A DNA stretch of 46,088 nucleotides from NCBI GenBank assembly GCA_016287095.1, contig JAEEVK010000014.1, forward strand, positions 1-46,088, written 5' to 3'. How positions within the stretch are numbered: position 1 is the first letter of the stretch; each line of letters opens with the position of its first letter. Of the stretch, positions 1-46,088 are shown piece by piece. Source of the stretch: Lachnospiraceae bacterium. GTDB lineage: Bacteria; Bacillota; Clostridia; Lachnospirales; Lachnospiraceae. The position numbers were made by a program, and so were the translations under genes. The notes under the pieces were generated by a model, which did no database searches, was not told where the DNA came from, and worked only from the letters and a program-made list of their open reading frames with translations.

Positions 1-156
1 GAGGATGCAGACACCCACAATACACAGCATACGATCATATCTGCAAATGTATTTGACAAGATCGGAAACGACCGAAGTGTCGGTGAATGGATATTTGATG
101 CCGTAAACGGCGATGTCAAGACCTATGGGTTGGAACTGCTTGATAAAACTATTTGA
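1..156 (+). CDS. C-terminal end of an unidentified protein (5' truncated)
   Basis: Frame 1 is open from the first base to a TGA at 154-156 and encodes 51 residues, ending in GDVKTYGLELLDKTI. The gene begins upstream of the window. The composition is that of a normal soluble protein, with no membrane segment or low-complexity tract. I do not recognise the family from this fragment. A second start with a GAGG ribosome site follows within 14 bases of the stop, so the two may share a transcript. That this frame is coding is likely, because it is open throughout and the residue usage is reasonable, but 51 residues is weak proof. Confidence 0.5.
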   Translation, partial: EDADTHNTQHTIISANVFDKIGNDRSVGEWIFDAVNGDVKTYGLELLDKTI

Positions 157-169
157 GATGAGGTCAAGA

Positions 170-301
170 ATGAAAAATGAAACGAAACAGGGGCATAAGG
201 TTTTGAAGTTTATTGGTTTCATGCTGCTGATCCTATTCACAGTTGAAAGTGCACGTAAGTCTTGTTGCGCAGCACCCGTACAGCCCCCAAAATTTAATTA
301 A
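170..301 (+). CDS. putative small membrane peptide (43 aa)
   Basis: An ATG at 170 is preceded by GAGG at the usual distance and starts 14 bases after the previous stop. The peptide has a basic N-terminus (KNETKQGHKVLK), one hydrophobic stretch (FIGFMLLILFTV) and a short tail with a Cys-Cys pair and several prolines. That fits a single-pass membrane or secreted peptide, or the remnant of a longer gene that has decayed. A terminator lies about 70 bases downstream. No family is recognised. It could also be a chance ORF, since it is short and nothing conserved can be judged from one sequence. Confidence 0.3.
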   Translation: MKNETKQGHKVLKFIGFMLLILFTVESARKSCCAAPVQPPKFN

Positions 302-369
302 AGTACCTATTTATATGGTTTAGCGTTATGCAAGCGTTAACAAAGAGATAATCAAATATCACTTTTTGT

Positions 370-404
370 GCCCTAAAGCGGAAACGCTATGGGGCTATTT
401 TTTT
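370..404 (+). terminator. rho-independent terminator
   Basis: An 11-base stem (370-380 with 385-395) contains one wobble pair and one mismatch and closes a GAAA loop. It is followed by TATTTTTTT. It ends the transcript of the truncated gene and the small peptide. The AT-rich stretch from 405 to 550 holds no other feature I can support, apart from weak promoter-like TTGACT at 492. Confidence 0.8.
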
Positions 405-563
405 GCTATTTGCAATTTTTACTATTATTTGTTATATTATTAAAGGTGTTTATTAAAATACTAAAGAAATAGTTTTAGTGATACTTATGTATTGACTTGA
501 TAAAATAGAACTGGCAATCTATAGATTTAGTTAATTATATTTGGGGTTTATTTGGGGGCAAAC

Positions 564-1988
564 ATGGGGCAATTAAAAATATCCTTTAAGGCCAAAAGTG
601 AAGCTGGTTTCCTTAGAGCAGCTGCTGTCTGCCTTCTGCTCACTCTGATCACGGTAAATTTAACATACGGACTAAGGCATAAAGCGGAATACACCATAAC
701 ACATGCAGCAGAAAGCGAAAAAGAGACCATCCAGCAGGGTCGTTACACCCGTGACAAGGATGGCATATGGCGCAGAACCGACGAAAACATTGAACTGCTC
801 TTCAAGAAAATATCAAGAAATATCAAATATTCCGCATACACTGTAAGTTACAACAACGCACAGATGGAGTTCAGTCATATCAGCAGGGACATCATGAGAC
901 TCGCCGGAAACGCCCATGATACTATGGAGCAGGAGCTCGGATGTACAGCGGTCTGCATGTTTACCGGAGATCTGATGTGTCTAAAGGGACAGCAGTACGC
1001 ATCAGAAGTAAAGGGCGGGTACGATTTCTGGCCTTCATACAAGTACGTAGCAGAACAGTTTAAAACGGCCGACTTTGTCTGCGGAAATCTTGAGACACTC
1101 CTCTCGGAATCCAATCCTATAACTAAGAACCAGGTCAACGCTGCAAACGGACAGCCACAGTGTAATGGTCCATTAGTATATCTTGATGCATTACGCAAGG
1201 CAGGATTTGACATGCTCGTAACAGCCAACAACCATACATGTGATTGGGGAGCTCAGGGCATCACGGAGACAAAGACACATCTTGACGAATACGGATTTGC
1301 AAATGTAGGCACCCATTATTACACTAAAAATGTGGAAAAGCAGGGTGAGAGGTTTTCTATATTTGATGTAAACGGTATCGATGTTGCAGTGCTTTCATAT
1401 ACACATATCATCAATCAGCGCGGTAAACTGAATGCCTCCGAGACAGCCATCATGTTCCATCAGTTTGACAGAGAAGTGGTACAGAAGGACATAAATGACG
1501 CAAAAGAAAAAGGTGCTGATTTCGTAGTAGTATATTGTCATTGGGGCATAGAAAATACGGAAACACTGAACTCGGCACAGACAGAGGATTCCAAATTCCT
1601 CGCAGAAGCAGGAGCCGACCTTATCATAGGTTCACATCCGCATTGCCTGCAGAGCTGTAAATATATAAAGACAGAGAGTGGTAAAAAAGTCCTTTGCATG
1701 TTTTCAATGGGCAACTTCTGTTCCAGTATGGGCAGGGACATAAATAACGACACCATAATACTCAGAGTGGAACTGAAAAAGACAATTTCGAAAAACAAAC
1801 TCACTGTAAAAATGTCAGATGTCTCATACATACCTTGCAAGTGCATTACCAAGGACGGACATAACAATGTAGTAGTGCCGACAAACAAGAAGCTTAACGG
1901 AGGTTATACCTCGGACAGCTTGAATGCGGCACAAAAGCGTATATCAAAGATCATGAACGATGTGATACCTGAGTACAAGGGCAAATAG
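564..1988 (+). CDS. CapA/PGA-synthesis-like metallophosphatase, membrane anchored
   Basis: This is a CapA-family protein of the calcineurin-like metallophosphatase fold, related to proteins of poly-gamma-glutamate capsule synthesis. The family signatures appear in order, counted from the ATG at 564: TGDLM (about 135), GNLE (174), TANNH (220), HWG (326) and SHPH (357), which carry the metal ligands. Residues 16-36 form an N-terminal membrane segment, so the enzyme domain is probably outside the cell. An in-frame TTG at 552 is an alternative start; I prefer ATG 564, which has a G-rich site a few bases upstream. No other capB, capC or capE genes lie nearby, so a capsule role is not supported by context. 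Many Firmicutes carry lone CapA homologues of unknown substrate. The family assignment is firm and the function is not. Confidence 0.85.
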   Translation: MGQLKISFKAKSEAGFLRAAAVCLLLTLITVNLTYGLRHKAEYTITHAAESEKETIQQGRYTRDKDGIWRRTDENIELLFKKISRNIKYSAYTVSYNNAQMEFSHISRDIMRLAGNAHDTMEQELGCTAVCMFTGDLMCLKGQQYASEVKGGYDFWPSYKYVAEQFKTADFVCGNLETLLSESNPITKNQVNAANGQPQCNGPLVYLDALRKAGFDMLVTANNHTCDWGAQGITETKTHLDEYGFANVGTHYYTKNVEKQGERFSIFDVNGIDVAVLSYTHIINQRGKLNASETAIMFHQFDREVVQKDINDAKEKGADFVVVYCHWGIENTETLNSAQTEDSKFLAEAGADLIIGSHPHCLQSCKYIKTESGKKVLCMFSMGNFCSSMGRDINNDTIILRVELKKTISKNKLTVKMSDVSYIPCKCITKDGHNNVVVPTNKKLNGGYTSDSLNAAQKRISKIMNDVIPEYKGK

Positions 1989-2016
1989 TGCAATAATTGT
2001 ATAGAATAAGGCTATA

Positions 2017-2048
2017 TTGTTGTTCTAATTCTATCAAATATATGATAG
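2017..2048 (+). promoter_or_regulatory. possible promoter with overlapping inverted repeat upstream of GH39
   Basis: A perfect 6-base inverted repeat, CTATCA (2031-2036) and TGATAG (2043-2048), overlaps a candidate -10 TATGAT (2041-2046). A candidate -35 TTGTTG (2017-2022) sits 18 bases upstream. The position, about 110 bases before the GH39 ribosome site, suits an operator for a sugar-responsive repressor. The half-site TGATAGTATA recurs in the rtcB/moxR intergenic region. Promoter assignment is by eye only. Confidence 0.35.
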
Positions 2049-2177
2049 TATAACAAAATGGAAGGTGTGAAGCATCATTTTATTACCGAAAAAATGCAGA
2101 GGGCATTTTCGAGGTGATTTTGACTCGGTGATATAAAACATGTCATCAGATTAAAAATGAATGAAAAGGAGAAGAGT

Positions 2178-3845
2178 ATGAAGATTAAAGCGGACAGCAA
2201 AAACAAGGTCACATTTAACAACCGGGTTGATTACTGTATCGGTACAGGGCGTATGGGGTTAGCCCTGACAAAAGAGTACTACGAAGAGCTGAAGCTTACA
2301 CAGGAAGAGATAGGCTTTTCACATATCAGAGGCCATGGACTGTTTACCGATGATATGGCTATCTATCATGATTTTACATTTAACGGAAAGAGAATACTGG
2401 AATACAATTATACATATCTCGACAGAGTACTTGATATGTACCAGAGTCTGGGACTTGCACCGTTCTTTGAGCTTGGATTCATGCCCAAGCAGATGGCAAG
2501 CGGCGACAACTCCATCTTTTACTGGAAAGGAAATACCACACCTCCCAAGGAGTATAAGGACTGGGCAAATATGGTATCAGCGCTTCTCGAGCACTGTGTA
2601 GCCCGTTACGGCGAGCAGGTGTACGACTGGCCTATCGAGGTATGGAATGAGCCAAACCTTCCCGGATTCTGGAAGGATGCCAACATGGAAGAGTACTTCA
2701 AACTCTTTGAAGTATCCTATAAGGCAGTTAAAAAAGTAAGCAAGAAATTTAAGGTTGGCGGACCTGCAGTATGCGGTATCAGAGATGAATTCTGGATCAG
2801 ATCCTTCCTTGATTTCTGCCGTAAAAAGAAGTTAAAGCCAGACTTTGTAACCCGTCATCACTATACCACAGAGATGCCGGAAAGAGATGGACATTACGGA
2901 TACCAGAGACTTTCGGACCCTGAGCTTGGCTTTGCAAATCTTAAGACCAGCAGGGATGCCATCGATTCATATCCTGAGTTTAAGGGCCTTCCGATACACA
3001 TTACAGAGTTTAATACATCATACATACCTAACAATCCTATACATGACACAAATATCAATGCTGCATATATGGCACAGCAGCTTTCACGTCTGGGCGATGT
3101 AAATGAGTCATATTCATACTGGACATTCGGTGATGTATTTGAGGAGATGGGTGTACCTTTCTCACAGTTCCACGGCGGATTCGGACTGGTAGCACATCAC
3201 TGCATACCCAAGCCCACATTCTGGACATTTGCATTCTTCAAGAGATTAAAGAATTTCGCTGCAAAATGCATCCATAGGGATGACACCAGCGTGATCGTAT
3301 CAGATGGCAAGGGTGGATACGCCGGAGTAATCTGGAACATGTCTGAAAAGGAAACAGATGCAGACATCACTATTGAGCTTGGAGAAAAGCTTGCTTCAAA
3401 GAAGGCCGCAGAGGGAAAAACAGCAGACAGTAAAGATATTACTGCAATCGCTAAGAGCCTGGGCGGAAAGACATGCTACACCGTACTTACAGACCTGGTT
3501 GATGAAGAGGTATGTAACCCTCTGAAGATCTGGCATGATCTAGGCGAGCCCAAGTATCCTTCAGACGCACAGGTAGATATTATAAAGAAGGGCTCCAGAC
3601 CTTTGGCGCAGAGCGCTATAGCCGAAGCAAAAGCAGGAAAACTCAGCCTTAACTTTAAACTCGGAGCATACGGAATCAGATACTTTACAGTAAATCCTGT
3701 TGAGATAGAGGGCGATGCCGGATATGATTACGAGAAGATCGAGAAAGTATCCTGCGCAGATTTAAAGAAATTCGGAAAGAAGACTGCTGCTAAATCAGCA
3801 GGAACAAAAAAAGCAGTTAAGAAAACTGTTACAAAGAAAAAATAA
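2178..3845 (+). CDS. GH39-family glycosidase (beta-xylosidase-like), cytoplasmic
   Basis: This encodes a 555-residue glycoside hydrolase of family 39, typically a retaining beta-xylosidase acting on xylo-oligosaccharides. Counting from ATG 2178, the acid/base glutamate lies in EVWNEPNLPG (E about 158) and the nucleophile in HITEFNTSY (E about 277). The barrel occupies roughly residues 15-370, followed by a beta-sandwich region. No signal peptide is present, so it should act on imported oligosaccharides. I chose ATG 2178 over the upstream in-frame ATG 2157 because AAGGAGA (2165-2171) is well placed for it. The last 25 or so residues are an unusual Lys/Ala/Thr-rich tail (KKTAAKSAGTKKAVKK and on) not expected in GH39. 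The family is secure; the exact substrate (xylosides or other pentosides) is inferred. Confidence 0.85.
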   Translation: MKIKADSKNKVTFNNRVDYCIGTGRMGLALTKEYYEELKLTQEEIGFSHIRGHGLFTDDMAIYHDFTFNGKRILEYNYTYLDRVLDMYQSLGLAPFFELGFMPKQMASGDNSIFYWKGNTTPPKEYKDWANMVSALLEHCVARYGEQVYDWPIEVWNEPNLPGFWKDANMEEYFKLFEVSYKAVKKVSKKFKVGGPAVCGIRDEFWIRSFLDFCRKKKLKPDFVTRHHYTTEMPERDGHYGYQRLSDPELGFANLKTSRDAIDSYPEFKGLPIHITEFNTSYIPNNPIHDTNINAAYMAQQLSRLGDVNESYSYWTFGDVFEEMGVPFSQFHGGFGLVAHHCIPKPTFWTFAFFKRLKNFAAKCIHRDDTSVIVSDGKGGYAGVIWNMSEKETDADITIELGEKLASKKAAEGKTADSKDITAIAKSLGGKTCYTVLTDLVDEEVCNPLKIWHDLGEPKYPSDAQVDIIKKGSRPLAQSAIAEAKAGKLSLNFKLGAYGIRYFTVNPVEIEGDAGYDYEKIEKVSCADLKKFGKKTAAKSAGTKKAVKKTVTKKK

Positions 3846-3901
3846 AAAGAAATCCAGCCTCTGTCAGGAGGCGGATGAGGTGTAAGAAATAGGAGGATGA
3901 A

Positions 3902-4252
3902 ATGGGAAGAAAAGACACACATGCGGTTGAACAAAAGCCTGATGAGGAACTTTCCTACGCAGAGCAGCTCCGACGCAGAGAAGAGGAAGACAGATACCTG
4001 GCAGAGCAGAGAGAAAACGAAGAACAGAAAACAGGCTGCCTCGGTATATCTGCTTCAGTACTGGTGGGTACATTCTGTATACTGTTCCTGGCTACAGGCT
4101 TGGGCTTCTTCGGATACGGAATTTACTGCTTTATAAACGGAGAGTATGATGTCACCAAGAGACTGATAATGGTGATAGTCGGAGCAGTAGTTACCATAGC
4201 AACAGTATTTGTTTGGAGAATGTTCCATAGAAATTTACATAATGACGAATGA
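3902..4252 (+). CDS. small two-pass membrane protein, unknown function
   Basis: This is a 116-residue protein with a very good ribosome site (AGGAGG, 3891-3896). Residues 1-45 are charged and rich in Glu, Arg and Gln (EEDRYLAEQRENEEQK) and probably helical. Two hydrophobic segments follow, at about 50-75 (SASVLVGTFCILFLATGLGF) and 88-106, with a short basic tail. The predicted topology is a hairpin with a cytoplasmic helical N-terminus. It lies 57 bases after the GH39 gene and 16 before pyrE, probably in the same transcript. No family is recognised and the neighbours do not suggest a role. Confidence 0.65.
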   Translation: MGRKDTHAVEQKPDEELSYAEQLRRREEEDRYLAEQRENEEQKTGCLGISASVLVGTFCILFLATGLGFFGYGIYCFINGEYDVTKRLIMVIVGAVVTIATVFVWRMFHRNLHNDE

Positions 4253-4267
4253 TGGAGGAATAATATT

Positions 4268-4945
4268 ATGGAATCCTACAAGAAAGAATTTATAGAGTTC
4301 ATGGTGGACTCAGAAGTACTTAAATTTGGTGAGTTTACTTTAAAGAGCGGTAGAAAATCTCCCTTCTTTATGAATGCCGGAGCATATGTAACAGGTACTC
4401 AGCTTAAGAAACTCGGTGAGTACTATGCAAAGGCCATCCATGATAATTTCGGAGATGACTTTGATGTTCTTTTCGGACCTGCATACAAGGGTATCCCGCT
4501 TAGCGTAGCTACAGTTATCGCTTATAGCGAGCTTTACGGAAAAGAGATCAGATACTGCTCAAACCGTAAGGAAGTAAAGGATCACGGAGATGTTGGTATC
4601 CTTCTTGGCAGCAAGATAAAGGACGGTGACAGAGTAGTAATCATCGAGGATGTTACCACATCCGGAAAATCCATAGAAGAAACCTTCCCTATCATACAGG
4701 CTCAGGGTAATGTAACCATAAAAGGTCTTATGGTATCCCTTAACCGTATGGAAAAAGGCTTAGAGACCGATAAGAGTGCCCTTGATGAGATCAAAGCTAA
4801 ATACGGCTTTGACGCAAAAGCAATCGTTACTATGGAAGAAGTAGTAGAATGCCTTTATAACAAAGAAGTACTTGGAAAAGTAATCATTGATGATAAGCTT
4901 AAGGCAGCTATCGATGAGTATTACAAGATATACGGCTGCAAATAA
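4268..4945 (+). CDS. pyrE: orotate phosphoribosyltransferase
   Basis: PyrE transfers the phosphoribosyl group of PRPP to orotate to give orotidine 5'-monophosphate, the fifth step of de novo UMP synthesis. The PRPP-binding loop is clear (IIEDVTTSGKS, about 125-135). The N-terminal FTLKSGRKSPFFMNAGAY and the FGPAYKGIPLSV segment are typical of the family. At 225 residues it matches the longer clostridial form. The start has GGAGG upstream at the right distance. The other pyr genes are not next to it; it sits between a small membrane protein and a sirtuin, so it may be regulated apart from the rest of the pathway. No pyrimidine-responsive leader is visible in the 15-base gap before it. Confidence 0.95.
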   Translation: MESYKKEFIEFMVDSEVLKFGEFTLKSGRKSPFFMNAGAYVTGTQLKKLGEYYAKAIHDNFGDDFDVLFGPAYKGIPLSVATVIAYSELYGKEIRYCSNRKEVKDHGDVGILLGSKIKDGDRVVIIEDVTTSGKSIEETFPIIQAQGNVTIKGLMVSLNRMEKGLETDKSALDEIKAKYGFDAKAIVTMEEVVECLYNKEVLGKVIIDDKLKAAIDEYYKIYGCK

Positions 4946-4986
4946 AAGCGAGCCAACTGATGAGGTGGAAAGGAGTAATGGGATAT

Positions 4987-5787
4987 ATGTCAAACGAAGA
5001 AAAACTTGAGCAATTCCTGAAGATGGTCGAAGGCAGTAACAACATAGTATTCTTTGGCGGAGCCGGTGTATCCACCGAGAGCGGTATCCCGGACTTCCGT
5101 AGTATTGACGGATTATACAATCAGCAGTATGACTATCCTCCCGAGGAGATAATAAGTCACTCATTCTTTATGAAAAATCCTGAAGAGTTTTACCGCTTTT
5201 ACAGGAAAAAAATCCTTCTCGATGGCATAGAGCCTAACATCACTCACATTAAACTCGCTGAGCTTGAGAAAAAGGGAAAACTCAAAGCCATCGTTACGCA
5301 GAATATTGACGGACTTCATCAGAAAGCCGGCAGTGAGACGGTATTTGAGGTACATGGTACTGTAGCCCGTAACTTCTGTATGAAATGCCGTAAGTTTTTC
5401 TCCGGAGACGACCTGATCAAACTCATTGATGCTGACTGTGAAAAGCGACTGGCAGCAGGAGAAAATGTCGATGGAAAACTAAAGAGTGGTAAACGTCGTT
5501 TTGGTCTTCCGATATGTCCTGAATGCGGAGGGCTCATTAAACCCGATGTCGTACTGTACGAAGAAGGACTGGATGATACCACCTGGTCAAATGCCTGCTA
5601 CTATATCAGTCAGGCTGACATGCTGATAGTCGGCGGTACATCACTTGTGGTATATCCGGCAGCAGGACTGATCAATTACTATAAGGGCAACAAGCTTGTC
5701 CTTATCAACAAATCATCAACACCATATGATTCCTCAGCCAACCTGGTGCTCAACATGGGCCTGGGTGAAGTATTTTCTAAAGTTTAA
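4987..5787 (+). CDS. Sir2-family NAD-dependent protein deacylase
   Basis: This sirtuin removes acetyl or other acyl groups from lysines at the cost of NAD. It shows the NAD-binding GAGVSTESGIPDFRS (about 25-39), TQNIDGLHQKAG (104-115) and the catalytic His in EVHG (H123). Four zinc Cys occur as CMKC (131, 134) and CPEC (177, 180). A basic insert lies between the Cys pairs. The frame could start at ATG 4960, 4978 or 4987. I chose 4987 because AGGAG (4971-4975) is too close to 4978, although its spacing to 4987 (11 bases) is long. It lies 17 bases from the ABC gene, so the two are probably co-transcribed. The substrate cannot be read from sequence. Confidence 0.93.
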   Translation: MSNEEKLEQFLKMVEGSNNIVFFGGAGVSTESGIPDFRSIDGLYNQQYDYPPEEIISHSFFMKNPEEFYRFYRKKILLDGIEPNITHIKLAELEKKGKLKAIVTQNIDGLHQKAGSETVFEVHGTVARNFCMKCRKFFSGDDLIKLIDADCEKRLAAGENVDGKLKSGKRRFGLPICPECGGLIKPDVVLYEEGLDDTTWSNACYYISQADMLIVGGTSLVVYPAAGLINYYKGNKLVLINKSSTPYDSSANLVLNMGLGEVFSKV

Positions 5788-5803
5788 ATGAAAGGTAAGA
5801 GCC

Positions 5804-7558
5804 ATGAAAGGACTATATAAATTTTTGAAAAATTATAGATTAGAGTGCTTTCTGGCTCCTTTTTTTAAACTCCTGGAGGCAGCCTTTGAGCTGACCGTAC
5901 CGCTTGTTATCGCATCCCTGATCGATACGGGACTTGCAAACGGGGACAAGAGCCATGTCATAAAGATGGTACTTATACTTGTAGCGTTTGCATTTGTGGG
6001 CTTTGGTTTTGCAGCCACAGCGCAGTTCTTTGCTGCAAAAGCTGCGGTAGGTTTTGCAACGGAACTCAGACATGCACTGTTTTCACACATCATGAAGCTG
6101 TCCTTTAAAGAAACTGACAAGCAGGGCAGCTCCACCCTTATCACAAGGATGACCAGTGATGTAAATCAGACTCAGGCAGCGGTAAACCTGTTCTTAAGAT
6201 TGTTCCTCAGATCTCCGATCATTGTATTCGGAGCACTTATCATGGCATTTACGGTGGATGCAAAAGCAGCCATCATATTTGCAGTAGTCATACCTGTACT
6301 GTTTATTATCGTGTTTGCTCTTTTGTTCATGACCATCCCCAGATTTAAAAAGGTACAGAGTGCGTTGGATAAGCTTTTGGGACTCACAAGAGAAAATCTT
6401 ACCGGTGTCAGAGTTATCCGTGCATTTGGACTGGAAGAAAGAGAAATAGCAAACTTCGAAGAAGAAACAGGAAAGCACAGGGCGTTGCAGGAGATAGCAG
6501 GAAAAATTTCCGCCATAATGAATCCTGCTACATATATAGTGATAAATGTAGCTCTTATCATACTGTTATATTCCGGAGCAGTAAGAGTCGAATCAAAGGC
6601 ACTCACAGCCGGAGCAGTAGTAGCACTTGTAAACTACATGTCCCAGATATTGGTCGAGCTGCTTAAACTTGCCAATACATTCATCAGCATAACAAAAGGA
6701 CTTGCATGCGCTAACCGTATCTCCGCAGTAATGGAAATCCCCGAGGGGATGGAAATACAGGTAGTAAATAACAATGCTAATGATGAAAATACGACAGCTC
6801 CAACGACAGAAGGTGTTAAGGACAAAGAGGGCAGCATAGGAAAAAATATCGCCGTAAAATTCAGCCATGTATATATGAAATATAGCGAGGGCGGTGAGGA
6901 TGCTCTCGAAGACATAGACTTTGAAGCACCTTTTGGTACTATCACAGGTATCATAGGAGGTACCGGTTCAGGTAAAACCTCGATAGTAAACCTTATCCCA
7001 CGTTTTTACGATGCAGAAAAAGGTACTGTATATGTAGCAGGACGTGATGTAAAGAAATACGATGTAGCCTCACTCCGAGACATGGTTGGTACGGTTATGC
7101 AGAAAGCGGTGCTCTTTAAAGGTACTGTCAGGGAAAACCTCAAATGGGGTAATGATGCTGCTACAGACGAACAGCTGAAGGAGGCTATGAACCTCGCACA
7201 GATCACCGGTATAGAGCTTGACAGAGAGGTTGAGCAGGAAGGCAGAAACTTCTCCGGAGGACAGAAACAGCGTCTTTCCATAGCAAGAACCTTAGTTGGG
7301 AAGCCGTCAGTCCTGATACTTGATGACAGCTCATCAGCACTTGACTACGCTACAGATGCTGCATTGCGCAAAGCACTGCGGACACTATCCTGGAAACCTG
7401 CGATATTCATCGTATCACAGCGTGCATCCACAGTACAGCACGCAGACATGATACTGGTACTCGATGATGGTAAGCTTGTAGGCAAGGGTACACATGACGA
7501 ACTTATAAAATCATGTGATGTATACAAAGAAATCTACGCCAGCACAGAGCAGGCATAG
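5804..7558 (+). CDS. ABC exporter half (permease-ATPase fusion), degenerate ATP site
   Basis: This 584-residue protein has a six-helix exporter membrane domain (about 15-300) and an ATPase domain. The Walker A is GGTGSGKT (385-392), the signature FSGGQKQR (483-490) and the Walker B VLILDD (503-508). The residue after the Walker B Asp is Asp instead of the catalytic Glu (LDDSSSALD), and the H-loop His is Gln (IVSQRAST, Q539). This pattern is known from the non-canonical subunit of heterodimeric exporters such as BmrC or TM287. Such subunits normally sit beside their partner, but here the neighbours are a sirtuin and thiN. A 30-residue Asn/Thr/Glu-rich linker (about 320-345) joins the two domains. 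The substrate is unknown; multidrug or peptide export is typical. Confidence 0.9.
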   Translation: MKGLYKFLKNYRLECFLAPFFKLLEAAFELTVPLVIASLIDTGLANGDKSHVIKMVLILVAFAFVGFGFAATAQFFAAKAAVGFATELRHALFSHIMKLSFKETDKQGSSTLITRMTSDVNQTQAAVNLFLRLFLRSPIIVFGALIMAFTVDAKAAIIFAVVIPVLFIIVFALLFMTIPRFKKVQSALDKLLGLTRENLTGVRVIRAFGLEEREIANFEEETGKHRALQEIAGKISAIMNPATYIVINVALIILLYSGAVRVESKALTAGAVVALVNYMSQILVELLKLANTFISITKGLACANRISAVMEIPEGMEIQVVNNNANDENTTAPTTEGVKDKEGSIGKNIAVKFSHVYMKYSEGGEDALEDIDFEAPFGTITGIIGGTGSGKTSIVNLIPRFYDAEKGTVYVAGRDVKKYDVASLRDMVGTVMQKAVLFKGTVRENLKWGNDAATDEQLKEAMNLAQITGIELDREVEQEGRNFSGGQKQRLSIARTLVGKPSVLILDDSSSALDYATDAALRKALRTLSWKPAIFIVSQRASTVQHADMILVLDDGKLVGKGTHDELIKSCDVYKEIYASTEQA

Positions 7559-7571
7559 GATGAGGTACTAC

Positions 7572-8177
7572 ATGAAAAAATGCATAATAATCGGAGCCGG
7601 GGTCAATTTTGGCCTCGGTTTTAAAATCGAAGATAATGATTATATCATAGCCGCAGACGCCGGATATAAATACCTGCAGGAGGCCGGCATCACTCCACAC
7701 ATGGTAGTGGGAGACTTTGATACTTTAAAATATGTCCCCGACCACCCCAACATCATTCAACTCAAACCCGAAAAAGACATAACAGATACATGGGAAGCGG
7801 TAACACAAGGTTTCAAAAAAGGCTATAAAGAGTTTCACTTGTATGCATGTATGGGCGGCAGGGTAGAGCACTCTATAGCCAATATCCAGTTGCTCACTCG
7901 TATAGCGGAAGAAGGCGGTATTGGATACCTGTACGATGATAACAGAGTCCTCACGGTGATAAAGGACTCTGAGATAGAGTTCCCTTCTAAAGAAAACGGA
8001 TTTATTTCTGTATTCTCCTTATCTGATAAAAGCGAAGGAGTCACTATATCCGGTCTAAAATATGAGATAGAAAACGCAGAACTCACAAACAATTTTCCTT
8101 TGGGAGTGAGCAACGAGTATATAGGAAAACCTTCAAAGATCAGTGTTAAAAAAGGAATTCTCCTAATAATATGCTAA
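7572..8177 (+). CDS. thiN: thiamine pyrophosphokinase
   Basis: This enzyme transfers pyrophosphate from ATP to thiamine, giving the cofactor TPP. The family motifs are IIAADAGYKYL near the N-terminus, VVGDFDT (about 45-51) with the metal-binding aspartates, and ACMGGRVEHSIANIQLL. Its 201 residues match the usual bacterial length. The start at ATG 7572 is preceded by GAGG (7562-7565); the frame is also open upstream, with an in-frame ATG at 7560 that is less well placed. It follows the ABC gene by 13 bases. No TPP riboswitch precedes it, so unlike the salvage operon 1.4 kb downstream it appears not to be directly TPP-regulated. It completes the thiamine route encoded there. Confidence 0.93.
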   Translation: MKKCIIIGAGVNFGLGFKIEDNDYIIAADAGYKYLQEAGITPHMVVGDFDTLKYVPDHPNIIQLKPEKDITDTWEAVTQGFKKGYKEFHLYACMGGRVEHSIANIQLLTRIAEEGGIGYLYDDNRVLTVIKDSEIEFPSKENGFISVFSLSDKSEGVTISGLKYEIENAELTNNFPLGVSNEYIGKPSKISVKKGILLIIC

Positions 8178-8191
8178 ATTTTCATAACCTT

Positions 8192-8248
8192 TTCACAAAC
8201 TCTTCACGATTTGGGTATATTCTTGGATAGGATTTTTATTCTATCAAG
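8192..8248 (+). promoter_or_regulatory. possible promoter and leader hairpin for the PPIase gene
   Basis: TTCACA (8192-8197) and TATATT (8216-8221) are spaced by 18 bases. A leader hairpin follows, CTTGGATAG (8222-8230) with CTATCAAG (8241-8248), with one bulged base. Its right arm overlaps the start of the ribosome site AAGGAGAG, so it could modulate translation. By eye only. Confidence 0.35.
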
Positions 8249-8262
8249 GAGAGAAATGCGTT

Positions 8263-9480
8263 ATGAAAAAAGAAAACAGCAATGAGGAGTTAAGCCTCAG
8301 CAAACAGAGAAAGCTGGCAAAGAAAAAAGAATTTGCCAGGAGAAAGAGAAATGCGGTACTGACAAAAATCATAGTAACACTGCTGATTTTGGCAGTGATA
8401 GGTATCGTAGTGCTGGTGATAGTAAAGGATCAGATCAAGAAGGCAAAAAGCGTAGCTGTTGATACAGACTATTCCGCACAGCTCGATGATAACGGCAAGA
8501 TAAAGGGTATAAAGGCTGCTGACTATGTTTCCATCCCTGATTACAACAATATCACTGCAGACCTTAGTGAGATAGAGTATTCTGACGAGAGTGTTGAGAA
8601 AGATATTGATACTTTACTGAACAACAAGAAATATCTTGACAGCTCAGCAGATCTGATTGCAGCTAATGGTGACAAGGTAAATATTGATTATAAGGGTTCT
8701 GTCGACGGTGTTGAATTTGATGGCGGCACTGCTGAAGGTGCCGATCTTGAGCTCGGATCTAAGTCCTTTATAGATGATTTCGAACAGCAGATCGAAGGCC
8801 ACAAGCCCGGGGATGAGTTTAATGTAGAAGTAACTTTCCCTGAGGATTATACAAATGATCCCGGTCTTGCAGGCAAAGATGCGGTATTTGCAGTCAAGCT
8901 GAACGGTATCTATGTTAAGCCTGAGTTCAATGATGCATTTGTACAGGAGAATCTCTCTGAGTATGCTTCAACTACCGAAGAGTATCGTAAGTATTTGAAG
9001 GATACCAATTATGAGAAAAACCTGACAAGCTTTGTTCGGAAATATGTAGTTGAGAATACCACGCTAAATTCAAAACCTGAGGCATATTTAAAGCAGCTTA
9101 AGGGTAATCATAAGTCGGATGAATATTCTTACTATGAATACATGAATTCGATGTATTCTACATACTATGGATATACTCCGTATACTTCATTTGAAAACTA
9201 TCTCTCACAGTCCTATTCGCAGACAGAGGAACAGTATGATGAAAGTATAGAAGAAAAGGTAACCGATGATCTGAAATATGCACTGTTCTGTCAGGCAGTT
9301 GCTGAGGCTGAAGGTATTACAGCTAACTATGATGATGCTAAAGCATACTATATAGCTCAGGGCGGTACTGAGGATACCTTCGAATCTCAGGTTACCACCT
9401 ACGGAAAGGGCTATGTTGTTCAACAGTACCTTGGTACTAAGGTTATCAAGGCCATCTGTGAGCGTGTTACTGTAAAGTAA
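8263..9480 (+). CDS. membrane-anchored FKBP/trigger-factor-like peptidyl-prolyl isomerase
   Basis: This encodes a 405-residue protein. A strongly basic N-terminus (residues 12-30) leads into one membrane segment (33-54), and the rest should be outside the cell. Residues 136-218 are an FKBP-type isomerase domain of the trigger-factor kind (VNIDYKGSVDGVEFDGG, then KPGDEFNVEVTFPEDY). The remaining 185 residues resemble the C-terminal chaperone arm of trigger factor in length and helical, acidic character. By analogy with family members it probably folds secreted proteins, comparable in role to PrsA. The region 285-320 is rich in Tyr and Ser. The gene is monocistronic, with its own promoter region and a hairpin right after the stop. 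Confidence 0.82.
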   Translation: MKKENSNEELSLSKQRKLAKKKEFARRKRNAVLTKIIVTLLILAVIGIVVLVIVKDQIKKAKSVAVDTDYSAQLDDNGKIKGIKAADYVSIPDYNNITADLSEIEYSDESVEKDIDTLLNNKKYLDSSADLIAANGDKVNIDYKGSVDGVEFDGGTAEGADLELGSKSFIDDFEQQIEGHKPGDEFNVEVTFPEDYTNDPGLAGKDAVFAVKLNGIYVKPEFNDAFVQENLSEYASTTEEYRKYLKDTNYEKNLTSFVRKYVVENTTLNSKPEAYLKQLKGNHKSDEYSYYEYMNSMYSTYYGYTPYTSFENYLSQSYSQTEEQYDESIEEKVTDDLKYALFCQAVAEAEGITANYDDAKAYYIAQGGTEDTFESQVTTYGKGYVVQQYLGTKVIKAICERVTVK

Positions 9481-9512
9481 TGTGTCAATTGGGACGGTTC
9501 TTTTTGACACAT
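9481..9512 (+). terminator. hairpin after PPIase gene, GGGACGGTTCT-type repeat
   Basis: TGTGTCAA (9481-9488) pairs perfectly with TTGACACA (9504-9511) around a loop containing GGGACGGTTCTTT. It starts right at the stop codon. The T-run lies inside the hairpin and purines follow it, so as a terminator it is atypical. The loop core recurs in the hairpin at 20799. Confidence 0.55.
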
Positions 9513-9524
9513 TAAAAAAAGTAC

Positions 9525-9552
9525 TTGAATTTTATAAAAAACGTGGTACAAT
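9525..9552 (+). promoter_or_regulatory. promoter of the thiamine salvage operon
   Basis: The -35 is TTGAAT (9525-9530) and the -10 is TACAAT (9547-9552), with a 16-base spacer. It lies about 20 bases before the TPP aptamer, the right place for the riboswitch transcript. Confidence 0.6.
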
Positions 9553-9573
9553 AGCATACGTCAAATAAAAAGA

Positions 9574-9658
9574 CATACGGGAGCTCGTAATACGGGCTGA
9601 GAGGAAGGTTGGACCTTCGACCGGTAACCTGATTTGGGTAATGCCAACGTAGGGATGC
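9574..9658 (+). promoter_or_regulatory. TPP riboswitch (THI element)
   Basis: The conserved THI-box segments appear in order: GGGAGCTCG, GGGCTGAGAGG, a P3 hairpin (GGAAGGTTGGACCTTC), then AACCTGATTTGGGTAATGCC and CGTAGGGA. These form the pyrimidine- and pyrophosphate-sensing arms. A terminator follows at 9675 and then the thiamine salvage genes, so binding of TPP should stop transcription of the operon. The aptamer assignment is firm because both conserved arms are intact. Confidence 0.95.
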
Positions 9659-9674
9659 TTAAAAACGTTTCTTA

Positions 9675-9700
9675 AGGCTGCCTGATCGGGCAGCCTTTTT
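9675..9700 (+). terminator. riboswitch-controlled terminator
   Basis: AGGCTGCC (9675-9682) pairs with GGCAGCCT (9689-9696) around a 6-base loop, and TTTTT follows. It lies 17 bases after the TPP aptamer and is the expected expression platform. Confidence 0.9.
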
Positions 9701-9710
9701 AAATACCTCA

Positions 9711-9938
9711 TAGAAAGGAGTGAGTGACGGATTCCGGTAGGACCGGACGGATGGAAGGGGAGCGCCTTGCATCTGTAATAACAGCGATGGGAAGCCGTGT
9801 TCCGGCGTGAGAGGAAGCCATTAAGCTTCGACCGATTCTCAAAATATGACATATGAACTAGGCTAATATTGTTAGGATGATAGCCGGGAGTTCATAGCAT
9901 AGGTGGAGAACGACGCTGTTATGAAATGCCGTTCTCAC
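9711..9938 (+). ncRNA. unassigned structured RNA between the TPP riboswitch and thiW
   Basis: About 220 bases hold many complementary segments. TCCGGT (9733-9738) pairs with ACCGGA (9742-9747). GCGCC (9762-9766) pairs with GGCGT (9804-9808), enclosing a hairpin at 9770-9789. GAGA (9809-9812) pairs with TCTC (9837-9840), enclosing GAAGC/GCTTC. ATGAACT and GGCTA (9853-9865) pair with TAGCC and AGTTCAT (9881-9895). GAGAACG (9906-9912) pairs with CGTTCTC (9930-9936). No protein gene fits. A 28-codon frame (GTG 9724 to TGA 9810) follows AAAGGAG but may be fortuitous. GAGAGGAAG..CTTCGACCG resembles P3 of the TPP element upstream, but the rest of the THI box is absent. The length would suit Rfam families such as the raiA RNA; this is a guess. 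It could be a second leader riboswitch, a standalone RNA or a mobile repeat. Confidence 0.6.
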
Positions 9939-9991
9939 AAATTTAATACAACTGAAGATCATACTCGGTTGTAAAAAGAAAGAGGTAGAAA

Positions 9992-10729
9992 ATGAAAAAT
10001 TCAAAAAGTATTTTAAAAATGGTAGTTTTGGCAATGCTCATTGCCATCGGTGTTGTTATATCACCGATCCTGAGAGTAGAGGGTATGTGCCCTATGGCTC
10101 ACTTTATCAATATCGTGTGCTCAGTATTTATGGGCCCTTGGTATTCGTTACTTTGTGCATTTATCATCGGAGTTATCCGTATGGTACTTATGGGTATACC
10201 TCCCCTTGCTCTGACCGGAGCTATATTCGGAGCATTTCTGTCAGGAGTATTTTACAAGCTTTCAAAGGGTAAATTACTTTGTGCGGTTTTAGGCGAGATC
10301 ATTGGTACAGGCATTATCGGAGCCATTGTTTCATATCCGGTTATGACCCTTATCTGGGGCAAGGATGGACTTAGTCTCTTCTTCTATGTACCGTCATTTA
10401 TCTGCGGGACACTTATCGGAGGCAGCATAGCATATTTCTTCCTTAGAAAATATGCAGACGGCGGTATGCTTGCAAAGACACAGGATATGCTGGGCTCACC
10501 CGTATATTCGGACAAGGGCTCTGTACTTACAAATGCTATATCCATAGCCACCTTCGGTGCGATATTATTTGTAGTATTTCTGCTTGTACCGCAGATATTT
10601 AAGTCGGAGTCTGAGGTATGGAGCTATCTGTCATACGGCTCAATAATACTATTTGTGGTATTGGCAGTAGTTTATTATTTGATTAAAAAACTTCATAAGG
10701 CTCCTGTATCTGACTCTGGAAAACAGTGA
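9992..10729 (+). CDS. thiW: ThiW, thiazole (HET) transporter subunit with C-terminal extension
   Basis: ThiW is the substrate-capture membrane protein thought to import hydroxyethylthiazole. The N-terminal 165 residues match the family: a first helix (MVVLAMLIAIGVVISP), the PMAHFINIVCSVFMGPWYSLL segment and repeated Gly-rich helices. It probably works with shared energy-coupling-factor ATPases encoded elsewhere, as none are nearby. At 245 residues it is longer than typical ThiW (about 160-170). The extra part (about 170-245) carries two more hydrophobic segments. It is the first gene after the riboswitch region, with GAGG upstream of the ATG. The thiM-thiE-thiD neighbours support the substrate. 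Confidence 0.88.
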   Translation: MKNSKSILKMVVLAMLIAIGVVISPILRVEGMCPMAHFINIVCSVFMGPWYSLLCAFIIGVIRMVLMGIPPLALTGAIFGAFLSGVFYKLSKGKLLCAVLGEIIGTGIIGAIVSYPVMTLIWGKDGLSLFFYVPSFICGTLIGGSIAYFFLRKYADGGMLAKTQDMLGSPVYSDKGSVLTNAISIATFGAILFVVFLLVPQIFKSESEVWSYLSYGSIILFVVLAVVYYLIKKLHKAPVSDSGKQ

Positions 10730-10796
10730 TTACAAGAGCTTATGACGGTAAACCGGGCGGCAATTAAAACAATTTAAGGGAAGAAAGTAAAACATA

Positions 10797-11636
10797 ATGA
10801 ATGAAAATCTTGATCTGGCAAAAAATATCAATGAACTGCGACGTCTCTTAAAGGATGTGCGCCCGCTCGTGCATTGCATCACAAATCCGATATCCATAAA
10901 TCAGTGTGCAAATACCATCCTTGCAGCCGGGGCGCGTCCGATATGCGCAGAGCATCCAAAGGAGGCAGCAGAGATTACGTCAAGTGCAGGCGCTGTTATG
11001 CTAAATCTTGGAAATATCACTGATGTCAGGATGGAATCGATGCGTATATCCGCAAATGAAGCCAGAAAAAACGGTATCCGTTTTGTGCTTGATATATGTG
11101 GTGCGGCATGTCTGAAAAACAGACGCTTTTATGCTGAAAATATGATAAAGGCATTTCATCCGACTGTGGTAAAAGGCAATTACTCAGAGATCAAAGCACT
11201 CTATCAAAAGGACTATCAGTCTTCAGGCGTTGATGCGGATTCGTCTTTGGTGATCGAAGAAATTGCGGAGATTGCTAAAAAGTTAGCCGAGGAGATTAAT
11301 AAGGCAGCAACCGAAAAAAGTTATAAAACCACCATTTTAGTCAGTGGAAAAACGGATATAGTTACTGATGGAGAGAATATCTGCTTTGTTAAAAACGGGA
11401 CTCCTCAGCTGGCTACCATTACCGGAACAGGTTGTATGCAGGGCGCTTTATGTGCGGCATTTTTATCGGTTGCCGATGGGTTTGATGCTGCTGTAGCAGC
11501 AAGTGCCATGTTTGGTATCTGTGGCGAATTATCAGAGACTGATAAGGGCAGCGGCACATTCCAGGTAAATCTTCTGGACAATTTGTCTACCATTAAGGAT
11601 GAGGATATTGTTAACCGGATTAAAGTTGAATCTTAA
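10797..11636 (+). CDS. thiM: hydroxyethylthiazole kinase
   Basis: ThiM phosphorylates 4-methyl-5-(2-hydroxyethyl)thiazole for thiamine salvage. The family marks are LVHCITNPISINQCANT (about 24-40), GARPICAEHPKEA, MLNLGNITD and GNYSEIKAL. The C-terminal TGTGCMQGAL (209-218) carries the catalytic Cys of the ribokinase-like site. The segment that reads LDPVGVGAT in the best-studied enzymes is LDICGAACL here, a variant I cannot place as typical or not. It sits 67 bases after thiW and 61 before thiE in the riboswitch-controlled operon. Confidence 0.93.
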   Translation: MNENLDLAKNINELRRLLKDVRPLVHCITNPISINQCANTILAAGARPICAEHPKEAAEITSSAGAVMLNLGNITDVRMESMRISANEARKNGIRFVLDICGAACLKNRRFYAENMIKAFHPTVVKGNYSEIKALYQKDYQSSGVDADSSLVIEEIAEIAKKLAEEINKAATEKSYKTTILVSGKTDIVTDGENICFVKNGTPQLATITGTGCMQGALCAAFLSVADGFDAAVAASAMFGICGELSETDKGSGTFQVNLLDNLSTIKDEDIVNRIKVES

Positions 11637-11697
11637 AACAGGAGATAAAGAAAAAACAGGCTAATACCCTGTTACCTTTAAAAGGAAGTAAAACAAT

Positions 11698-12333
11698 ATG
11701 GCAAAATTTAATCCAAGACTGTACTTCATAACAGATAGTACAAAATATGAAAAAGAAGAATTTTTAAGTCGTGTAGAGGCAGCTCTGCAGGGCGGAGTGA
11801 CTTTAGTCCAGCTCAGAGAAAAGGAGCGTACCACCAGGGAATATCTGGAGCTCGCAAGGGAAGTACATGCTTTGACTTTAAAATATAACGTTCCTCTGAT
11901 CATCGATGACAGACTGGATGTGGCTATGGCTATCGACGCTGAAGGTGTACACTTAGGTCAGAGTGATCTGCCGATAGGTATAGCCAGAAAGATATTCGGA
12001 CTCGACAAGATCATCGGAGCCACAGCCAAGACTGTGGAACAGGCAAAAGAGGCATACGAGCAGGGAGCGGATTACCTGGGAGTCGGAGCTATATATCCTA
12101 CAACTACCAAGGTAAAAACCATTCTTACCTCAACGGATATGCTGGACAAGATCTGCCATGCAGTACCCATCCCTGCCAATGCGATAGGCGGCCTCAATAA
12201 GGACAACATTGATGTGCTTAAAGGTATCCCGATAGCCGGGATATGTGTGGTTTCGGCTATCATGAAAGCAGATGATCCAAAGAAGGCTGCCGAGGAATTG
12301 TCGGAGGCAGTAAAAAATAAATTAGGATTTTAA
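11698..12333 (+). CDS. thiE: thiamine-phosphate synthase
   Basis: ThiE joins the pyrimidine and thiazole phosphates to thiamine phosphate. The 211 residues form a TIM barrel with the family motifs LVQLREKERT (about 40), LIIDDRLDVA, GVHLGQSDLP, GATAKT, ADYLGVGAIYPTTTK and AIGGLNKDN. These bind the two substrates and their phosphates. GGAAG precedes the ATG. It is preceded by thiM and followed by a hairpin and thiD. Confidence 0.95.
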   Translation: MAKFNPRLYFITDSTKYEKEEFLSRVEAALQGGVTLVQLREKERTTREYLELAREVHALTLKYNVPLIIDDRLDVAMAIDAEGVHLGQSDLPIGIARKIFGLDKIIGATAKTVEQAKEAYEQGADYLGVGAIYPTTTKVKTILTSTDMLDKICHAVPIPANAIGGLNKDNIDVLKGIPIAGICVVSAIMKADDPKKAAEELSEAVKNKLGF

Positions 12334-12341
12334 GATCATAC

Positions 12342-12374
12342 AGCGGTTCACCGGGGGCACCACCTTGAATCGCT
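12342..12374 (+). other. intergenic hairpin between thiE and thiD
   Basis: AGCGGTTCA (12342-12350) pairs over 9 bases (one wobble) with TGAATCGCT (12366-12374). No T-run follows, so it is not a terminator. It may protect or process the polycistronic message. Confidence 0.5.
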
Positions 12375-12412
12375 ATATAAAAATAATACTTACATGGAAA
12401 GGAAACAAAACG

Positions 12413-13237
12413 ATGAAAACAGTATTATCAATCGCGGGAAGTGATTCCAGCGGAGGCGCCGGTATTCAGGCAGATTTAAAGACCATGACTATGAATGGTG
12501 TATATGGGATGACAGCCATCACGGCACTCACAGCCCAGAACACGACCGGCGTTACGGGGATTTTGGAGGTAGATCCGGGGTTCCTGAAGCAGCAGATAGA
12601 TGCTGTATTTGAAGATATTTTTCCCGATGCGGTAAAGATCGGTATGGTATCCTCATCCGAGCTTATCAGGGTAATAGCTGAAAGGCTCACTTTTTACGGA
12701 GCAAAAAACATAGTTGTGGATCCTGTCATGGTAGCGACCAGTGGTTCAAAGCTCCTGCAGGATGAGGCGATAGACACGCTTACTTCCTGTCTGTTACCAA
12801 AAGCAAGTGTTGTAACTCCCAATATCCCCGAGGCAGAAATACTTTCCGGGATGAAAATCGAAACCGAAAAAGATATGGAAAAAGCCGCAGAGCTGATAGG
12901 GACAAAGTATAACTGTGATGTACTGCTCAAGGGCGGTCACAATATCAACGATGCCAACGACCTCTTATATAAAGGTGAGGTCATTACAAATGATTCCTAT
13001 AAAGAGCCCTGTCTAAAATGGTTTAACGGGAAAAGAATAGATAATCCCAATACCCACGGAACAGGCTGTACTCTGTCATCAGCCATAGCATCAAACCTTG
13101 CTAAAGGCATGGATATGGAAGATGCAGTAAGAATGGCAAAGGAATACATATCGGGTGCTCTGTCCGCTATGCTTGACCTTGGAAAAGGTAGCGGGCCTAT
13201 GATGCACAATTTCAATTTGTCAGGAAAGTTCTATTAA
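12413..13237 (+). CDS. thiD: hydroxymethylpyrimidine (phosphate) kinase
   Basis: ThiD carries out the two phosphorylations of hydroxymethylpyrimidine that yield the substrate of ThiE. The N-terminus (LSIAGSDSSGGAGIQADLKT), the VVDPVMVATSG segment and the C-terminal THGTGCTLSSAIA with its catalytic Cys are diagnostic of the ribokinase-like HMP kinases. I start it at ATG 12413, after AAAGGA, giving 274 residues. The upstream in-frame TTG at 12365 lies inside the intergenic hairpin and is unlikely. The gene belongs to the thiamine operon, and the following methyltransferase has its own ribosome site. Confidence 0.94.
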   Translation: MKTVLSIAGSDSSGGAGIQADLKTMTMNGVYGMTAITALTAQNTTGVTGILEVDPGFLKQQIDAVFEDIFPDAVKIGMVSSSELIRVIAERLTFYGAKNIVVDPVMVATSGSKLLQDEAIDTLTSCLLPKASVVTPNIPEAEILSGMKIETEKDMEKAAELIGTKYNCDVLLKGGHNINDANDLLYKGEVITNDSYKEPCLKWFNGKRIDNPNTHGTGCTLSSAIASNLAKGMDMEDAVRMAKEYISGALSAMLDLGKGSGPMMHNFNLSGKFY

Positions 13238-13302
13238 TGTGCTAACGGAGCCGGTTTTGACATCCTTGGCATGAATAATACATATTATTAGGAGATTACA
13301 AA

Positions 13303-14001
13303 ATGGGAAAACAGAAATTTGACGGATACGCAGATAAATATGATGAGTGGTTTATGAAAAATGAGAACCTTTTTACAAGTGAGCTTCGTCTCTTTGAAAA
13401 GGTATTAGGTGATATTACAGGAAAGAAGCTCCTTTCCGTAGGCTGCGGCAGCGGACTTTTTGAGAGCTATATTGACAGCTCAAACATTGATGGTATCGAG
13501 CCTTCGGAGGATATGGGCAGGATAGCTGAAAAGAGAGGCATTAATGTGATCAAATACGGTCTCATTGAAGATGTTGATCTGCCTGACGAGACCTATGATA
13601 TCATATATTTTAACGGCAGCTCCAGCTATATGGAGGACCTTAAGCCTGTTTATGAAAAGAGCCTTCGTGCTTTAAAGAAAAACGGTAAGCTTATTCTCCT
13701 TGATGTACCCAAGGAGAGCGCTTTTGGATTTATGTATCTTTTAGGAAAGAGCCTTAATACCTATGATCATGAATTCTTAGAGGGTGCCATGCCCGAGCTT
13801 CCTTATCCTTTAGCACTGGCATCATCAGGAGTATGGCATACTACAGAAGAAAAGATCAATGTATTAAAGGAGCTTGGCATTAAGAATTTTGATTTCTACC
13901 AGACACTGATCAAGAATCCTCTGTACACAAACGAAGAGCCCGAGGAGGTTTCTGAAGGCTACAAGAGCGGTGGATATGTTGCTATTATTGCCGAAAAATG
14001 A
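13303..14001 (+). CDS. class I SAM-dependent methyltransferase
   Basis: This 232-residue protein has the SAM-binding motif I LLSVGCGSGLFE (about 45-56), an acidic motif (DGIEPSEDM), motif III-like DIIYFNGSSSYMED and LILLDVPKE. The C-terminal half carries helices that could bind a small-molecule substrate. It sits inside the thiamine salvage operon between thiD and tenA, with AGGAG before its ATG. Methylation is not a known step of this route. It may act on a thiamine-related compound (detoxification or modification) or simply be co-transcribed. The family is clear, the substrate is unknown. Confidence 0.82.
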   Translation: MGKQKFDGYADKYDEWFMKNENLFTSELRLFEKVLGDITGKKLLSVGCGSGLFESYIDSSNIDGIEPSEDMGRIAEKRGINVIKYGLIEDVDLPDETYDIIYFNGSSSYMEDLKPVYEKSLRALKKNGKLILLDVPKESAFGFMYLLGKSLNTYDHEFLEGAMPELPYPLALASSGVWHTTEEKINVLKELGIKNFDFYQTLIKNPLYTNEEPEEVSEGYKSGGYVAIIAEK

Positions 14002-14084
14002 GACCGGAAGTTTATAATTGAGTGAAATGATTGATAAAGCCGAATTTAAAATGAACGATGTTTCATGGCGGAAAGGAAATAAAC

Positions 14085-14732
14085 ATGAAAATAACAGATA
14101 CATTATATTCTGAGGTCGAGGCTCTTTGGGAGAAGGCAGCAGAAAAAGAAATCCTAATAAAAATGGCAGATGGCTCCTTGGATGAGAACAGGTATTCAAG
14201 GTATATGCTTCAGGATTACTACTATCTTCTTGAATATAAAGATATACTTGAGAGACTGCTTAAGCTATCAGATGACAGTGAGGTTTCAGAATTTTTAAAA
14301 ATGGCTGTAGATGTTACTGTATATGAAATAGAGAGCGTACATCTGCCGGCTATGAAAAAACTCGGAATATCTGAGGATACGATAAAGAATACCGGAAAAA
14401 ATCAGGTAATAGCGGACTATATCCGGTTTTACCATGATACCATTGACAAGAGCGGCCTTTTGGGAGGCTTTACAGCGTTGCTTCAATGCTGTTGGAATTA
14501 CGCTTATCTTGGCGAAAAATTATGCAAAAAGTATGGAGATAAGATAGAAAAGTCCTATTACAAATTCTGGTTTGATGCATATACCTCCAAGGAGTATGTG
14601 GAGACAAATGAGAAGTGGCAGAGTATTGTAAACAGATTAACAACCGATATTGACGAAAATACAAAAGATACATTATGCAGGATTTTTAAAACATGTGCAG
14701 AGTTTGAGAACAAATTCTGGGATGTTCTTTGA
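14085..14732 (+). CDS. tenA: TenA-like thiaminase II / aminopyrimidine aminohydrolase
   Basis: TenA proteins hydrolyse amino-pyrimidines formed when thiamine breaks down, giving hydroxymethylpyrimidine for reuse. The 215-residue all-helical protein shows RYMLQDYYYLLEY near residue 45, the helix with the expected catalytic Cys (LLQCCWNYAYLGEKL) and the C-terminal FENKFWDVL with the conserved glutamate. The start at ATG 14085 has AAGGA (14073-14077); the upstream in-frame ATG 14058 lacks one. It is the last gene of the operon and a terminator follows 6 bases after the stop. Confidence 0.9.
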   Translation: MKITDTLYSEVEALWEKAAEKEILIKMADGSLDENRYSRYMLQDYYYLLEYKDILERLLKLSDDSEVSEFLKMAVDVTVYEIESVHLPAMKKLGISEDTIKNTGKNQVIADYIRFYHDTIDKSGLLGGFTALLQCCWNYAYLGEKLCKKYGDKIEKSYYKFWFDAYTSKEYVETNEKWQSIVNRLTTDIDENTKDTLCRIFKTCAEFENKFWDVL

Positions 14733-14738
14733 AACTAT

Positions 14739-14765
14739 AGACAGGGCCGGGTCCCTGTCTTTTTT
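14739..14765 (+). terminator. terminator of the thiamine operon
   Basis: AGACAGGG (14739-14746) pairs perfectly with CCCTGTCT (14753-14760), followed by a run of T. Confidence 0.92.
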
Positions 14766-14771
14766 GATGGG

Positions 14772-14800
14772 TTGACAAGGCTTTCAAATCGAAGTAATAT
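14772..14800 (+). promoter_or_regulatory. sigma-70-type promoter of the aminopeptidase gene
   Basis: A consensus TTGACA (14772-14777) and TAATAT (14795-14800) are separated by 17 bases. They sit just after the thiamine operon terminator and 63 bases before the start codon. Confidence 0.75.
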
Positions 14801-14863
14801 TACTTTATACTTGAGTGTCAATTTGTCATTCAGAGATAAATATTTAAGATACGAGGTACAAAA

Positions 14864-16255
14864 ATGGCATCAAAGAAAATATCGGCGGCAAACCGTCTGG
14901 CAGATTTCATAAAGAAAGCGGTATCACCGTACCATACGGTAGAAGAGTCGAGAAAAATACTGGAGGCAGCAGGCTTTTTTGAATTATCACTGAATCAGGA
15001 TTGGGATGTAAAGCAGGGCGGAAAATTTTATGTGCTTCCGTTTAAAACCTCTCTTTTTGCATTTACAATACCTGCTACGGAAAATGATGCAGTATTACCA
15101 GAAGCAAAGAAAAAATCCAAAAAGATAACAGATAATTGTGAAGAAAAGGCTTTGACAAGTAATAGTATACATATTGCAGCTGCACATACGGATTTTCCCT
15201 GTCTGCATATCAAACCTGTAGCTGAATTTGAGTCGAGGGGGTATCTTCGTATAAATACCGAAATATATGGTGGACCTATCTTAAACACCTGGCTTGACAG
15301 GCCCTTGTCTGTGGCAGGCAGAGTGCTTTTAAGGAGCAGCGAGATATATGCTCCTCGTGAGGTGATGGTGGATTTTGCCCGTCCGTTACTTACCATCCCC
15401 AATCTTGCAGTGCATTACAATCGTGAAGTTAACGAAGGAGTAAAACTCACAAAGCAAAATGATATGTTGCCTCTTTTGGGGATGATTAACGATAAGTTAA
15501 ACAAGGATTCCTATTTTATAGATTTGTTGGCAAAGGAAATAAAGGAAAAGAAAGAGGATATCCTCGACTTTGACCTTTATGTATATAATGCTGAGGAGCC
15601 TGCATTTGTCGGTCTTAATAATGAGATGCTGTCATCACCGAGACTTGATAATATTACTTCATGTCTGGCATTGGTGGAAGGACTTATTAATGCTTCTATA
15701 GAAAGTGAATGTAATGACCGGAGACTTAATGAATTAAATCTGATAGCGCTGTTTGACAACGAAGAAATCGGTTCCGAAACTAAGCAGGGTGCAGATTCCG
15801 AGCTGCTCCGCGTAATTCTTAGAAAGATTTACAGGAGCCTGGGCAAGGATGAGATAACACTGGATACTGATATCCGTAAGGGTTTCTTACTAAGTGTCGA
15901 TGTGGCTCATGCACTACATCCTGCTAAGGCTGAGAAGTATGATCCCGTCAACAATATGCGTATGGGCGACGGAGTGACGATAAAGCTTAGTGCAAACCAG
16001 AGGTATACTTATGATGGAGTGGCCGTTGCCTGCGTCCAGCAGTTATGTGATAAGTTTGGTATAAAGTATAAGAAGTTTGTAAATAATTCTGATATGCCGG
16101 GCGGTGGTACATTAGGTCCCATTATTTCGTCCCATTTACCGATGTATACCGTGGATATTGGAGTACCGATACTTGCCATGCATTCCGCAAGGGAGCTTAT
16201 GGGGGCCTGCGACCAGGATGAACTGGTTAAACTGATTACAGGCTTTTTTGAGTAA
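14864..16255 (+). CDS. M18-family zinc aminopeptidase
   Basis: A metallo-aminopeptidase of family M18 that removes N-terminal residues, often acidic or neutral, from peptides in the cytoplasm. The metal-binding and catalytic motifs are AAAHTDFPCLHIKP (His about 108), LFDNEEIGSETKQGA (about 296-310), SVDVAHALHP and NNSDMPGGGTLGPI, with a final His near the C-terminus (AMHSARELMG). At 463 residues it has the normal length. No signal peptide is present. It is monocistronic, with its own promoter at 14772 and a hairpin after the stop. Confidence 0.94.
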   Translation: MASKKISAANRLADFIKKAVSPYHTVEESRKILEAAGFFELSLNQDWDVKQGGKFYVLPFKTSLFAFTIPATENDAVLPEAKKKSKKITDNCEEKALTSNSIHIAAAHTDFPCLHIKPVAEFESRGYLRINTEIYGGPILNTWLDRPLSVAGRVLLRSSEIYAPREVMVDFARPLLTIPNLAVHYNREVNEGVKLTKQNDMLPLLGMINDKLNKDSYFIDLLAKEIKEKKEDILDFDLYVYNAEEPAFVGLNNEMLSSPRLDNITSCLALVEGLINASIESECNDRRLNELNLIALFDNEEIGSETKQGADSELLRVILRKIYRSLGKDEITLDTDIRKGFLLSVDVAHALHPAKAEKYDPVNNMRMGDGVTIKLSANQRYTYDGVAVACVQQLCDKFGIKYKKFVNNSDMPGGGTLGPIISSHLPMYTVDIGVPILAMHSARELMGACDQDELVKLITGFFE

Positions 16256-16292
16256 AAAAAGAGATGGCGGGACATAAACTTATACAGGCAAT

Positions 16293-16316
16293 CGGTCAAG
16301 AAGAATTTCTTGACCG
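16293..16316 (+). terminator. hairpin after the aminopeptidase gene
   Basis: CGGTCAAGAA (16293-16302) pairs perfectly with TTCTTGACCG (16307-16316) around a 4-base loop. The following GTTTGGTTATTTAT is only moderately T-rich, so termination may be weak. Confidence 0.6.
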
Positions 16317-16393
16317 GTTTGGTTATTTATGATAAAATCCGTAAAGTAGTATAAATCTATATAGGAGTGATTCCTTCTGTATCCCAAAAACAT

Positions 16394-16433
16394 AACGGAC
16401 TACCTGATGGTAGCCCGTTTATTATTTTTTTAT
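16394..16433. terminator. bidirectional terminator between convergent genes
   Basis: AACGGACTACC (16394-16404) pairs with GGTAGCCCGTT (16409-16419), one mismatch. T-runs lie on the plus side (16418-16433) and, read on the minus strand, after the stem (AAAAA at 16386-16390). It ends the minus-strand aldo/keto reductase and backs up the aminopeptidase terminator. Confidence 0.75.
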
Positions 16434-16444
16434 TTACTGTTAAG

Positions 16445-17566
16445 TTATTTCAGTTCATCCATCATACTCTGCAGCCTGCTTAAGTCATCTCTGATATTCA
16501 AGTGCTGAGGGCACTGGGTCTCGCACATACCGCACTGGATACAGTTTTTAGCCTTCTGGTCATCCTGTACAGTACTCCATTCCCACTTGGTATGTCCTGC
16601 ATTCTGGTACATACCGTAGGTGTTCCAGATACGGAAGTTTCTCGGGATATCAACACCGTTAGGACAAGGCATACAATAACGGCAGCCGGTACATCCGTTA
16701 AATACACGGCGACGGAGAGCATCAGCAGTATCTGTTACAGCCTTCATTTCTTCATCACTAAGCTTCTTGAAATTATTGAAGGTCTTAAGGTTATCGTCAA
16801 CCTGCTCTTCGGTAGACATACCGGAAAGGATAACCTTGATGTTGTCAAATGAACCTACAAATCTTAATGCCCATGATGCTGTAGAGGCATCGGGAGCTAA
16901 ACGTTTAAACTCAGTAGTTACATCCTCAGGAAGATTTGCCAATGAGCCGCCCTTTACAGGCTCCATGATAACAAGCGGTACACCAAGACTCTCAGCCAGC
17001 TGCACACCCTTGATACCTGCCTGCTCCTCGGTATCCATGTAGTTAAACTGTATCTGACAGAAATCCCACTTTCTGTATTCGATAATTTCCTTAAAAGCAT
17101 CGAAACCATCATGGAATGAGAAGCCTAAGAATTTGATCCTGCCATTAGCCTGCTCTTCCTTTAAATACTCAATAACTCCTAAATCACGCATCTGATGGAA
17201 ACGATTTCTGTCAAGTGCATGAAGCAGGAAGAAATCAACATATGTTTTATGAAGTCTGTCCAACTGATTCTGGAAAATCTTTTTTGCATCTTCAAGTTCG
17301 TGTACATTCCAGCAGGGAAGCTTTGTAGCCAGGAAATAGCTGTCTCTCGGATACTTGTCCAGTACCTTTCCTACAAACGGCTCACTGTCTCCGTTATGAT
17401 AAGGAAATGCGGTATCAAAATAATTAACACCTGCAGCATAGGCCTTATCGATGCAATGCTCTGCCAAAGCCTCATCAATCTTGCCATCCTTCTGAGGGAG
17501 TCTCATACATCCAAAACCAAGCAGTGATGTAGAAACACCTAAGTTATCAATTAATCTCTTCTCCAT
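16445..17566 (-). CDS. aldo/keto reductase with two C-terminal [4Fe-4S] motifs
   Basis: The N-terminal 285 residues form an aldo/keto reductase barrel with the catalytic tetrad region visible (NYFDTAFPYHNGDSE, ATKLPCW, FFLLHALD). The C-terminal part adds two Cys clusters, CTGCRYCMPC (292-301) and CIQCGMCETQC (342-352), enough for two [4Fe-4S] clusters. This ferredoxin-like form is common in anaerobic Firmicutes. It probably links NAD(P)H-dependent carbonyl reduction to ferredoxin-type electron flow, but the substrate is unknown. GGAGG precedes the ATG on the minus strand. It has its own promoter (17634-17662) downstream of the GH51 terminator, so the two genes are not a simple operon. Confidence 0.9.
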   Translation of the reverse strand: MEKRLIDNLGVSTSLLGFGCMRLPQKDGKIDEALAEHCIDKAYAAGVNYFDTAFPYHNGDSEPFVGKVLDKYPRDSYFLATKLPCWNVHELEDAKKIFQNQLDRLHKTYVDFFLLHALDRNRFHQMRDLGVIEYLKEEQANGRIKFLGFSFHDGFDAFKEIIEYRKWDFCQIQFNYMDTEEQAGIKGVQLAESLGVPLVIMEPVKGGSLANLPEDVTTEFKRLAPDASTASWALRFVGSFDNIKVILSGMSTEEQVDDNLKTFNNFKKLSDEEMKAVTDTADALRRRVFNGCTGCRYCMPCPNGVDIPRNFRIWNTYGMYQNAGHTKWEWSTVQDDQKAKNCIQCGMCETQCPQHLNIRDDLSRLQSMMDELK

Positions 17567-17601
17567 AATAAATCCTCCAAGCCAATATAATCATTACTCA
17601 C

Positions 17602-17635
17602 AAAAAAATGAGCCCCATATTTCTATGGGACTCAT
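17602..17635 (-). terminator. terminator of the GH51 gene (minus strand)
   Basis: ATGAGCCCCATA (17608-17619) pairs with TATGGGACTCAT (17624-17635) with one mismatch. On the minus strand the stem is followed by seven T (A-run 17602-17608). The stem overlaps the start region of the next promoter. Confidence 0.85.
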
Positions 17636-17670
17636 TATACAGCATATTTTTATAGAAAACAATGTTTTCT
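17634..17670 (-). promoter_or_regulatory. promoter of the aldo/keto reductase with overlapping palindrome
   Basis: On the minus strand TTGTTT (17662-17657) and TATAAT (17639-17634) are spaced by 17 bases. An inverted repeat AGAAAAC-N3-GTTTTCT (17654-17670) covers the -35, a likely repressor site. The -10 runs directly into the terminator stem of the upstream gene. Confidence 0.6.
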
Positions 17671-17716
17671 AACAGAAATACCAATATAATCCATTTTTTA
17701 ATTAAGATTACCTTTT

Positions 17717-19312
17717 TTATTTCTTGAATACAAATACATTCCATGAAAGAGGCTTTACACTTACGGAATATACGCCGTCCTTAAGCTCGCCGGTGGTATT
17801 TTTCTTAGGCAGGAACATTTCCTGATTGTCCACTGAACTAACCTTATCCAATTCATCATCGGTACAGAAGGTCTCAAAGTGCTCTACGTTTGTATAGCCT
17901 TCGAACCCCTTGATATCTACATTTAAGCCATAGCTTTCATTTTCATTTCTATTGATGGCAAATACTGTAAGGGTATTGTTTTCCTTATCCCATGCCGATG
18001 CGGAGTCGATATAATTTACGCCCTCTTTACCTGTGTACTGTGAAGTATCATCGATTGCATATCCGGGCATATCGTAGGTATCGGACTCTACTGCGGTCCT
18101 CATGGATGTACCCTTTGCATACTTTAACATCTGCATATATGCATAGTGGGATGCTGTCTTCCAAACATTGTCATGATCCGATGCACACAGAGCACCGAGT
18201 CCGCCCGTCATACAGCCGATTTTAACTCTGTCGGCATGACGAAGGAATGCAAGCTGTACTGAAATAAATGACAGCATATGCAGTATCTCACGTCCGGGGA
18301 ACATGAAGTGCTTCATCTTATCGGGATCATGCATGATGTAAGGTCTCTCGGGATCGAAACGGAAATGAGATCTTGCCATGTTATAACGTCCCCATCCGGG
18401 ATTAAGCGGTCTGTTTTCTCTCATCATGCAGCCGTATTCATCAAATGAGATCATAACCTTCTTAGGTGATCTGTGCTTTGCTGCAACAAAATCGATCATA
18501 GCTGCTTCTGTGTTGATGAAATCCTCATAGTAAAGTGAACCGCCGAGGAGAGCCTTTACATCTGAAGGCGGAGCACTGTGATAATGATGGATTGAAAGAT
18601 AATCAACCGTGTCATAGCACTGGTCAAGCACCTTTTCATCCCATGTGGGATAATGATCCATAAATATTGCTGATGAACCGCAAACACCTGTCTCGATAGA
18701 AGCATCAATCCACTTGATAGCCTTTGAAGTTTCCTGGCACCTAAAGCCATAGCCATCGGGATTTCCTTCCCATGAACCTAACTGCCAGTGTCCGTCCATT
18801 TCGTTTCCGAGATAATACATTTTTACCTTGTAAGGAGCCTCGTGTCCGTTTTTCTTACGAAGATCAGACCAGTATGAACCACCCTCAAAGTTTGTATACT
18901 CTACCAGATCCATAGCATCCTGCATGGTACCGGTACCCATGTTAATAGTATAAAGTGACTCTGTGTTAATCTTTTCAGCCCACTGCAGGTACTCATCATG
19001 TCCTACATCATTGGGTATATACTGATACCATGCAGGATCAAGATGTACCTTTCTCTCAGACTTGGGTCCGATGGAATCCTTCCACTGCCATGCAGATACA
19101 AAGTTTCCGCCGGGAAGACGGACTGCAGGTATGCCTGTGGCCTTCAAGGCATTGATAACATCACCTCTAAAGCCCTGCTCGTCTGCTGTGGGATGCTTAG
19201 GATTGTACATAAATCCGTTTACCATAGTACCGATAGGCTCTAAGAATGCCGAAAAAAGCCTGTTTGATATTTCTCCGATCTCAAAACTCGGATGTACTGT
19301 AATTTTAGCCAT
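17717..19312 (-). CDS. GH51 alpha-L-arabinofuranosidase
   Basis: This 531-residue enzyme should remove arabinofuranose side chains from arabinoxylan or arabinan fragments. GH51 features in order are RLFSAFLEPIG, AVRLPGGNFVSAWQWKD (about 63-79), the acid/base YYLGNEMDGHW (E about 171), the LSIHHYH strand and the nucleophile MISFDEYG (E about 292), then a C-terminal beta-sandwich (about 390-531). No signal peptide is present, so it acts inside the cell, like the GH39 enzyme at 2.2 kb with which it would share substrates. GGGAGGGG precedes the ATG on the minus strand. A terminator follows at 17635. The 225 bases upstream, shared with the exchanger promoter, are AT-rich and contain a CATATGCATATATG near-palindrome at 19436 that may be regulatory. 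Confidence 0.9.
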   Translation of the reverse strand: MAKITVHPSFEIGEISNRLFSAFLEPIGTMVNGFMYNPKHPTADEQGFRGDVINALKATGIPAVRLPGGNFVSAWQWKDSIGPKSERKVHLDPAWYQYIPNDVGHDEYLQWAEKINTESLYTINMGTGTMQDAMDLVEYTNFEGGSYWSDLRKKNGHEAPYKVKMYYLGNEMDGHWQLGSWEGNPDGYGFRCQETSKAIKWIDASIETGVCGSSAIFMDHYPTWDEKVLDQCYDTVDYLSIHHYHSAPPSDVKALLGGSLYYEDFINTEAAMIDFVAAKHRSPKKVMISFDEYGCMMRENRPLNPGWGRYNMARSHFRFDPERPYIMHDPDKMKHFMFPGREILHMLSFISVQLAFLRHADRVKIGCMTGGLGALCASDHDNVWKTASHYAYMQMLKYAKGTSMRTAVESDTYDMPGYAIDDTSQYTGKEGVNYIDSASAWDKENNTLTVFAINRNENESYGLNVDIKGFEGYTNVEHFETFCTDDELDKVSSVDNQEMFLPKKNTTGELKDGVYSVSVKPLSWNVFVFKK

Positions 19313-19537
19313 AAACCCCTCCCAAAATAATTAGTAAATCGTTACACTAAAACTATATCACCCATAATAAAATTATTCTTTCATTTAATTGCTTTATATT
19401 TGTTAAATGTTGCGGGATATGGTACGGATTTTTTCATATGCATATATGATATGTACCCAAATTCCCGGACGCATATCAATATTGGATGCATTTTATGTTA
19501 TATATTATTTGCCAGAGCATAAAACTTACAAAAGTCC

Positions 19538-19566
19538 TTGACAAATGGTAAAAAAAGGGTTATCAT
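19538..19566 (+). promoter_or_regulatory. promoter of the riboswitch-exchanger transcript
   Basis: TTGACA (19538-19543) and TATCAT (19561-19566) are spaced by 17 bases and lie just before the riboswitch aptamer. Confidence 0.75.
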
Positions 19567-19577
19567 ACGATTTAATC

Positions 19578-19697
19578 TTGAGGGAGTAATTGGCGTATTA
19601 CGTGGGAAAGTCAACAACACTGTCCGTTTAGTCGGTCTGGCTTACCTTAAATGATGAGACTCATGCATGGCTTTTTTGTCGTGCATGGGTCTTTTTT
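19578..19697 (+). promoter_or_regulatory. yybP-ykoY-type (Mn2+) riboswitch with terminator
   Basis: The leader shows the yybP-ykoY arrangement: TTGAGGGAGTAA at the 5' side, an inner arm with AAAGTCAACAACACTG, then GGTCTGGCTTACC and closing ATGATGAGACTCATG. An overlapping terminator follows: GACTCATGCAT (19658-19668) pairs with GTGCATGGGTC (19681-19691), ending in TTTTTT. The competing fold suggests that metal binding prevents termination. Genes under this family commonly encode Mn2+ or Ca2+ transporters, and a cation/Ca2+ exchanger follows. The assignment is by motif, as the boxes differ slightly from the consensus. Confidence 0.78.
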
Positions 19698-19720
19698 ATG
19701 CGAAAGAGAGGTATGAAGGA

Positions 19721-20791
19721 GTGAAAAAATCTGAGATCTTGCTGGATTTCTGTATGATTCCGGCACTGCTTATCGTCAATTTCTGTGTTGGCGGAACATT
19801 ACCTGCAGCGCTTATGCTGGCGGTCGGTATCGTCCTCATCGTAAAGGGCGGAGATGTTTTCGTAGATGCAGCTACCTGGATAGCTGAGGTATCAGGCATA
19901 CCCAAGCTTATAGTCGGTGCAACGGTTGTGAGTCTGGCTACCACATTACCGGAGTTGCTCGTATCTGCTATGGCAGCACATGAGGGAAAGGTTGACATGG
20001 CTATCGGTAATGCCATCGGCAGCGTTACTGCAAACCTGGGATTGATCATGGCTATCGGTATTATCTGTATACCTGCAGCCATAAAGAGAAAGGATTACGC
20101 ATTAAAGTCTCTGCTGATGCTCGGAGCTGCTATAATTATCGTGGTAGTAGGCAGCTTTGCTAAAGCTGGAAAAATAGACGGTATCGGTACCGTTACCAGT
20201 ATACTCTTGATCGTGATATTTGTTATAGCTATGGTTGACAATATCCGTGCAGCAGTAAAAGCTGTAAAGGGCGGCAAAGAAGAAAAGCTCGGACCTGAGG
20301 CTAAGACAAAGGCAGTTATCTTTTCAAATATATTAAAGTTTATCCTCGGTGCACTGGCTATAGTTTTCGGTGCAGACCTTCTGGTTGATAAGGGAAGTAT
20401 TATTGCTGCTTCACTCGGTATCAGCGAAAGAGTTATCTCAGTAACCATCATTGCTATCGGAACTTCACTTCCTGAGCTTGTAACAACCATTACCGCAGTT
20501 ATAAAGAAGCAGTCATCTCTCGGTGTTGGAAACATCATCGGCGCAAATATCATGGACCTGACATTTATCATGCCGGTATGTAACCTTATCTCAGGAAAGC
20601 CCCTCCCTGTATCGGAATCAGTTGCTATGATAGACTTCCCTGCCTGCCTTGTAGTAGGTTTGGTTGCAGTAATCCCAATGCTCATCACCAAAAAGTTTAC
20701 CAGAGCCCAGGGCGGAGTAATGCTTCTGCTTTACGCTATATATATGGTACTCACTGTACTCGGTGTAGATAAACTTGCAAGTATGTTCTAA
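19721..20791 (+). CDS. CaCA-family cation antiporter (YrbG-like Na+/Ca2+ exchanger)
   Basis: This membrane exchanger has about eleven hydrophobic segments and the two internal repeats typical of the CaCA superfamily. The first is VVSLATTLPELLVS and the second IAIGTSLPELVTT, each followed by a Gly/Asn-rich helix (AIGNAIGSVTANLGL and GVGNIIGANIMDLTF). It should move Ca2+ or, given the riboswitch before it, Mn2+ against Na+ or H+. I start it at GTG 19721 (356 residues), which has GAGAGG upstream. The frame is open to ATG 19667, but that codon lies in the loop of the riboswitch terminator. A terminator follows at 20799. Confidence 0.88.
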   Translation: MKKSEILLDFCMIPALLIVNFCVGGTLPAALMLAVGIVLIVKGGDVFVDAATWIAEVSGIPKLIVGATVVSLATTLPELLVSAMAAHEGKVDMAIGNAIGSVTANLGLIMAIGIICIPAAIKRKDYALKSLLMLGAAIIIVVVGSFAKAGKIDGIGTVTSILLIVIFVIAMVDNIRAAVKAVKGGKEEKLGPEAKTKAVIFSNILKFILGALAIVFGADLLVDKGSIIAASLGISERVISVTIIAIGTSLPELVTTITAVIKKQSSLGVGNIIGANIMDLTFIMPVCNLISGKPLPVSESVAMIDFPACLVVGLVAVIPMLITKKFTRAQGGVMLLLYAIYMVLTVLGVDKLASMF

Positions 20792-20798
20792 ATTTGAT

Positions 20799-20835
20799 TT
20801 GGCGACAGGGACCGGTTCTCTGTCGCCAATCTTTT
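20799..20835 (+). terminator. terminator of the exchanger gene
   Basis: TTGGCGACAG (20799-20808) pairs perfectly with CTGTCGCCAA (20820-20829), followed by TCTTTT. The loop contains GGACCGGTTCT, close to the loop of the hairpin at 9481. Confidence 0.88.
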
Positions 20836-20853
20836 CAGAAAGGATTTTAAAAA

Positions 20854-21030
20854 ATGTATCTTCCATCAGATCCTAATATATTACTTAGTGTAATAAACAC
20901 AAAACTCAGAGATGAATATTCTTCACTCGACGATCTATGTGATTCTCTGGACATAGAAAAAGACCGGCTGACAGATGATTTAAAGTCAGCCGGTTATAAA
21001 TACAATGAAGCTTTGAATCAGTTTGTTTAG
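20854..21030 (+). CDS. DUF4250 domain protein (58 aa)
   Basis: A short gene with AAAGGAT ahead of ATG 20854. The product reads MYLPSDPNILLSVINTKLRD at the N-terminus, then SSLDDLCDSLDI and a C-terminal NEALNQFV. This is the DUF4250 pattern (LPxDPxxLLSxxNxKLRDxYxSLDxLC...), a small family found in Clostridia. The function is unknown; its length and helical character suggest a protein-interaction or regulatory role. It ends 2 bases before the convergent rtcB stop. A run of GGCTGACAG with AAGTCAGCC inside the 3' end can form a hairpin. Confidence 0.85.
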   Translation: MYLPSDPNILLSVINTKLRDEYSSLDDLCDSLDIEKDRLTDDLKSAGYKYNEALNQFV

Positions 21031-21032
21031 AT

Positions 21033-22265
21033 TTATCTCTTTTTCCAAGGGGCTTCATCGTCCGAAGCCTTGAAGTTAAATACAGGTTTCATAATATCGA
21101 TAACATCTACAGAGTCTTGTATTACATCTATTATGTCATCTAAGGATTTGTAAGCCATAGGAGACTCATCAAGAGTTTTCTCGTTAACAGAGGTGGTATA
21201 TACTCCTGTCATCTCGTTACGATATTCCTCCATATCCAGAGACTCCTTAGCCTTTGATCTCGACATGATCCTGCCTGCACCATGGGGTGCAGAATAATTC
21301 CAATCAGGATTTCCTTTACCTATAGCAAGTACCGAACCGTCACGCATATTTATAGGGATCAATACTTTCTCACCCTTATGTGCCGCTATCGCACCTTTTC
21401 TAAGTATCATCTCATCGGTATCGATATAGTTGTGTATGGTATGGAAAGCTTCACCCGCAGTCATGCCGGTTCTTTCTATTATGGTCTCGGCCATAAACTC
21501 CCTGCTTCTTTTTGCAAACTCCTGACATATACCCACATCATGCAGATAATCATCAAGGAACGAACCATACAGCCAGCATATATCATCAGGTATCAATAAT
21601 GCCTGTGCCTCAAAACTTGATTTAAGAGCCTTTAAAGCGCTCTCTATCTCTGACTTACGTCCCTGTTCTTTGTAAGTCTTAATGATCTCATCACGCTGTG
21701 CGAAATATTTCTCCTTGCCCATATGCAAGTCAACGGCCAGCTGCTGATATATCTCAGCCACCTGTTTGCCGAGGTTACGGCTGCCCGAATGTATAACCAG
21801 ATAATATGTACCATCGGTTGCCCTGTCTACCTCTATGAAATGGTTCCCGCCGCCCAGTGTACCCAGAGATCTTTCGAGACGTTTTGAATCCTTGAGAGAT
21901 CTATAGCAGCGAAGTGCAGTCAGGTCAAATCTTTCTTTTCTGCCCTCCCACACACACATGCCCGAGGGAATATAATGGCAGGCCTCATCAATTTTTTCAA
22001 AGTCAAGCTCTTTATCTTTTAAAGCCACTGTATACATTCCACAGCCTATGTCTACACCAACGATACTAGGGCAGGCTTTGTCAACTACAGTCATGGTAGT
22101 GCCAATGGTACAGCCCTTTCCAGAATGTACATCGGGCATGATCCTTACCTTGCTACCTGCGGTAAGGTCGTAATCACACATTCTACGGATCTGTTCTATA
22201 GCTTCATCCTCTACTACCTTTGCGTAGCAGATGGCGGTATTTGCTTTTCCTTTAATCTCAAACAT
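21033..22265 (-). CDS. rtcB: RtcB-family RNA ligase
   Basis: RtcB joins RNA ends carrying a 2',3'-cyclic phosphate or 3'-phosphate to a 5'-hydroxyl, using GTP and Mn2+. The signatures are MPDVHSGKG (about 43), VGVDIGCGM with the metal Cys (about 75), GTLGGGNHFIEV (H about 142), HSGSRNLG (H about 159) and SAPHGAGRIMSR, whose His (about 328) is the one guanylylated. At 410 residues it is of the shorter bacterial form. No archease gene or RtcR regulator is adjacent. It is transcribed toward the DUF4250 gene, and its start region faces the moxR operon across a 226-base gap with shared inverted repeats. Confidence 0.93.
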   Translation of the reverse strand: MFEIKGKANTAICYAKVVEDEAIEQIRRMCDYDLTAGSKVRIMPDVHSGKGCTIGTTMTVVDKACPSIVGVDIGCGMYTVALKDKELDFEKIDEACHYIPSGMCVWEGRKERFDLTALRCYRSLKDSKRLERSLGTLGGGNHFIEVDRATDGTYYLVIHSGSRNLGKQVAEIYQQLAVDLHMGKEKYFAQRDEIIKTYKEQGRKSEIESALKALKSSFEAQALLIPDDICWLYGSFLDDYLHDVGICQEFAKRSREFMAETIIERTGMTAGEAFHTIHNYIDTDEMILRKGAIAAHKGEKVLIPINMRDGSVLAIGKGNPDWNYSAPHGAGRIMSRSKAKESLDMEEYRNEMTGVYTTSVNEKTLDESPMAYKSLDDIIDVIQDSVDVIDIMKPVFNFKASDDEAPWKKR

Positions 22266-22313
22266 ATCTTTTAACTCCTATCATCTTTTGCTGTCATATT
22301 TGCTGTTTACAGA

Positions 22314-22415
22314 TGATAGTATATATAAAGCTTCATAATTAATCACGGAAAAAAAGATGCGAGATATACTATCAATCCTTTTTCCCTTGAATAAAAATTC
22401 GCATTATGCTATACT
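22314..22415. promoter_or_regulatory. divergent control region: inverted repeats and moxR promoter
   Basis: TGATAGTATAT (22314-22324) and its complement ATATACTATCA (22364-22374) lie 39 bases apart between rtcB and moxR. The moxR-side promoter is TTGAAT (22387-22392) and TATACT (22410-22415) with a 17-base spacer. The repeats could bind one regulator acting on both genes, or supply -10 elements for rtcB. Confidence 0.5.
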
Positions 22416-22441
22416 TCAATCTTGAGGATGTCAAAAAAATA

Positions 22442-22461
22442 TGTCATTCTGAACGAAGAAT
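22442..22461 (+). repeat. copy of the dispersed TGTCATTCTGA-type intergenic repeat
   Basis: TGTCATTCTGAACGAAGAAT in the moxR leader. Reverse-complement relatives lie at 35699-35714 and 45838-45853 (TTGTCATCCTGAGCGT when read on the minus strand). All three copies are intergenic. Confidence 0.5.
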
Positions 22462-22491
22462 TTTGAAATATTTTAATAGGAGAAACGTATT

Positions 22492-23433
22492 ATGGGAACA
22501 GAAGGCAAAATCTTTTTAGATAAGATCACAGAAAATATAGGCAAGGTTATAGTCGGAAAAGAGAGCGTAATTAAATATATGCTGACAGCTCTCTTAGCAG
22601 ACGGTCATATCCTGATGGAGGATGTGCCCGGTACAGGAAAAACAAAGCTTGCAAAGTCGCTTGCAAAGTCCATGAATATCGGGTTTTCACGTATTCAGTT
22701 TACACCTGACCTGCTGCCCAGTGATATAACCGGTATTAATGTATTTAACCGCAAGGAAAATGATTTTGTCCTTAGAAAAGGCCCGGTATTTACAAATATC
22801 CTGCTCGCAGATGAGATAAACAGAGCCACTCCCCGTACACAGGCAGGACTCTTGGAGTGTATGGAGGAAAGACAGGTTACCATTGACGGTGAAACCATGA
22901 AACTGGAAGCACCTTTCTTCGTTGTCGCTACCCAGAACCCTATCGAGAGTGCCGGTACATTTGCACTTCCCGAGGCAGAGCTTGACCGTTTTATTATGAA
23001 ACTTTCCGTAGGACTCCCCGATAAGGAGCAGGAGGTTGATATCTTAAATAAATATATGGAAGCTGATCCCCTGGATACACTTGAAAGTGTTGTTACGGAT
23101 AATGAGATGAAACAGGTCCGTGAGGGTGCCATAAAGGTAAAGGTTAATGCGTGCATCCCTGAGTATATAGCAGATATTTCACAGGCCTCCCGTAATCATC
23201 CGGAGATCTCTCTGGGAGTAAGTGCCAGAGGCAGTATTGCACTTCTTAGATGTGCAAAAGCGTATGCATACCTTTCAGGCAGGGATTACGTTGTCCCTGA
23301 TGATGTAAAAGCTGTAGCTGTTCCTGTACTTGCACACAGGATTAAGCTCGGTATCGGCGTAGGCAATCCACAGAAGGTAGTAACAGGTATGCTCGCAGGC
23401 ATCAAAGTGCCTACGGAAAACTTTGAAAATTGA
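22492..23433 (+). CDS. MoxR-family AAA+ ATPase
   Basis: MoxR ATPases act as chaperones that mature or activate partner proteins, often with DUF58 and VWA proteins. The 313-residue product has Walker A EDVPGTGKTK (about 43-52), Walker B NILLADEINRATPRTQ (about 90-105), the sensor 1 segment VVATQNPIESAGTFALPEAELDRF, and a C-terminal lid with GVSARGSIALLR. GGAG precedes ATG 22492. It is the first gene of a three-gene operon, with the DUF58 gene 16 bases downstream. The partner is almost certainly that DUF58 protein; the biological process is not known. Confidence 0.93.
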   Translation: MGTEGKIFLDKITENIGKVIVGKESVIKYMLTALLADGHILMEDVPGTGKTKLAKSLAKSMNIGFSRIQFTPDLLPSDITGINVFNRKENDFVLRKGPVFTNILLADEINRATPRTQAGLLECMEERQVTIDGETMKLEAPFFVVATQNPIESAGTFALPEAELDRFIMKLSVGLPDKEQEVDILNKYMEADPLDTLESVVTDNEMKQVREGAIKVKVNACIPEYIADISQASRNHPEISLGVSARGSIALLRCAKAYAYLSGRDYVVPDDVKAVAVPVLAHRIKLGIGVGNPQKVVTGMLAGIKVPTENFEN

Positions 23434-23449
23434 TAGAGGATATAAATAA

Positions 23450-24613
23450 ATGATACAGTTCATAGCCATACTTTGTTTGGCAGCGTTACTGTATACGGTT
23501 CAGCGTGTTGTATATATGAAACTCTGGGCCAGGAACCTGGAAGTGGACATACATTTTGAAGGGAAGGAAATCTTTGAAGGTGAGCGTGGCAGACTGGTTG
23601 AGACCATAACCAACGCAAAAAGGCTGCCGCTCCCTATGATAAAATGTAAATTCCGTACCAGCAGGAGCCTGATGTTTGACAATGCGACCGTAAACCAGAA
23701 TACAGATAATTATTACAGAAATGATGTGTTTACCATAGGCGGCAGGGAAAAGCTCACGAGGACCATAGCTTTTACAGCCGGCAGACGCGGATTATATAAT
23801 ATTACAAGTGCCGAACTGGTAGGAACAGATATGTTCTTTACATTGGAATCGGTACTGATGAAGAAAATCTACGATGAGATTTATGTGCTCCCGAGACCTT
23901 TTAACACCAGCGAATTCAGAAACTCATTACAGTGGATAAACGGCGAGATTAAAAGTAAGGCTCACCTCATCGAGGATCCCTTTGAGTTCAGAGGCATCAG
24001 GGAATACCAGCCCTATGACAGTATGAAAAGCATTAACTGGAAGGCTACGGCCAAGACAGGGGATCTGAGAGTAAATATGAGGGACTTTACCTCACAGAAG
24101 GTAGTGCGTATTTTCCTTAACTTAGAGGATACCGGTATCATAAAGAGGACCGAGGCACAGGAGGCAGCCATCAAGGTTGCGGCAGGGCTTGTTAAGAGCT
24201 TTACGGATGAGGATATGGAATTTGCCCTTTATAGTAATGGTATAGATGTTCTCTCCGGACAGCCAATAAAGTTGAAACGCAGCCGCGGCAAGATACATGA
24301 ACAGGAGATATACAGAGCTCTCGCCAGGATAGACTTAAAGGCTGAAACCGAGGATATGACAAAGCTTTTTGCAAATGTTATAGAGTCGGGTGACGGGACC
24401 ATGTGTGATTATCATATTTCGGTGAACTCATATGATGAATATCAGAGATTGCTTGAAAATTATGACAGCATACATTTGAGCTTCCTTTGGCTATATGTCA
24501 CATCAGGTGCAGAAATACTTGGCATTTCGAGTAAACTCCAGACACGTACGATACCGATCAGGAGCTGGAGCTACGGGGCAAATGCAGAGATAGATTTGAA
24601 TCAGGAGAACTAA
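23450..24613 (+). CDS. DUF58 domain protein, partner of MoxR
   Basis: This 387-residue protein has an N-terminal membrane segment (about 2-20), a beta-rich region (30-150) and the DUF58 core GIREYQPYDSMKSINWKATA (about 175-195) with the following RVNMRDFTSQ. DUF58 is related to the VWA fold, and these proteins are usually encoded directly after a MoxR ATPase. The likely site is the inner face of the membrane or the envelope. It is flanked by moxR (16-base gap) and a membrane protein gene (16-base gap), so the three are one operon. Confidence 0.9.
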   Translation: MIQFIAILCLAALLYTVQRVVYMKLWARNLEVDIHFEGKEIFEGERGRLVETITNAKRLPLPMIKCKFRTSRSLMFDNATVNQNTDNYYRNDVFTIGGREKLTRTIAFTAGRRGLYNITSAELVGTDMFFTLESVLMKKIYDEIYVLPRPFNTSEFRNSLQWINGEIKSKAHLIEDPFEFRGIREYQPYDSMKSINWKATAKTGDLRVNMRDFTSQKVVRIFLNLEDTGIIKRTEAQEAAIKVAAGLVKSFTDEDMEFALYSNGIDVLSGQPIKLKRSRGKIHEQEIYRALARIDLKAETEDMTKLFANVIESGDGTMCDYHISVNSYDEYQRLLENYDSIHLSFLWLYVTSGAEILGISSKLQTRTIPIRSWSYGANAEIDLNQEN

Positions 24614-24629
24614 TTGATGAGGTATCATC

Positions 24630-25916
24630 GTGAAACAGCAGAATAAAGAAAAAGCCTTAATATTATTCAGAGAGATAATCGTAACCCAGACAAACCACTG
24701 GTCTTTGTTTGCGTTGAGCTACGGTCTTTCTGTTATGCTCTCCGAGGTATACTCGATCATGAGGCTGAGTCTCATCTGCTGGGGTATCATGGGACTGGGG
24801 CTGGTTTTAAACTACATAATCCGTATAAATACGAGGAAAATGATCGTATCCATAGCCTTGCATCTGCTCACATTTGTTGGAATGTCGCTTACAGGGTTTT
24901 ATGAATTTGAATACTTGCTGTTACATGCAGGGTTTGCGTTTTTCTATTGCATCCTTTCGATAGTAAAGCAGCACGGAGGTCTTGACCAGGAGGATGAACC
25001 TTTCCCGATACCCGTGATATCGATACTCATCTGCGCACCGTTCTTTATCCTTACACTGCAGCAGTATGATAACATAACAAACATATACCGAAACCTGCTT
25101 ATCTGTTTGTTTACCATGTTTTTCATGCAGCACTATTTCGGGCGCTATGCAAAGTTTGTAAGGCTCAATGAACATTCGGCAGGTTTCTTCCCTAAATCAG
25201 AGATAATGGGTGCCGGACTTAAAGGCGTTATCATCTATGTTGGAGTTTCAGCCGGCCTTTTCTTTGCAATAGCAAACATGGACAGCCTGACGGCATTCGG
25301 TGAGTTTATAAAAGGAAAAATCGGTTATTATTTACGTGAACTGCTAAGAAAAATATTCGGAGGCGGAGATCCGGAGCCCGAAGCCAGCCAGCCGCTCGAT
25401 TATAATGACTTCGATTCACTGACAGCCAAGATGGGACAGGGCGAGACACGCAGTATGTCCCTGATTGAAGTTATCATTGAGAAAGTACTCTGGATCCTGG
25501 TAGTATTTCTTATCTTGTTCATGCTGTACAAACTGATAAGAAAAATCCTTGGATTCTTTAATATGACCCTCGACAGGCCTGATATCATTGTTGACGATGT
25601 GGTAACAGATGTGAGAGAAAGCTGTGATGCCACATCCATCAAAGAGAAAAAGGTAAAGGAAAAGAAATTTTTCCTTAATCCCAGAGAAAAGGTACGGCGC
25701 AGTTTTAAAAACATGGCCAAGGACCGATGCTTCAGGATCACCCATTCGGGAGATAAAAAGATGCTGAAGTACAAGACCTCCGGTGAGTGTGCGACAGCCG
25801 TAAATACCCCCGAGATATCGGAACTCTATGACAGGGCAAGGTACTCGGATTACGAGATAACTGAGGCTGACGCAGCAAACATGAAGAAAATCTGTGATAA
25901 GCTTGCAGAATCATAA
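24630..25916 (+). CDS. multi-pass membrane protein with DUF4129-like C-terminus
   Basis: A 428-residue protein that starts at GTG 24630, with GAGG 8 bases before. It has about seven hydrophobic segments up to residue 210, an extracytoplasmic-looking stretch (235-275) and one more helix (about 285-305). A basic cytoplasmic tail ends in PEISELYDRARYSDYEITEAD, which resembles DUF4129 domains. In related MoxR-DUF58 operons the third gene is a transglutaminase-like protein with such a membrane frame; no transglutaminase Cys-His-Asp core is visible here. The pairing suggests a membrane platform for the MoxR/DUF58 pair. The function is unknown. Confidence 0.7.
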   Translation: MKQQNKEKALILFREIIVTQTNHWSLFALSYGLSVMLSEVYSIMRLSLICWGIMGLGLVLNYIIRINTRKMIVSIALHLLTFVGMSLTGFYEFEYLLLHAGFAFFYCILSIVKQHGGLDQEDEPFPIPVISILICAPFFILTLQQYDNITNIYRNLLICLFTMFFMQHYFGRYAKFVRLNEHSAGFFPKSEIMGAGLKGVIIYVGVSAGLFFAIANMDSLTAFGEFIKGKIGYYLRELLRKIFGGGDPEPEASQPLDYNDFDSLTAKMGQGETRSMSLIEVIIEKVLWILVVFLILFMLYKLIRKILGFFNMTLDRPDIIVDDVVTDVRESCDATSIKEKKVKEKKFFLNPREKVRRSFKNMAKDRCFRITHSGDKKMLKYKTSGECATAVNTPEISELYDRARYSDYEITEADAANMKKICDKLAES

Positions 25917-25923
25917 TCATATA

Positions 25924-25960
25924 AATACATCATCAACAAAATTGATGATGTATTTTTTTT
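25924..25960 (+). terminator. terminator of the moxR operon
   Basis: AATACATCATCAA (25924-25936) pairs perfectly over 13 bases with TTGATGATGTATT (25942-25954), followed by eight T. Confidence 0.93.
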
Positions 25961-26041
25961 GACTTTGTAATACTATATATTGTGGTATGTCGTGTTCTAA
26001 TATAGTTTATAATATAGTTGATATATAAGGAGGAATGAGGT

Positions 26042-27241
26042 TTGAAAATTGCTGTGTTAGGTGCAGGTGCAATGGGCAGCATGCTGGGCGCATATCTTCA
26101 GCTCGGCGGTGCCGATGTTACCCTGCTGGTAAGGCGTAAGGAACTGGCAGATAAGTTCGCAAATCCCGGAATCGTTATGAGAAGCTATACGGGTGCAGAC
26201 GGAGAGAAGTCTGAGACTGCCCCCATCCCTATGAAGGCTTCTGTAGGATGCGAGGGACTGGAAAAGCAGGATGCTGTGCTTATTATGGTAAAGGGCTGTG
26301 ATACCAAGGCCGCTTTAGAAGGTGCTGCTTCTATTATCGGAGATGATACTAAGATCATTACACTCCAGAACGGCATCGGAAATACTGATATTATTGGAGA
26401 AACTGTAAAACAGGAAAATATATATTACGGCTGTGTAAATATGTCAGCCATCATGTCGGCACCCGGTGTGCTTGATACCGGCCTGTTCGGCGATGTAAAT
26501 GTAGCTTTCGGTTCGGTCGTAAAGGGTGATGAGCAGAAGAAATTCGGTGATGAACTCGCAAATATCTTCAATGCAAGCGGCATCAAGGCTGCTTACTCGG
26601 AGGATATCGATACAGAGGTTTGGTATAAGCTCCTGGTAAATATTGCTGTTAATGCCGGCTGCGGTCTGGTTAGACTCAGAGGCGGCGAAGCAGGAAATGA
26701 TCAGGACTTTACACTCCTTGCGGTTGATATGTTGAAAGAGGCTATCGCAGTAGGTATGGCAAACGGAGTTCAGCTTGACTTCAACTACTTTATGACACAT
26801 ATCCTGCCTGTAGCACGCAAGACCTCAGGCCTTCACTATCCTTCTATGGCACAGGATATGCTGATGAAAAAGGCTCCTACTGAGATAGAGTTTATCAACG
26901 GAGCTATCGAACGTTTAGGAAAGAAGGCGGGTGTGCCTACTCCCGTTAACACTACAATTTCAAGACTCGTTCGTACTATAGAGAGAAATTACGATAAGCA
27001 GTATAAGGATAAAACAGGCAAGACCGGTCCTTCCTTTAAGGTAAAGATTGCAGAAAAGTTCTGTAAGGGCTGTGGATATTGTATCAAGTATTGTCCTAAG
27101 AAGGTGCTTTCAGCCGAGGACGGCCTCAATGCAAAGGGCTATGTAAAGGTAAAGGTTGCAAACGAAGCAGACTGTATCGGATGTCTGTCATGCAGTACCG
27201 TATGTCCTGAGGCAGCGATCACAGTTATTAAGGAGGACTGA
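26042..27241 (+). CDS. ketopantoate-reductase-like protein fused to a 2x[4Fe-4S] ferredoxin
   Basis: Residues 1-310 are a PanE/ApbA-type ketopantoate reductase: NADP-binding AVLGAGAMGSMLGA, the catalytic pattern YKLLVNIAVNA (K196, N200) and TEIEFINGAIERLG (about 280-293). Residues 333-399 add a ferredoxin module with CKGCGYCIKYC (341-351) and CIGCLSCSTVC (378-388), enough for two [4Fe-4S] clusters. In VOR-type operons a small separate ferredoxin subunit usually sits right here before vorB, so the fusion seems to replace it. The start is TTG 26042 behind AAGGAGG (26027-26033). The next ribosome site lies within the end of this gene and vorB starts 4 bases later. The catalytic residues look intact, so it may reduce a 2-oxo acid with NADPH while also serving as electron carrier for the oxidoreductase. 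Confidence 0.88.
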   Translation: MKIAVLGAGAMGSMLGAYLQLGGADVTLLVRRKELADKFANPGIVMRSYTGADGEKSETAPIPMKASVGCEGLEKQDAVLIMVKGCDTKAALEGAASIIGDDTKIITLQNGIGNTDIIGETVKQENIYYGCVNMSAIMSAPGVLDTGLFGDVNVAFGSVVKGDEQKKFGDELANIFNASGIKAAYSEDIDTEVWYKLLVNIAVNAGCGLVRLRGGEAGNDQDFTLLAVDMLKEAIAVGMANGVQLDFNYFMTHILPVARKTSGLHYPSMAQDMLMKKAPTEIEFINGAIERLGKKAGVPTPVNTTISRLVRTIERNYDKQYKDKTGKTGPSFKVKIAEKFCKGCGYCIKYCPKKVLSAEDGLNAKGYVKVKVANEADCIGCLSCSTVCPEAAITVIKED

Positions 27242-27245
27242 CAAA

Positions 27246-28325
27246 ATGGAAAAGAAATTCATGAAAGGTAACGAAGCTTTAGCTGAGGCTGCTGTCAGGG
27301 CAGGTGTCAGATTCTTCGCAGGTTACCCTATTACACCCCAGAATGAAGTACCCGAGTACTTAAGCCGCAGGCTTCCTGAGGTTGGCGGTGTATTTATCCA
27401 GGGCGAGAGCGAGATAGCTTCTATAAATATGGTTTATGGTGCAGCAAGTACAGGTGTCAGGGCTATGACATCTTCTTCAGGTCCCGGTTTATCACTTAAG
27501 TGTGAAGGTATTTCATACTTAGCTGCAGCACAGCTTCCCGCACTGATCGTGGACGTAAGCCGCGGAGGCCCCGGACTTGGAAGCATACAGCCCGCACAGT
27601 CCGATTATCTTCAGGTAACCAAGGCTTTGGGACATGGCGGACACAGGCTTATGGTATTTGCCCCCTCTACTCTGCAGGAAATAGTCGATCTTACATATAA
27701 TGCATTTGATTATGCTGAGCGTGACAGGAATCCCGTCTGCCTGCTGATGGACGGTGTTCTTGGAGCAATGATGGAGCAGGTTGAGCTTCCTCCGATGAAG
27801 GAGCCCGATCCCAAGGCTCAGTCATCATGGACCATGGGCCGCTGGGAAGGTGAGGAAAAGAGACAGTCACACCTTATTTCTCCCATTTACGAGGCAGGTC
27901 TTGAGGGCTTGAATAAGTCCTTTGCAGAGCGTACAAAGCGCTGGGAAAAGGAAGATGTACAGGTTGAAGAGCTTTACCTGGACGATGCTGAATATGTGGT
28001 TACCGCTTACGGCATTGCAGCACGTGTTGTAAAGTCGGTAGTTGAGGATCTGAGAAAAGAAGGCGTTAAGATCGGTGTTATCCGTCCCATAACCCTGTTC
28101 CCGTTCCCGAAGGAGAGCTTTAACAAGCTTGATTACTCTAAAGTTAAGGGTATTATCGATATAGAAATGACCATTCCCGCACAGATGGGCGAGGATGTGG
28201 AAGCAGCCGTAAAGGGCAGAGCTCCGGTTTATACCTACGGCCATTCAGGCGGAGTATTACTTGATGATTATGACGTTAAGCAGGCTATAAAGAAGATAAT
28301 AGCCGGCGGAAAGGAGGAAGAATAA
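27246..28325 (+). CDS. vorB: 2-oxoacid:ferredoxin oxidoreductase alpha subunit (VorB type)
   Basis: This is the alpha subunit of a CoA-, TPP- and ferredoxin-dependent oxidoreductase, of the type acting on 2-oxoisovalerate and other branched 2-oxo acids. The N-terminus MKGNEALAEAAVRAG, the FFAGYPITPQNEVPEYLSRR segment, GESEIASINMVYGAA, TSSSGPGLSLK and RGGPGLGSIQPAQSDY are typical of VorB/KorA. The 359-residue length is normal. ATG 27246 follows AAGGAGG (27230-27236). The next gene (beta subunit) overlaps its stop by one base. The direction in vivo (oxidative decarboxylation or reductive carboxylation) cannot be read from the sequence. Confidence 0.92.
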   Translation: MEKKFMKGNEALAEAAVRAGVRFFAGYPITPQNEVPEYLSRRLPEVGGVFIQGESEIASINMVYGAASTGVRAMTSSSGPGLSLKCEGISYLAAAQLPALIVDVSRGGPGLGSIQPAQSDYLQVTKALGHGGHRLMVFAPSTLQEIVDLTYNAFDYAERDRNPVCLLMDGVLGAMMEQVELPPMKEPDPKAQSSWTMGRWEGEEKRQSHLISPIYEAGLEGLNKSFAERTKRWEKEDVQVEELYLDDAEYVVTAYGIAARVVKSVVEDLRKEGVKIGVIRPITLFPFPKESFNKLDYSKVKGIIDIEMTIPAQMGEDVEAAVKGRAPVYTYGHSGGVLLDDYDVKQAIKKIIAGGKEEE

Positions 28326-29077
28326 TGAGTACATTATATGAGAGACCGAAGTCAATCCTTCCTACAGCGTCATCTTACTGCCCCGGATGTTTACATGCTA
28401 CAGCTACAAAGATCATAGCTGAGGCTATAGATGAATTGAAAGTAAGGGAAAAGGCAGTTTATGTCCTTCCTGTCGGATGTTCGACTCAAGGACTTGTTTC
28501 ATGGGATCTTGATATCATAGGAAGCGCACACGGCAGGGCTCCTGCAGTTGCAACGGGTATAAAGAGATGCAGGCCCGATTGTCTTGTATTCTGTTATCAG
28601 GGAGACGGCGACCTGGCTTCCATCGGACTTGCAGAAATCCTTTCATGTGCAAACCGTGGTGAAAACATCACAGTTATCTTTGCAAACAATTCGATATTCG
28701 GTATGACCGGCGGACAGATGGCTCCTACCACTCTTCTCGGACAGAAGGCTACCACAGCCGTACAGGGCCGTCAGTTACTCGGTACCGGTTATCCGTTAAG
28801 AATGTGCGAGCTGATCAAAGAGCTTGACGCACCTCGTCTTGTTACACGTTGTACCCTTCGTACGCCTGCAGGTATCAAGCAGGCTAAAGCCGCTATCATC
28901 AAGGGCTTTAAGAATCAGCTTGAAAACAAGGGCTTCTCGTTTATCGAGCTCCTTACAAACTGTCCTACTACATGGCACTGCGATCCTGTTACTTCACTGG
29001 AGTTTATGGAGAAACAGACAGAGAAATATTTTGAGTGCAAGACATTTGTGGACAAGGAAGAGAGGTTTGGAGAATGA
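28325..29077 (+). CDS. 2-oxoacid:ferredoxin oxidoreductase beta subunit (TPP-binding)
   Basis: The beta subunit carries TPP. It has SSYCPGCLHATATK (about 16-29), VLPVGCST with a further conserved Cys, the TPP/Mg motif YQGDGDLASIGLAEI (GDG at about 98) and NNSIFGMTGGQMAPTT. It is 250 residues long, as expected. ATG 28325 shares its A with the stop of vorB, and AAGGAGG (28311-28317) precedes it, indicating translational coupling. The gamma gene overlaps its end by 4 bases (ATGA). Confidence 0.93.
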   Translation: MSTLYERPKSILPTASSYCPGCLHATATKIIAEAIDELKVREKAVYVLPVGCSTQGLVSWDLDIIGSAHGRAPAVATGIKRCRPDCLVFCYQGDGDLASIGLAEILSCANRGENITVIFANNSIFGMTGGQMAPTTLLGQKATTAVQGRQLLGTGYPLRMCELIKELDAPRLVTRCTLRTPAGIKQAKAAIIKGFKNQLENKGFSFIELLTNCPTTWHCDPVTSLEFMEKQTEKYFECKTFVDKEERFGE

Positions 29078-29865
29078 AATATTCATTACTTATATCAGGT
29101 ACAGGCGGACAGGGAGTTATGTCGGCAGGTGCGTCGTTAGCCGCTACAGCTTCCGGAATTGGTTTTTCTACTTTTGTTCCGTGGTACGGAGCCGCTCAGC
29201 GTGGCGGTATAGCAAAATGTACTGTTGTTCTTGCTGACAAGCCCATTCTTTCACCCCTTCCCGGAAAATGCATGGGAATGATCGCCATGAGTGATGATGC
29301 CTGCCAGAAGGGGCTTGCCGAGCTTGTTCCCGACGGTCTGGTTATCAGAAACTGTAACCGTGCAAAGAGCAAGATCAGAAGCGGCGGTGTATATCTTCTT
29401 GATGTTCCCGCTGATGATATGGCAAGACAGATCGGCGATATCAGGATGGCAAATATGATCCTTATTGGTGCATTATTGGGATTTACCAAGATGCTTCCCA
29501 AGGAGATGGTAGTCGCAGGGCTTACAAAGAAGCTTGCAAGCAAGGGTGAGCTGGTAGTTCTTGCAAATCAGAAGGCATTGGAGGCAGGCTTTGAGTGGGG
29601 TGCTGATATGACTCATATCAAGAAGCTCGAAGCAAAGGCGGCTGCAAATTCAAAGTACAGCATTGAGAAGACCACAGTAGGCGAAATCCTTGATACACCG
29701 GAGTTGCGTGCGATTGTTGAGAAGCTGTTTCCACAGGTTCTGAATCATCCCCTGTTAGAGACCGGCCGTACCTTCAAATTCATTGATGCAATTCCTTACA
29801 TGAAGGATATGATAAAGCCCGAGGATCTGGAGAAGTTCAGTGACGCACTGGAGGAAGTAGAATAA
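29074..29865 (+). CDS. 2-oxoacid:ferredoxin oxidoreductase gamma subunit, extended
   Basis: The gamma subunit helps bind CoA and close the active site. The N-terminal SGTGGQGVMSAGASLA (about 8-23) and FVPWYGAAQRGGIAKC (about 36-51) are the family marks. The usual gamma subunit is about 180-190 residues. This one is 263, with about 70 extra helical, acidic residues at the end (from TTVGEILDTPELRAIVEKLF onward). The start overlaps the beta gene stop (ATGA at 29074-29077). The extension could dock the KPR-ferredoxin fusion or the ligase; this is inference. Confidence 0.88.
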   Translation: MKYSLLISGTGGQGVMSAGASLAATASGIGFSTFVPWYGAAQRGGIAKCTVVLADKPILSPLPGKCMGMIAMSDDACQKGLAELVPDGLVIRNCNRAKSKIRSGGVYLLDVPADDMARQIGDIRMANMILIGALLGFTKMLPKEMVVAGLTKKLASKGELVVLANQKALEAGFEWGADMTHIKKLEAKAAANSKYSIEKTTVGEILDTPELRAIVEKLFPQVLNHPLLETGRTFKFIDAIPYMKDMIKPEDLEKFSDALEEVE

Positions 29866-29899
29866 TAGATAATGGGGAGGCTGTAAGCCGGTAAAAAAA

Positions 29900-31633
29900 A
29901 TGATTAGTTTCAGAAAAAAAGAAGATACAAGAGATATATTTGAAAAACTCTATCATGATGAAAGTGACGGAGCTGATACGATTTTAAATTATTATGACGG
30001 ATCGATCGCGGACGCTTTTTTCAGGGCTGCGGATATTTATCCGGGATATACTGCTTATGAATTTCTGGGGAGAAAAGTAAGCTATAAAAACATGAGGAAG
30101 CAGGTGGAGCATTGTGCAAAGGCCTTAAAGGCCGTAGGCCTGCAGCCGGGAGAATGTGTGACCATCGCACTTCCTAACTGTCCGCAGGCGCTGTGCCTGT
30201 TTTATGCGGTAAATCTTGCCGGCGGTGTGGCAGCAATGATACATCCCCTCTCATCCGAAAGAGAAATAGAGTATTATCTTCAGACTTCGAAGGCAGTGAT
30301 GGTCGTAACGCTTGATCAGCTTTTCGGAAAATTTAAAAATATACTTATCAATACGGATGTAAGGCTGGCGATCGTAACCGGTATCCAGGACGGACTTGCA
30401 TTCCCGAAGAACATTGCATATAAGATGACGGTCGGAAGAAAGACCGAGAAGGTAGCGGAAACGGAAGACATCTTCCGCTGGCAGACATTTATGGAGCTCG
30501 GCAGCGAATATGAAGGAGCATATGCGGAGAGCCGTTCATGCCATGATCCCGCCGTAATACTTTTCTCGGGCGGAACAACGGGAACCACCAAGGGCGTTGT
30601 TCTGACAAGCTACAATTTCAATTCACAGGCTATACAGATAAAGGCTACGGTACCGGTGCTTACGCCGGGGGATAAGTTTATAGCCGCAATGCCTATGTTC
30701 CACGGCTTCGGACTGGGTATATGCATACACTGCATGCTTTATGCAGGCGCATGTACGATACTTATCCCGAGGTTTACGGCAAAGAGCTACGCAAAGCTTA
30801 TTTCGGATTCGAAATGTTCTTATTTCGCTGGAGTACCCACTCTTTTTGAGGCGATACTCCGCGTACCGAAGCTTCACGGACTTGATTACAGTCACCTTAA
30901 AGGGATTTTCTCGGGTGGAGACAGCCTCTCTCCCGAGCTGAAAGACAGATTTGACAGATTCCTTGCAGAACATAACTCTCCTGTATGTGTGCGTGAGGGG
31001 TATGGAGCGACCGAGACTCTTTCCGCATGCTGTCTTTCTCCTAAGGAAGGTGCAAAGCGCGGCAGCATCGGTTTCCCGTTCGCAGATATGAAATTCAAGA
31101 TCATTGACCGTGAGACGGGTAAAGAGCTTCCGGCAGGTGAGACGGGCGAGATAATCATCAGCGGACCCCTTGTCATGAAGGAATACATAGGTAATCCCGA
31201 GGAGACTGCACAGACTCTTAAAGAGGATGAGAACGGGATCAAATGGCTTCATACAGGCGATTACGGTATGATCGACGAGGACGGCTTTGTATTCTTTAAG
31301 GGACGCGCAAAACGTATGATAATCGCTTCGGGTTACAATGTATACCCCAACCAGGTAGAAGCGGTGCTCATGGAACATGAATATATTGACAAGGCTTGTG
31401 TAATAGGCGTGGCAGATAAATACAGGATGCAGAAGATCAAAGCTTTCGTTGTTTTAAAAGCGGGTATTGAACCGGGTGAGGAGACAAGAAAAGAGATCAT
31501 GGAATACTGTAAGATCAAGTTTGCCAAGTATGCAAAGCCCAATGAAATTGAGTTCAGGGACAGTCTTCCTCAGACAAAGATAGGAAAGACAGATTACAGG
31601 AAGCTTGAAGAGGAAGAAAAGAAGCGTGCTTAA
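29900..31633 (+). CDS. AMP-forming acyl-CoA ligase
   Basis: This enzyme activates a carboxylic acid with ATP and CoA. The 577 residues contain the phosphate-binding LFSGGTTGTTKGVV (221-234), the adenine motif REGYGATET, LHTGDYGMIDEDG, GRAKRMIIASGYNVYP and the C-terminal PQTKIGKTDYRKL with the adenylation lysine. The overall form is that of long- or medium-chain acyl-CoA ligases, but the substrate is not evident. It follows the oxidoreductase genes by 34 bases, with GGGGAGG somewhat distant from the ATG. Placed here it could make the acyl-CoA that the oxidoreductase carboxylates, or re-activate acids released by it. A terminator follows at 31671. Confidence 0.88.
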   Translation: MISFRKKEDTRDIFEKLYHDESDGADTILNYYDGSIADAFFRAADIYPGYTAYEFLGRKVSYKNMRKQVEHCAKALKAVGLQPGECVTIALPNCPQALCLFYAVNLAGGVAAMIHPLSSEREIEYYLQTSKAVMVVTLDQLFGKFKNILINTDVRLAIVTGIQDGLAFPKNIAYKMTVGRKTEKVAETEDIFRWQTFMELGSEYEGAYAESRSCHDPAVILFSGGTTGTTKGVVLTSYNFNSQAIQIKATVPVLTPGDKFIAAMPMFHGFGLGICIHCMLYAGACTILIPRFTAKSYAKLISDSKCSYFAGVPTLFEAILRVPKLHGLDYSHLKGIFSGGDSLSPELKDRFDRFLAEHNSPVCVREGYGATETLSACCLSPKEGAKRGSIGFPFADMKFKIIDRETGKELPAGETGEIIISGPLVMKEYIGNPEETAQTLKEDENGIKWLHTGDYGMIDEDGFVFFKGRAKRMIIASGYNVYPNQVEAVLMEHEYIDKACVIGVADKYRMQKIKAFVVLKAGIEPGEETRKEIMEYCKIKFAKYAKPNEIEFRDSLPQTKIGKTDYRKLEEEEKKRA

Positions 31634-31670
31634 AAAAATGTTTTCGGATAAGTAAATAGTATTATCTTGC

Positions 31671-31699
31671 AGGGCAGGTTTTTTCCTGCCCTTTATCTT
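31671..31699 (+). terminator. terminator of the VOR-ligase operon
   Basis: AGGGCAGG (31671-31678) pairs perfectly with CCTGCCCT (31685-31692) around a T-rich loop, followed by TTATCTTATT. Confidence 0.85.
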
Positions 31700-31768
31700 A
31701 TTCTCTGACGAACAGAACTTATTTTTTGAGTATGAAAATAAACCTATCTATTCCATTGTTGAAATTTT

Positions 31769-31797
31769 TTGAAAATTGTAGTATAATAAAACGGATT
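31769..31797 (+). promoter_or_regulatory. promoter of the patatin operon
   Basis: TTGAAA (31769-31774) and a perfect TATAAT (31792-31797) are spaced by 17 bases. The 70-base leader contains GCGGCATGACAGG but no strong hairpin. Confidence 0.75.
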
Positions 31798-31870
31798 GCT
31801 GGATCATGCCATATAAATTCGCCTGACTGACAGCTTATACGCGGCATGACAGGCTACGGAGGAGACTACG

Positions 31871-32734
31871 ATGCTTATAGACGCCGGTTTGGTGCTTGAA
31901 GGAGGAGGTACAAGATGCCTCTTTTCAGCGGGCATTCTTGACAGATTGATTGAAAACAAAATATATTTTAAACATGTATATTCCGTATCTGCCGGAGCAT
32001 ATGTCGCTATAAGCTATATTTCCAAGCAGAAGGGATGGTCGGAAGCGGCACTCTTAGATACGGTAAAGACGAATAAGCTGTTTTCGTGGTGGCACTTTTT
32101 TACCAGGGGTTCGGTAACGAATATAAAGCTGATGTTCGATAAGATACCGAATGAACTGCTTCCGCTTGATTATGATGAGTTCTTTAACTCGGGACAGGAT
32201 CTTACGATGTGCCTTACCGACTTAAAGACAGGGGATCCCGTATATATCAACAAATATGAAGATAAAAAGCATCTGATGGATATGTGCTGCGCATCCAATT
32301 CATTCCCTGTAATAAGCAGGACAAGGTTCGTGGACGGAAGACCGATGACGGACGGAGGAATGGCGGATGCCATACCGATAAGAAAAGCGGTATCGGACGG
32401 AGTAACCAAAAACCTTATCATACTTACGCAGCAGAGCCGCTACAGGAAAAAGCTTAAAACCAGTAAGCTTATCACCACAAGGTATTTCTGGCACAAGAAT
32501 TTTGTAAGGACAATAAGGGAAAGACCTTATAAATACAACGCAGACCTTGATTTTGTCGAGGAGCTGGTATATCAGAAGCAGGCGATAGCTTTTTATCCCG
32601 AGATATCGCTGCCGAAGCTTATAACAAGGGACCCGAAACGCTTAAGGGAATTATATGCTCACGGCTATGAAATGGGAAAAACGGTTGTGGAACAGACTAA
32701 GGAATTTTTTGGCATAACGGGTGAGACATGTTAA
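31871..32734 (+). CDS. patatin-like phospholipase (YjjU/RssA type)
   Basis: Patatin-like enzymes are serine lipid acyl hydrolases with a Ser-Asp dyad. The oxyanion loop is LEGGGTRCLFSAG (about 9-21), the nucleophile lies in YSVSAGAYVA (S40) and the Asp in MTDGGMADAIP (D161). The nucleophile elbow reads SVSAG instead of the usual GxSxG, with Ser replacing the first Gly. The remainder (287 residues) is typical of bacterial YjjU-like proteins, with no signal peptide. It begins a three-gene operon; the next gene overlaps its last 7 bases. Lipid substrates are not known for these proteins. Confidence 0.9.
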   Translation: MLIDAGLVLEGGGTRCLFSAGILDRLIENKIYFKHVYSVSAGAYVAISYISKQKGWSEAALLDTVKTNKLFSWWHFFTRGSVTNIKLMFDKIPNELLPLDYDEFFNSGQDLTMCLTDLKTGDPVYINKYEDKKHLMDMCCASNSFPVISRTRFVDGRPMTDGGMADAIPIRKAVSDGVTKNLIILTQQSRYRKKLKTSKLITTRYFWHKNFVRTIRERPYKYNADLDFVEELVYQKQAIAFYPEISLPKLITRDPKRLRELYAHGYEMGKTVVEQTKEFFGITGETC

Positions 32735-34095
32735 AAAAAATGCTGATCACACTAAAATACGGCGAGAAAAAAGCAAAGATCCTGATCGTGACGATCATGA
32801 TCCTTGTACTCGGAGGGTTAGGGCTTTTGGCCTTTGGCATATTAAAGTCCTACATTATTCCCCTGGGTGCGGGAGCATTGCTCATGATCATAGGACTTTT
32901 GCTTTTGTTTTCGTTCTCATTTGTGGATATTGACGTAAATATGGAGAAGGAAGCCGAGAACCGCAGGAGTAAAAAGAAGAAAGGCGAAGATCCCGACGAA
33001 GAAACAGTAAAGAAGGAAGAACCGAAACAGGAAAAACCTGTGGAAAATGAAGATCCGGATATTGATTTCTCGATGTTTGCGGAAGATCTTTCGGATATAG
33101 CCATAGGAGTCGGAGGAATGCCGATGCCCGGCGCAAATGCTTCGGGAGATAAGAAGGGATCGGAAGAAGACGGAGAGGCTGAAACCTCTGAGGAAGACGT
33201 AAGGGACGAAAAAAAGGGTAAGAAAAAGAAGGAAAAGAAGGAAAAACAAGAAGACGGAGTTTCGGATGATGAGATAAACGCCATACTCGGCGACTATGGG
33301 GAAGACGACGAAGAAGATGACGATGAAGACGGGAAAAGGGTAAAGGTAAACGGAAGCAAGGATTTCGAAGTAAAAAAGCCCACACCCAAGCAGATAAAAG
33401 CAAGGAAGAAGATGCTGAAGGTCAGAAAGGACGACAGGAGATTCACTCCCATTATTGTAGATGTATGGAAAGCCGTTTCGGCTTTGAGGACTCCGGCATT
33501 TGTCCAGGATAAGGGAAAGACCGCGAACATAGTACTGGTTGAGGGAGCACTGAGAACCGAACTGATGCCCATGTCGGATTTCCTTGAAGTTACATATCAG
33601 AAAAACGTTGAAGAGAACTTCATGGAGCAGTATGAGGAGATACGTAAGGATCCCGATGTAAGCCCCATATTTGAGGAGCTTATCCCGGCATTCTATCAGG
33701 GAAATGTTAGGGGCGGAAGCTCGGAGAACTTTTGCAAGAACCTTTATGTCCTCGGCGGTAAGATGGCTATCACGCCAAGATCGCTGAGAAAGCTTTTCAA
33801 TAAATTTGATTTTCATTTCAAAGTATTTGATTCGCTGGATCTTAAGGGAAATTATTCCGATTATTTCAAAGCCGCATACGAGAACAGGATATTCTGGACG
33901 GACAATGTCATCACTCAGAATGATTATCAGGAAAGAACCAGGAGCATCCTGCAGTCGATGGTCGAGGATACAAAGCTGTTAAACGTTGATTTTGAGCGTG
34001 ACCTGCAGCTTATGGTAAGGTATAACCTGATAACAAAGGAATATGCCGATTACTATATGAGCAGAAAGCGTGACGGCATAAAGCTGCACATCTGA
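32728..34095 (+). CDS. membrane protein with long charged linker, unknown function
   Basis: A 455-residue protein overlapping the patatin stop by 7 bases, so its translation is coupled. Two hydrophobic segments (about 18-36 and 42-65) form a hairpin. Residues 70-215 are an extended Lys/Glu/Asp-rich, probably disordered linker containing GDYGEDDEEDDDEDG. A globular cytoplasmic domain (about 225-455) follows, rich in aromatic and charged residues, with no motif I recognise. The charged linker gives long shadow frames on the opposite strand, which are not genes. Position suggests work with the patatin enzyme or the DUF1653 protein, for example at the membrane surface. Confidence 0.75.
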   Translation: MLKKMLITLKYGEKKAKILIVTIMILVLGGLGLLAFGILKSYIIPLGAGALLMIIGLLLLFSFSFVDIDVNMEKEAENRRSKKKKGEDPDEETVKKEEPKQEKPVENEDPDIDFSMFAEDLSDIAIGVGGMPMPGANASGDKKGSEEDGEAETSEEDVRDEKKGKKKKEKKEKQEDGVSDDEINAILGDYGEDDEEDDDEDGKRVKVNGSKDFEVKKPTPKQIKARKKMLKVRKDDRRFTPIIVDVWKAVSALRTPAFVQDKGKTANIVLVEGALRTELMPMSDFLEVTYQKNVEENFMEQYEEIRKDPDVSPIFEELIPAFYQGNVRGGSSENFCKNLYVLGGKMAITPRSLRKLFNKFDFHFKVFDSLDLKGNYSDYFKAAYENRIFWTDNVITQNDYQERTRSILQSMVEDTKLLNVDFERDLQLMVRYNLITKEYADYYMSRKRDGIKLHI

Positions 34096-34122
34096 TATTT
34101 TGTGAGTTCTTACGGGGGTCAT

Positions 34123-34656
34123 ATGGAGAAGATAAACGGAAAGCTATACAGGCATTTTAAGGGAGGCCTTTATCAGGCTATATGCACGGCAAAGGATTCT
34201 GAGACCGGAGAGGAGCTTGTTATATATCAGGCTCTTTACGGAAGCTTTGAAACTTATGCAAGGCCTTTGAAAAACTTTTTCGAACAGCTTGACAGAAGTA
34301 AATATCCCGACAGCCCGCAGTTGTACCGTTTCATGGAGGTTGAAAAGGATACGCTTCGGGAAAGAACGGATAAGGAAAGCGGGACAGGGATAAGCCGGGA
34401 TGCCGGAGAAACAAAGGAAATAACAGGGAAGAAGGACGATACCCCTCTTATCATACGTTTCCTTGACGCTTCAACCTCCGAGGAGAAGCTTTCCCTTATA
34501 AAGCAGAATTACGACGGTCTCGATGAGAGGACAATTAATAACATCGAGGCGAGCCTCGACATAGTGTCTGAAAGCTCCGACCCCGATGCAAGGATCAGCT
34601 ATATATGTGATGTGTTAAGAACAAAAGCAAGGTATGAAAGCAACCGCTTGAGGTGA
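34123..34656 (+). CDS. DUF1653 domain protein with C-terminal extension
   Basis: The N-terminal 70 residues match DUF1653 (GKLYRHFKGGLYQAICTAKD, ELVIYQALYGSFETYARPLK), a small domain of unknown function often found alone. Here a charged linker (about 75-115) and a helical C-terminus (SEEKLSLIKQNYDGLDERTI and on) extend it to 177 residues. I prefer ATG 34123, which has GGGGG 4 bases upstream, to the GTG at 34102. It follows the acidic membrane protein by 27 bases and ends directly against the convergent glycosyltransferase stop. Confidence 0.75.
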   Translation: MEKINGKLYRHFKGGLYQAICTAKDSETGEELVIYQALYGSFETYARPLKNFFEQLDRSKYPDSPQLYRFMEVEKDTLRERTDKESGTGISRDAGETKEITGKKDDTPLIIRFLDASTSEEKLSLIKQNYDGLDERTINNIEASLDIVSESSDPDARISYICDVLRTKARYESNRLR

Positions 34657-35667
34657 TCATTTCTTTTCTTTTATGATATACGGCGGACGCTGCTTTATCT
34701 CAAGGTAGATACGGGCAAGGTACTGCCCGATGATCCCAAGGAACAGGAGGACTATTCCTCCCATGAGGAGCATCATGAGATAAAGGGTGGGGAAGCCCGC
34801 CACAGGGTCTCCGAATATGATCGTTTTTACCAGATGGTAGATGCCGAGCAAAAAGGATACGAGGCAGAAGATGATCCCAATCCAGGAGCATATCTTAAGG
34901 GGTGTTTCCGAGAAGCTTAAGATTGCATCAAAGGAATAGGATACGAGCTTGCCCGATGACCATTTTGATTTACCGGCCGGTCTTTCGGCGGTTTCGAAAG
35001 GCATCCACAGCGTGTTAAAACCGACCCAGCAGAAGATGCCTTTGCTGAAACGGTTTGATTCGGGCAGGGACAGTACCGCATCGATCATCATCCTGTTCAT
35101 CATGCGGAAATCGGTGGCGCCGTTTACTATGTTAAGTTTTGAAAGCTTATTGAGGAGTCTGAAGAAGAACGAAGAAAAGTGTCTTCTGAAGAACCCCTCT
35201 TTTTTTCTGTTATTACGGTACATTGCGACCGAATCATATCCGCCCGAGTTAAGCTTTTGCCACATTTCGGGGATGAGAGCCGGCGGATGCTGGAGATCGG
35301 CATCAAGAAGCACGCAGAAGTCGCCTTCGATGTTTTTCAGTCCTGCGAGTATCGCCGCTTCCTTTCCGAAGTTTTTGGAGAAGGAGATATATTTTACGTT
35401 TTCGTATTTTTCAGTAAAGCTCCTAAGGACCTCGATAGTACTGTCACCTGAGCCGTCATCGACAAACAGGATCTCGGTCCGACAGGGAAAATCAGCGCTG
35501 CTTTCAAGGGATTTTTCTATAGGAAGCATGCTTTCCATGAAGATGGGAAGGACCTCCTCCTCGTTATAACAGGGTACGATAACGGACAGAAGAGGCAGTG
35601 CCTTTTCCGTATTGATATTGAGATTTTCTTCTGTGTCTGAAGGGGTGATGAATGTTATCTGTTCCAT
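34657..35667 (-). CDS. family 2 glycosyltransferase, membrane bound (GtrB/DPM type)
   Basis: It transfers a sugar from a nucleotide donor, most likely to an undecaprenyl-phosphate carrier. The GT2 motifs are SVIVPCYNEEEVLP (about 28-41), ILFVDDGSGDST and VLLDADLQHPP (the metal-binding D-x-D region). The C-terminus has two membrane helices (about 260-285 and 295-320) and a basic tail, the layout of the GtrB/ArnC/DPM group. AAAGGAT precedes the ATG on the minus strand. Its stop abuts that of the DUF1653 gene with no gap. Any partner flippase or acceptor transferase is not in the window. Confidence 0.9.
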   Translation of the reverse strand: MEQITFITPSDTEENLNINTEKALPLLSVIVPCYNEEEVLPIFMESMLPIEKSLESSADFPCRTEILFVDDGSGDSTIEVLRSFTEKYENVKYISFSKNFGKEAAILAGLKNIEGDFCVLLDADLQHPPALIPEMWQKLNSGGYDSVAMYRNNRKKEGFFRRHFSSFFFRLLNKLSKLNIVNGATDFRMMNRMMIDAVLSLPESNRFSKGIFCWVGFNTLWMPFETAERPAGKSKWSSGKLVSYSFDAILSFSETPLKICSWIGIIFCLVSFLLGIYHLVKTIIFGDPVAGFPTLYLMMLLMGGIVLLFLGIIGQYLARIYLEIKQRPPYIIKEKK

Positions 35668-35698
35668 GTTTTATCCTTTTTATGGTACCTGACCGCTA

Positions 35699-35714
35699 AC
35701 GCTCAGGATGACAA
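35699..35714 (-). repeat. copy of the TGTCATYCTGA-type intergenic repeat
   Basis: ACGCTCAGGATGACAA on the plus strand, in the 58-base gap between the ABC-F and glycosyltransferase genes. The surrounding 26 bases match the copy at 45838 with three differences. Confidence 0.5.
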
Positions 35715-35725
35715 GCAGAGATTGC

Positions 35726-37702
35726 TTAATTGTCACCGGAGTCAAGCCGGTTACTTAAATCTTCCCAGTATTCCATAAGCTCTTCAAGCTTTTTGGAGTT
35801 GGCCTCGTGTTCATTTGACAGTTCGAGAAGCTTTGAAGGTACAGTGGAATTCTCGGGAAGCTGCATTAATTCATCTATTTCCGAATTGCGCGCTTCAAGC
35901 CTGTTTATTTCGTCTTCGGTCTTTTTCAGTTCGTTTTCGAGCCTGCGCTGCGTAGCCTGCTGTTTTTTTGCGTTTTCCCATACCTCGCGGGAGTTCTGGG
36001 CATTGGCGTTTTTATCCCCGGTGTCAGTGGAAGCGGAAGAGGGCGTGCCCTTTGCGGAGCCTGAAGGAGATGCAATTCCGAACCTTTGAGCAAGGAGGGC
36101 GTCTCTTTTTTCAAGATAATAGTCATAGGTGCCGTCAAAGCATACGAAGGTATTGTTGATCAGTTCCATGATACGTGTAGCCGTTTTGTTTATGAAATAT
36201 CTGTCATGCGATACATAGATGACGGTCCCTTCGTAGCCGGAAACAGCCTGCTCAAGTATCTCCTTTGAGATGATATCGAGATGGTTCGTAGGCTCGTCGA
36301 GATACAGCAGGTTTGCGTCGGAGAGCATGAGTTTGGCCAGGGATACGCGGCCCTTTTCACCTCCGCTTAAGTCACGTATGAGCTTAAAGACATCATCCCC
36401 TGTAAACAAAAATGCAGCAAGCACGTTACGTACTTTGGTGTTATCCATGTCAGGATAGGTATCCTGTATCTCGTCAAAAACGGTCTTGTCGGGATCGAGT
36501 ACGTGATGCTCCTGGTCGTAATAGCCCGTAAATACCTTGGCTCCGAGCTTAAAGCTTCCCTCGTCGGGCTCAAGAAGACCGTTCAGGATCTTTAAGAGCG
36601 TTGTTTTACCCGTACCGTTGGCGCCTATGATCGCAACCTTGTCGCCTCTTTTTACCTCGAAACCGGCATCCTTAAAAAGCGTAACGCCGTCGAAGCCCTT
36701 TGTGAGATGCTTTACCGTAAGCACATCGTTTCCGCTCAGGATATTGGGCTCCAAGCGGATATCCATCTCTGCGTTAAGCTCCTTCGGAAGCTCGATGCGT
36801 TCTATCTTTGCAAGCTGTTTTTCGCGGCTGTTGGCACGTTTTATGGATTTTTCCCTGTTGAAGGATTTAAGCTTTTCTATTACCGCTTCCTGATGCTTTA
36901 TCTCGCGCTGCTGGTTGAGATACTGCTTTATAAGAGCATCCCTTAACTGCTTTTTCTTTGCGGCAAACATTGTATAGTTGCCCTCGTAGGAGCATGCGCG
37001 TGTGTTTTCTATCTCTATTACCTTGGTCACTATGCGGTCAAGGAAATATCTGTCATGCGCAACAAGGATGACAGTGCCCTTGTAGGCGCCGAGGAAGCCT
37101 TCGAGCCATCGTATCGCGTCCATGTCGAGATGGTTTGTAGGCTCGTCGAGCATAAGGATGTCGGGCTTGGTGAGGAGCAGTTTTGCCAGTGCGATCCTCG
37201 TTTTCTGGCCTCCCGAAAGGGTATTTACCTGCTTTGAAAAATCTTCCTCGGTAAAGCCTAAGCCCTTGAGACAGCCTGTAATCTCGCTTTTTACCGCATA
37301 TCCGTTTGCGTTCTCGAATTCGGCGTTCATGCGGGAATACCTTGAGAGAGCCTGTTCAAGCTCTACGCCCTCAAGATCCTTTAATGTATGCTCCATCCTG
37401 CGGATATTCTCCTCGAGCGCAAGAAGCTCGGCCTTTACGGAGAGTACCTCATCGTATATCGTGTTTTCACTGCTCAGGTTCTGTGTCTGCGTGAGTATCC
37501 CCATGGTCGCATCCTTCTGTATGGATACGGTACCGGAATCGGGCGAAAGCTCACCTGTTATTATCTTAAGAACAGTCGATTTCCCGGCACCGTTTATACC
37601 TACTATCGCGGCCTTCTGGCCTGCTTCGACATGAAAGGAAACGTCCGAGAGTATGACATCCGTTCCAAAGCTTTTGCTTATATTGTTAACTGATAAAATC
37701 AC
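35726..37702 (-). CDS. ABC-F family ATPase (ribosome-associated type)
   Basis: ABC-F proteins have two ATPase domains and no membrane part, and most act on the ribosome to relieve stalling or give antibiotic resistance. The first domain has GINGAGKST (about 35-43), LSGGQKTRIALAKLL (162-176) and LDEPTNHLD. The second has GANGTGKTT (360-368), LSGGEKGRVSLAKLM and LDEPTNHLD. The arm/linker between them (about 243-325) is helical and basic (YLNQQREIKHQEAVIEKLKS). A C-terminal coiled coil (about 575-655) resembles the YdiF/Uup end. I start at GTG 37702 (658 residues), behind AAGGA. The TTG further upstream adds 14 unlikely residues. Housekeeping or resistance role cannot be told apart here. Confidence 0.9.
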   Translation of the reverse strand: MILSVNNISKSFGTDVILSDVSFHVEAGQKAAIVGINGAGKSTVLKIITGELSPDSGTVSIQKDATMGILTQTQNLSSENTIYDEVLSVKAELLALEENIRRMEHTLKDLEGVELEQALSRYSRMNAEFENANGYAVKSEITGCLKGLGFTEEDFSKQVNTLSGGQKTRIALAKLLLTKPDILMLDEPTNHLDMDAIRWLEGFLGAYKGTVILVAHDRYFLDRIVTKVIEIENTRACSYEGNYTMFAAKKKQLRDALIKQYLNQQREIKHQEAVIEKLKSFNREKSIKRANSREKQLAKIERIELPKELNAEMDIRLEPNILSGNDVLTVKHLTKGFDGVTLFKDAGFEVKRGDKVAIIGANGTGKTTLLKILNGLLEPDEGSFKLGAKVFTGYYDQEHHVLDPDKTVFDEIQDTYPDMDNTKVRNVLAAFLFTGDDVFKLIRDLSGGEKGRVSLAKLMLSDANLLYLDEPTNHLDIISKEILEQAVSGYEGTVIYVSHDRYFINKTATRIMELINNTFVCFDGTYDYYLEKRDALLAQRFGIASPSGSAKGTPSSASTDTGDKNANAQNSREVWENAKKQQATQRRLENELKKTEDEINRLEARNSEIDELMQLPENSTVPSKLLELSNEHEANSKKLEELMEYWEDLSNRLDSGDN

Positions 37703-37813
37703 TTTTGTTACCGTCCTTTTAATGATCGCGGTTTTGAAAACCAATCATAATCATTATATCAGATTTTTACAGCATAGTCAAATGCGGTTTTGCGTGTAAA
37801 AACAAAGCTTCAC

Positions 37814-37842
37814 TTGACATATCGGGGTATTTGAGGTATCTT
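37814..37842 (+). promoter_or_regulatory. promoter of the MutS-like/VWA operon
   Basis: TTGACA (37814-37819) and TATCTT (37837-37842) with a 17-base spacer. The transcript would start near 37850 and carry the inverted-repeat element at 37869 as its leader. Confidence 0.6.
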
Positions 37843-37868
37843 TATATTGAGAAAATATGTAAAACAGA

Positions 37869-38051
37869 TTACTATTCACAGCCTATCTGCAAAAAATGGC
37901 TATGGCAAGCTTGCTTGCATATAGCCATTTTGGCAGATAGGGCTATGAAGGCTGGACAAGACACACGAGTAAGCTTTTAGTCGCGTCAGCGACAACTTAC
38001 GGCGAAGCCGGAAGGCTTATGAGTGTGTTTTGGACAGGCTGTGAATAGTAA
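37869..38051 (+). repeat. nested inverted-repeat element (MITE-like or leader RNA)
   Basis: The ends form a perfect 16-base inverted repeat: 37869-37884 (TTACTATTCACAGCCT) with 38036-38051. Inside is a near-perfect 26-base hairpin (37885-37910 with 37913-37938). A second long arm (37957-37978 with 38012-38032) contains two small perfect hairpins, GTCGC/GCGAC (37980-37993) and CGGC/GCCG (38000-38010). The whole 183 bases folds as a closed branched structure at DNA or RNA level. It lies between a promoter and the MutS-like gene's ribosome site. No transposase, no clear target duplication and no coding frame were seen. Confidence 0.8.
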
Positions 38052-38075
38052 CTTCCAGCTTTAAAGGAGATTTGG

Positions 38076-39641
38076 ATGGGTTTTGAAAGCATACTTGATC
38101 TGAAGGAGCCGGTTAAGGGAATGACGAGACCGGCATTGTTTTTGGATCTCAATGTCGATCAGATAATAGAGAGGATTACGAAAAACAGTCCGAAAAAGTC
38201 AGATTATTACGAGTATTTTCCTCTTGATGAGGAATGTGAAAATTACCGCAGGATGATATACCGCGATATAAAGAAGAACAGCCTTTATGAGCCTCTTCAG
38301 ACATTTTGCGTGAAATACGGAGAGTATAAGGAGCTGGAGGCCAAAAAGGAAGACACGAAGGTTGATGTGCAGGAGCCTGTATGGCATTTCTGTGCGATAA
38401 AGGTATATACGGAGGCATTACTTGAACTTCTGGAAGCTTTACAGAAGGCAGGGCTCGAGTCGGAGGGACTGATCTCCTTAAGGGACTGTCTTAAGGCTTA
38501 TACATCCCGGGAGGAGTTCATATATATCAACAGGGTATCCCGTGAACTGGCCGAGGAGATGGACAGCCTGATAGTTGAGGCATCCTATGAGAACGGAAGG
38601 GTAGTGGTTTCGGTCTCGTCGGGGGATGAGGAGGATCAAAAGGAAGAGGAAGACTCAGATGATCCAAACAGAAAGGATTATGCCGAGTACGAGGAGTTTT
38701 TAAGGTATTTCGATCCGGAAAACGAAAAGAATTTCGTGAACCCGTTTTCAAAGGTATACTATCTTACGGGCTTTGAGCAGGAGATAGTAAAGAATGTTGA
38801 AAAGAAGAATCCGGGTCTTTTTAAGAAAGCGGATAAGCTGCTGGAGGATCACGAAAAATACGAGGATGAGGTTTTCTCAAGGCTTGCGGATGAGCTCGGG
38901 TTTTATCTTTGTTATTACGAGTTTGAAAAGAAGATGCAGGATGCGGGCTTTGCTTTCTGCGAGCCCTCATGCAATGTGAATGAGAAGATAAGTGCCGACG
39001 ATCTTTACGATCTGGCTCTTGCGTGCGTAAATCTTGAAAAGGATAAGCCTGTTGTAAGCAACAGCTTCTATTATGACGATAAGGACCTGTTCTTTGTACT
39101 TACAGGACCCAACCAGGGCGGCAAGACGACATTTGCACGAAGTATGGGACAGCTGGTTTATTTTACAAAGATCGGTTTGGACGTTCCGGCAAAAAAAGCA
39201 AATGTACACTGGTTTTCGGATATTCTTACGCATTTCTCGGTTGAGGAAAGCGTTGAAACCGGAAGAGGTAAACTGATGGAGGAGCTTGTAAGGCTTTCAC
39301 CCATGATGAAGAGGCAGTCGTCAAACGCCTTTGTGGTGATAAACGAGCTTTTTACAACGGCTGCGAACTTTGACGCGATAATCATGGGAAAGAACGTTTT
39401 AAGCCATTTCATACGCGAGGGCTGCCACGGGATCTACGTAACCCATTTAAGGGAGCTGTGCGATGTGGATGAAAGAGTGGCGGGGTTAAGCGCCCAGCTT
39501 GATGAGAACAGGGTACAGAATTTTAAAATTTTGCGCAGAGGTGTTGATTATGTGGGCTGCGCCGAGAATCAGATAATCAAGTTCGGACTGGGGTACGAAA
39601 AGCTTAGTGAAAGGCTCAAGGAGAGACTGGGTAAAGCATGA
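38076..39641 (+). CDS. MutS-like ATPase, first of a tandem pair
   Basis: This 521-residue protein has the MutS-family ATPase domain in its C-terminal third: Walker A FVLTGPNQGGKTTFARSMGQ (around residue 343-352), THFSVEESVETGRGKLMEEL, a Walker-B-like VVINELFTTAANFDA and YVTHLRELCD. The Walker B Asp is Asn (INE instead of the usual DE). The N-terminal part is helical with an acidic insert (SSGDEEDQKEEEDSDD) and shows no MutS mismatch-recognition domain, and there is no Smr domain at the end, so it is neither MutS1 nor MutS2. AAAGGAG (38063-38069) precedes ATG 38076. The next gene overlaps by 4 bases and encodes a related ATPase, suggesting a heterodimer. Confidence 0.85.
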   Translation: MGFESILDLKEPVKGMTRPALFLDLNVDQIIERITKNSPKKSDYYEYFPLDEECENYRRMIYRDIKKNSLYEPLQTFCVKYGEYKELEAKKEDTKVDVQEPVWHFCAIKVYTEALLELLEALQKAGLESEGLISLRDCLKAYTSREEFIYINRVSRELAEEMDSLIVEASYENGRVVVSVSSGDEEDQKEEEDSDDPNRKDYAEYEEFLRYFDPENEKNFVNPFSKVYYLTGFEQEIVKNVEKKNPGLFKKADKLLEDHEKYEDEVFSRLADELGFYLCYYEFEKKMQDAGFAFCEPSCNVNEKISADDLYDLALACVNLEKDKPVVSNSFYYDDKDLFFVLTGPNQGGKTTFARSMGQLVYFTKIGLDVPAKKANVHWFSDILTHFSVEESVETGRGKLMEELVRLSPMMKRQSSNAFVVINELFTTAANFDAIIMGKNVLSHFIREGCHGIYVTHLRELCDVDERVAGLSAQLDENRVQNFKILRRGVDYVGCAENQIIKFGLGYEKLSERLKERLGKA

Positions 39642-41287
39642 ACGCATTTTTATTATACAGTGACCGTGAATGGACAGGCGTCAGGAAATACTTTGACGCA
39701 AAGAGCATAGTCCGGGATCTGGGGCTTAAGACATTATATATGAACGCCGGTAAGGATGTCGTGTTCGAGAACGGAGTGGCAAAAAAGATCAAGGAGCAGG
39801 ACGCTTTCATTACCGATACCATGAGCAGGGTCATGGTCGCTCCTCTCGAAACAAAGGAGGAGATTGTTTACAGGCAGAGGATATTGAAGGACTGCCTCAA
39901 TAACGAGGATTTCATCGGGGAACTCTATAAACTGGCGAATACTATCGTTGTAGAATGGGATAAGCTCGGAAGAAAATCCGGGTATACGGGAAAGACCGAT
40001 GTTGCCGGTTTTGCGGTTATGAGGATACACCTGACGGAGCTTTTCGCCGACGGCTTAAAGAAGCTGAAAAAGCTGTTCAGAGGGCATATGGTGCTGTTTG
40101 AGTCGGAGGGGCTGAAAGCATTCGGGACCAGGCTTAAGGAAGAGTTCAGTGACGAATATGAGAAGAAGATAGACAAGCTTATACATGATGTTTCCTTCTA
40201 CGTTTCGGAAAGCGAGGAGCGTGACGGCAATATTTATCTGCATATGCCGAGGATAGTTTTAAGGGGAAAGCTTGGCGCGGGTCTTAAATTCGAGAAGGTT
40301 GTGTTAAAGGACGTTTCTTCGGATCTTATCCGTTACCGTAACCCGAAGAGTACGATAGCAAAGATAGTAGCGTTTAAGAATTCCTTAACGGCCAATTCTT
40401 TTTCGGCAAAGATGACGCCGGGCATAGAGAAACAGGTTGTGGAGTTTGAACAGAGCACCGTCAACTATATGGTTTCGTTCATGGGAAAATTCATAGACAG
40501 TTTCTCCGGATTCTTCGATCAGCTGCTGTTCCAGGCCGCATTTTACAGAGGGGCTGTAAACTTAAGCAGCCATATGAAGAGGATAGGCATTGACTACTGT
40601 TTCCCGGTCGTATGCGACAAGCATGATATTGCTTTCAGCGAACTTAAGGAATTTGTCATGTGCATGGAACAGAGGGTTAACGCCGTAGGCAACACCTGCA
40701 ATATACAGAAAAAGAATCTGGTCATCATAACGGGCGCGAATCAGGGTGGTAAATCCACTTTCCTAAGGAGTGTCGGCATCGCGCAGATCATGATGCAGGC
40801 CGGCCTTCAGGTAGCGGCAGAGACATTTTCGAGCGGGATATTCACATCGGTGTTCACGCATTTCACGAGGCGTGAGGATTCGGCGATGAACAGCGGAAGG
40901 CTCGAGGAGGAGCTGGGCAGGATGAATACGATCATCGATAATCTCGATGACGATTCACTGGTGCTCTTAAACGAATCCTTTGCGACGACCACGGAGATAG
41001 ACGGCTCGATCATAGCCTATGATATCATAAAGGCGCTGAATGAAGCCGGAGTCAAGATCATCACAGTTACGCATCTGCTCTCGTTTGCAAGAAAGATGTA
41101 CGCGGAATCTGAGGAGGTTCTTAAGTCGACCGGACATACCGATATAACGTTTTTCTGTGCGGAGAGGAAGGATGACGGAGAAAGAACCTTTAAGATGATA
41201 CAGAGTGTTCCCGAGCTTACGAGCTTCGGACTTGACCTGTATAAGGAAGTAATCGGAGAACCCGATCTTTACGGGGAAAAACTATAA
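39638..41287 (+). CDS. MutS-like ATPase, second of a tandem pair
   Basis: A 549-residue MutS-family ATPase starting within the stop of its neighbour (ATGA, 39638-39641). It has Walker A VIITGANQGGKSTFLRSVG (about 361-379), TRREDSAMNSGRLEEELGRM, Walker-B-like LVLLNESFATTTEIDGS and TVTHLLSFAR. As in the first protein, the Walker B Asp is Asn while the catalytic Glu is kept. The N-terminal region (1-330) looks helical like the MutS core and lever domains, but the DNA mismatch-binding domain is absent. The pair differ in sequence, so this is old duplication, not a recent repeat. Co-translation suggests an obligate complex. DNA or RNA structure binding is likely by family; the role is unknown. Confidence 0.85.
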   Translation: MNAFLLYSDREWTGVRKYFDAKSIVRDLGLKTLYMNAGKDVVFENGVAKKIKEQDAFITDTMSRVMVAPLETKEEIVYRQRILKDCLNNEDFIGELYKLANTIVVEWDKLGRKSGYTGKTDVAGFAVMRIHLTELFADGLKKLKKLFRGHMVLFESEGLKAFGTRLKEEFSDEYEKKIDKLIHDVSFYVSESEERDGNIYLHMPRIVLRGKLGAGLKFEKVVLKDVSSDLIRYRNPKSTIAKIVAFKNSLTANSFSAKMTPGIEKQVVEFEQSTVNYMVSFMGKFIDSFSGFFDQLLFQAAFYRGAVNLSSHMKRIGIDYCFPVVCDKHDIAFSELKEFVMCMEQRVNAVGNTCNIQKKNLVIITGANQGGKSTFLRSVGIAQIMMQAGLQVAAETFSSGIFTSVFTHFTRREDSAMNSGRLEEELGRMNTIIDNLDDDSLVLLNESFATTTEIDGSIIAYDIIKALNEAGVKIITVTHLLSFARKMYAESEEVLKSTGHTDITFFCAERKDDGERTFKMIQSVPELTSFGLDLYKEVIGEPDLYGEKL

Positions 41288-41305
41288 TGAAAAGGAGAAG
41301 GGAAA

Positions 41306-43432
41306 ATGGATATCAGGAGCTTAATTGAAAACAGTAAACAGCAAAAAGACATGTATGAGTATTTAAAAAGCATAGGTTACGGGGAGAAGGCGGCAAGCGT
41401 CCTTTCACTTATTCCTTACGGAAGAAGTGTTACAAGACGTTTTATGGAACTGTTTAAAGGCGAAAATATCCTTGACAGGGTTTATGATGAGCTTTGTGAG
41501 ATAAATGCCGAAGATATTTACGCGGCAATGCTTAAGGTCATTTCGCAAAAGTGCGGGGACAACCCCGATGAAAGCGAAGCGGATTCGAGGAGAATGTATT
41601 CGCGGATGCTGAATTCGGCTCCGGCCGGGAGCGCAACCGGAATGGGAGGAGGACTGATGGGCGGCGCCGTTATGGCTTCATCGGCAATGATGGGAGGAGC
41701 TGTCATGGGTTCGGGCGGAATGATGGCTCAGGCGATGATGTCTGCTTCTTCCGCGCCCATGGGAACGCCTATGAACGCATTTGCCTCGATGAGCATGGCT
41801 CCGGGAGCAGGGTTTCAGCCCGCAGCTACCGATTCCTATGAAAGAATAGAGGAAAAGGATGAGAAATCGGTTATTACCGCACCTACCTCCACTTTTAGAA
41901 TGACAACCAGTACGGCGTCTGTCGGGATCCTTTTGAATCAGGTCCGTTCCGGCAGGGATTTTTCAATATCGCAGGTTCGTATAGAGGAACTGCTCAATTA
42001 TTTTGATTATGATAACGGCAGATGGGCAAAGGAGAACAGGGAAAAGTTCAGGATTAGTACAGAACTTCTTGACAAGGCCGAGGGCAGGAAGATACTCTAC
42101 ATCAATGTTGAGGCCGATGATACCCCGAAGCCGGTTCAGAATATTGTACTTCTGCTCGATACATCGGGAAGCATGGGTTCAAATTCGGATAATACCATAG
42201 CTGCTATCGCGACCGTTGTCAGCAAGCTGAACAAGGGCGATACCTTCAGCCTTGTAACCTACAGTACTCAGGATCATACTTATTTTGAAAATCATGAGAT
42301 CGCGGGACAGGGCGACAAGGAAGATGTAATGGGCGTTATCCTCGGAATCGAGATAACCGGGTGCACGAACGGTTCCGCGGGTATAGAGACGGCTTATTCC
42401 ATAGGTGAAAAGACTTACAGCCCCGATAAGAGCAATCAGGTCATACTGATAACCGACGGAGATCTTAATTTCGGCATAGCAGATAAGGACGGACTGAAAG
42501 ACCTGATAGAAGAGAAAAAGAAGACCGGTATGTTCCTTTCCGTCATCGGGACAGGATTGTACAACTATAAGGATGATAAGCTTGAGGTTCTCAGCAAGTA
42601 CGGTAACGGAACCTACTGTGTAGTAAACAATCTGGATGATGTTAAGGAGAGCATTAACAGAAAATACGTGAGCCTTACCAATATTGTCGCAAAGGATGTA
42701 AAGGCTCAGGTTGAGTTTAATCCAAAATATGTATCAAAATACAGGCTCTTGGGCTATGAGAACAGAACTCTTGCGCATGAGGATTTTGTAAATGATGCGG
42801 TGGTTTCGGAGCCTTACGGAAGCGGCGGACAGGGAGTTGCCGTATATGAGCTGTATATGGGAGATGCATCCGCATCAGGTGAGGAACAGTTAAAGTACCA
42901 AAAGCTGGTAATAAACGATCTTAAAGAGCTTGGTACCGTAAAGGTAAGATATAAGCTGCCTTTGGAGGATGTTTCGGAAGAGGTTTCCGCAGTGATCCCC
43001 GTTGACTGCAAAGAGGGTGAAAACGTCAAAAAGGCATATCTCGTCTATTGCCTTTCTGAGAGGCTCAGGAATTCGGGCAAGCTTGACAATGATGATTATA
43101 AGTATCTGGCAGGCATGCTTAATGATGATAAATACAGGGAGCTGCTCAAGGGTAAGGATGATGTTTTCTGCGCACTTTTTGAGAAGCTTAAAAACGATGC
43201 GGTAAAGGAACCGGAAAAACCTCAGGTTCAGCCGATCCCTCAACCTTTCATCGGTTTTCCCTCTTCTCCGTTCGGTATGGGCATGGGCATGATGACAAAC
43301 GGCGCAAACAGCGGTCCGGTCGGTCAGAGCACTACGGCGCAGACTTCTTCAAACGGAAACTGGGTATGCAGTAAATGCGGTACTACAAACGCGGGAAAAT
43401 TCTGCGCGGGCTGCGGTAATCCGAGAGAATAA
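41306..43432 (+). CDS. YfbK-like VWA protein with Met/Gly-rich segment and zinc ribbon
   Basis: Residues 1-80 are helical. Residues 106-170 are a low-complexity segment rich in Met, Gly and Ala with about 14 Met in 60 residues. Residues 192-240 match the YfbK-type N-terminal VWA-associated domain (DFSISQVRIEELLNYFDYD). The VWA domain has an intact metal site, LLLDTSGSMGSNS (D285). A DUF3520-like C-terminal region (about 450-610, VEFNPKYVSKYRLLGYENRT) follows. The end is a proline/methionine-rich linker and a zinc ribbon (CSKCGTTN and CAGCGNPRE). YfbK relatives are usually exported lipoproteins; this one has no signal peptide and a cytoplasmic-type zinc ribbon. It follows the MutS-like pair by 18 bases. 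Confidence 0.88.
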   Translation: MDIRSLIENSKQQKDMYEYLKSIGYGEKAASVLSLIPYGRSVTRRFMELFKGENILDRVYDELCEINAEDIYAAMLKVISQKCGDNPDESEADSRRMYSRMLNSAPAGSATGMGGGLMGGAVMASSAMMGGAVMGSGGMMAQAMMSASSAPMGTPMNAFASMSMAPGAGFQPAATDSYERIEEKDEKSVITAPTSTFRMTTSTASVGILLNQVRSGRDFSISQVRIEELLNYFDYDNGRWAKENREKFRISTELLDKAEGRKILYINVEADDTPKPVQNIVLLLDTSGSMGSNSDNTIAAIATVVSKLNKGDTFSLVTYSTQDHTYFENHEIAGQGDKEDVMGVILGIEITGCTNGSAGIETAYSIGEKTYSPDKSNQVILITDGDLNFGIADKDGLKDLIEEKKKTGMFLSVIGTGLYNYKDDKLEVLSKYGNGTYCVVNNLDDVKESINRKYVSLTNIVAKDVKAQVEFNPKYVSKYRLLGYENRTLAHEDFVNDAVVSEPYGSGGQGVAVYELYMGDASASGEEQLKYQKLVINDLKELGTVKVRYKLPLEDVSEEVSAVIPVDCKEGENVKKAYLVYCLSERLRNSGKLDNDDYKYLAGMLNDDKYRELLKGKDDVFCALFEKLKNDAVKEPEKPQVQPIPQPFIGFPSSPFGMGMGMMTNGANSGPVGQSTTAQTSSNGNWVCSKCGTTNAGKFCAGCGNPRE

Positions 43433-43456
43433 TGTAGCATAAAGGAAGACAGTAAG

Positions 43457-45838
43457 ATGGCATCAGAGAAAAACGAAAACTATAATCTGATAAGAAAGAA
43501 GCATATATTACCTTCGCTGCTGGGACTTATCTTAGCTTTTGTACTGGTGGTATGTGTAGCCCTTATAGTATTTAATACAGTATTCGACATGATATGTGAG
43601 GCAAAGCTTGATTCCGAATACAATGCCGTAAAGCATATGGCGAGTATGTATGACAATGCTTCGGATAAGGAAAGCGTCAAATCGTTGTTTGACTCCGAAA
43701 AAAGGGATTACTTCCTTGCGGATGCCGGGAACAACATATTGTATCAAAAGGGCGAGAATACCTGTACCTTTAAAGGCGGAGACGTCAGCATCAGTGATAT
43801 AGAAGGCGAAATACAGGTATATTATGACAGCAAATGCGATGATTTAAGCATTAGCAATAAAACATTAGATCTCAGTGTGACCGGATTACTAAAAAAAGTA
43901 AAGTTCAGTGATATTTTTAAGCCTTCGGAGAATGAAGAAGAGGCAAGTTTAAAACCTGTTACGATCCCGTTTGATTTCTGGATATCGATCGGCTTAAGTG
44001 ACGGAAGCACATATCTTGTCGCAAAAGCCGCATATGAAGTAAAAGCAAGGGATCTGGCGTTGTTTGTCCTGCTGTTTTTCATAGCTGCATTTGGTGCAGG
44101 TGTTCTCTTTGTAGTTAAGCTGATAAGCATTATCCGAAAATTCAGGGGTCGGAAACGGCTGCTTACTGCGTTCTTTACCGATGTGGTAACAAAAGGCCAT
44201 AACTGGACATGGTTTACCATCAAGGGTGAACAGCTGTTAAAGAAAAAGAAGAATGATAAGCTGAATTACGCCGTACTGGATATACTGTTTGTTAAGTACA
44301 ATACCTTCTGTGTGTGCCACTCGGTTCAGGAGGGCGAGCAGGTGCTTGAGGATATCAACAGGATGATATCGAGAACTCTTAAAAAGGAGGAAGCCTGTGC
44401 CCATCACGGCTCATCCTCGTTTGCGGTGCTTATCCAGTACAATGACGATGAGATACTCAAGAAGCGTATCAAGCTTCTGCTTAAGTACATAAAGGGAGTT
44501 GAAAAGGTACATAGATTCAGCTTCCATATCGGAGTTGCTCTTATTCCTGCAGAAAAGGGCAGTGACGGGAAATATATGAGAAGAAAAGACATAAAGATCG
44601 AGAAAGTTTATAACGATGCGTGTGCCGCAACGGTTTCGCTTGCAGACAGTGACGATTCGGCACTTGCTTTCTTTGATGACAAGCTTGTTGAAGAGCAGCG
44701 CTGGATCGATATCGTAAACGAGAAACAGCAGCAGGCGCTTGACAATGAGGAGTTTGTGGTCTATTATCAGCCGAAATACAATCCGTCAACCAGACAGCTT
44801 CAGGGGGCGGAGGCACTCATCAGATGGCAGTCTCCGGAGTTCGGTTTTGTTTCTCCGGGAAAATTCATTCCTATTTTTGAGAAGAACGGGTTCATTACCG
44901 AGATTGACCATTATATGATCACCCATGTTGCAAGGGATCAGAGAAGGTGGCTTGATCAGGGTTACAGGTGTGTGCCTGTCTCGGTCAATGTTTCAAGGGC
45001 TCATTTCATTGAAAGCGATCTTGCAGAGCAGATCAGGGATGCGATTGATAATGAGGGAGCTCCCAGGGAGTTTATTGAGATAGAGCTTACCGAGAGTGCG
45101 TTCTTTGATGATAAGAAGGCTCTCATCGGTACTATTGAAAAGCTTAAGAGCTATGGATTTTCCGTTTCAATGGATGATTTCGGTGCGGGTTATTCCTCAC
45201 TTAATTCCCTAAAGGATATGCCGCTTGATGTTTTGAAGCTTGATGCTGATTTCTTCCGTGGTGAAAGTGACGGTAAACGTGGCGAGATCGTTGTTTCGGA
45301 GGCGATAAGGCTTGCCAAGTGCCTGAATATGCGTACGGTTGCAGAGGGTGTTGAGGTCAGGGAACAGGTTGAATTCCTCGCCGGTCAGGGCTGTGACATG
45401 ATCCAGGGTTATTATTTTGCAAAGCCGATGCCCGGTATTGATTATGAACAGCGGATGGCTATGGGCTACAGTCCCGTGGAAGACGACGCGGATAAGGCGG
45501 CGGACGTTATGCCTGATGAGCAGGTCAACGGGACGTACCCCTACGGTGATGACGCAAGTGGTATACAAGATAAAACGGAGTATGGAGAAACGGTTGACGT
45601 TTTTTTGCAGGATGTGCCCGCAGATGAATCCGAAGTCATACAAAGGGCTGTGATAGAGTCTGAGAAAAACATAAGTTCTGCTTTTGAGGAGATTCAGGTA
45701 GTTAAGGAAATTACAGATGAGCCTGTATACTGCGATCCGGATCCTGCAGAGACAGATTTGGGAATGGAAGAGTCCGTAAACGGCAGTACAGAGACTGACA
45801 ATACCGAAAACGACACAATAATTACTGACCTTCACTGA
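43457..45838 (+). CDS. membrane GGDEF(degenerate)-EAL c-di-GMP phosphodiesterase-like protein
   Basis: The 793-residue protein has a membrane helix (about 18-40), an extracytoplasmic sensor region (45-190), a second helix (about 198-222), a GGDEF-related domain (about 240-400) and an EAL domain (about 425-665). The GGDEF signature is lost (HHGSSSFAVLI in its place), so cyclase activity is unlikely. The EAL domain keeps EALIRW (about 451), IEIELTES, SMDDFGAGYSS and the TVAEGVE and QGYYFAKPMP segments, as in active phosphodiesterases. It should lower cyclic di-GMP in response to an external signal. A long acidic, probably disordered tail (about 665-793) is unusual. It is the last gene of the operon, 24 bases after the VWA gene. 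Confidence 0.9.
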   Translation: MASEKNENYNLIRKKHILPSLLGLILAFVLVVCVALIVFNTVFDMICEAKLDSEYNAVKHMASMYDNASDKESVKSLFDSEKRDYFLADAGNNILYQKGENTCTFKGGDVSISDIEGEIQVYYDSKCDDLSISNKTLDLSVTGLLKKVKFSDIFKPSENEEEASLKPVTIPFDFWISIGLSDGSTYLVAKAAYEVKARDLALFVLLFFIAAFGAGVLFVVKLISIIRKFRGRKRLLTAFFTDVVTKGHNWTWFTIKGEQLLKKKKNDKLNYAVLDILFVKYNTFCVCHSVQEGEQVLEDINRMISRTLKKEEACAHHGSSSFAVLIQYNDDEILKKRIKLLLKYIKGVEKVHRFSFHIGVALIPAEKGSDGKYMRRKDIKIEKVYNDACAATVSLADSDDSALAFFDDKLVEEQRWIDIVNEKQQQALDNEEFVVYYQPKYNPSTRQLQGAEALIRWQSPEFGFVSPGKFIPIFEKNGFITEIDHYMITHVARDQRRWLDQGYRCVPVSVNVSRAHFIESDLAEQIRDAIDNEGAPREFIEIELTESAFFDDKKALIGTIEKLKSYGFSVSMDDFGAGYSSLNSLKDMPLDVLKLDADFFRGESDGKRGEIVVSEAIRLAKCLNMRTVAEGVEVREQVEFLAGQGCDMIQGYYFAKPMPGIDYEQRMAMGYSPVEDDADKAADVMPDEQVNGTYPYGDDASGIQDKTEYGETVDVFLQDVPADESEVIQRAVIESEKNISSAFEEIQVVKEITDEPVYCDPDPAETDLGMEESVNGSTETDNTENDTIITDLH

Positions 45839-45853
45839 CGCTCAGGATGACAA
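45838..45853 (-). repeat. copy of the TGTCATYCTGA-type intergenic repeat
   Basis: ACGCTCAGGATGACAA, starting at the stop codon of the EAL gene. Near-identical to 35699-35714 and related to 22442-22461 in the opposite orientation. Confidence 0.5.
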
Positions 45854-45944
45854 AAAGAGACGTTGACAAACAGAGCCCAAAATAAAAAAAGACAACGATG
45901 AACAGCGGTCTACGTAAAACAGGAGTTAACATATAAAAAAATAC

Positions 45945-45973
45945 TTGCATATTGAAAAAATATATGCTAATAT
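45945..45973 (+). promoter_or_regulatory. promoter of the gene entering at the right end
   Basis: TTGCAT (45945-45950) and TAATAT (45968-45973) with a 17-base spacer, about 110 bases before an ATG with a GGAGG site. Confidence 0.65.
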
Positions 45974-45979
45974 ATCAAA

Positions 45980-46083
45980 GGTTACGCGCTGAGCGTGATA
46001 CTATAATAAAACGCTCCTATGCACGGTGCAGCAAAAGCTGTCGCAGACGGGGGCAAAATTAACCAAAACGGAGGAAAAAAATC
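45980..46083 (+). other. structured leader of the truncated last gene
   Basis: The leader can form GAGCGT/ACGCTC (about 45994-46016), a small GCAC/GTGC stem and CAGC-AAAA-GCTG, followed by a G-rich CAGACGGGGGC before the ribosome site GGAGG (46071-46075). I cannot match it to a riboswitch class by eye. Confidence 0.35.
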
Positions 46084-46088
46084 ATGAG
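46084..46088 (+). CDS. start codon of a gene running off the window
   Basis: ATGAG, 8 bases after GGAGG and downstream of a good promoter. Only one complete codon is inside the window, so nothing can be said about the product. Confidence 0.5.

Follow-up and report, generated by a model that had tools for sequence, protein, structure and literature searches.

Genes of the locus and their altered ATP sites

The window, by which we mean the whole 46,088-nucleotide stretch of Lachnospiraceae DNA that was analysed, carries on its forward strand two consecutive genes for MutS-like ATPases, subunit A (521 aa; 38076..39641) and subunit B (549 aa; 39638..41287), with the start codon of B overlapping the stop codon of A in the bases ATGA. 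The leader of A contains a sigma-70-type promoter-like site, TTGACA-17-TATCTT (37814..37842, forward strand). Eighteen bases after B lies a forward-strand gene for a YfbK-like VWA protein of 708 aa (41306..43432), which matched the Pfam families YfbK_C (PF12034), VWA (PF00092) and vWF_A (PF12450) and has a C-terminal zinc ribbon, with CSKC-x10-CAGC close to its C-terminus. MutS_V (PF00488) was the only Pfam family above cut-off in A and in B, and no match to MutS_I, MutS_II, MutS_III, MutS_IV or Smr was obtained with either protein. The original prediction had described two overlapping MutS-like ATPases without mismatch-recognition and Smr domains, with Asn for the Walker B Asp but the Glu kept, followed after 18 bases by a YfbK-like VWA/zinc-ribbon gene; the open reading frames, Pfam matches and motifs agreed on each of these points. 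A separate 892-aa MutS1-like ORF adjoining a MutL-like ORF, both named by sequence, was found in the same genome.

Single-chain AlphaFold models of A and B (mean pLDDT 85.9 and 85.3, respectively) showed a largely helical region ahead of the ATPase domain in both proteins, which suggests that they lack, by sequence, the mismatch/connector part but otherwise keep the N-terminal body. The closest PDB folds were MSH3, MSH2 and MutS, with query TM-scores of 0.36-0.58 among the best 50 matches; the best 50 for A also included the MutS2-disome chain 7qv3_w.

Walker B reads INE in A (Asn423-Glu424; 39342..39347, forward strand) and LNE in B (Asn445-Glu446; 40970..40975, forward strand), and Asn-Glu was invariant in 69/69 aligned A rows and 73/73 aligned B rows, which rules out a sequencing accident. 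The motif that is Ser-Thr-Phe in MutS1 and MutS2 is replaced by Gly398-Lys399-Leu400 in A (39267..39275, forward strand; GKL in 67/69 rows, GRL in 2/69) and by Gly420-Arg421-Leu422 in B (40895..40903, forward strand; 73/73 rows). Both changes occurred together, as NE plus G-K/R-L, in every one of the 69 A and 73 B rows, whereas all 12 of the other MutS rows compared had DE with S-(T/S/Y)-(F/Y). The Walker A Lys is retained, as are the Glu that follows the Walker B residue and, in the gut type described below, a His (His457 in A). In MutS structures, the Ser-Thr motif reaches into the ATP site of the partner subunit. Judged from the alignments, the ATP site has undergone a paired change of charge, with Asn taking the place of Asp in cis and Gly-Lys/Arg that of Ser-Thr in the putatively partner-reaching motif.

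The A-B pair and its neighbours across genomes

B was called in 144 of 150 surveyed loci (122 clusters at 97% B identity), and A adjoined B in 136 of these 144 partly non-independent loci, with a gap of -4 in 101 of the 136; in the first locus set, A lay beside B in 66/80. Excluded from the 144-locus count were L216 and L231 (no B called), the fusion L163 and the distant pairs of L164, L166 and L056. A natural A-B fusion of 1046 aa was found in L050, its halves grouping with A and B respectively, and a second, L163 (1116 aa), came from a more distant NE-type pair. The claim that the two ATPases form a dedicated pair was thus borne out by adjacency, overlap and fusion. From this genetic coupling and fusion, A and B probably form a heterodimer of MutS-fold subunits.

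In the tree, the A clade (53 rows, SH-aLRT 99) divided into a fluoride type of 30 rows (SH-aLRT 98), named for the riboswitches described below, and a gut/rumen type of 22 rows plus L253 (SH-aLRT 75), to which the window belongs. The B clade split likewise (clade SH-aLRT 96, fluoride type 94, gut type 80), and for both subunits the gut type was the sister of the fluoride type and was not nested inside it. This tree, the second of two, was built without L249, which matches L248 in its A and B scores, and without L285, for which no matching ORF was picked; the A of L283 was likewise not picked. The node joining A and B, with support of 69, also contains nine other NE rows, and the tree does not show A and B to be each other's closest kin.

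The A/B branch stood apart from MutS1, MutS2 and KamC, and the double change (Walker B DE to NE; STF to Gly-Lys/Arg-Leu) is common to nearly all of it. Membership of MutS1 is contradicted by the absence of MutS_I and MutS_II and by a position outside the MutS1 group. Like A and B, MutS2 is an ATPase with a MutS fold but without domains I and II; however, MutS2 bears Smr, which A and B lack, the MutS2-like row compared was DE/STF, and A and B fall in a separate clade. MSH2-MSH3 and MSH4-MSH5 are heterodimers of MutS-fold subunits, as A-B is by inference from its genes, but the bacterial A-B proteins are much shorter, have no detected mismatch or connector domain and carry the altered ATP site. 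KamC, the lysine 5,6-aminomutase reactivase ATPase (NF052383), is a MutS-like ATPase that stands alone and whose annotated role does not involve DNA. A and B were rejected as KamC proteins, scoring 61.2 and 62.9 bits against a cut-off of 300, and KamC rows were DE/STF and grouped with MutS2-like rows; the ORF before KamC (presumed KamB) gave no match to the A/B profiles. The accessible text of PMC3149608 places a mutS-like gene within a gene cluster. Taken together, A and B are best explained, on their sequences, as a distinct 'NE-type' branch of the MutS superfamily.

The VWA protein, which the original prediction had coupled to the two ATPases, proved to be a neighbour outside the conserved system. 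No VWA-like ORF adjoined the pair in any of 80 other loci (L061-L140), of which L068, L112 and L124 end at B with no downstream gene visible, and the coupling was therefore rejected; a pair widespread without a VWA neighbour had been named beforehand as the outcome that would speak against it. Among the loci examined, the VWA gene adjoined the pair only in the window. VWA-like ORFs lay at a greater distance in L101 (a strong match in the second gene, on the opposite strand) and in L099 and L083 (weak), and four VWA paralogues (54-58% identity) lay in loci where the pair was not found. In nine loci of the window genus (L009, L041-L048), B is followed by a DUF975/CmpB membrane protein gene and a second, putative metallophosphatase-like gene; these were rejected as partners and regarded as local synteny, since they occurred together without the pair in L186. 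Loci L049-L052 of the genus have neither these genes nor VWA after B. One genus had CBM9-domain, zf-HC2 and polA genes beside the pair, an arrangement not taken as functional. A gene with ABC-F-like domains was divergently linked to the pair, its cluster being seen in the window clade only.

GGDEF neighbours were more frequent at position 1 than at positions 2-6 in the first set (11/150 vs 8/614, P 2e-4); the corresponding values were 2/75 vs 2/343 (P 0.15) in a further 41 non-redundant loci, 9/166 vs 10/678 (P 0.005) when a single locus represented each 80% cluster and 4/94 vs 3/340 (P 0.04) when a single locus represented each 70% cluster. We regard this as a weak lead; neither the VWA nor the GGDEF-EAL neighbours are part of the A-B machine.

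Fluoride riboswitches in the sister clade

The fluoride-type clade has members elsewhere in the Bacillota and, on plasmids, in Pseudomonadota and Actinomycetota. Of 19 Bacillota loci of this type, 14 had a fluoride riboswitch (RF01734) upstream of the pair, in the same orientation, at the Rfam gathering score, which L270 equals exactly, and our own riboswitch model R1 was positive in 15 of the 19, leaving four without; these 19 loci are not independent, since several of the 18 genomes that they represent belong to one genus. In L262, 1.36 kb separates the pair from a riboswitch that lies upstream in the same orientation, and the gene in between is deduced from its congeners. Four loci from three genomes (L275-L277, L280) were left out of the 19 after the phylum search, L276 and L277 falling outside the A/B clades and L275 and L280, not placed in the tree, scoring far lower than the remaining loci; all four were without a fluoride riboswitch. 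Further riboswitches were found at L159 and L162 and at the plasmid loci L248-L251, L281, L282, L284 and L286. The annotated genes around plasmid copies were mainly for ion transport and Mg-enzymes, with antiporter, USP, crcB, eno or ppa near L248-L251 and L286. No riboswitch was found at Tsukamurella L285 or in the pair's own leader in Rhodococcus L283 and Rubrobacter L252.

The pair WP_008786682/WP_008786683 of plasmid p027_SK3a, a 'mutS' gene pair behind a fluoride riboswitch, resembles the window pair in its A-B order and 4-base overlap, and pairs of this type share with it the NE Walker B and G-K-L signature and have A and B separable by profile scores. The window pair thus has the gene order, NE and G-K/R-L of fluoride-riboswitch mutS pairs. 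Nevertheless, in the tree it lies outside the fluoride-type A and B clades, the two types being sister clades for both subunits. The signature residue is Lys in nearly all fluoride-type A and B, whereas window B has Arg. Fluoride-type A has Phe in 31/31 rows at the position of window A His457 (39444..39446, forward strand), which is His in 69/69 gut-type rows and in window B also; catalysis may therefore differ between the clades.

Fluoride-type pairs have a riboswitch and fluoride-related genes nearby; for the window pair no riboswitch was found, either in its leader (RF01734) or elsewhere in its genome (about 85% complete). R1 detected none in 81 gut/rumen-type sources, window included, although five of these (L069, L090, L097, L101, L105) stop short of A's leader and weak sites may escape R1, which has only 6 base pairs and gave the Rfam-positive L249 and L283 E-values of 0.09 and 0.76. 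Rfam itself was applied among gut-type loci to the window, L009, L061, L062, L070, L072 and L104 only. One further scan covered 45 loci, including 18 gut-type loci from 60 fetched. Two weak gut-type matches were away from A (L207, E 0.38; L188, E 0.48). The TTGACA of the promoter-like site was invariant across eight aligned window-clade leaders. Presence of the pair was patchy, in 13/24 genus genomes and 17/299 family genomes.

The original prediction knew of no described system of this composition. For the pair itself this must be corrected, in that plasmid orthologues carry the annotation 'DNA mismatch repair protein MutS', and the accessible part of a 2010 paper names 'mutS' as one of the genes that follow the crcB motif, which later became known as the fluoride riboswitch (PMC2864571). 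Among the matches listed, in which subscription papers are thinly covered, there was no literature on this pair and none joining 'fluoride riboswitch' and 'MutS'. The fluoride riboswitch study of Baker 2012 may also list mutS.

Proposed function of the pair

We favour, by a modest degree of confidence, a heterodimeric ATP switch that does not serve mismatch repair; in the sister clade it would be tied to fluoride stress, and in the window clade it is decoupled from the riboswitch. Two composite ATP sites would form across the A/B interface, one from the Walker A and B motifs of A with Arg421 of B and the other from those of B with Lys399 of A. Such sites would rely less on Walker-B-held Mg2+ and more on the partner's basic finger, so that the ATP-bound closed dimer might be long-lived, and the dimer could open and close as a clamp on its substrate without mismatch reading. 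The riboswitches and the antiporter, universal stress, crcB, enolase and pyrophosphatase genes near many copies in the sister clade indicate that its role in that clade is most likely in fluoride (Mg-F) stress. Metal-ATP-reliant enzymes are inhibited by fluoride, according to the available text of PMC11139923, and a less Mg-dependent site would suit an ATPase needed while Mg-nucleotide enzymes are poisoned. In the gut/rumen clade the same machine, behind an ordinary promoter-like site, would answer to another or a constitutive trigger. By analogy with MutS1 and MutS2, its target would most likely be a nucleic-acid or ribonucleoprotein complex, the least certain step of the proposal.

Among the alternatives, a clamp on recombination intermediates or branched DNA, acting like MSH4-MSH5 or like MutS2 on Holliday junctions and D-loops and induced by fluoride through DNA damage under stress, is possible, though we would not expect it. 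The predicted fold, MutS-like without a mismatch domain and nearest to MSH2, MSH3 and MutS, is compatible with it, DNA-damaging stress was suggested in the accessible part of Weinberg 2010 (PMC2864571), the gene immediately before A in L107 is mfd and L110 has a gene from that cluster, and polA is two genes downstream in one genus. However, when 94 neighbour proteins were matched to 121 Pfam families, the 25 most frequent included no DNA-processing family except RNase E/G and HTH domains (the 94 came from 107 immediate neighbours that passed a size filter and a limit on total length, which left out L129-L140, and served for both the Pfam and the PADLOC runs), and the plasmid copies are surrounded mainly by ion transport and Mg-enzyme genes. 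The N-terminal regions also have a negative net charge (median -10 in A, -5 in B), a weak argument since the genome's MutS1-like protein is negative too. We are more doubtful of a role in ribosome rescue, in which an ATP-driven, MutS2-like splitter would free ribosomes that metal-fluoride-trapped GTPases have frozen in the sister clade and stalled ribosomes generally in the gut clade. MutS2 splits stalled ribosomes, according to the available text of PMC12292046, and both the fold match of A to 7qv3_w and the divergently linked ABC-F-like gene would fit; yet Smr is absent by Pfam, and the ABC-F-like cluster is limited to the window clade.

Patchy presence and plasmid carriage would suit an anti-phage defence pair, which we nevertheless consider very unlikely: PADLOC gave nothing for A and weak partial matches for B and VWA (best E 4.3e-5), each PADLOC family recurred in at most 4 of the 94 neighbours, several plasmid copies adjoin fluoride genes, and relatives were sought in viral contigs by pattern scan, with none confirmed, and in a phage set, with one 7.7-kb unannotated scaffold. 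Least credible of all is a three-part A-B-VWA machine, for which the 18-base spacing in the window speaks, but against which stand the 80 loci without an adjoining VWA gene and the paralogues elsewhere. Returning to the favoured ATP switch, a bolder and unlikely version, offered as speculation, takes the fluoride-regulon 'mutS' genes and the window pair as one family of MutS-fold heterodimers with a less Mg-dependent ATP site, the Ser-Thr contact having given way to the partner's Lys/Arg finger and the Mg-holding Asp to Asn. Such a family would stay active while ordinary P-loop NTPases are frozen by metal fluorides and would clear frozen ribosomes or nucleoprotein, with gut Lachnospiraceae keeping it without the fluoride switch.

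On these data, the copies examined encode a dedicated ATPase of two subunits whose active site has changed. The link between mutS and the crcB motif was recorded as 'DNA repair' as early as 2010, and the fluoride-switch genes so filed may do something else. This raises the question of what use a MutS-type heterodimer has in cells with poisoned Mg-dependent enzymes, and in gut bacteria that lack the switch. A group widely misnamed 'DNA mismatch repair protein MutS' is thereby set apart from mismatch repair, and part of it gains a testable physiological handle, fluoride.

A distinct MutS branch

ORF calling on the window bore out the gene arrangement of the original prediction, with three ORFs, an ATGA overlap of the MutS-like subunits A (38076-39641, + strand, 521 aa) and B (39638-41287, + strand, 549 aa), and an 18-base gap before the VWA gene (41306-43432). 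Re-inspection likewise confirmed the zinc ribbon of the VWA protein and Asn-Glu at Walker B of both subunits. The predicted lack of a mismatch-binding domain held, as MutS_V was the sole Pfam match of A and of B. AlphaFold models (pLDDT 85.9 for A, 85.3 for B) gave MSH3, MSH2 and MutS as best PDB matches; the predicted fold class is safe but the domain geometry is not, because query TM-scores were 0.36-0.58.

In a tree of the ATPase region, A and B grouped with other proteins, found singly or in pairs, in a branch of 67 rows (SH-aLRT 100) set apart from 12 MutS1-, MutS2-, KamC- and membrane-type rows. Walker B Asp was replaced by Asn in all A and B rows, and Walker A Lys, Glu and His were all kept in every row of the gut (gut/rumen) type, the window's clade. 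Where the 12 other MutS rows have Ser-(Thr/Ser/Tyr)-(Phe/Tyr), A and B have Gly-Lys/Arg-Leu (gut-type A, GKL in 67/69 and GRL in 2/69; B, GRL in 73/73). In MutS, the motif at this Ser-Thr-Phe position acts on the partner's ATP. Asn-Glu (NE) with GKL or GRL also occurred in 24 of the 27 other rows of the branch, the exceptions being SRM with NE, GHL with NE, and GRF with DE. An Asp to Asn change of this kind would alter Mg2+ handling or slow hydrolysis, and we take the replaced Asp to be D693 of E. coli MutS. By its title, PDB entry 3k0s is a D693N structure of that protein. Judged by sequence, A and B are part of a separate MutS branch and have an altered ATP site.

The A clade (53 rows, support 99) comprised a fluoride type of 30 rows (98) and a gut type of 22 rows with scaffold L253 (75). 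The B clade mirrored this split (96, 94 and 80); these supports are SH-aLRT values obtained with a quick search and are only moderate for the gut clades. One A residue was His in 69/69 gut-type versus Phe in 31/31 fluoride-type rows, and the B signature had Arg in the gut type versus Lys in the fluoride type. The node that unites A and B had a support of 69 and included nine other NE rows, so the tree does not establish the two as mutual sisters.

The pair as a unit and its neighbours

Scanning genome contigs with the B alignment gave at least 567 stretches encoding a relative. The 80 kept were mostly MAGs, titled Lachnospiraceae, Acetatifactor, Lachnoclostridium, Clostridia or Clostridiales, with the one exception of 'Bacterium D16-50'. 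In the enlarged set of 144 loci (122 clusters at 97% B identity), B directly followed A in 136, with a gap of -4 in 101 of these. A 1046-aa A-B fusion was present in genome G004, its halves grouping with the A and B clades; a second fusion (1116 aa, G109) came from a more distant NE-type pair. Occurrence was patchy, with the pair in 13/24 genomes of the genus, 17/299 of the family, and 17/31 and 20/22 of two other genera, the last of which also had a second, more distant pair type. The conserved unit is the A-B pair.

The proposed coupling to the VWA gene did not survive a conserved-neighbourhood check on loci L061-L140, where no VWA-like ORF adjoined the pair (three of these loci stop at B). 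VWA paralogues (54-58% identity) were found in G016, G022, G009 and the window's MAG, G000, at loci from which the pair is absent, and on both grounds the VWA gene was rejected as a part of the system. In L009 and L041-L048, of the window's clade, B was followed by a DUF975/ABC_trans_CmpB membrane protein gene (Pfam, on L061) and then a metallophosphatase-like gene (named from sequence); the window has the VWA gene in place of the former, and four further genus loci (L049-L052) had other neighbours. The DUF975-like and metallophosphatase-like genes also formed a unit without the MutS pair at L186 7917-11185 (G013, C67).

GGDEF proteins adjoined some pairs, with a 4-base overlap with B in L107 (12384-13805) and L110 (12390-13811), and a GGDEF-EAL gene lies two places downstream in the window; GGDEF enrichment was strong in the first set and weak in the new set. 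In L107 an mfd-like gene (5583-9266; TRCF, UvrB_inter and helicase domains) lies directly upstream of A, ending 16 bases within the longest A frame, and a same-cluster gene precedes A in L110, in keeping with a possible DNA role. In one genus (L226-L242; domains checked in L239 only) a second pair type was syntenic, with U32 peptidase/CBM9-domain genes on one side and zf-HC2, polA and coaE on the other; RNase J was encoded further upstream. OLE RNA (436 bits; L165 4388-5000) was found directly 3' of a more distant NE-type pair.

G000 has two copies of the gene block around the pair, at window 29900-41287 and on C204 (L009), and these differ at interspecies divergence. Among eight congeners compared, the genes of the C204 copy resembled those of G022 and G009 more closely (A 73-78%, B 88-91%), and those of the window copy were closest to G016 (A 71%, B 82%). 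Two species were probably binned together in this MAG, which therefore gives no grounds for assuming two pairs per genome. The leader of the window pair holds a 183-bp element (37869-38051) whose 19-nt terminal inverted repeats differ by a single mismatch and which folds as RNA to -100 kcal/mol (z -12). An exact 15-base search with its end in 300 loci matched overlapping copies of the same place only; the element may be a MITE-like insertion or a structured leader. Elsewhere the window carries a TPP riboswitch (9567-9672, 62 bits).

Fluoride riboswitches in the sister clade

A phylum search matched 22/398 genomes at 1e-60. Among its 19 fluoride-type loci (L256-L267, L269-L274, L278), 14 had a same-strand fluoride riboswitch at gathering score, either directly upstream or ahead of a co-directional gene run ending in A-B. 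Our own model, R1, added that of L266, and L269, L271, L272 and L273 had no upstream fluoride riboswitch. Because 30 of these riboswitches went into building R1, its matches are mostly its own members; those outside the building set were L266, L160 8546-8616 and L257 4445-4519. In Clostridia contigs, the riboswitch lay upstream of A in L159 and L162 (Rfam) and in L160 (the R1 site).

On plasmids, tblastn of B gave 50 records, 45 with at least 80% query coverage and all below 60% identity, from Klebsiella, Citrobacter, Enterobacter, Burkholderia, Rhodococcus and other hosts; two MutS-named features lay under the match in 8 of the 15 records listed. In L248-L252 one ORF scored 320-413 bits with the A profile versus 86-115 with B, and the next 353-365 with B. 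Flanks held varying mixtures of genes for an antiporter, universal stress protein (USP), HAD P-type ATPase, crcB, enolase, phosphoglycerate mutase, chloride-channel-family protein, DHHA2 and inorganic diphosphatase. Rfam placed RF01734 ahead of antiporter-USP-A-B in L248-L250 and upstream of A on the same strand in L251, L281, L282, L284 and L286; in Rubrobacter L252 it faces a divergent antiporter. No riboswitch lay upstream of the pair in Rhodococcus L283, though crcB and eno are near, and Tsukamurella L285 had no fluoride riboswitch. Dynamin-family genes are annotated near fluoride-type pairs in L251 (11560-13677) and L286 (11126-13231), with weakly similar genes (21-28%) near pairs in L288, L290, L295, L296 and L299.

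Rfam gave no fluoride riboswitch in the window, and R1 none at E up to 1 in 81 gut-type sources totalling 1.43 Mb, of which five stop short of the leader. Two of 24 genus genomes had one anywhere; G013 has both riboswitch and pair, on separate contigs. Since the gut type is sister to the fluoride type, fluoride control was either ancestral and then lost, or acquired in the sister.

A proposed role

From coupling, fusion, fold and motifs we infer that A and B would form a heterodimer with composite ATP sites, which may act as an ATP-gated clamp. Our search of an incomplete literature collection turned up nothing that describes the heteropair or its ATP site; many prokaryotic MutS subfamilies lacking domains I and II are described, in excerpts of PMC12292046, as largely uncharacterised. 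Passages of Weinberg 2010 (PMC2864571) place the crcB motif ahead of genes 'involved in DNA repair (mutS)', and parts of PMC11139923 state that fluoride inhibits enzymes relying on metal-ATP. For the window's own pair a fluoride-stress role would be only an analogy; for its sister clade, such a role is supported by regulation.
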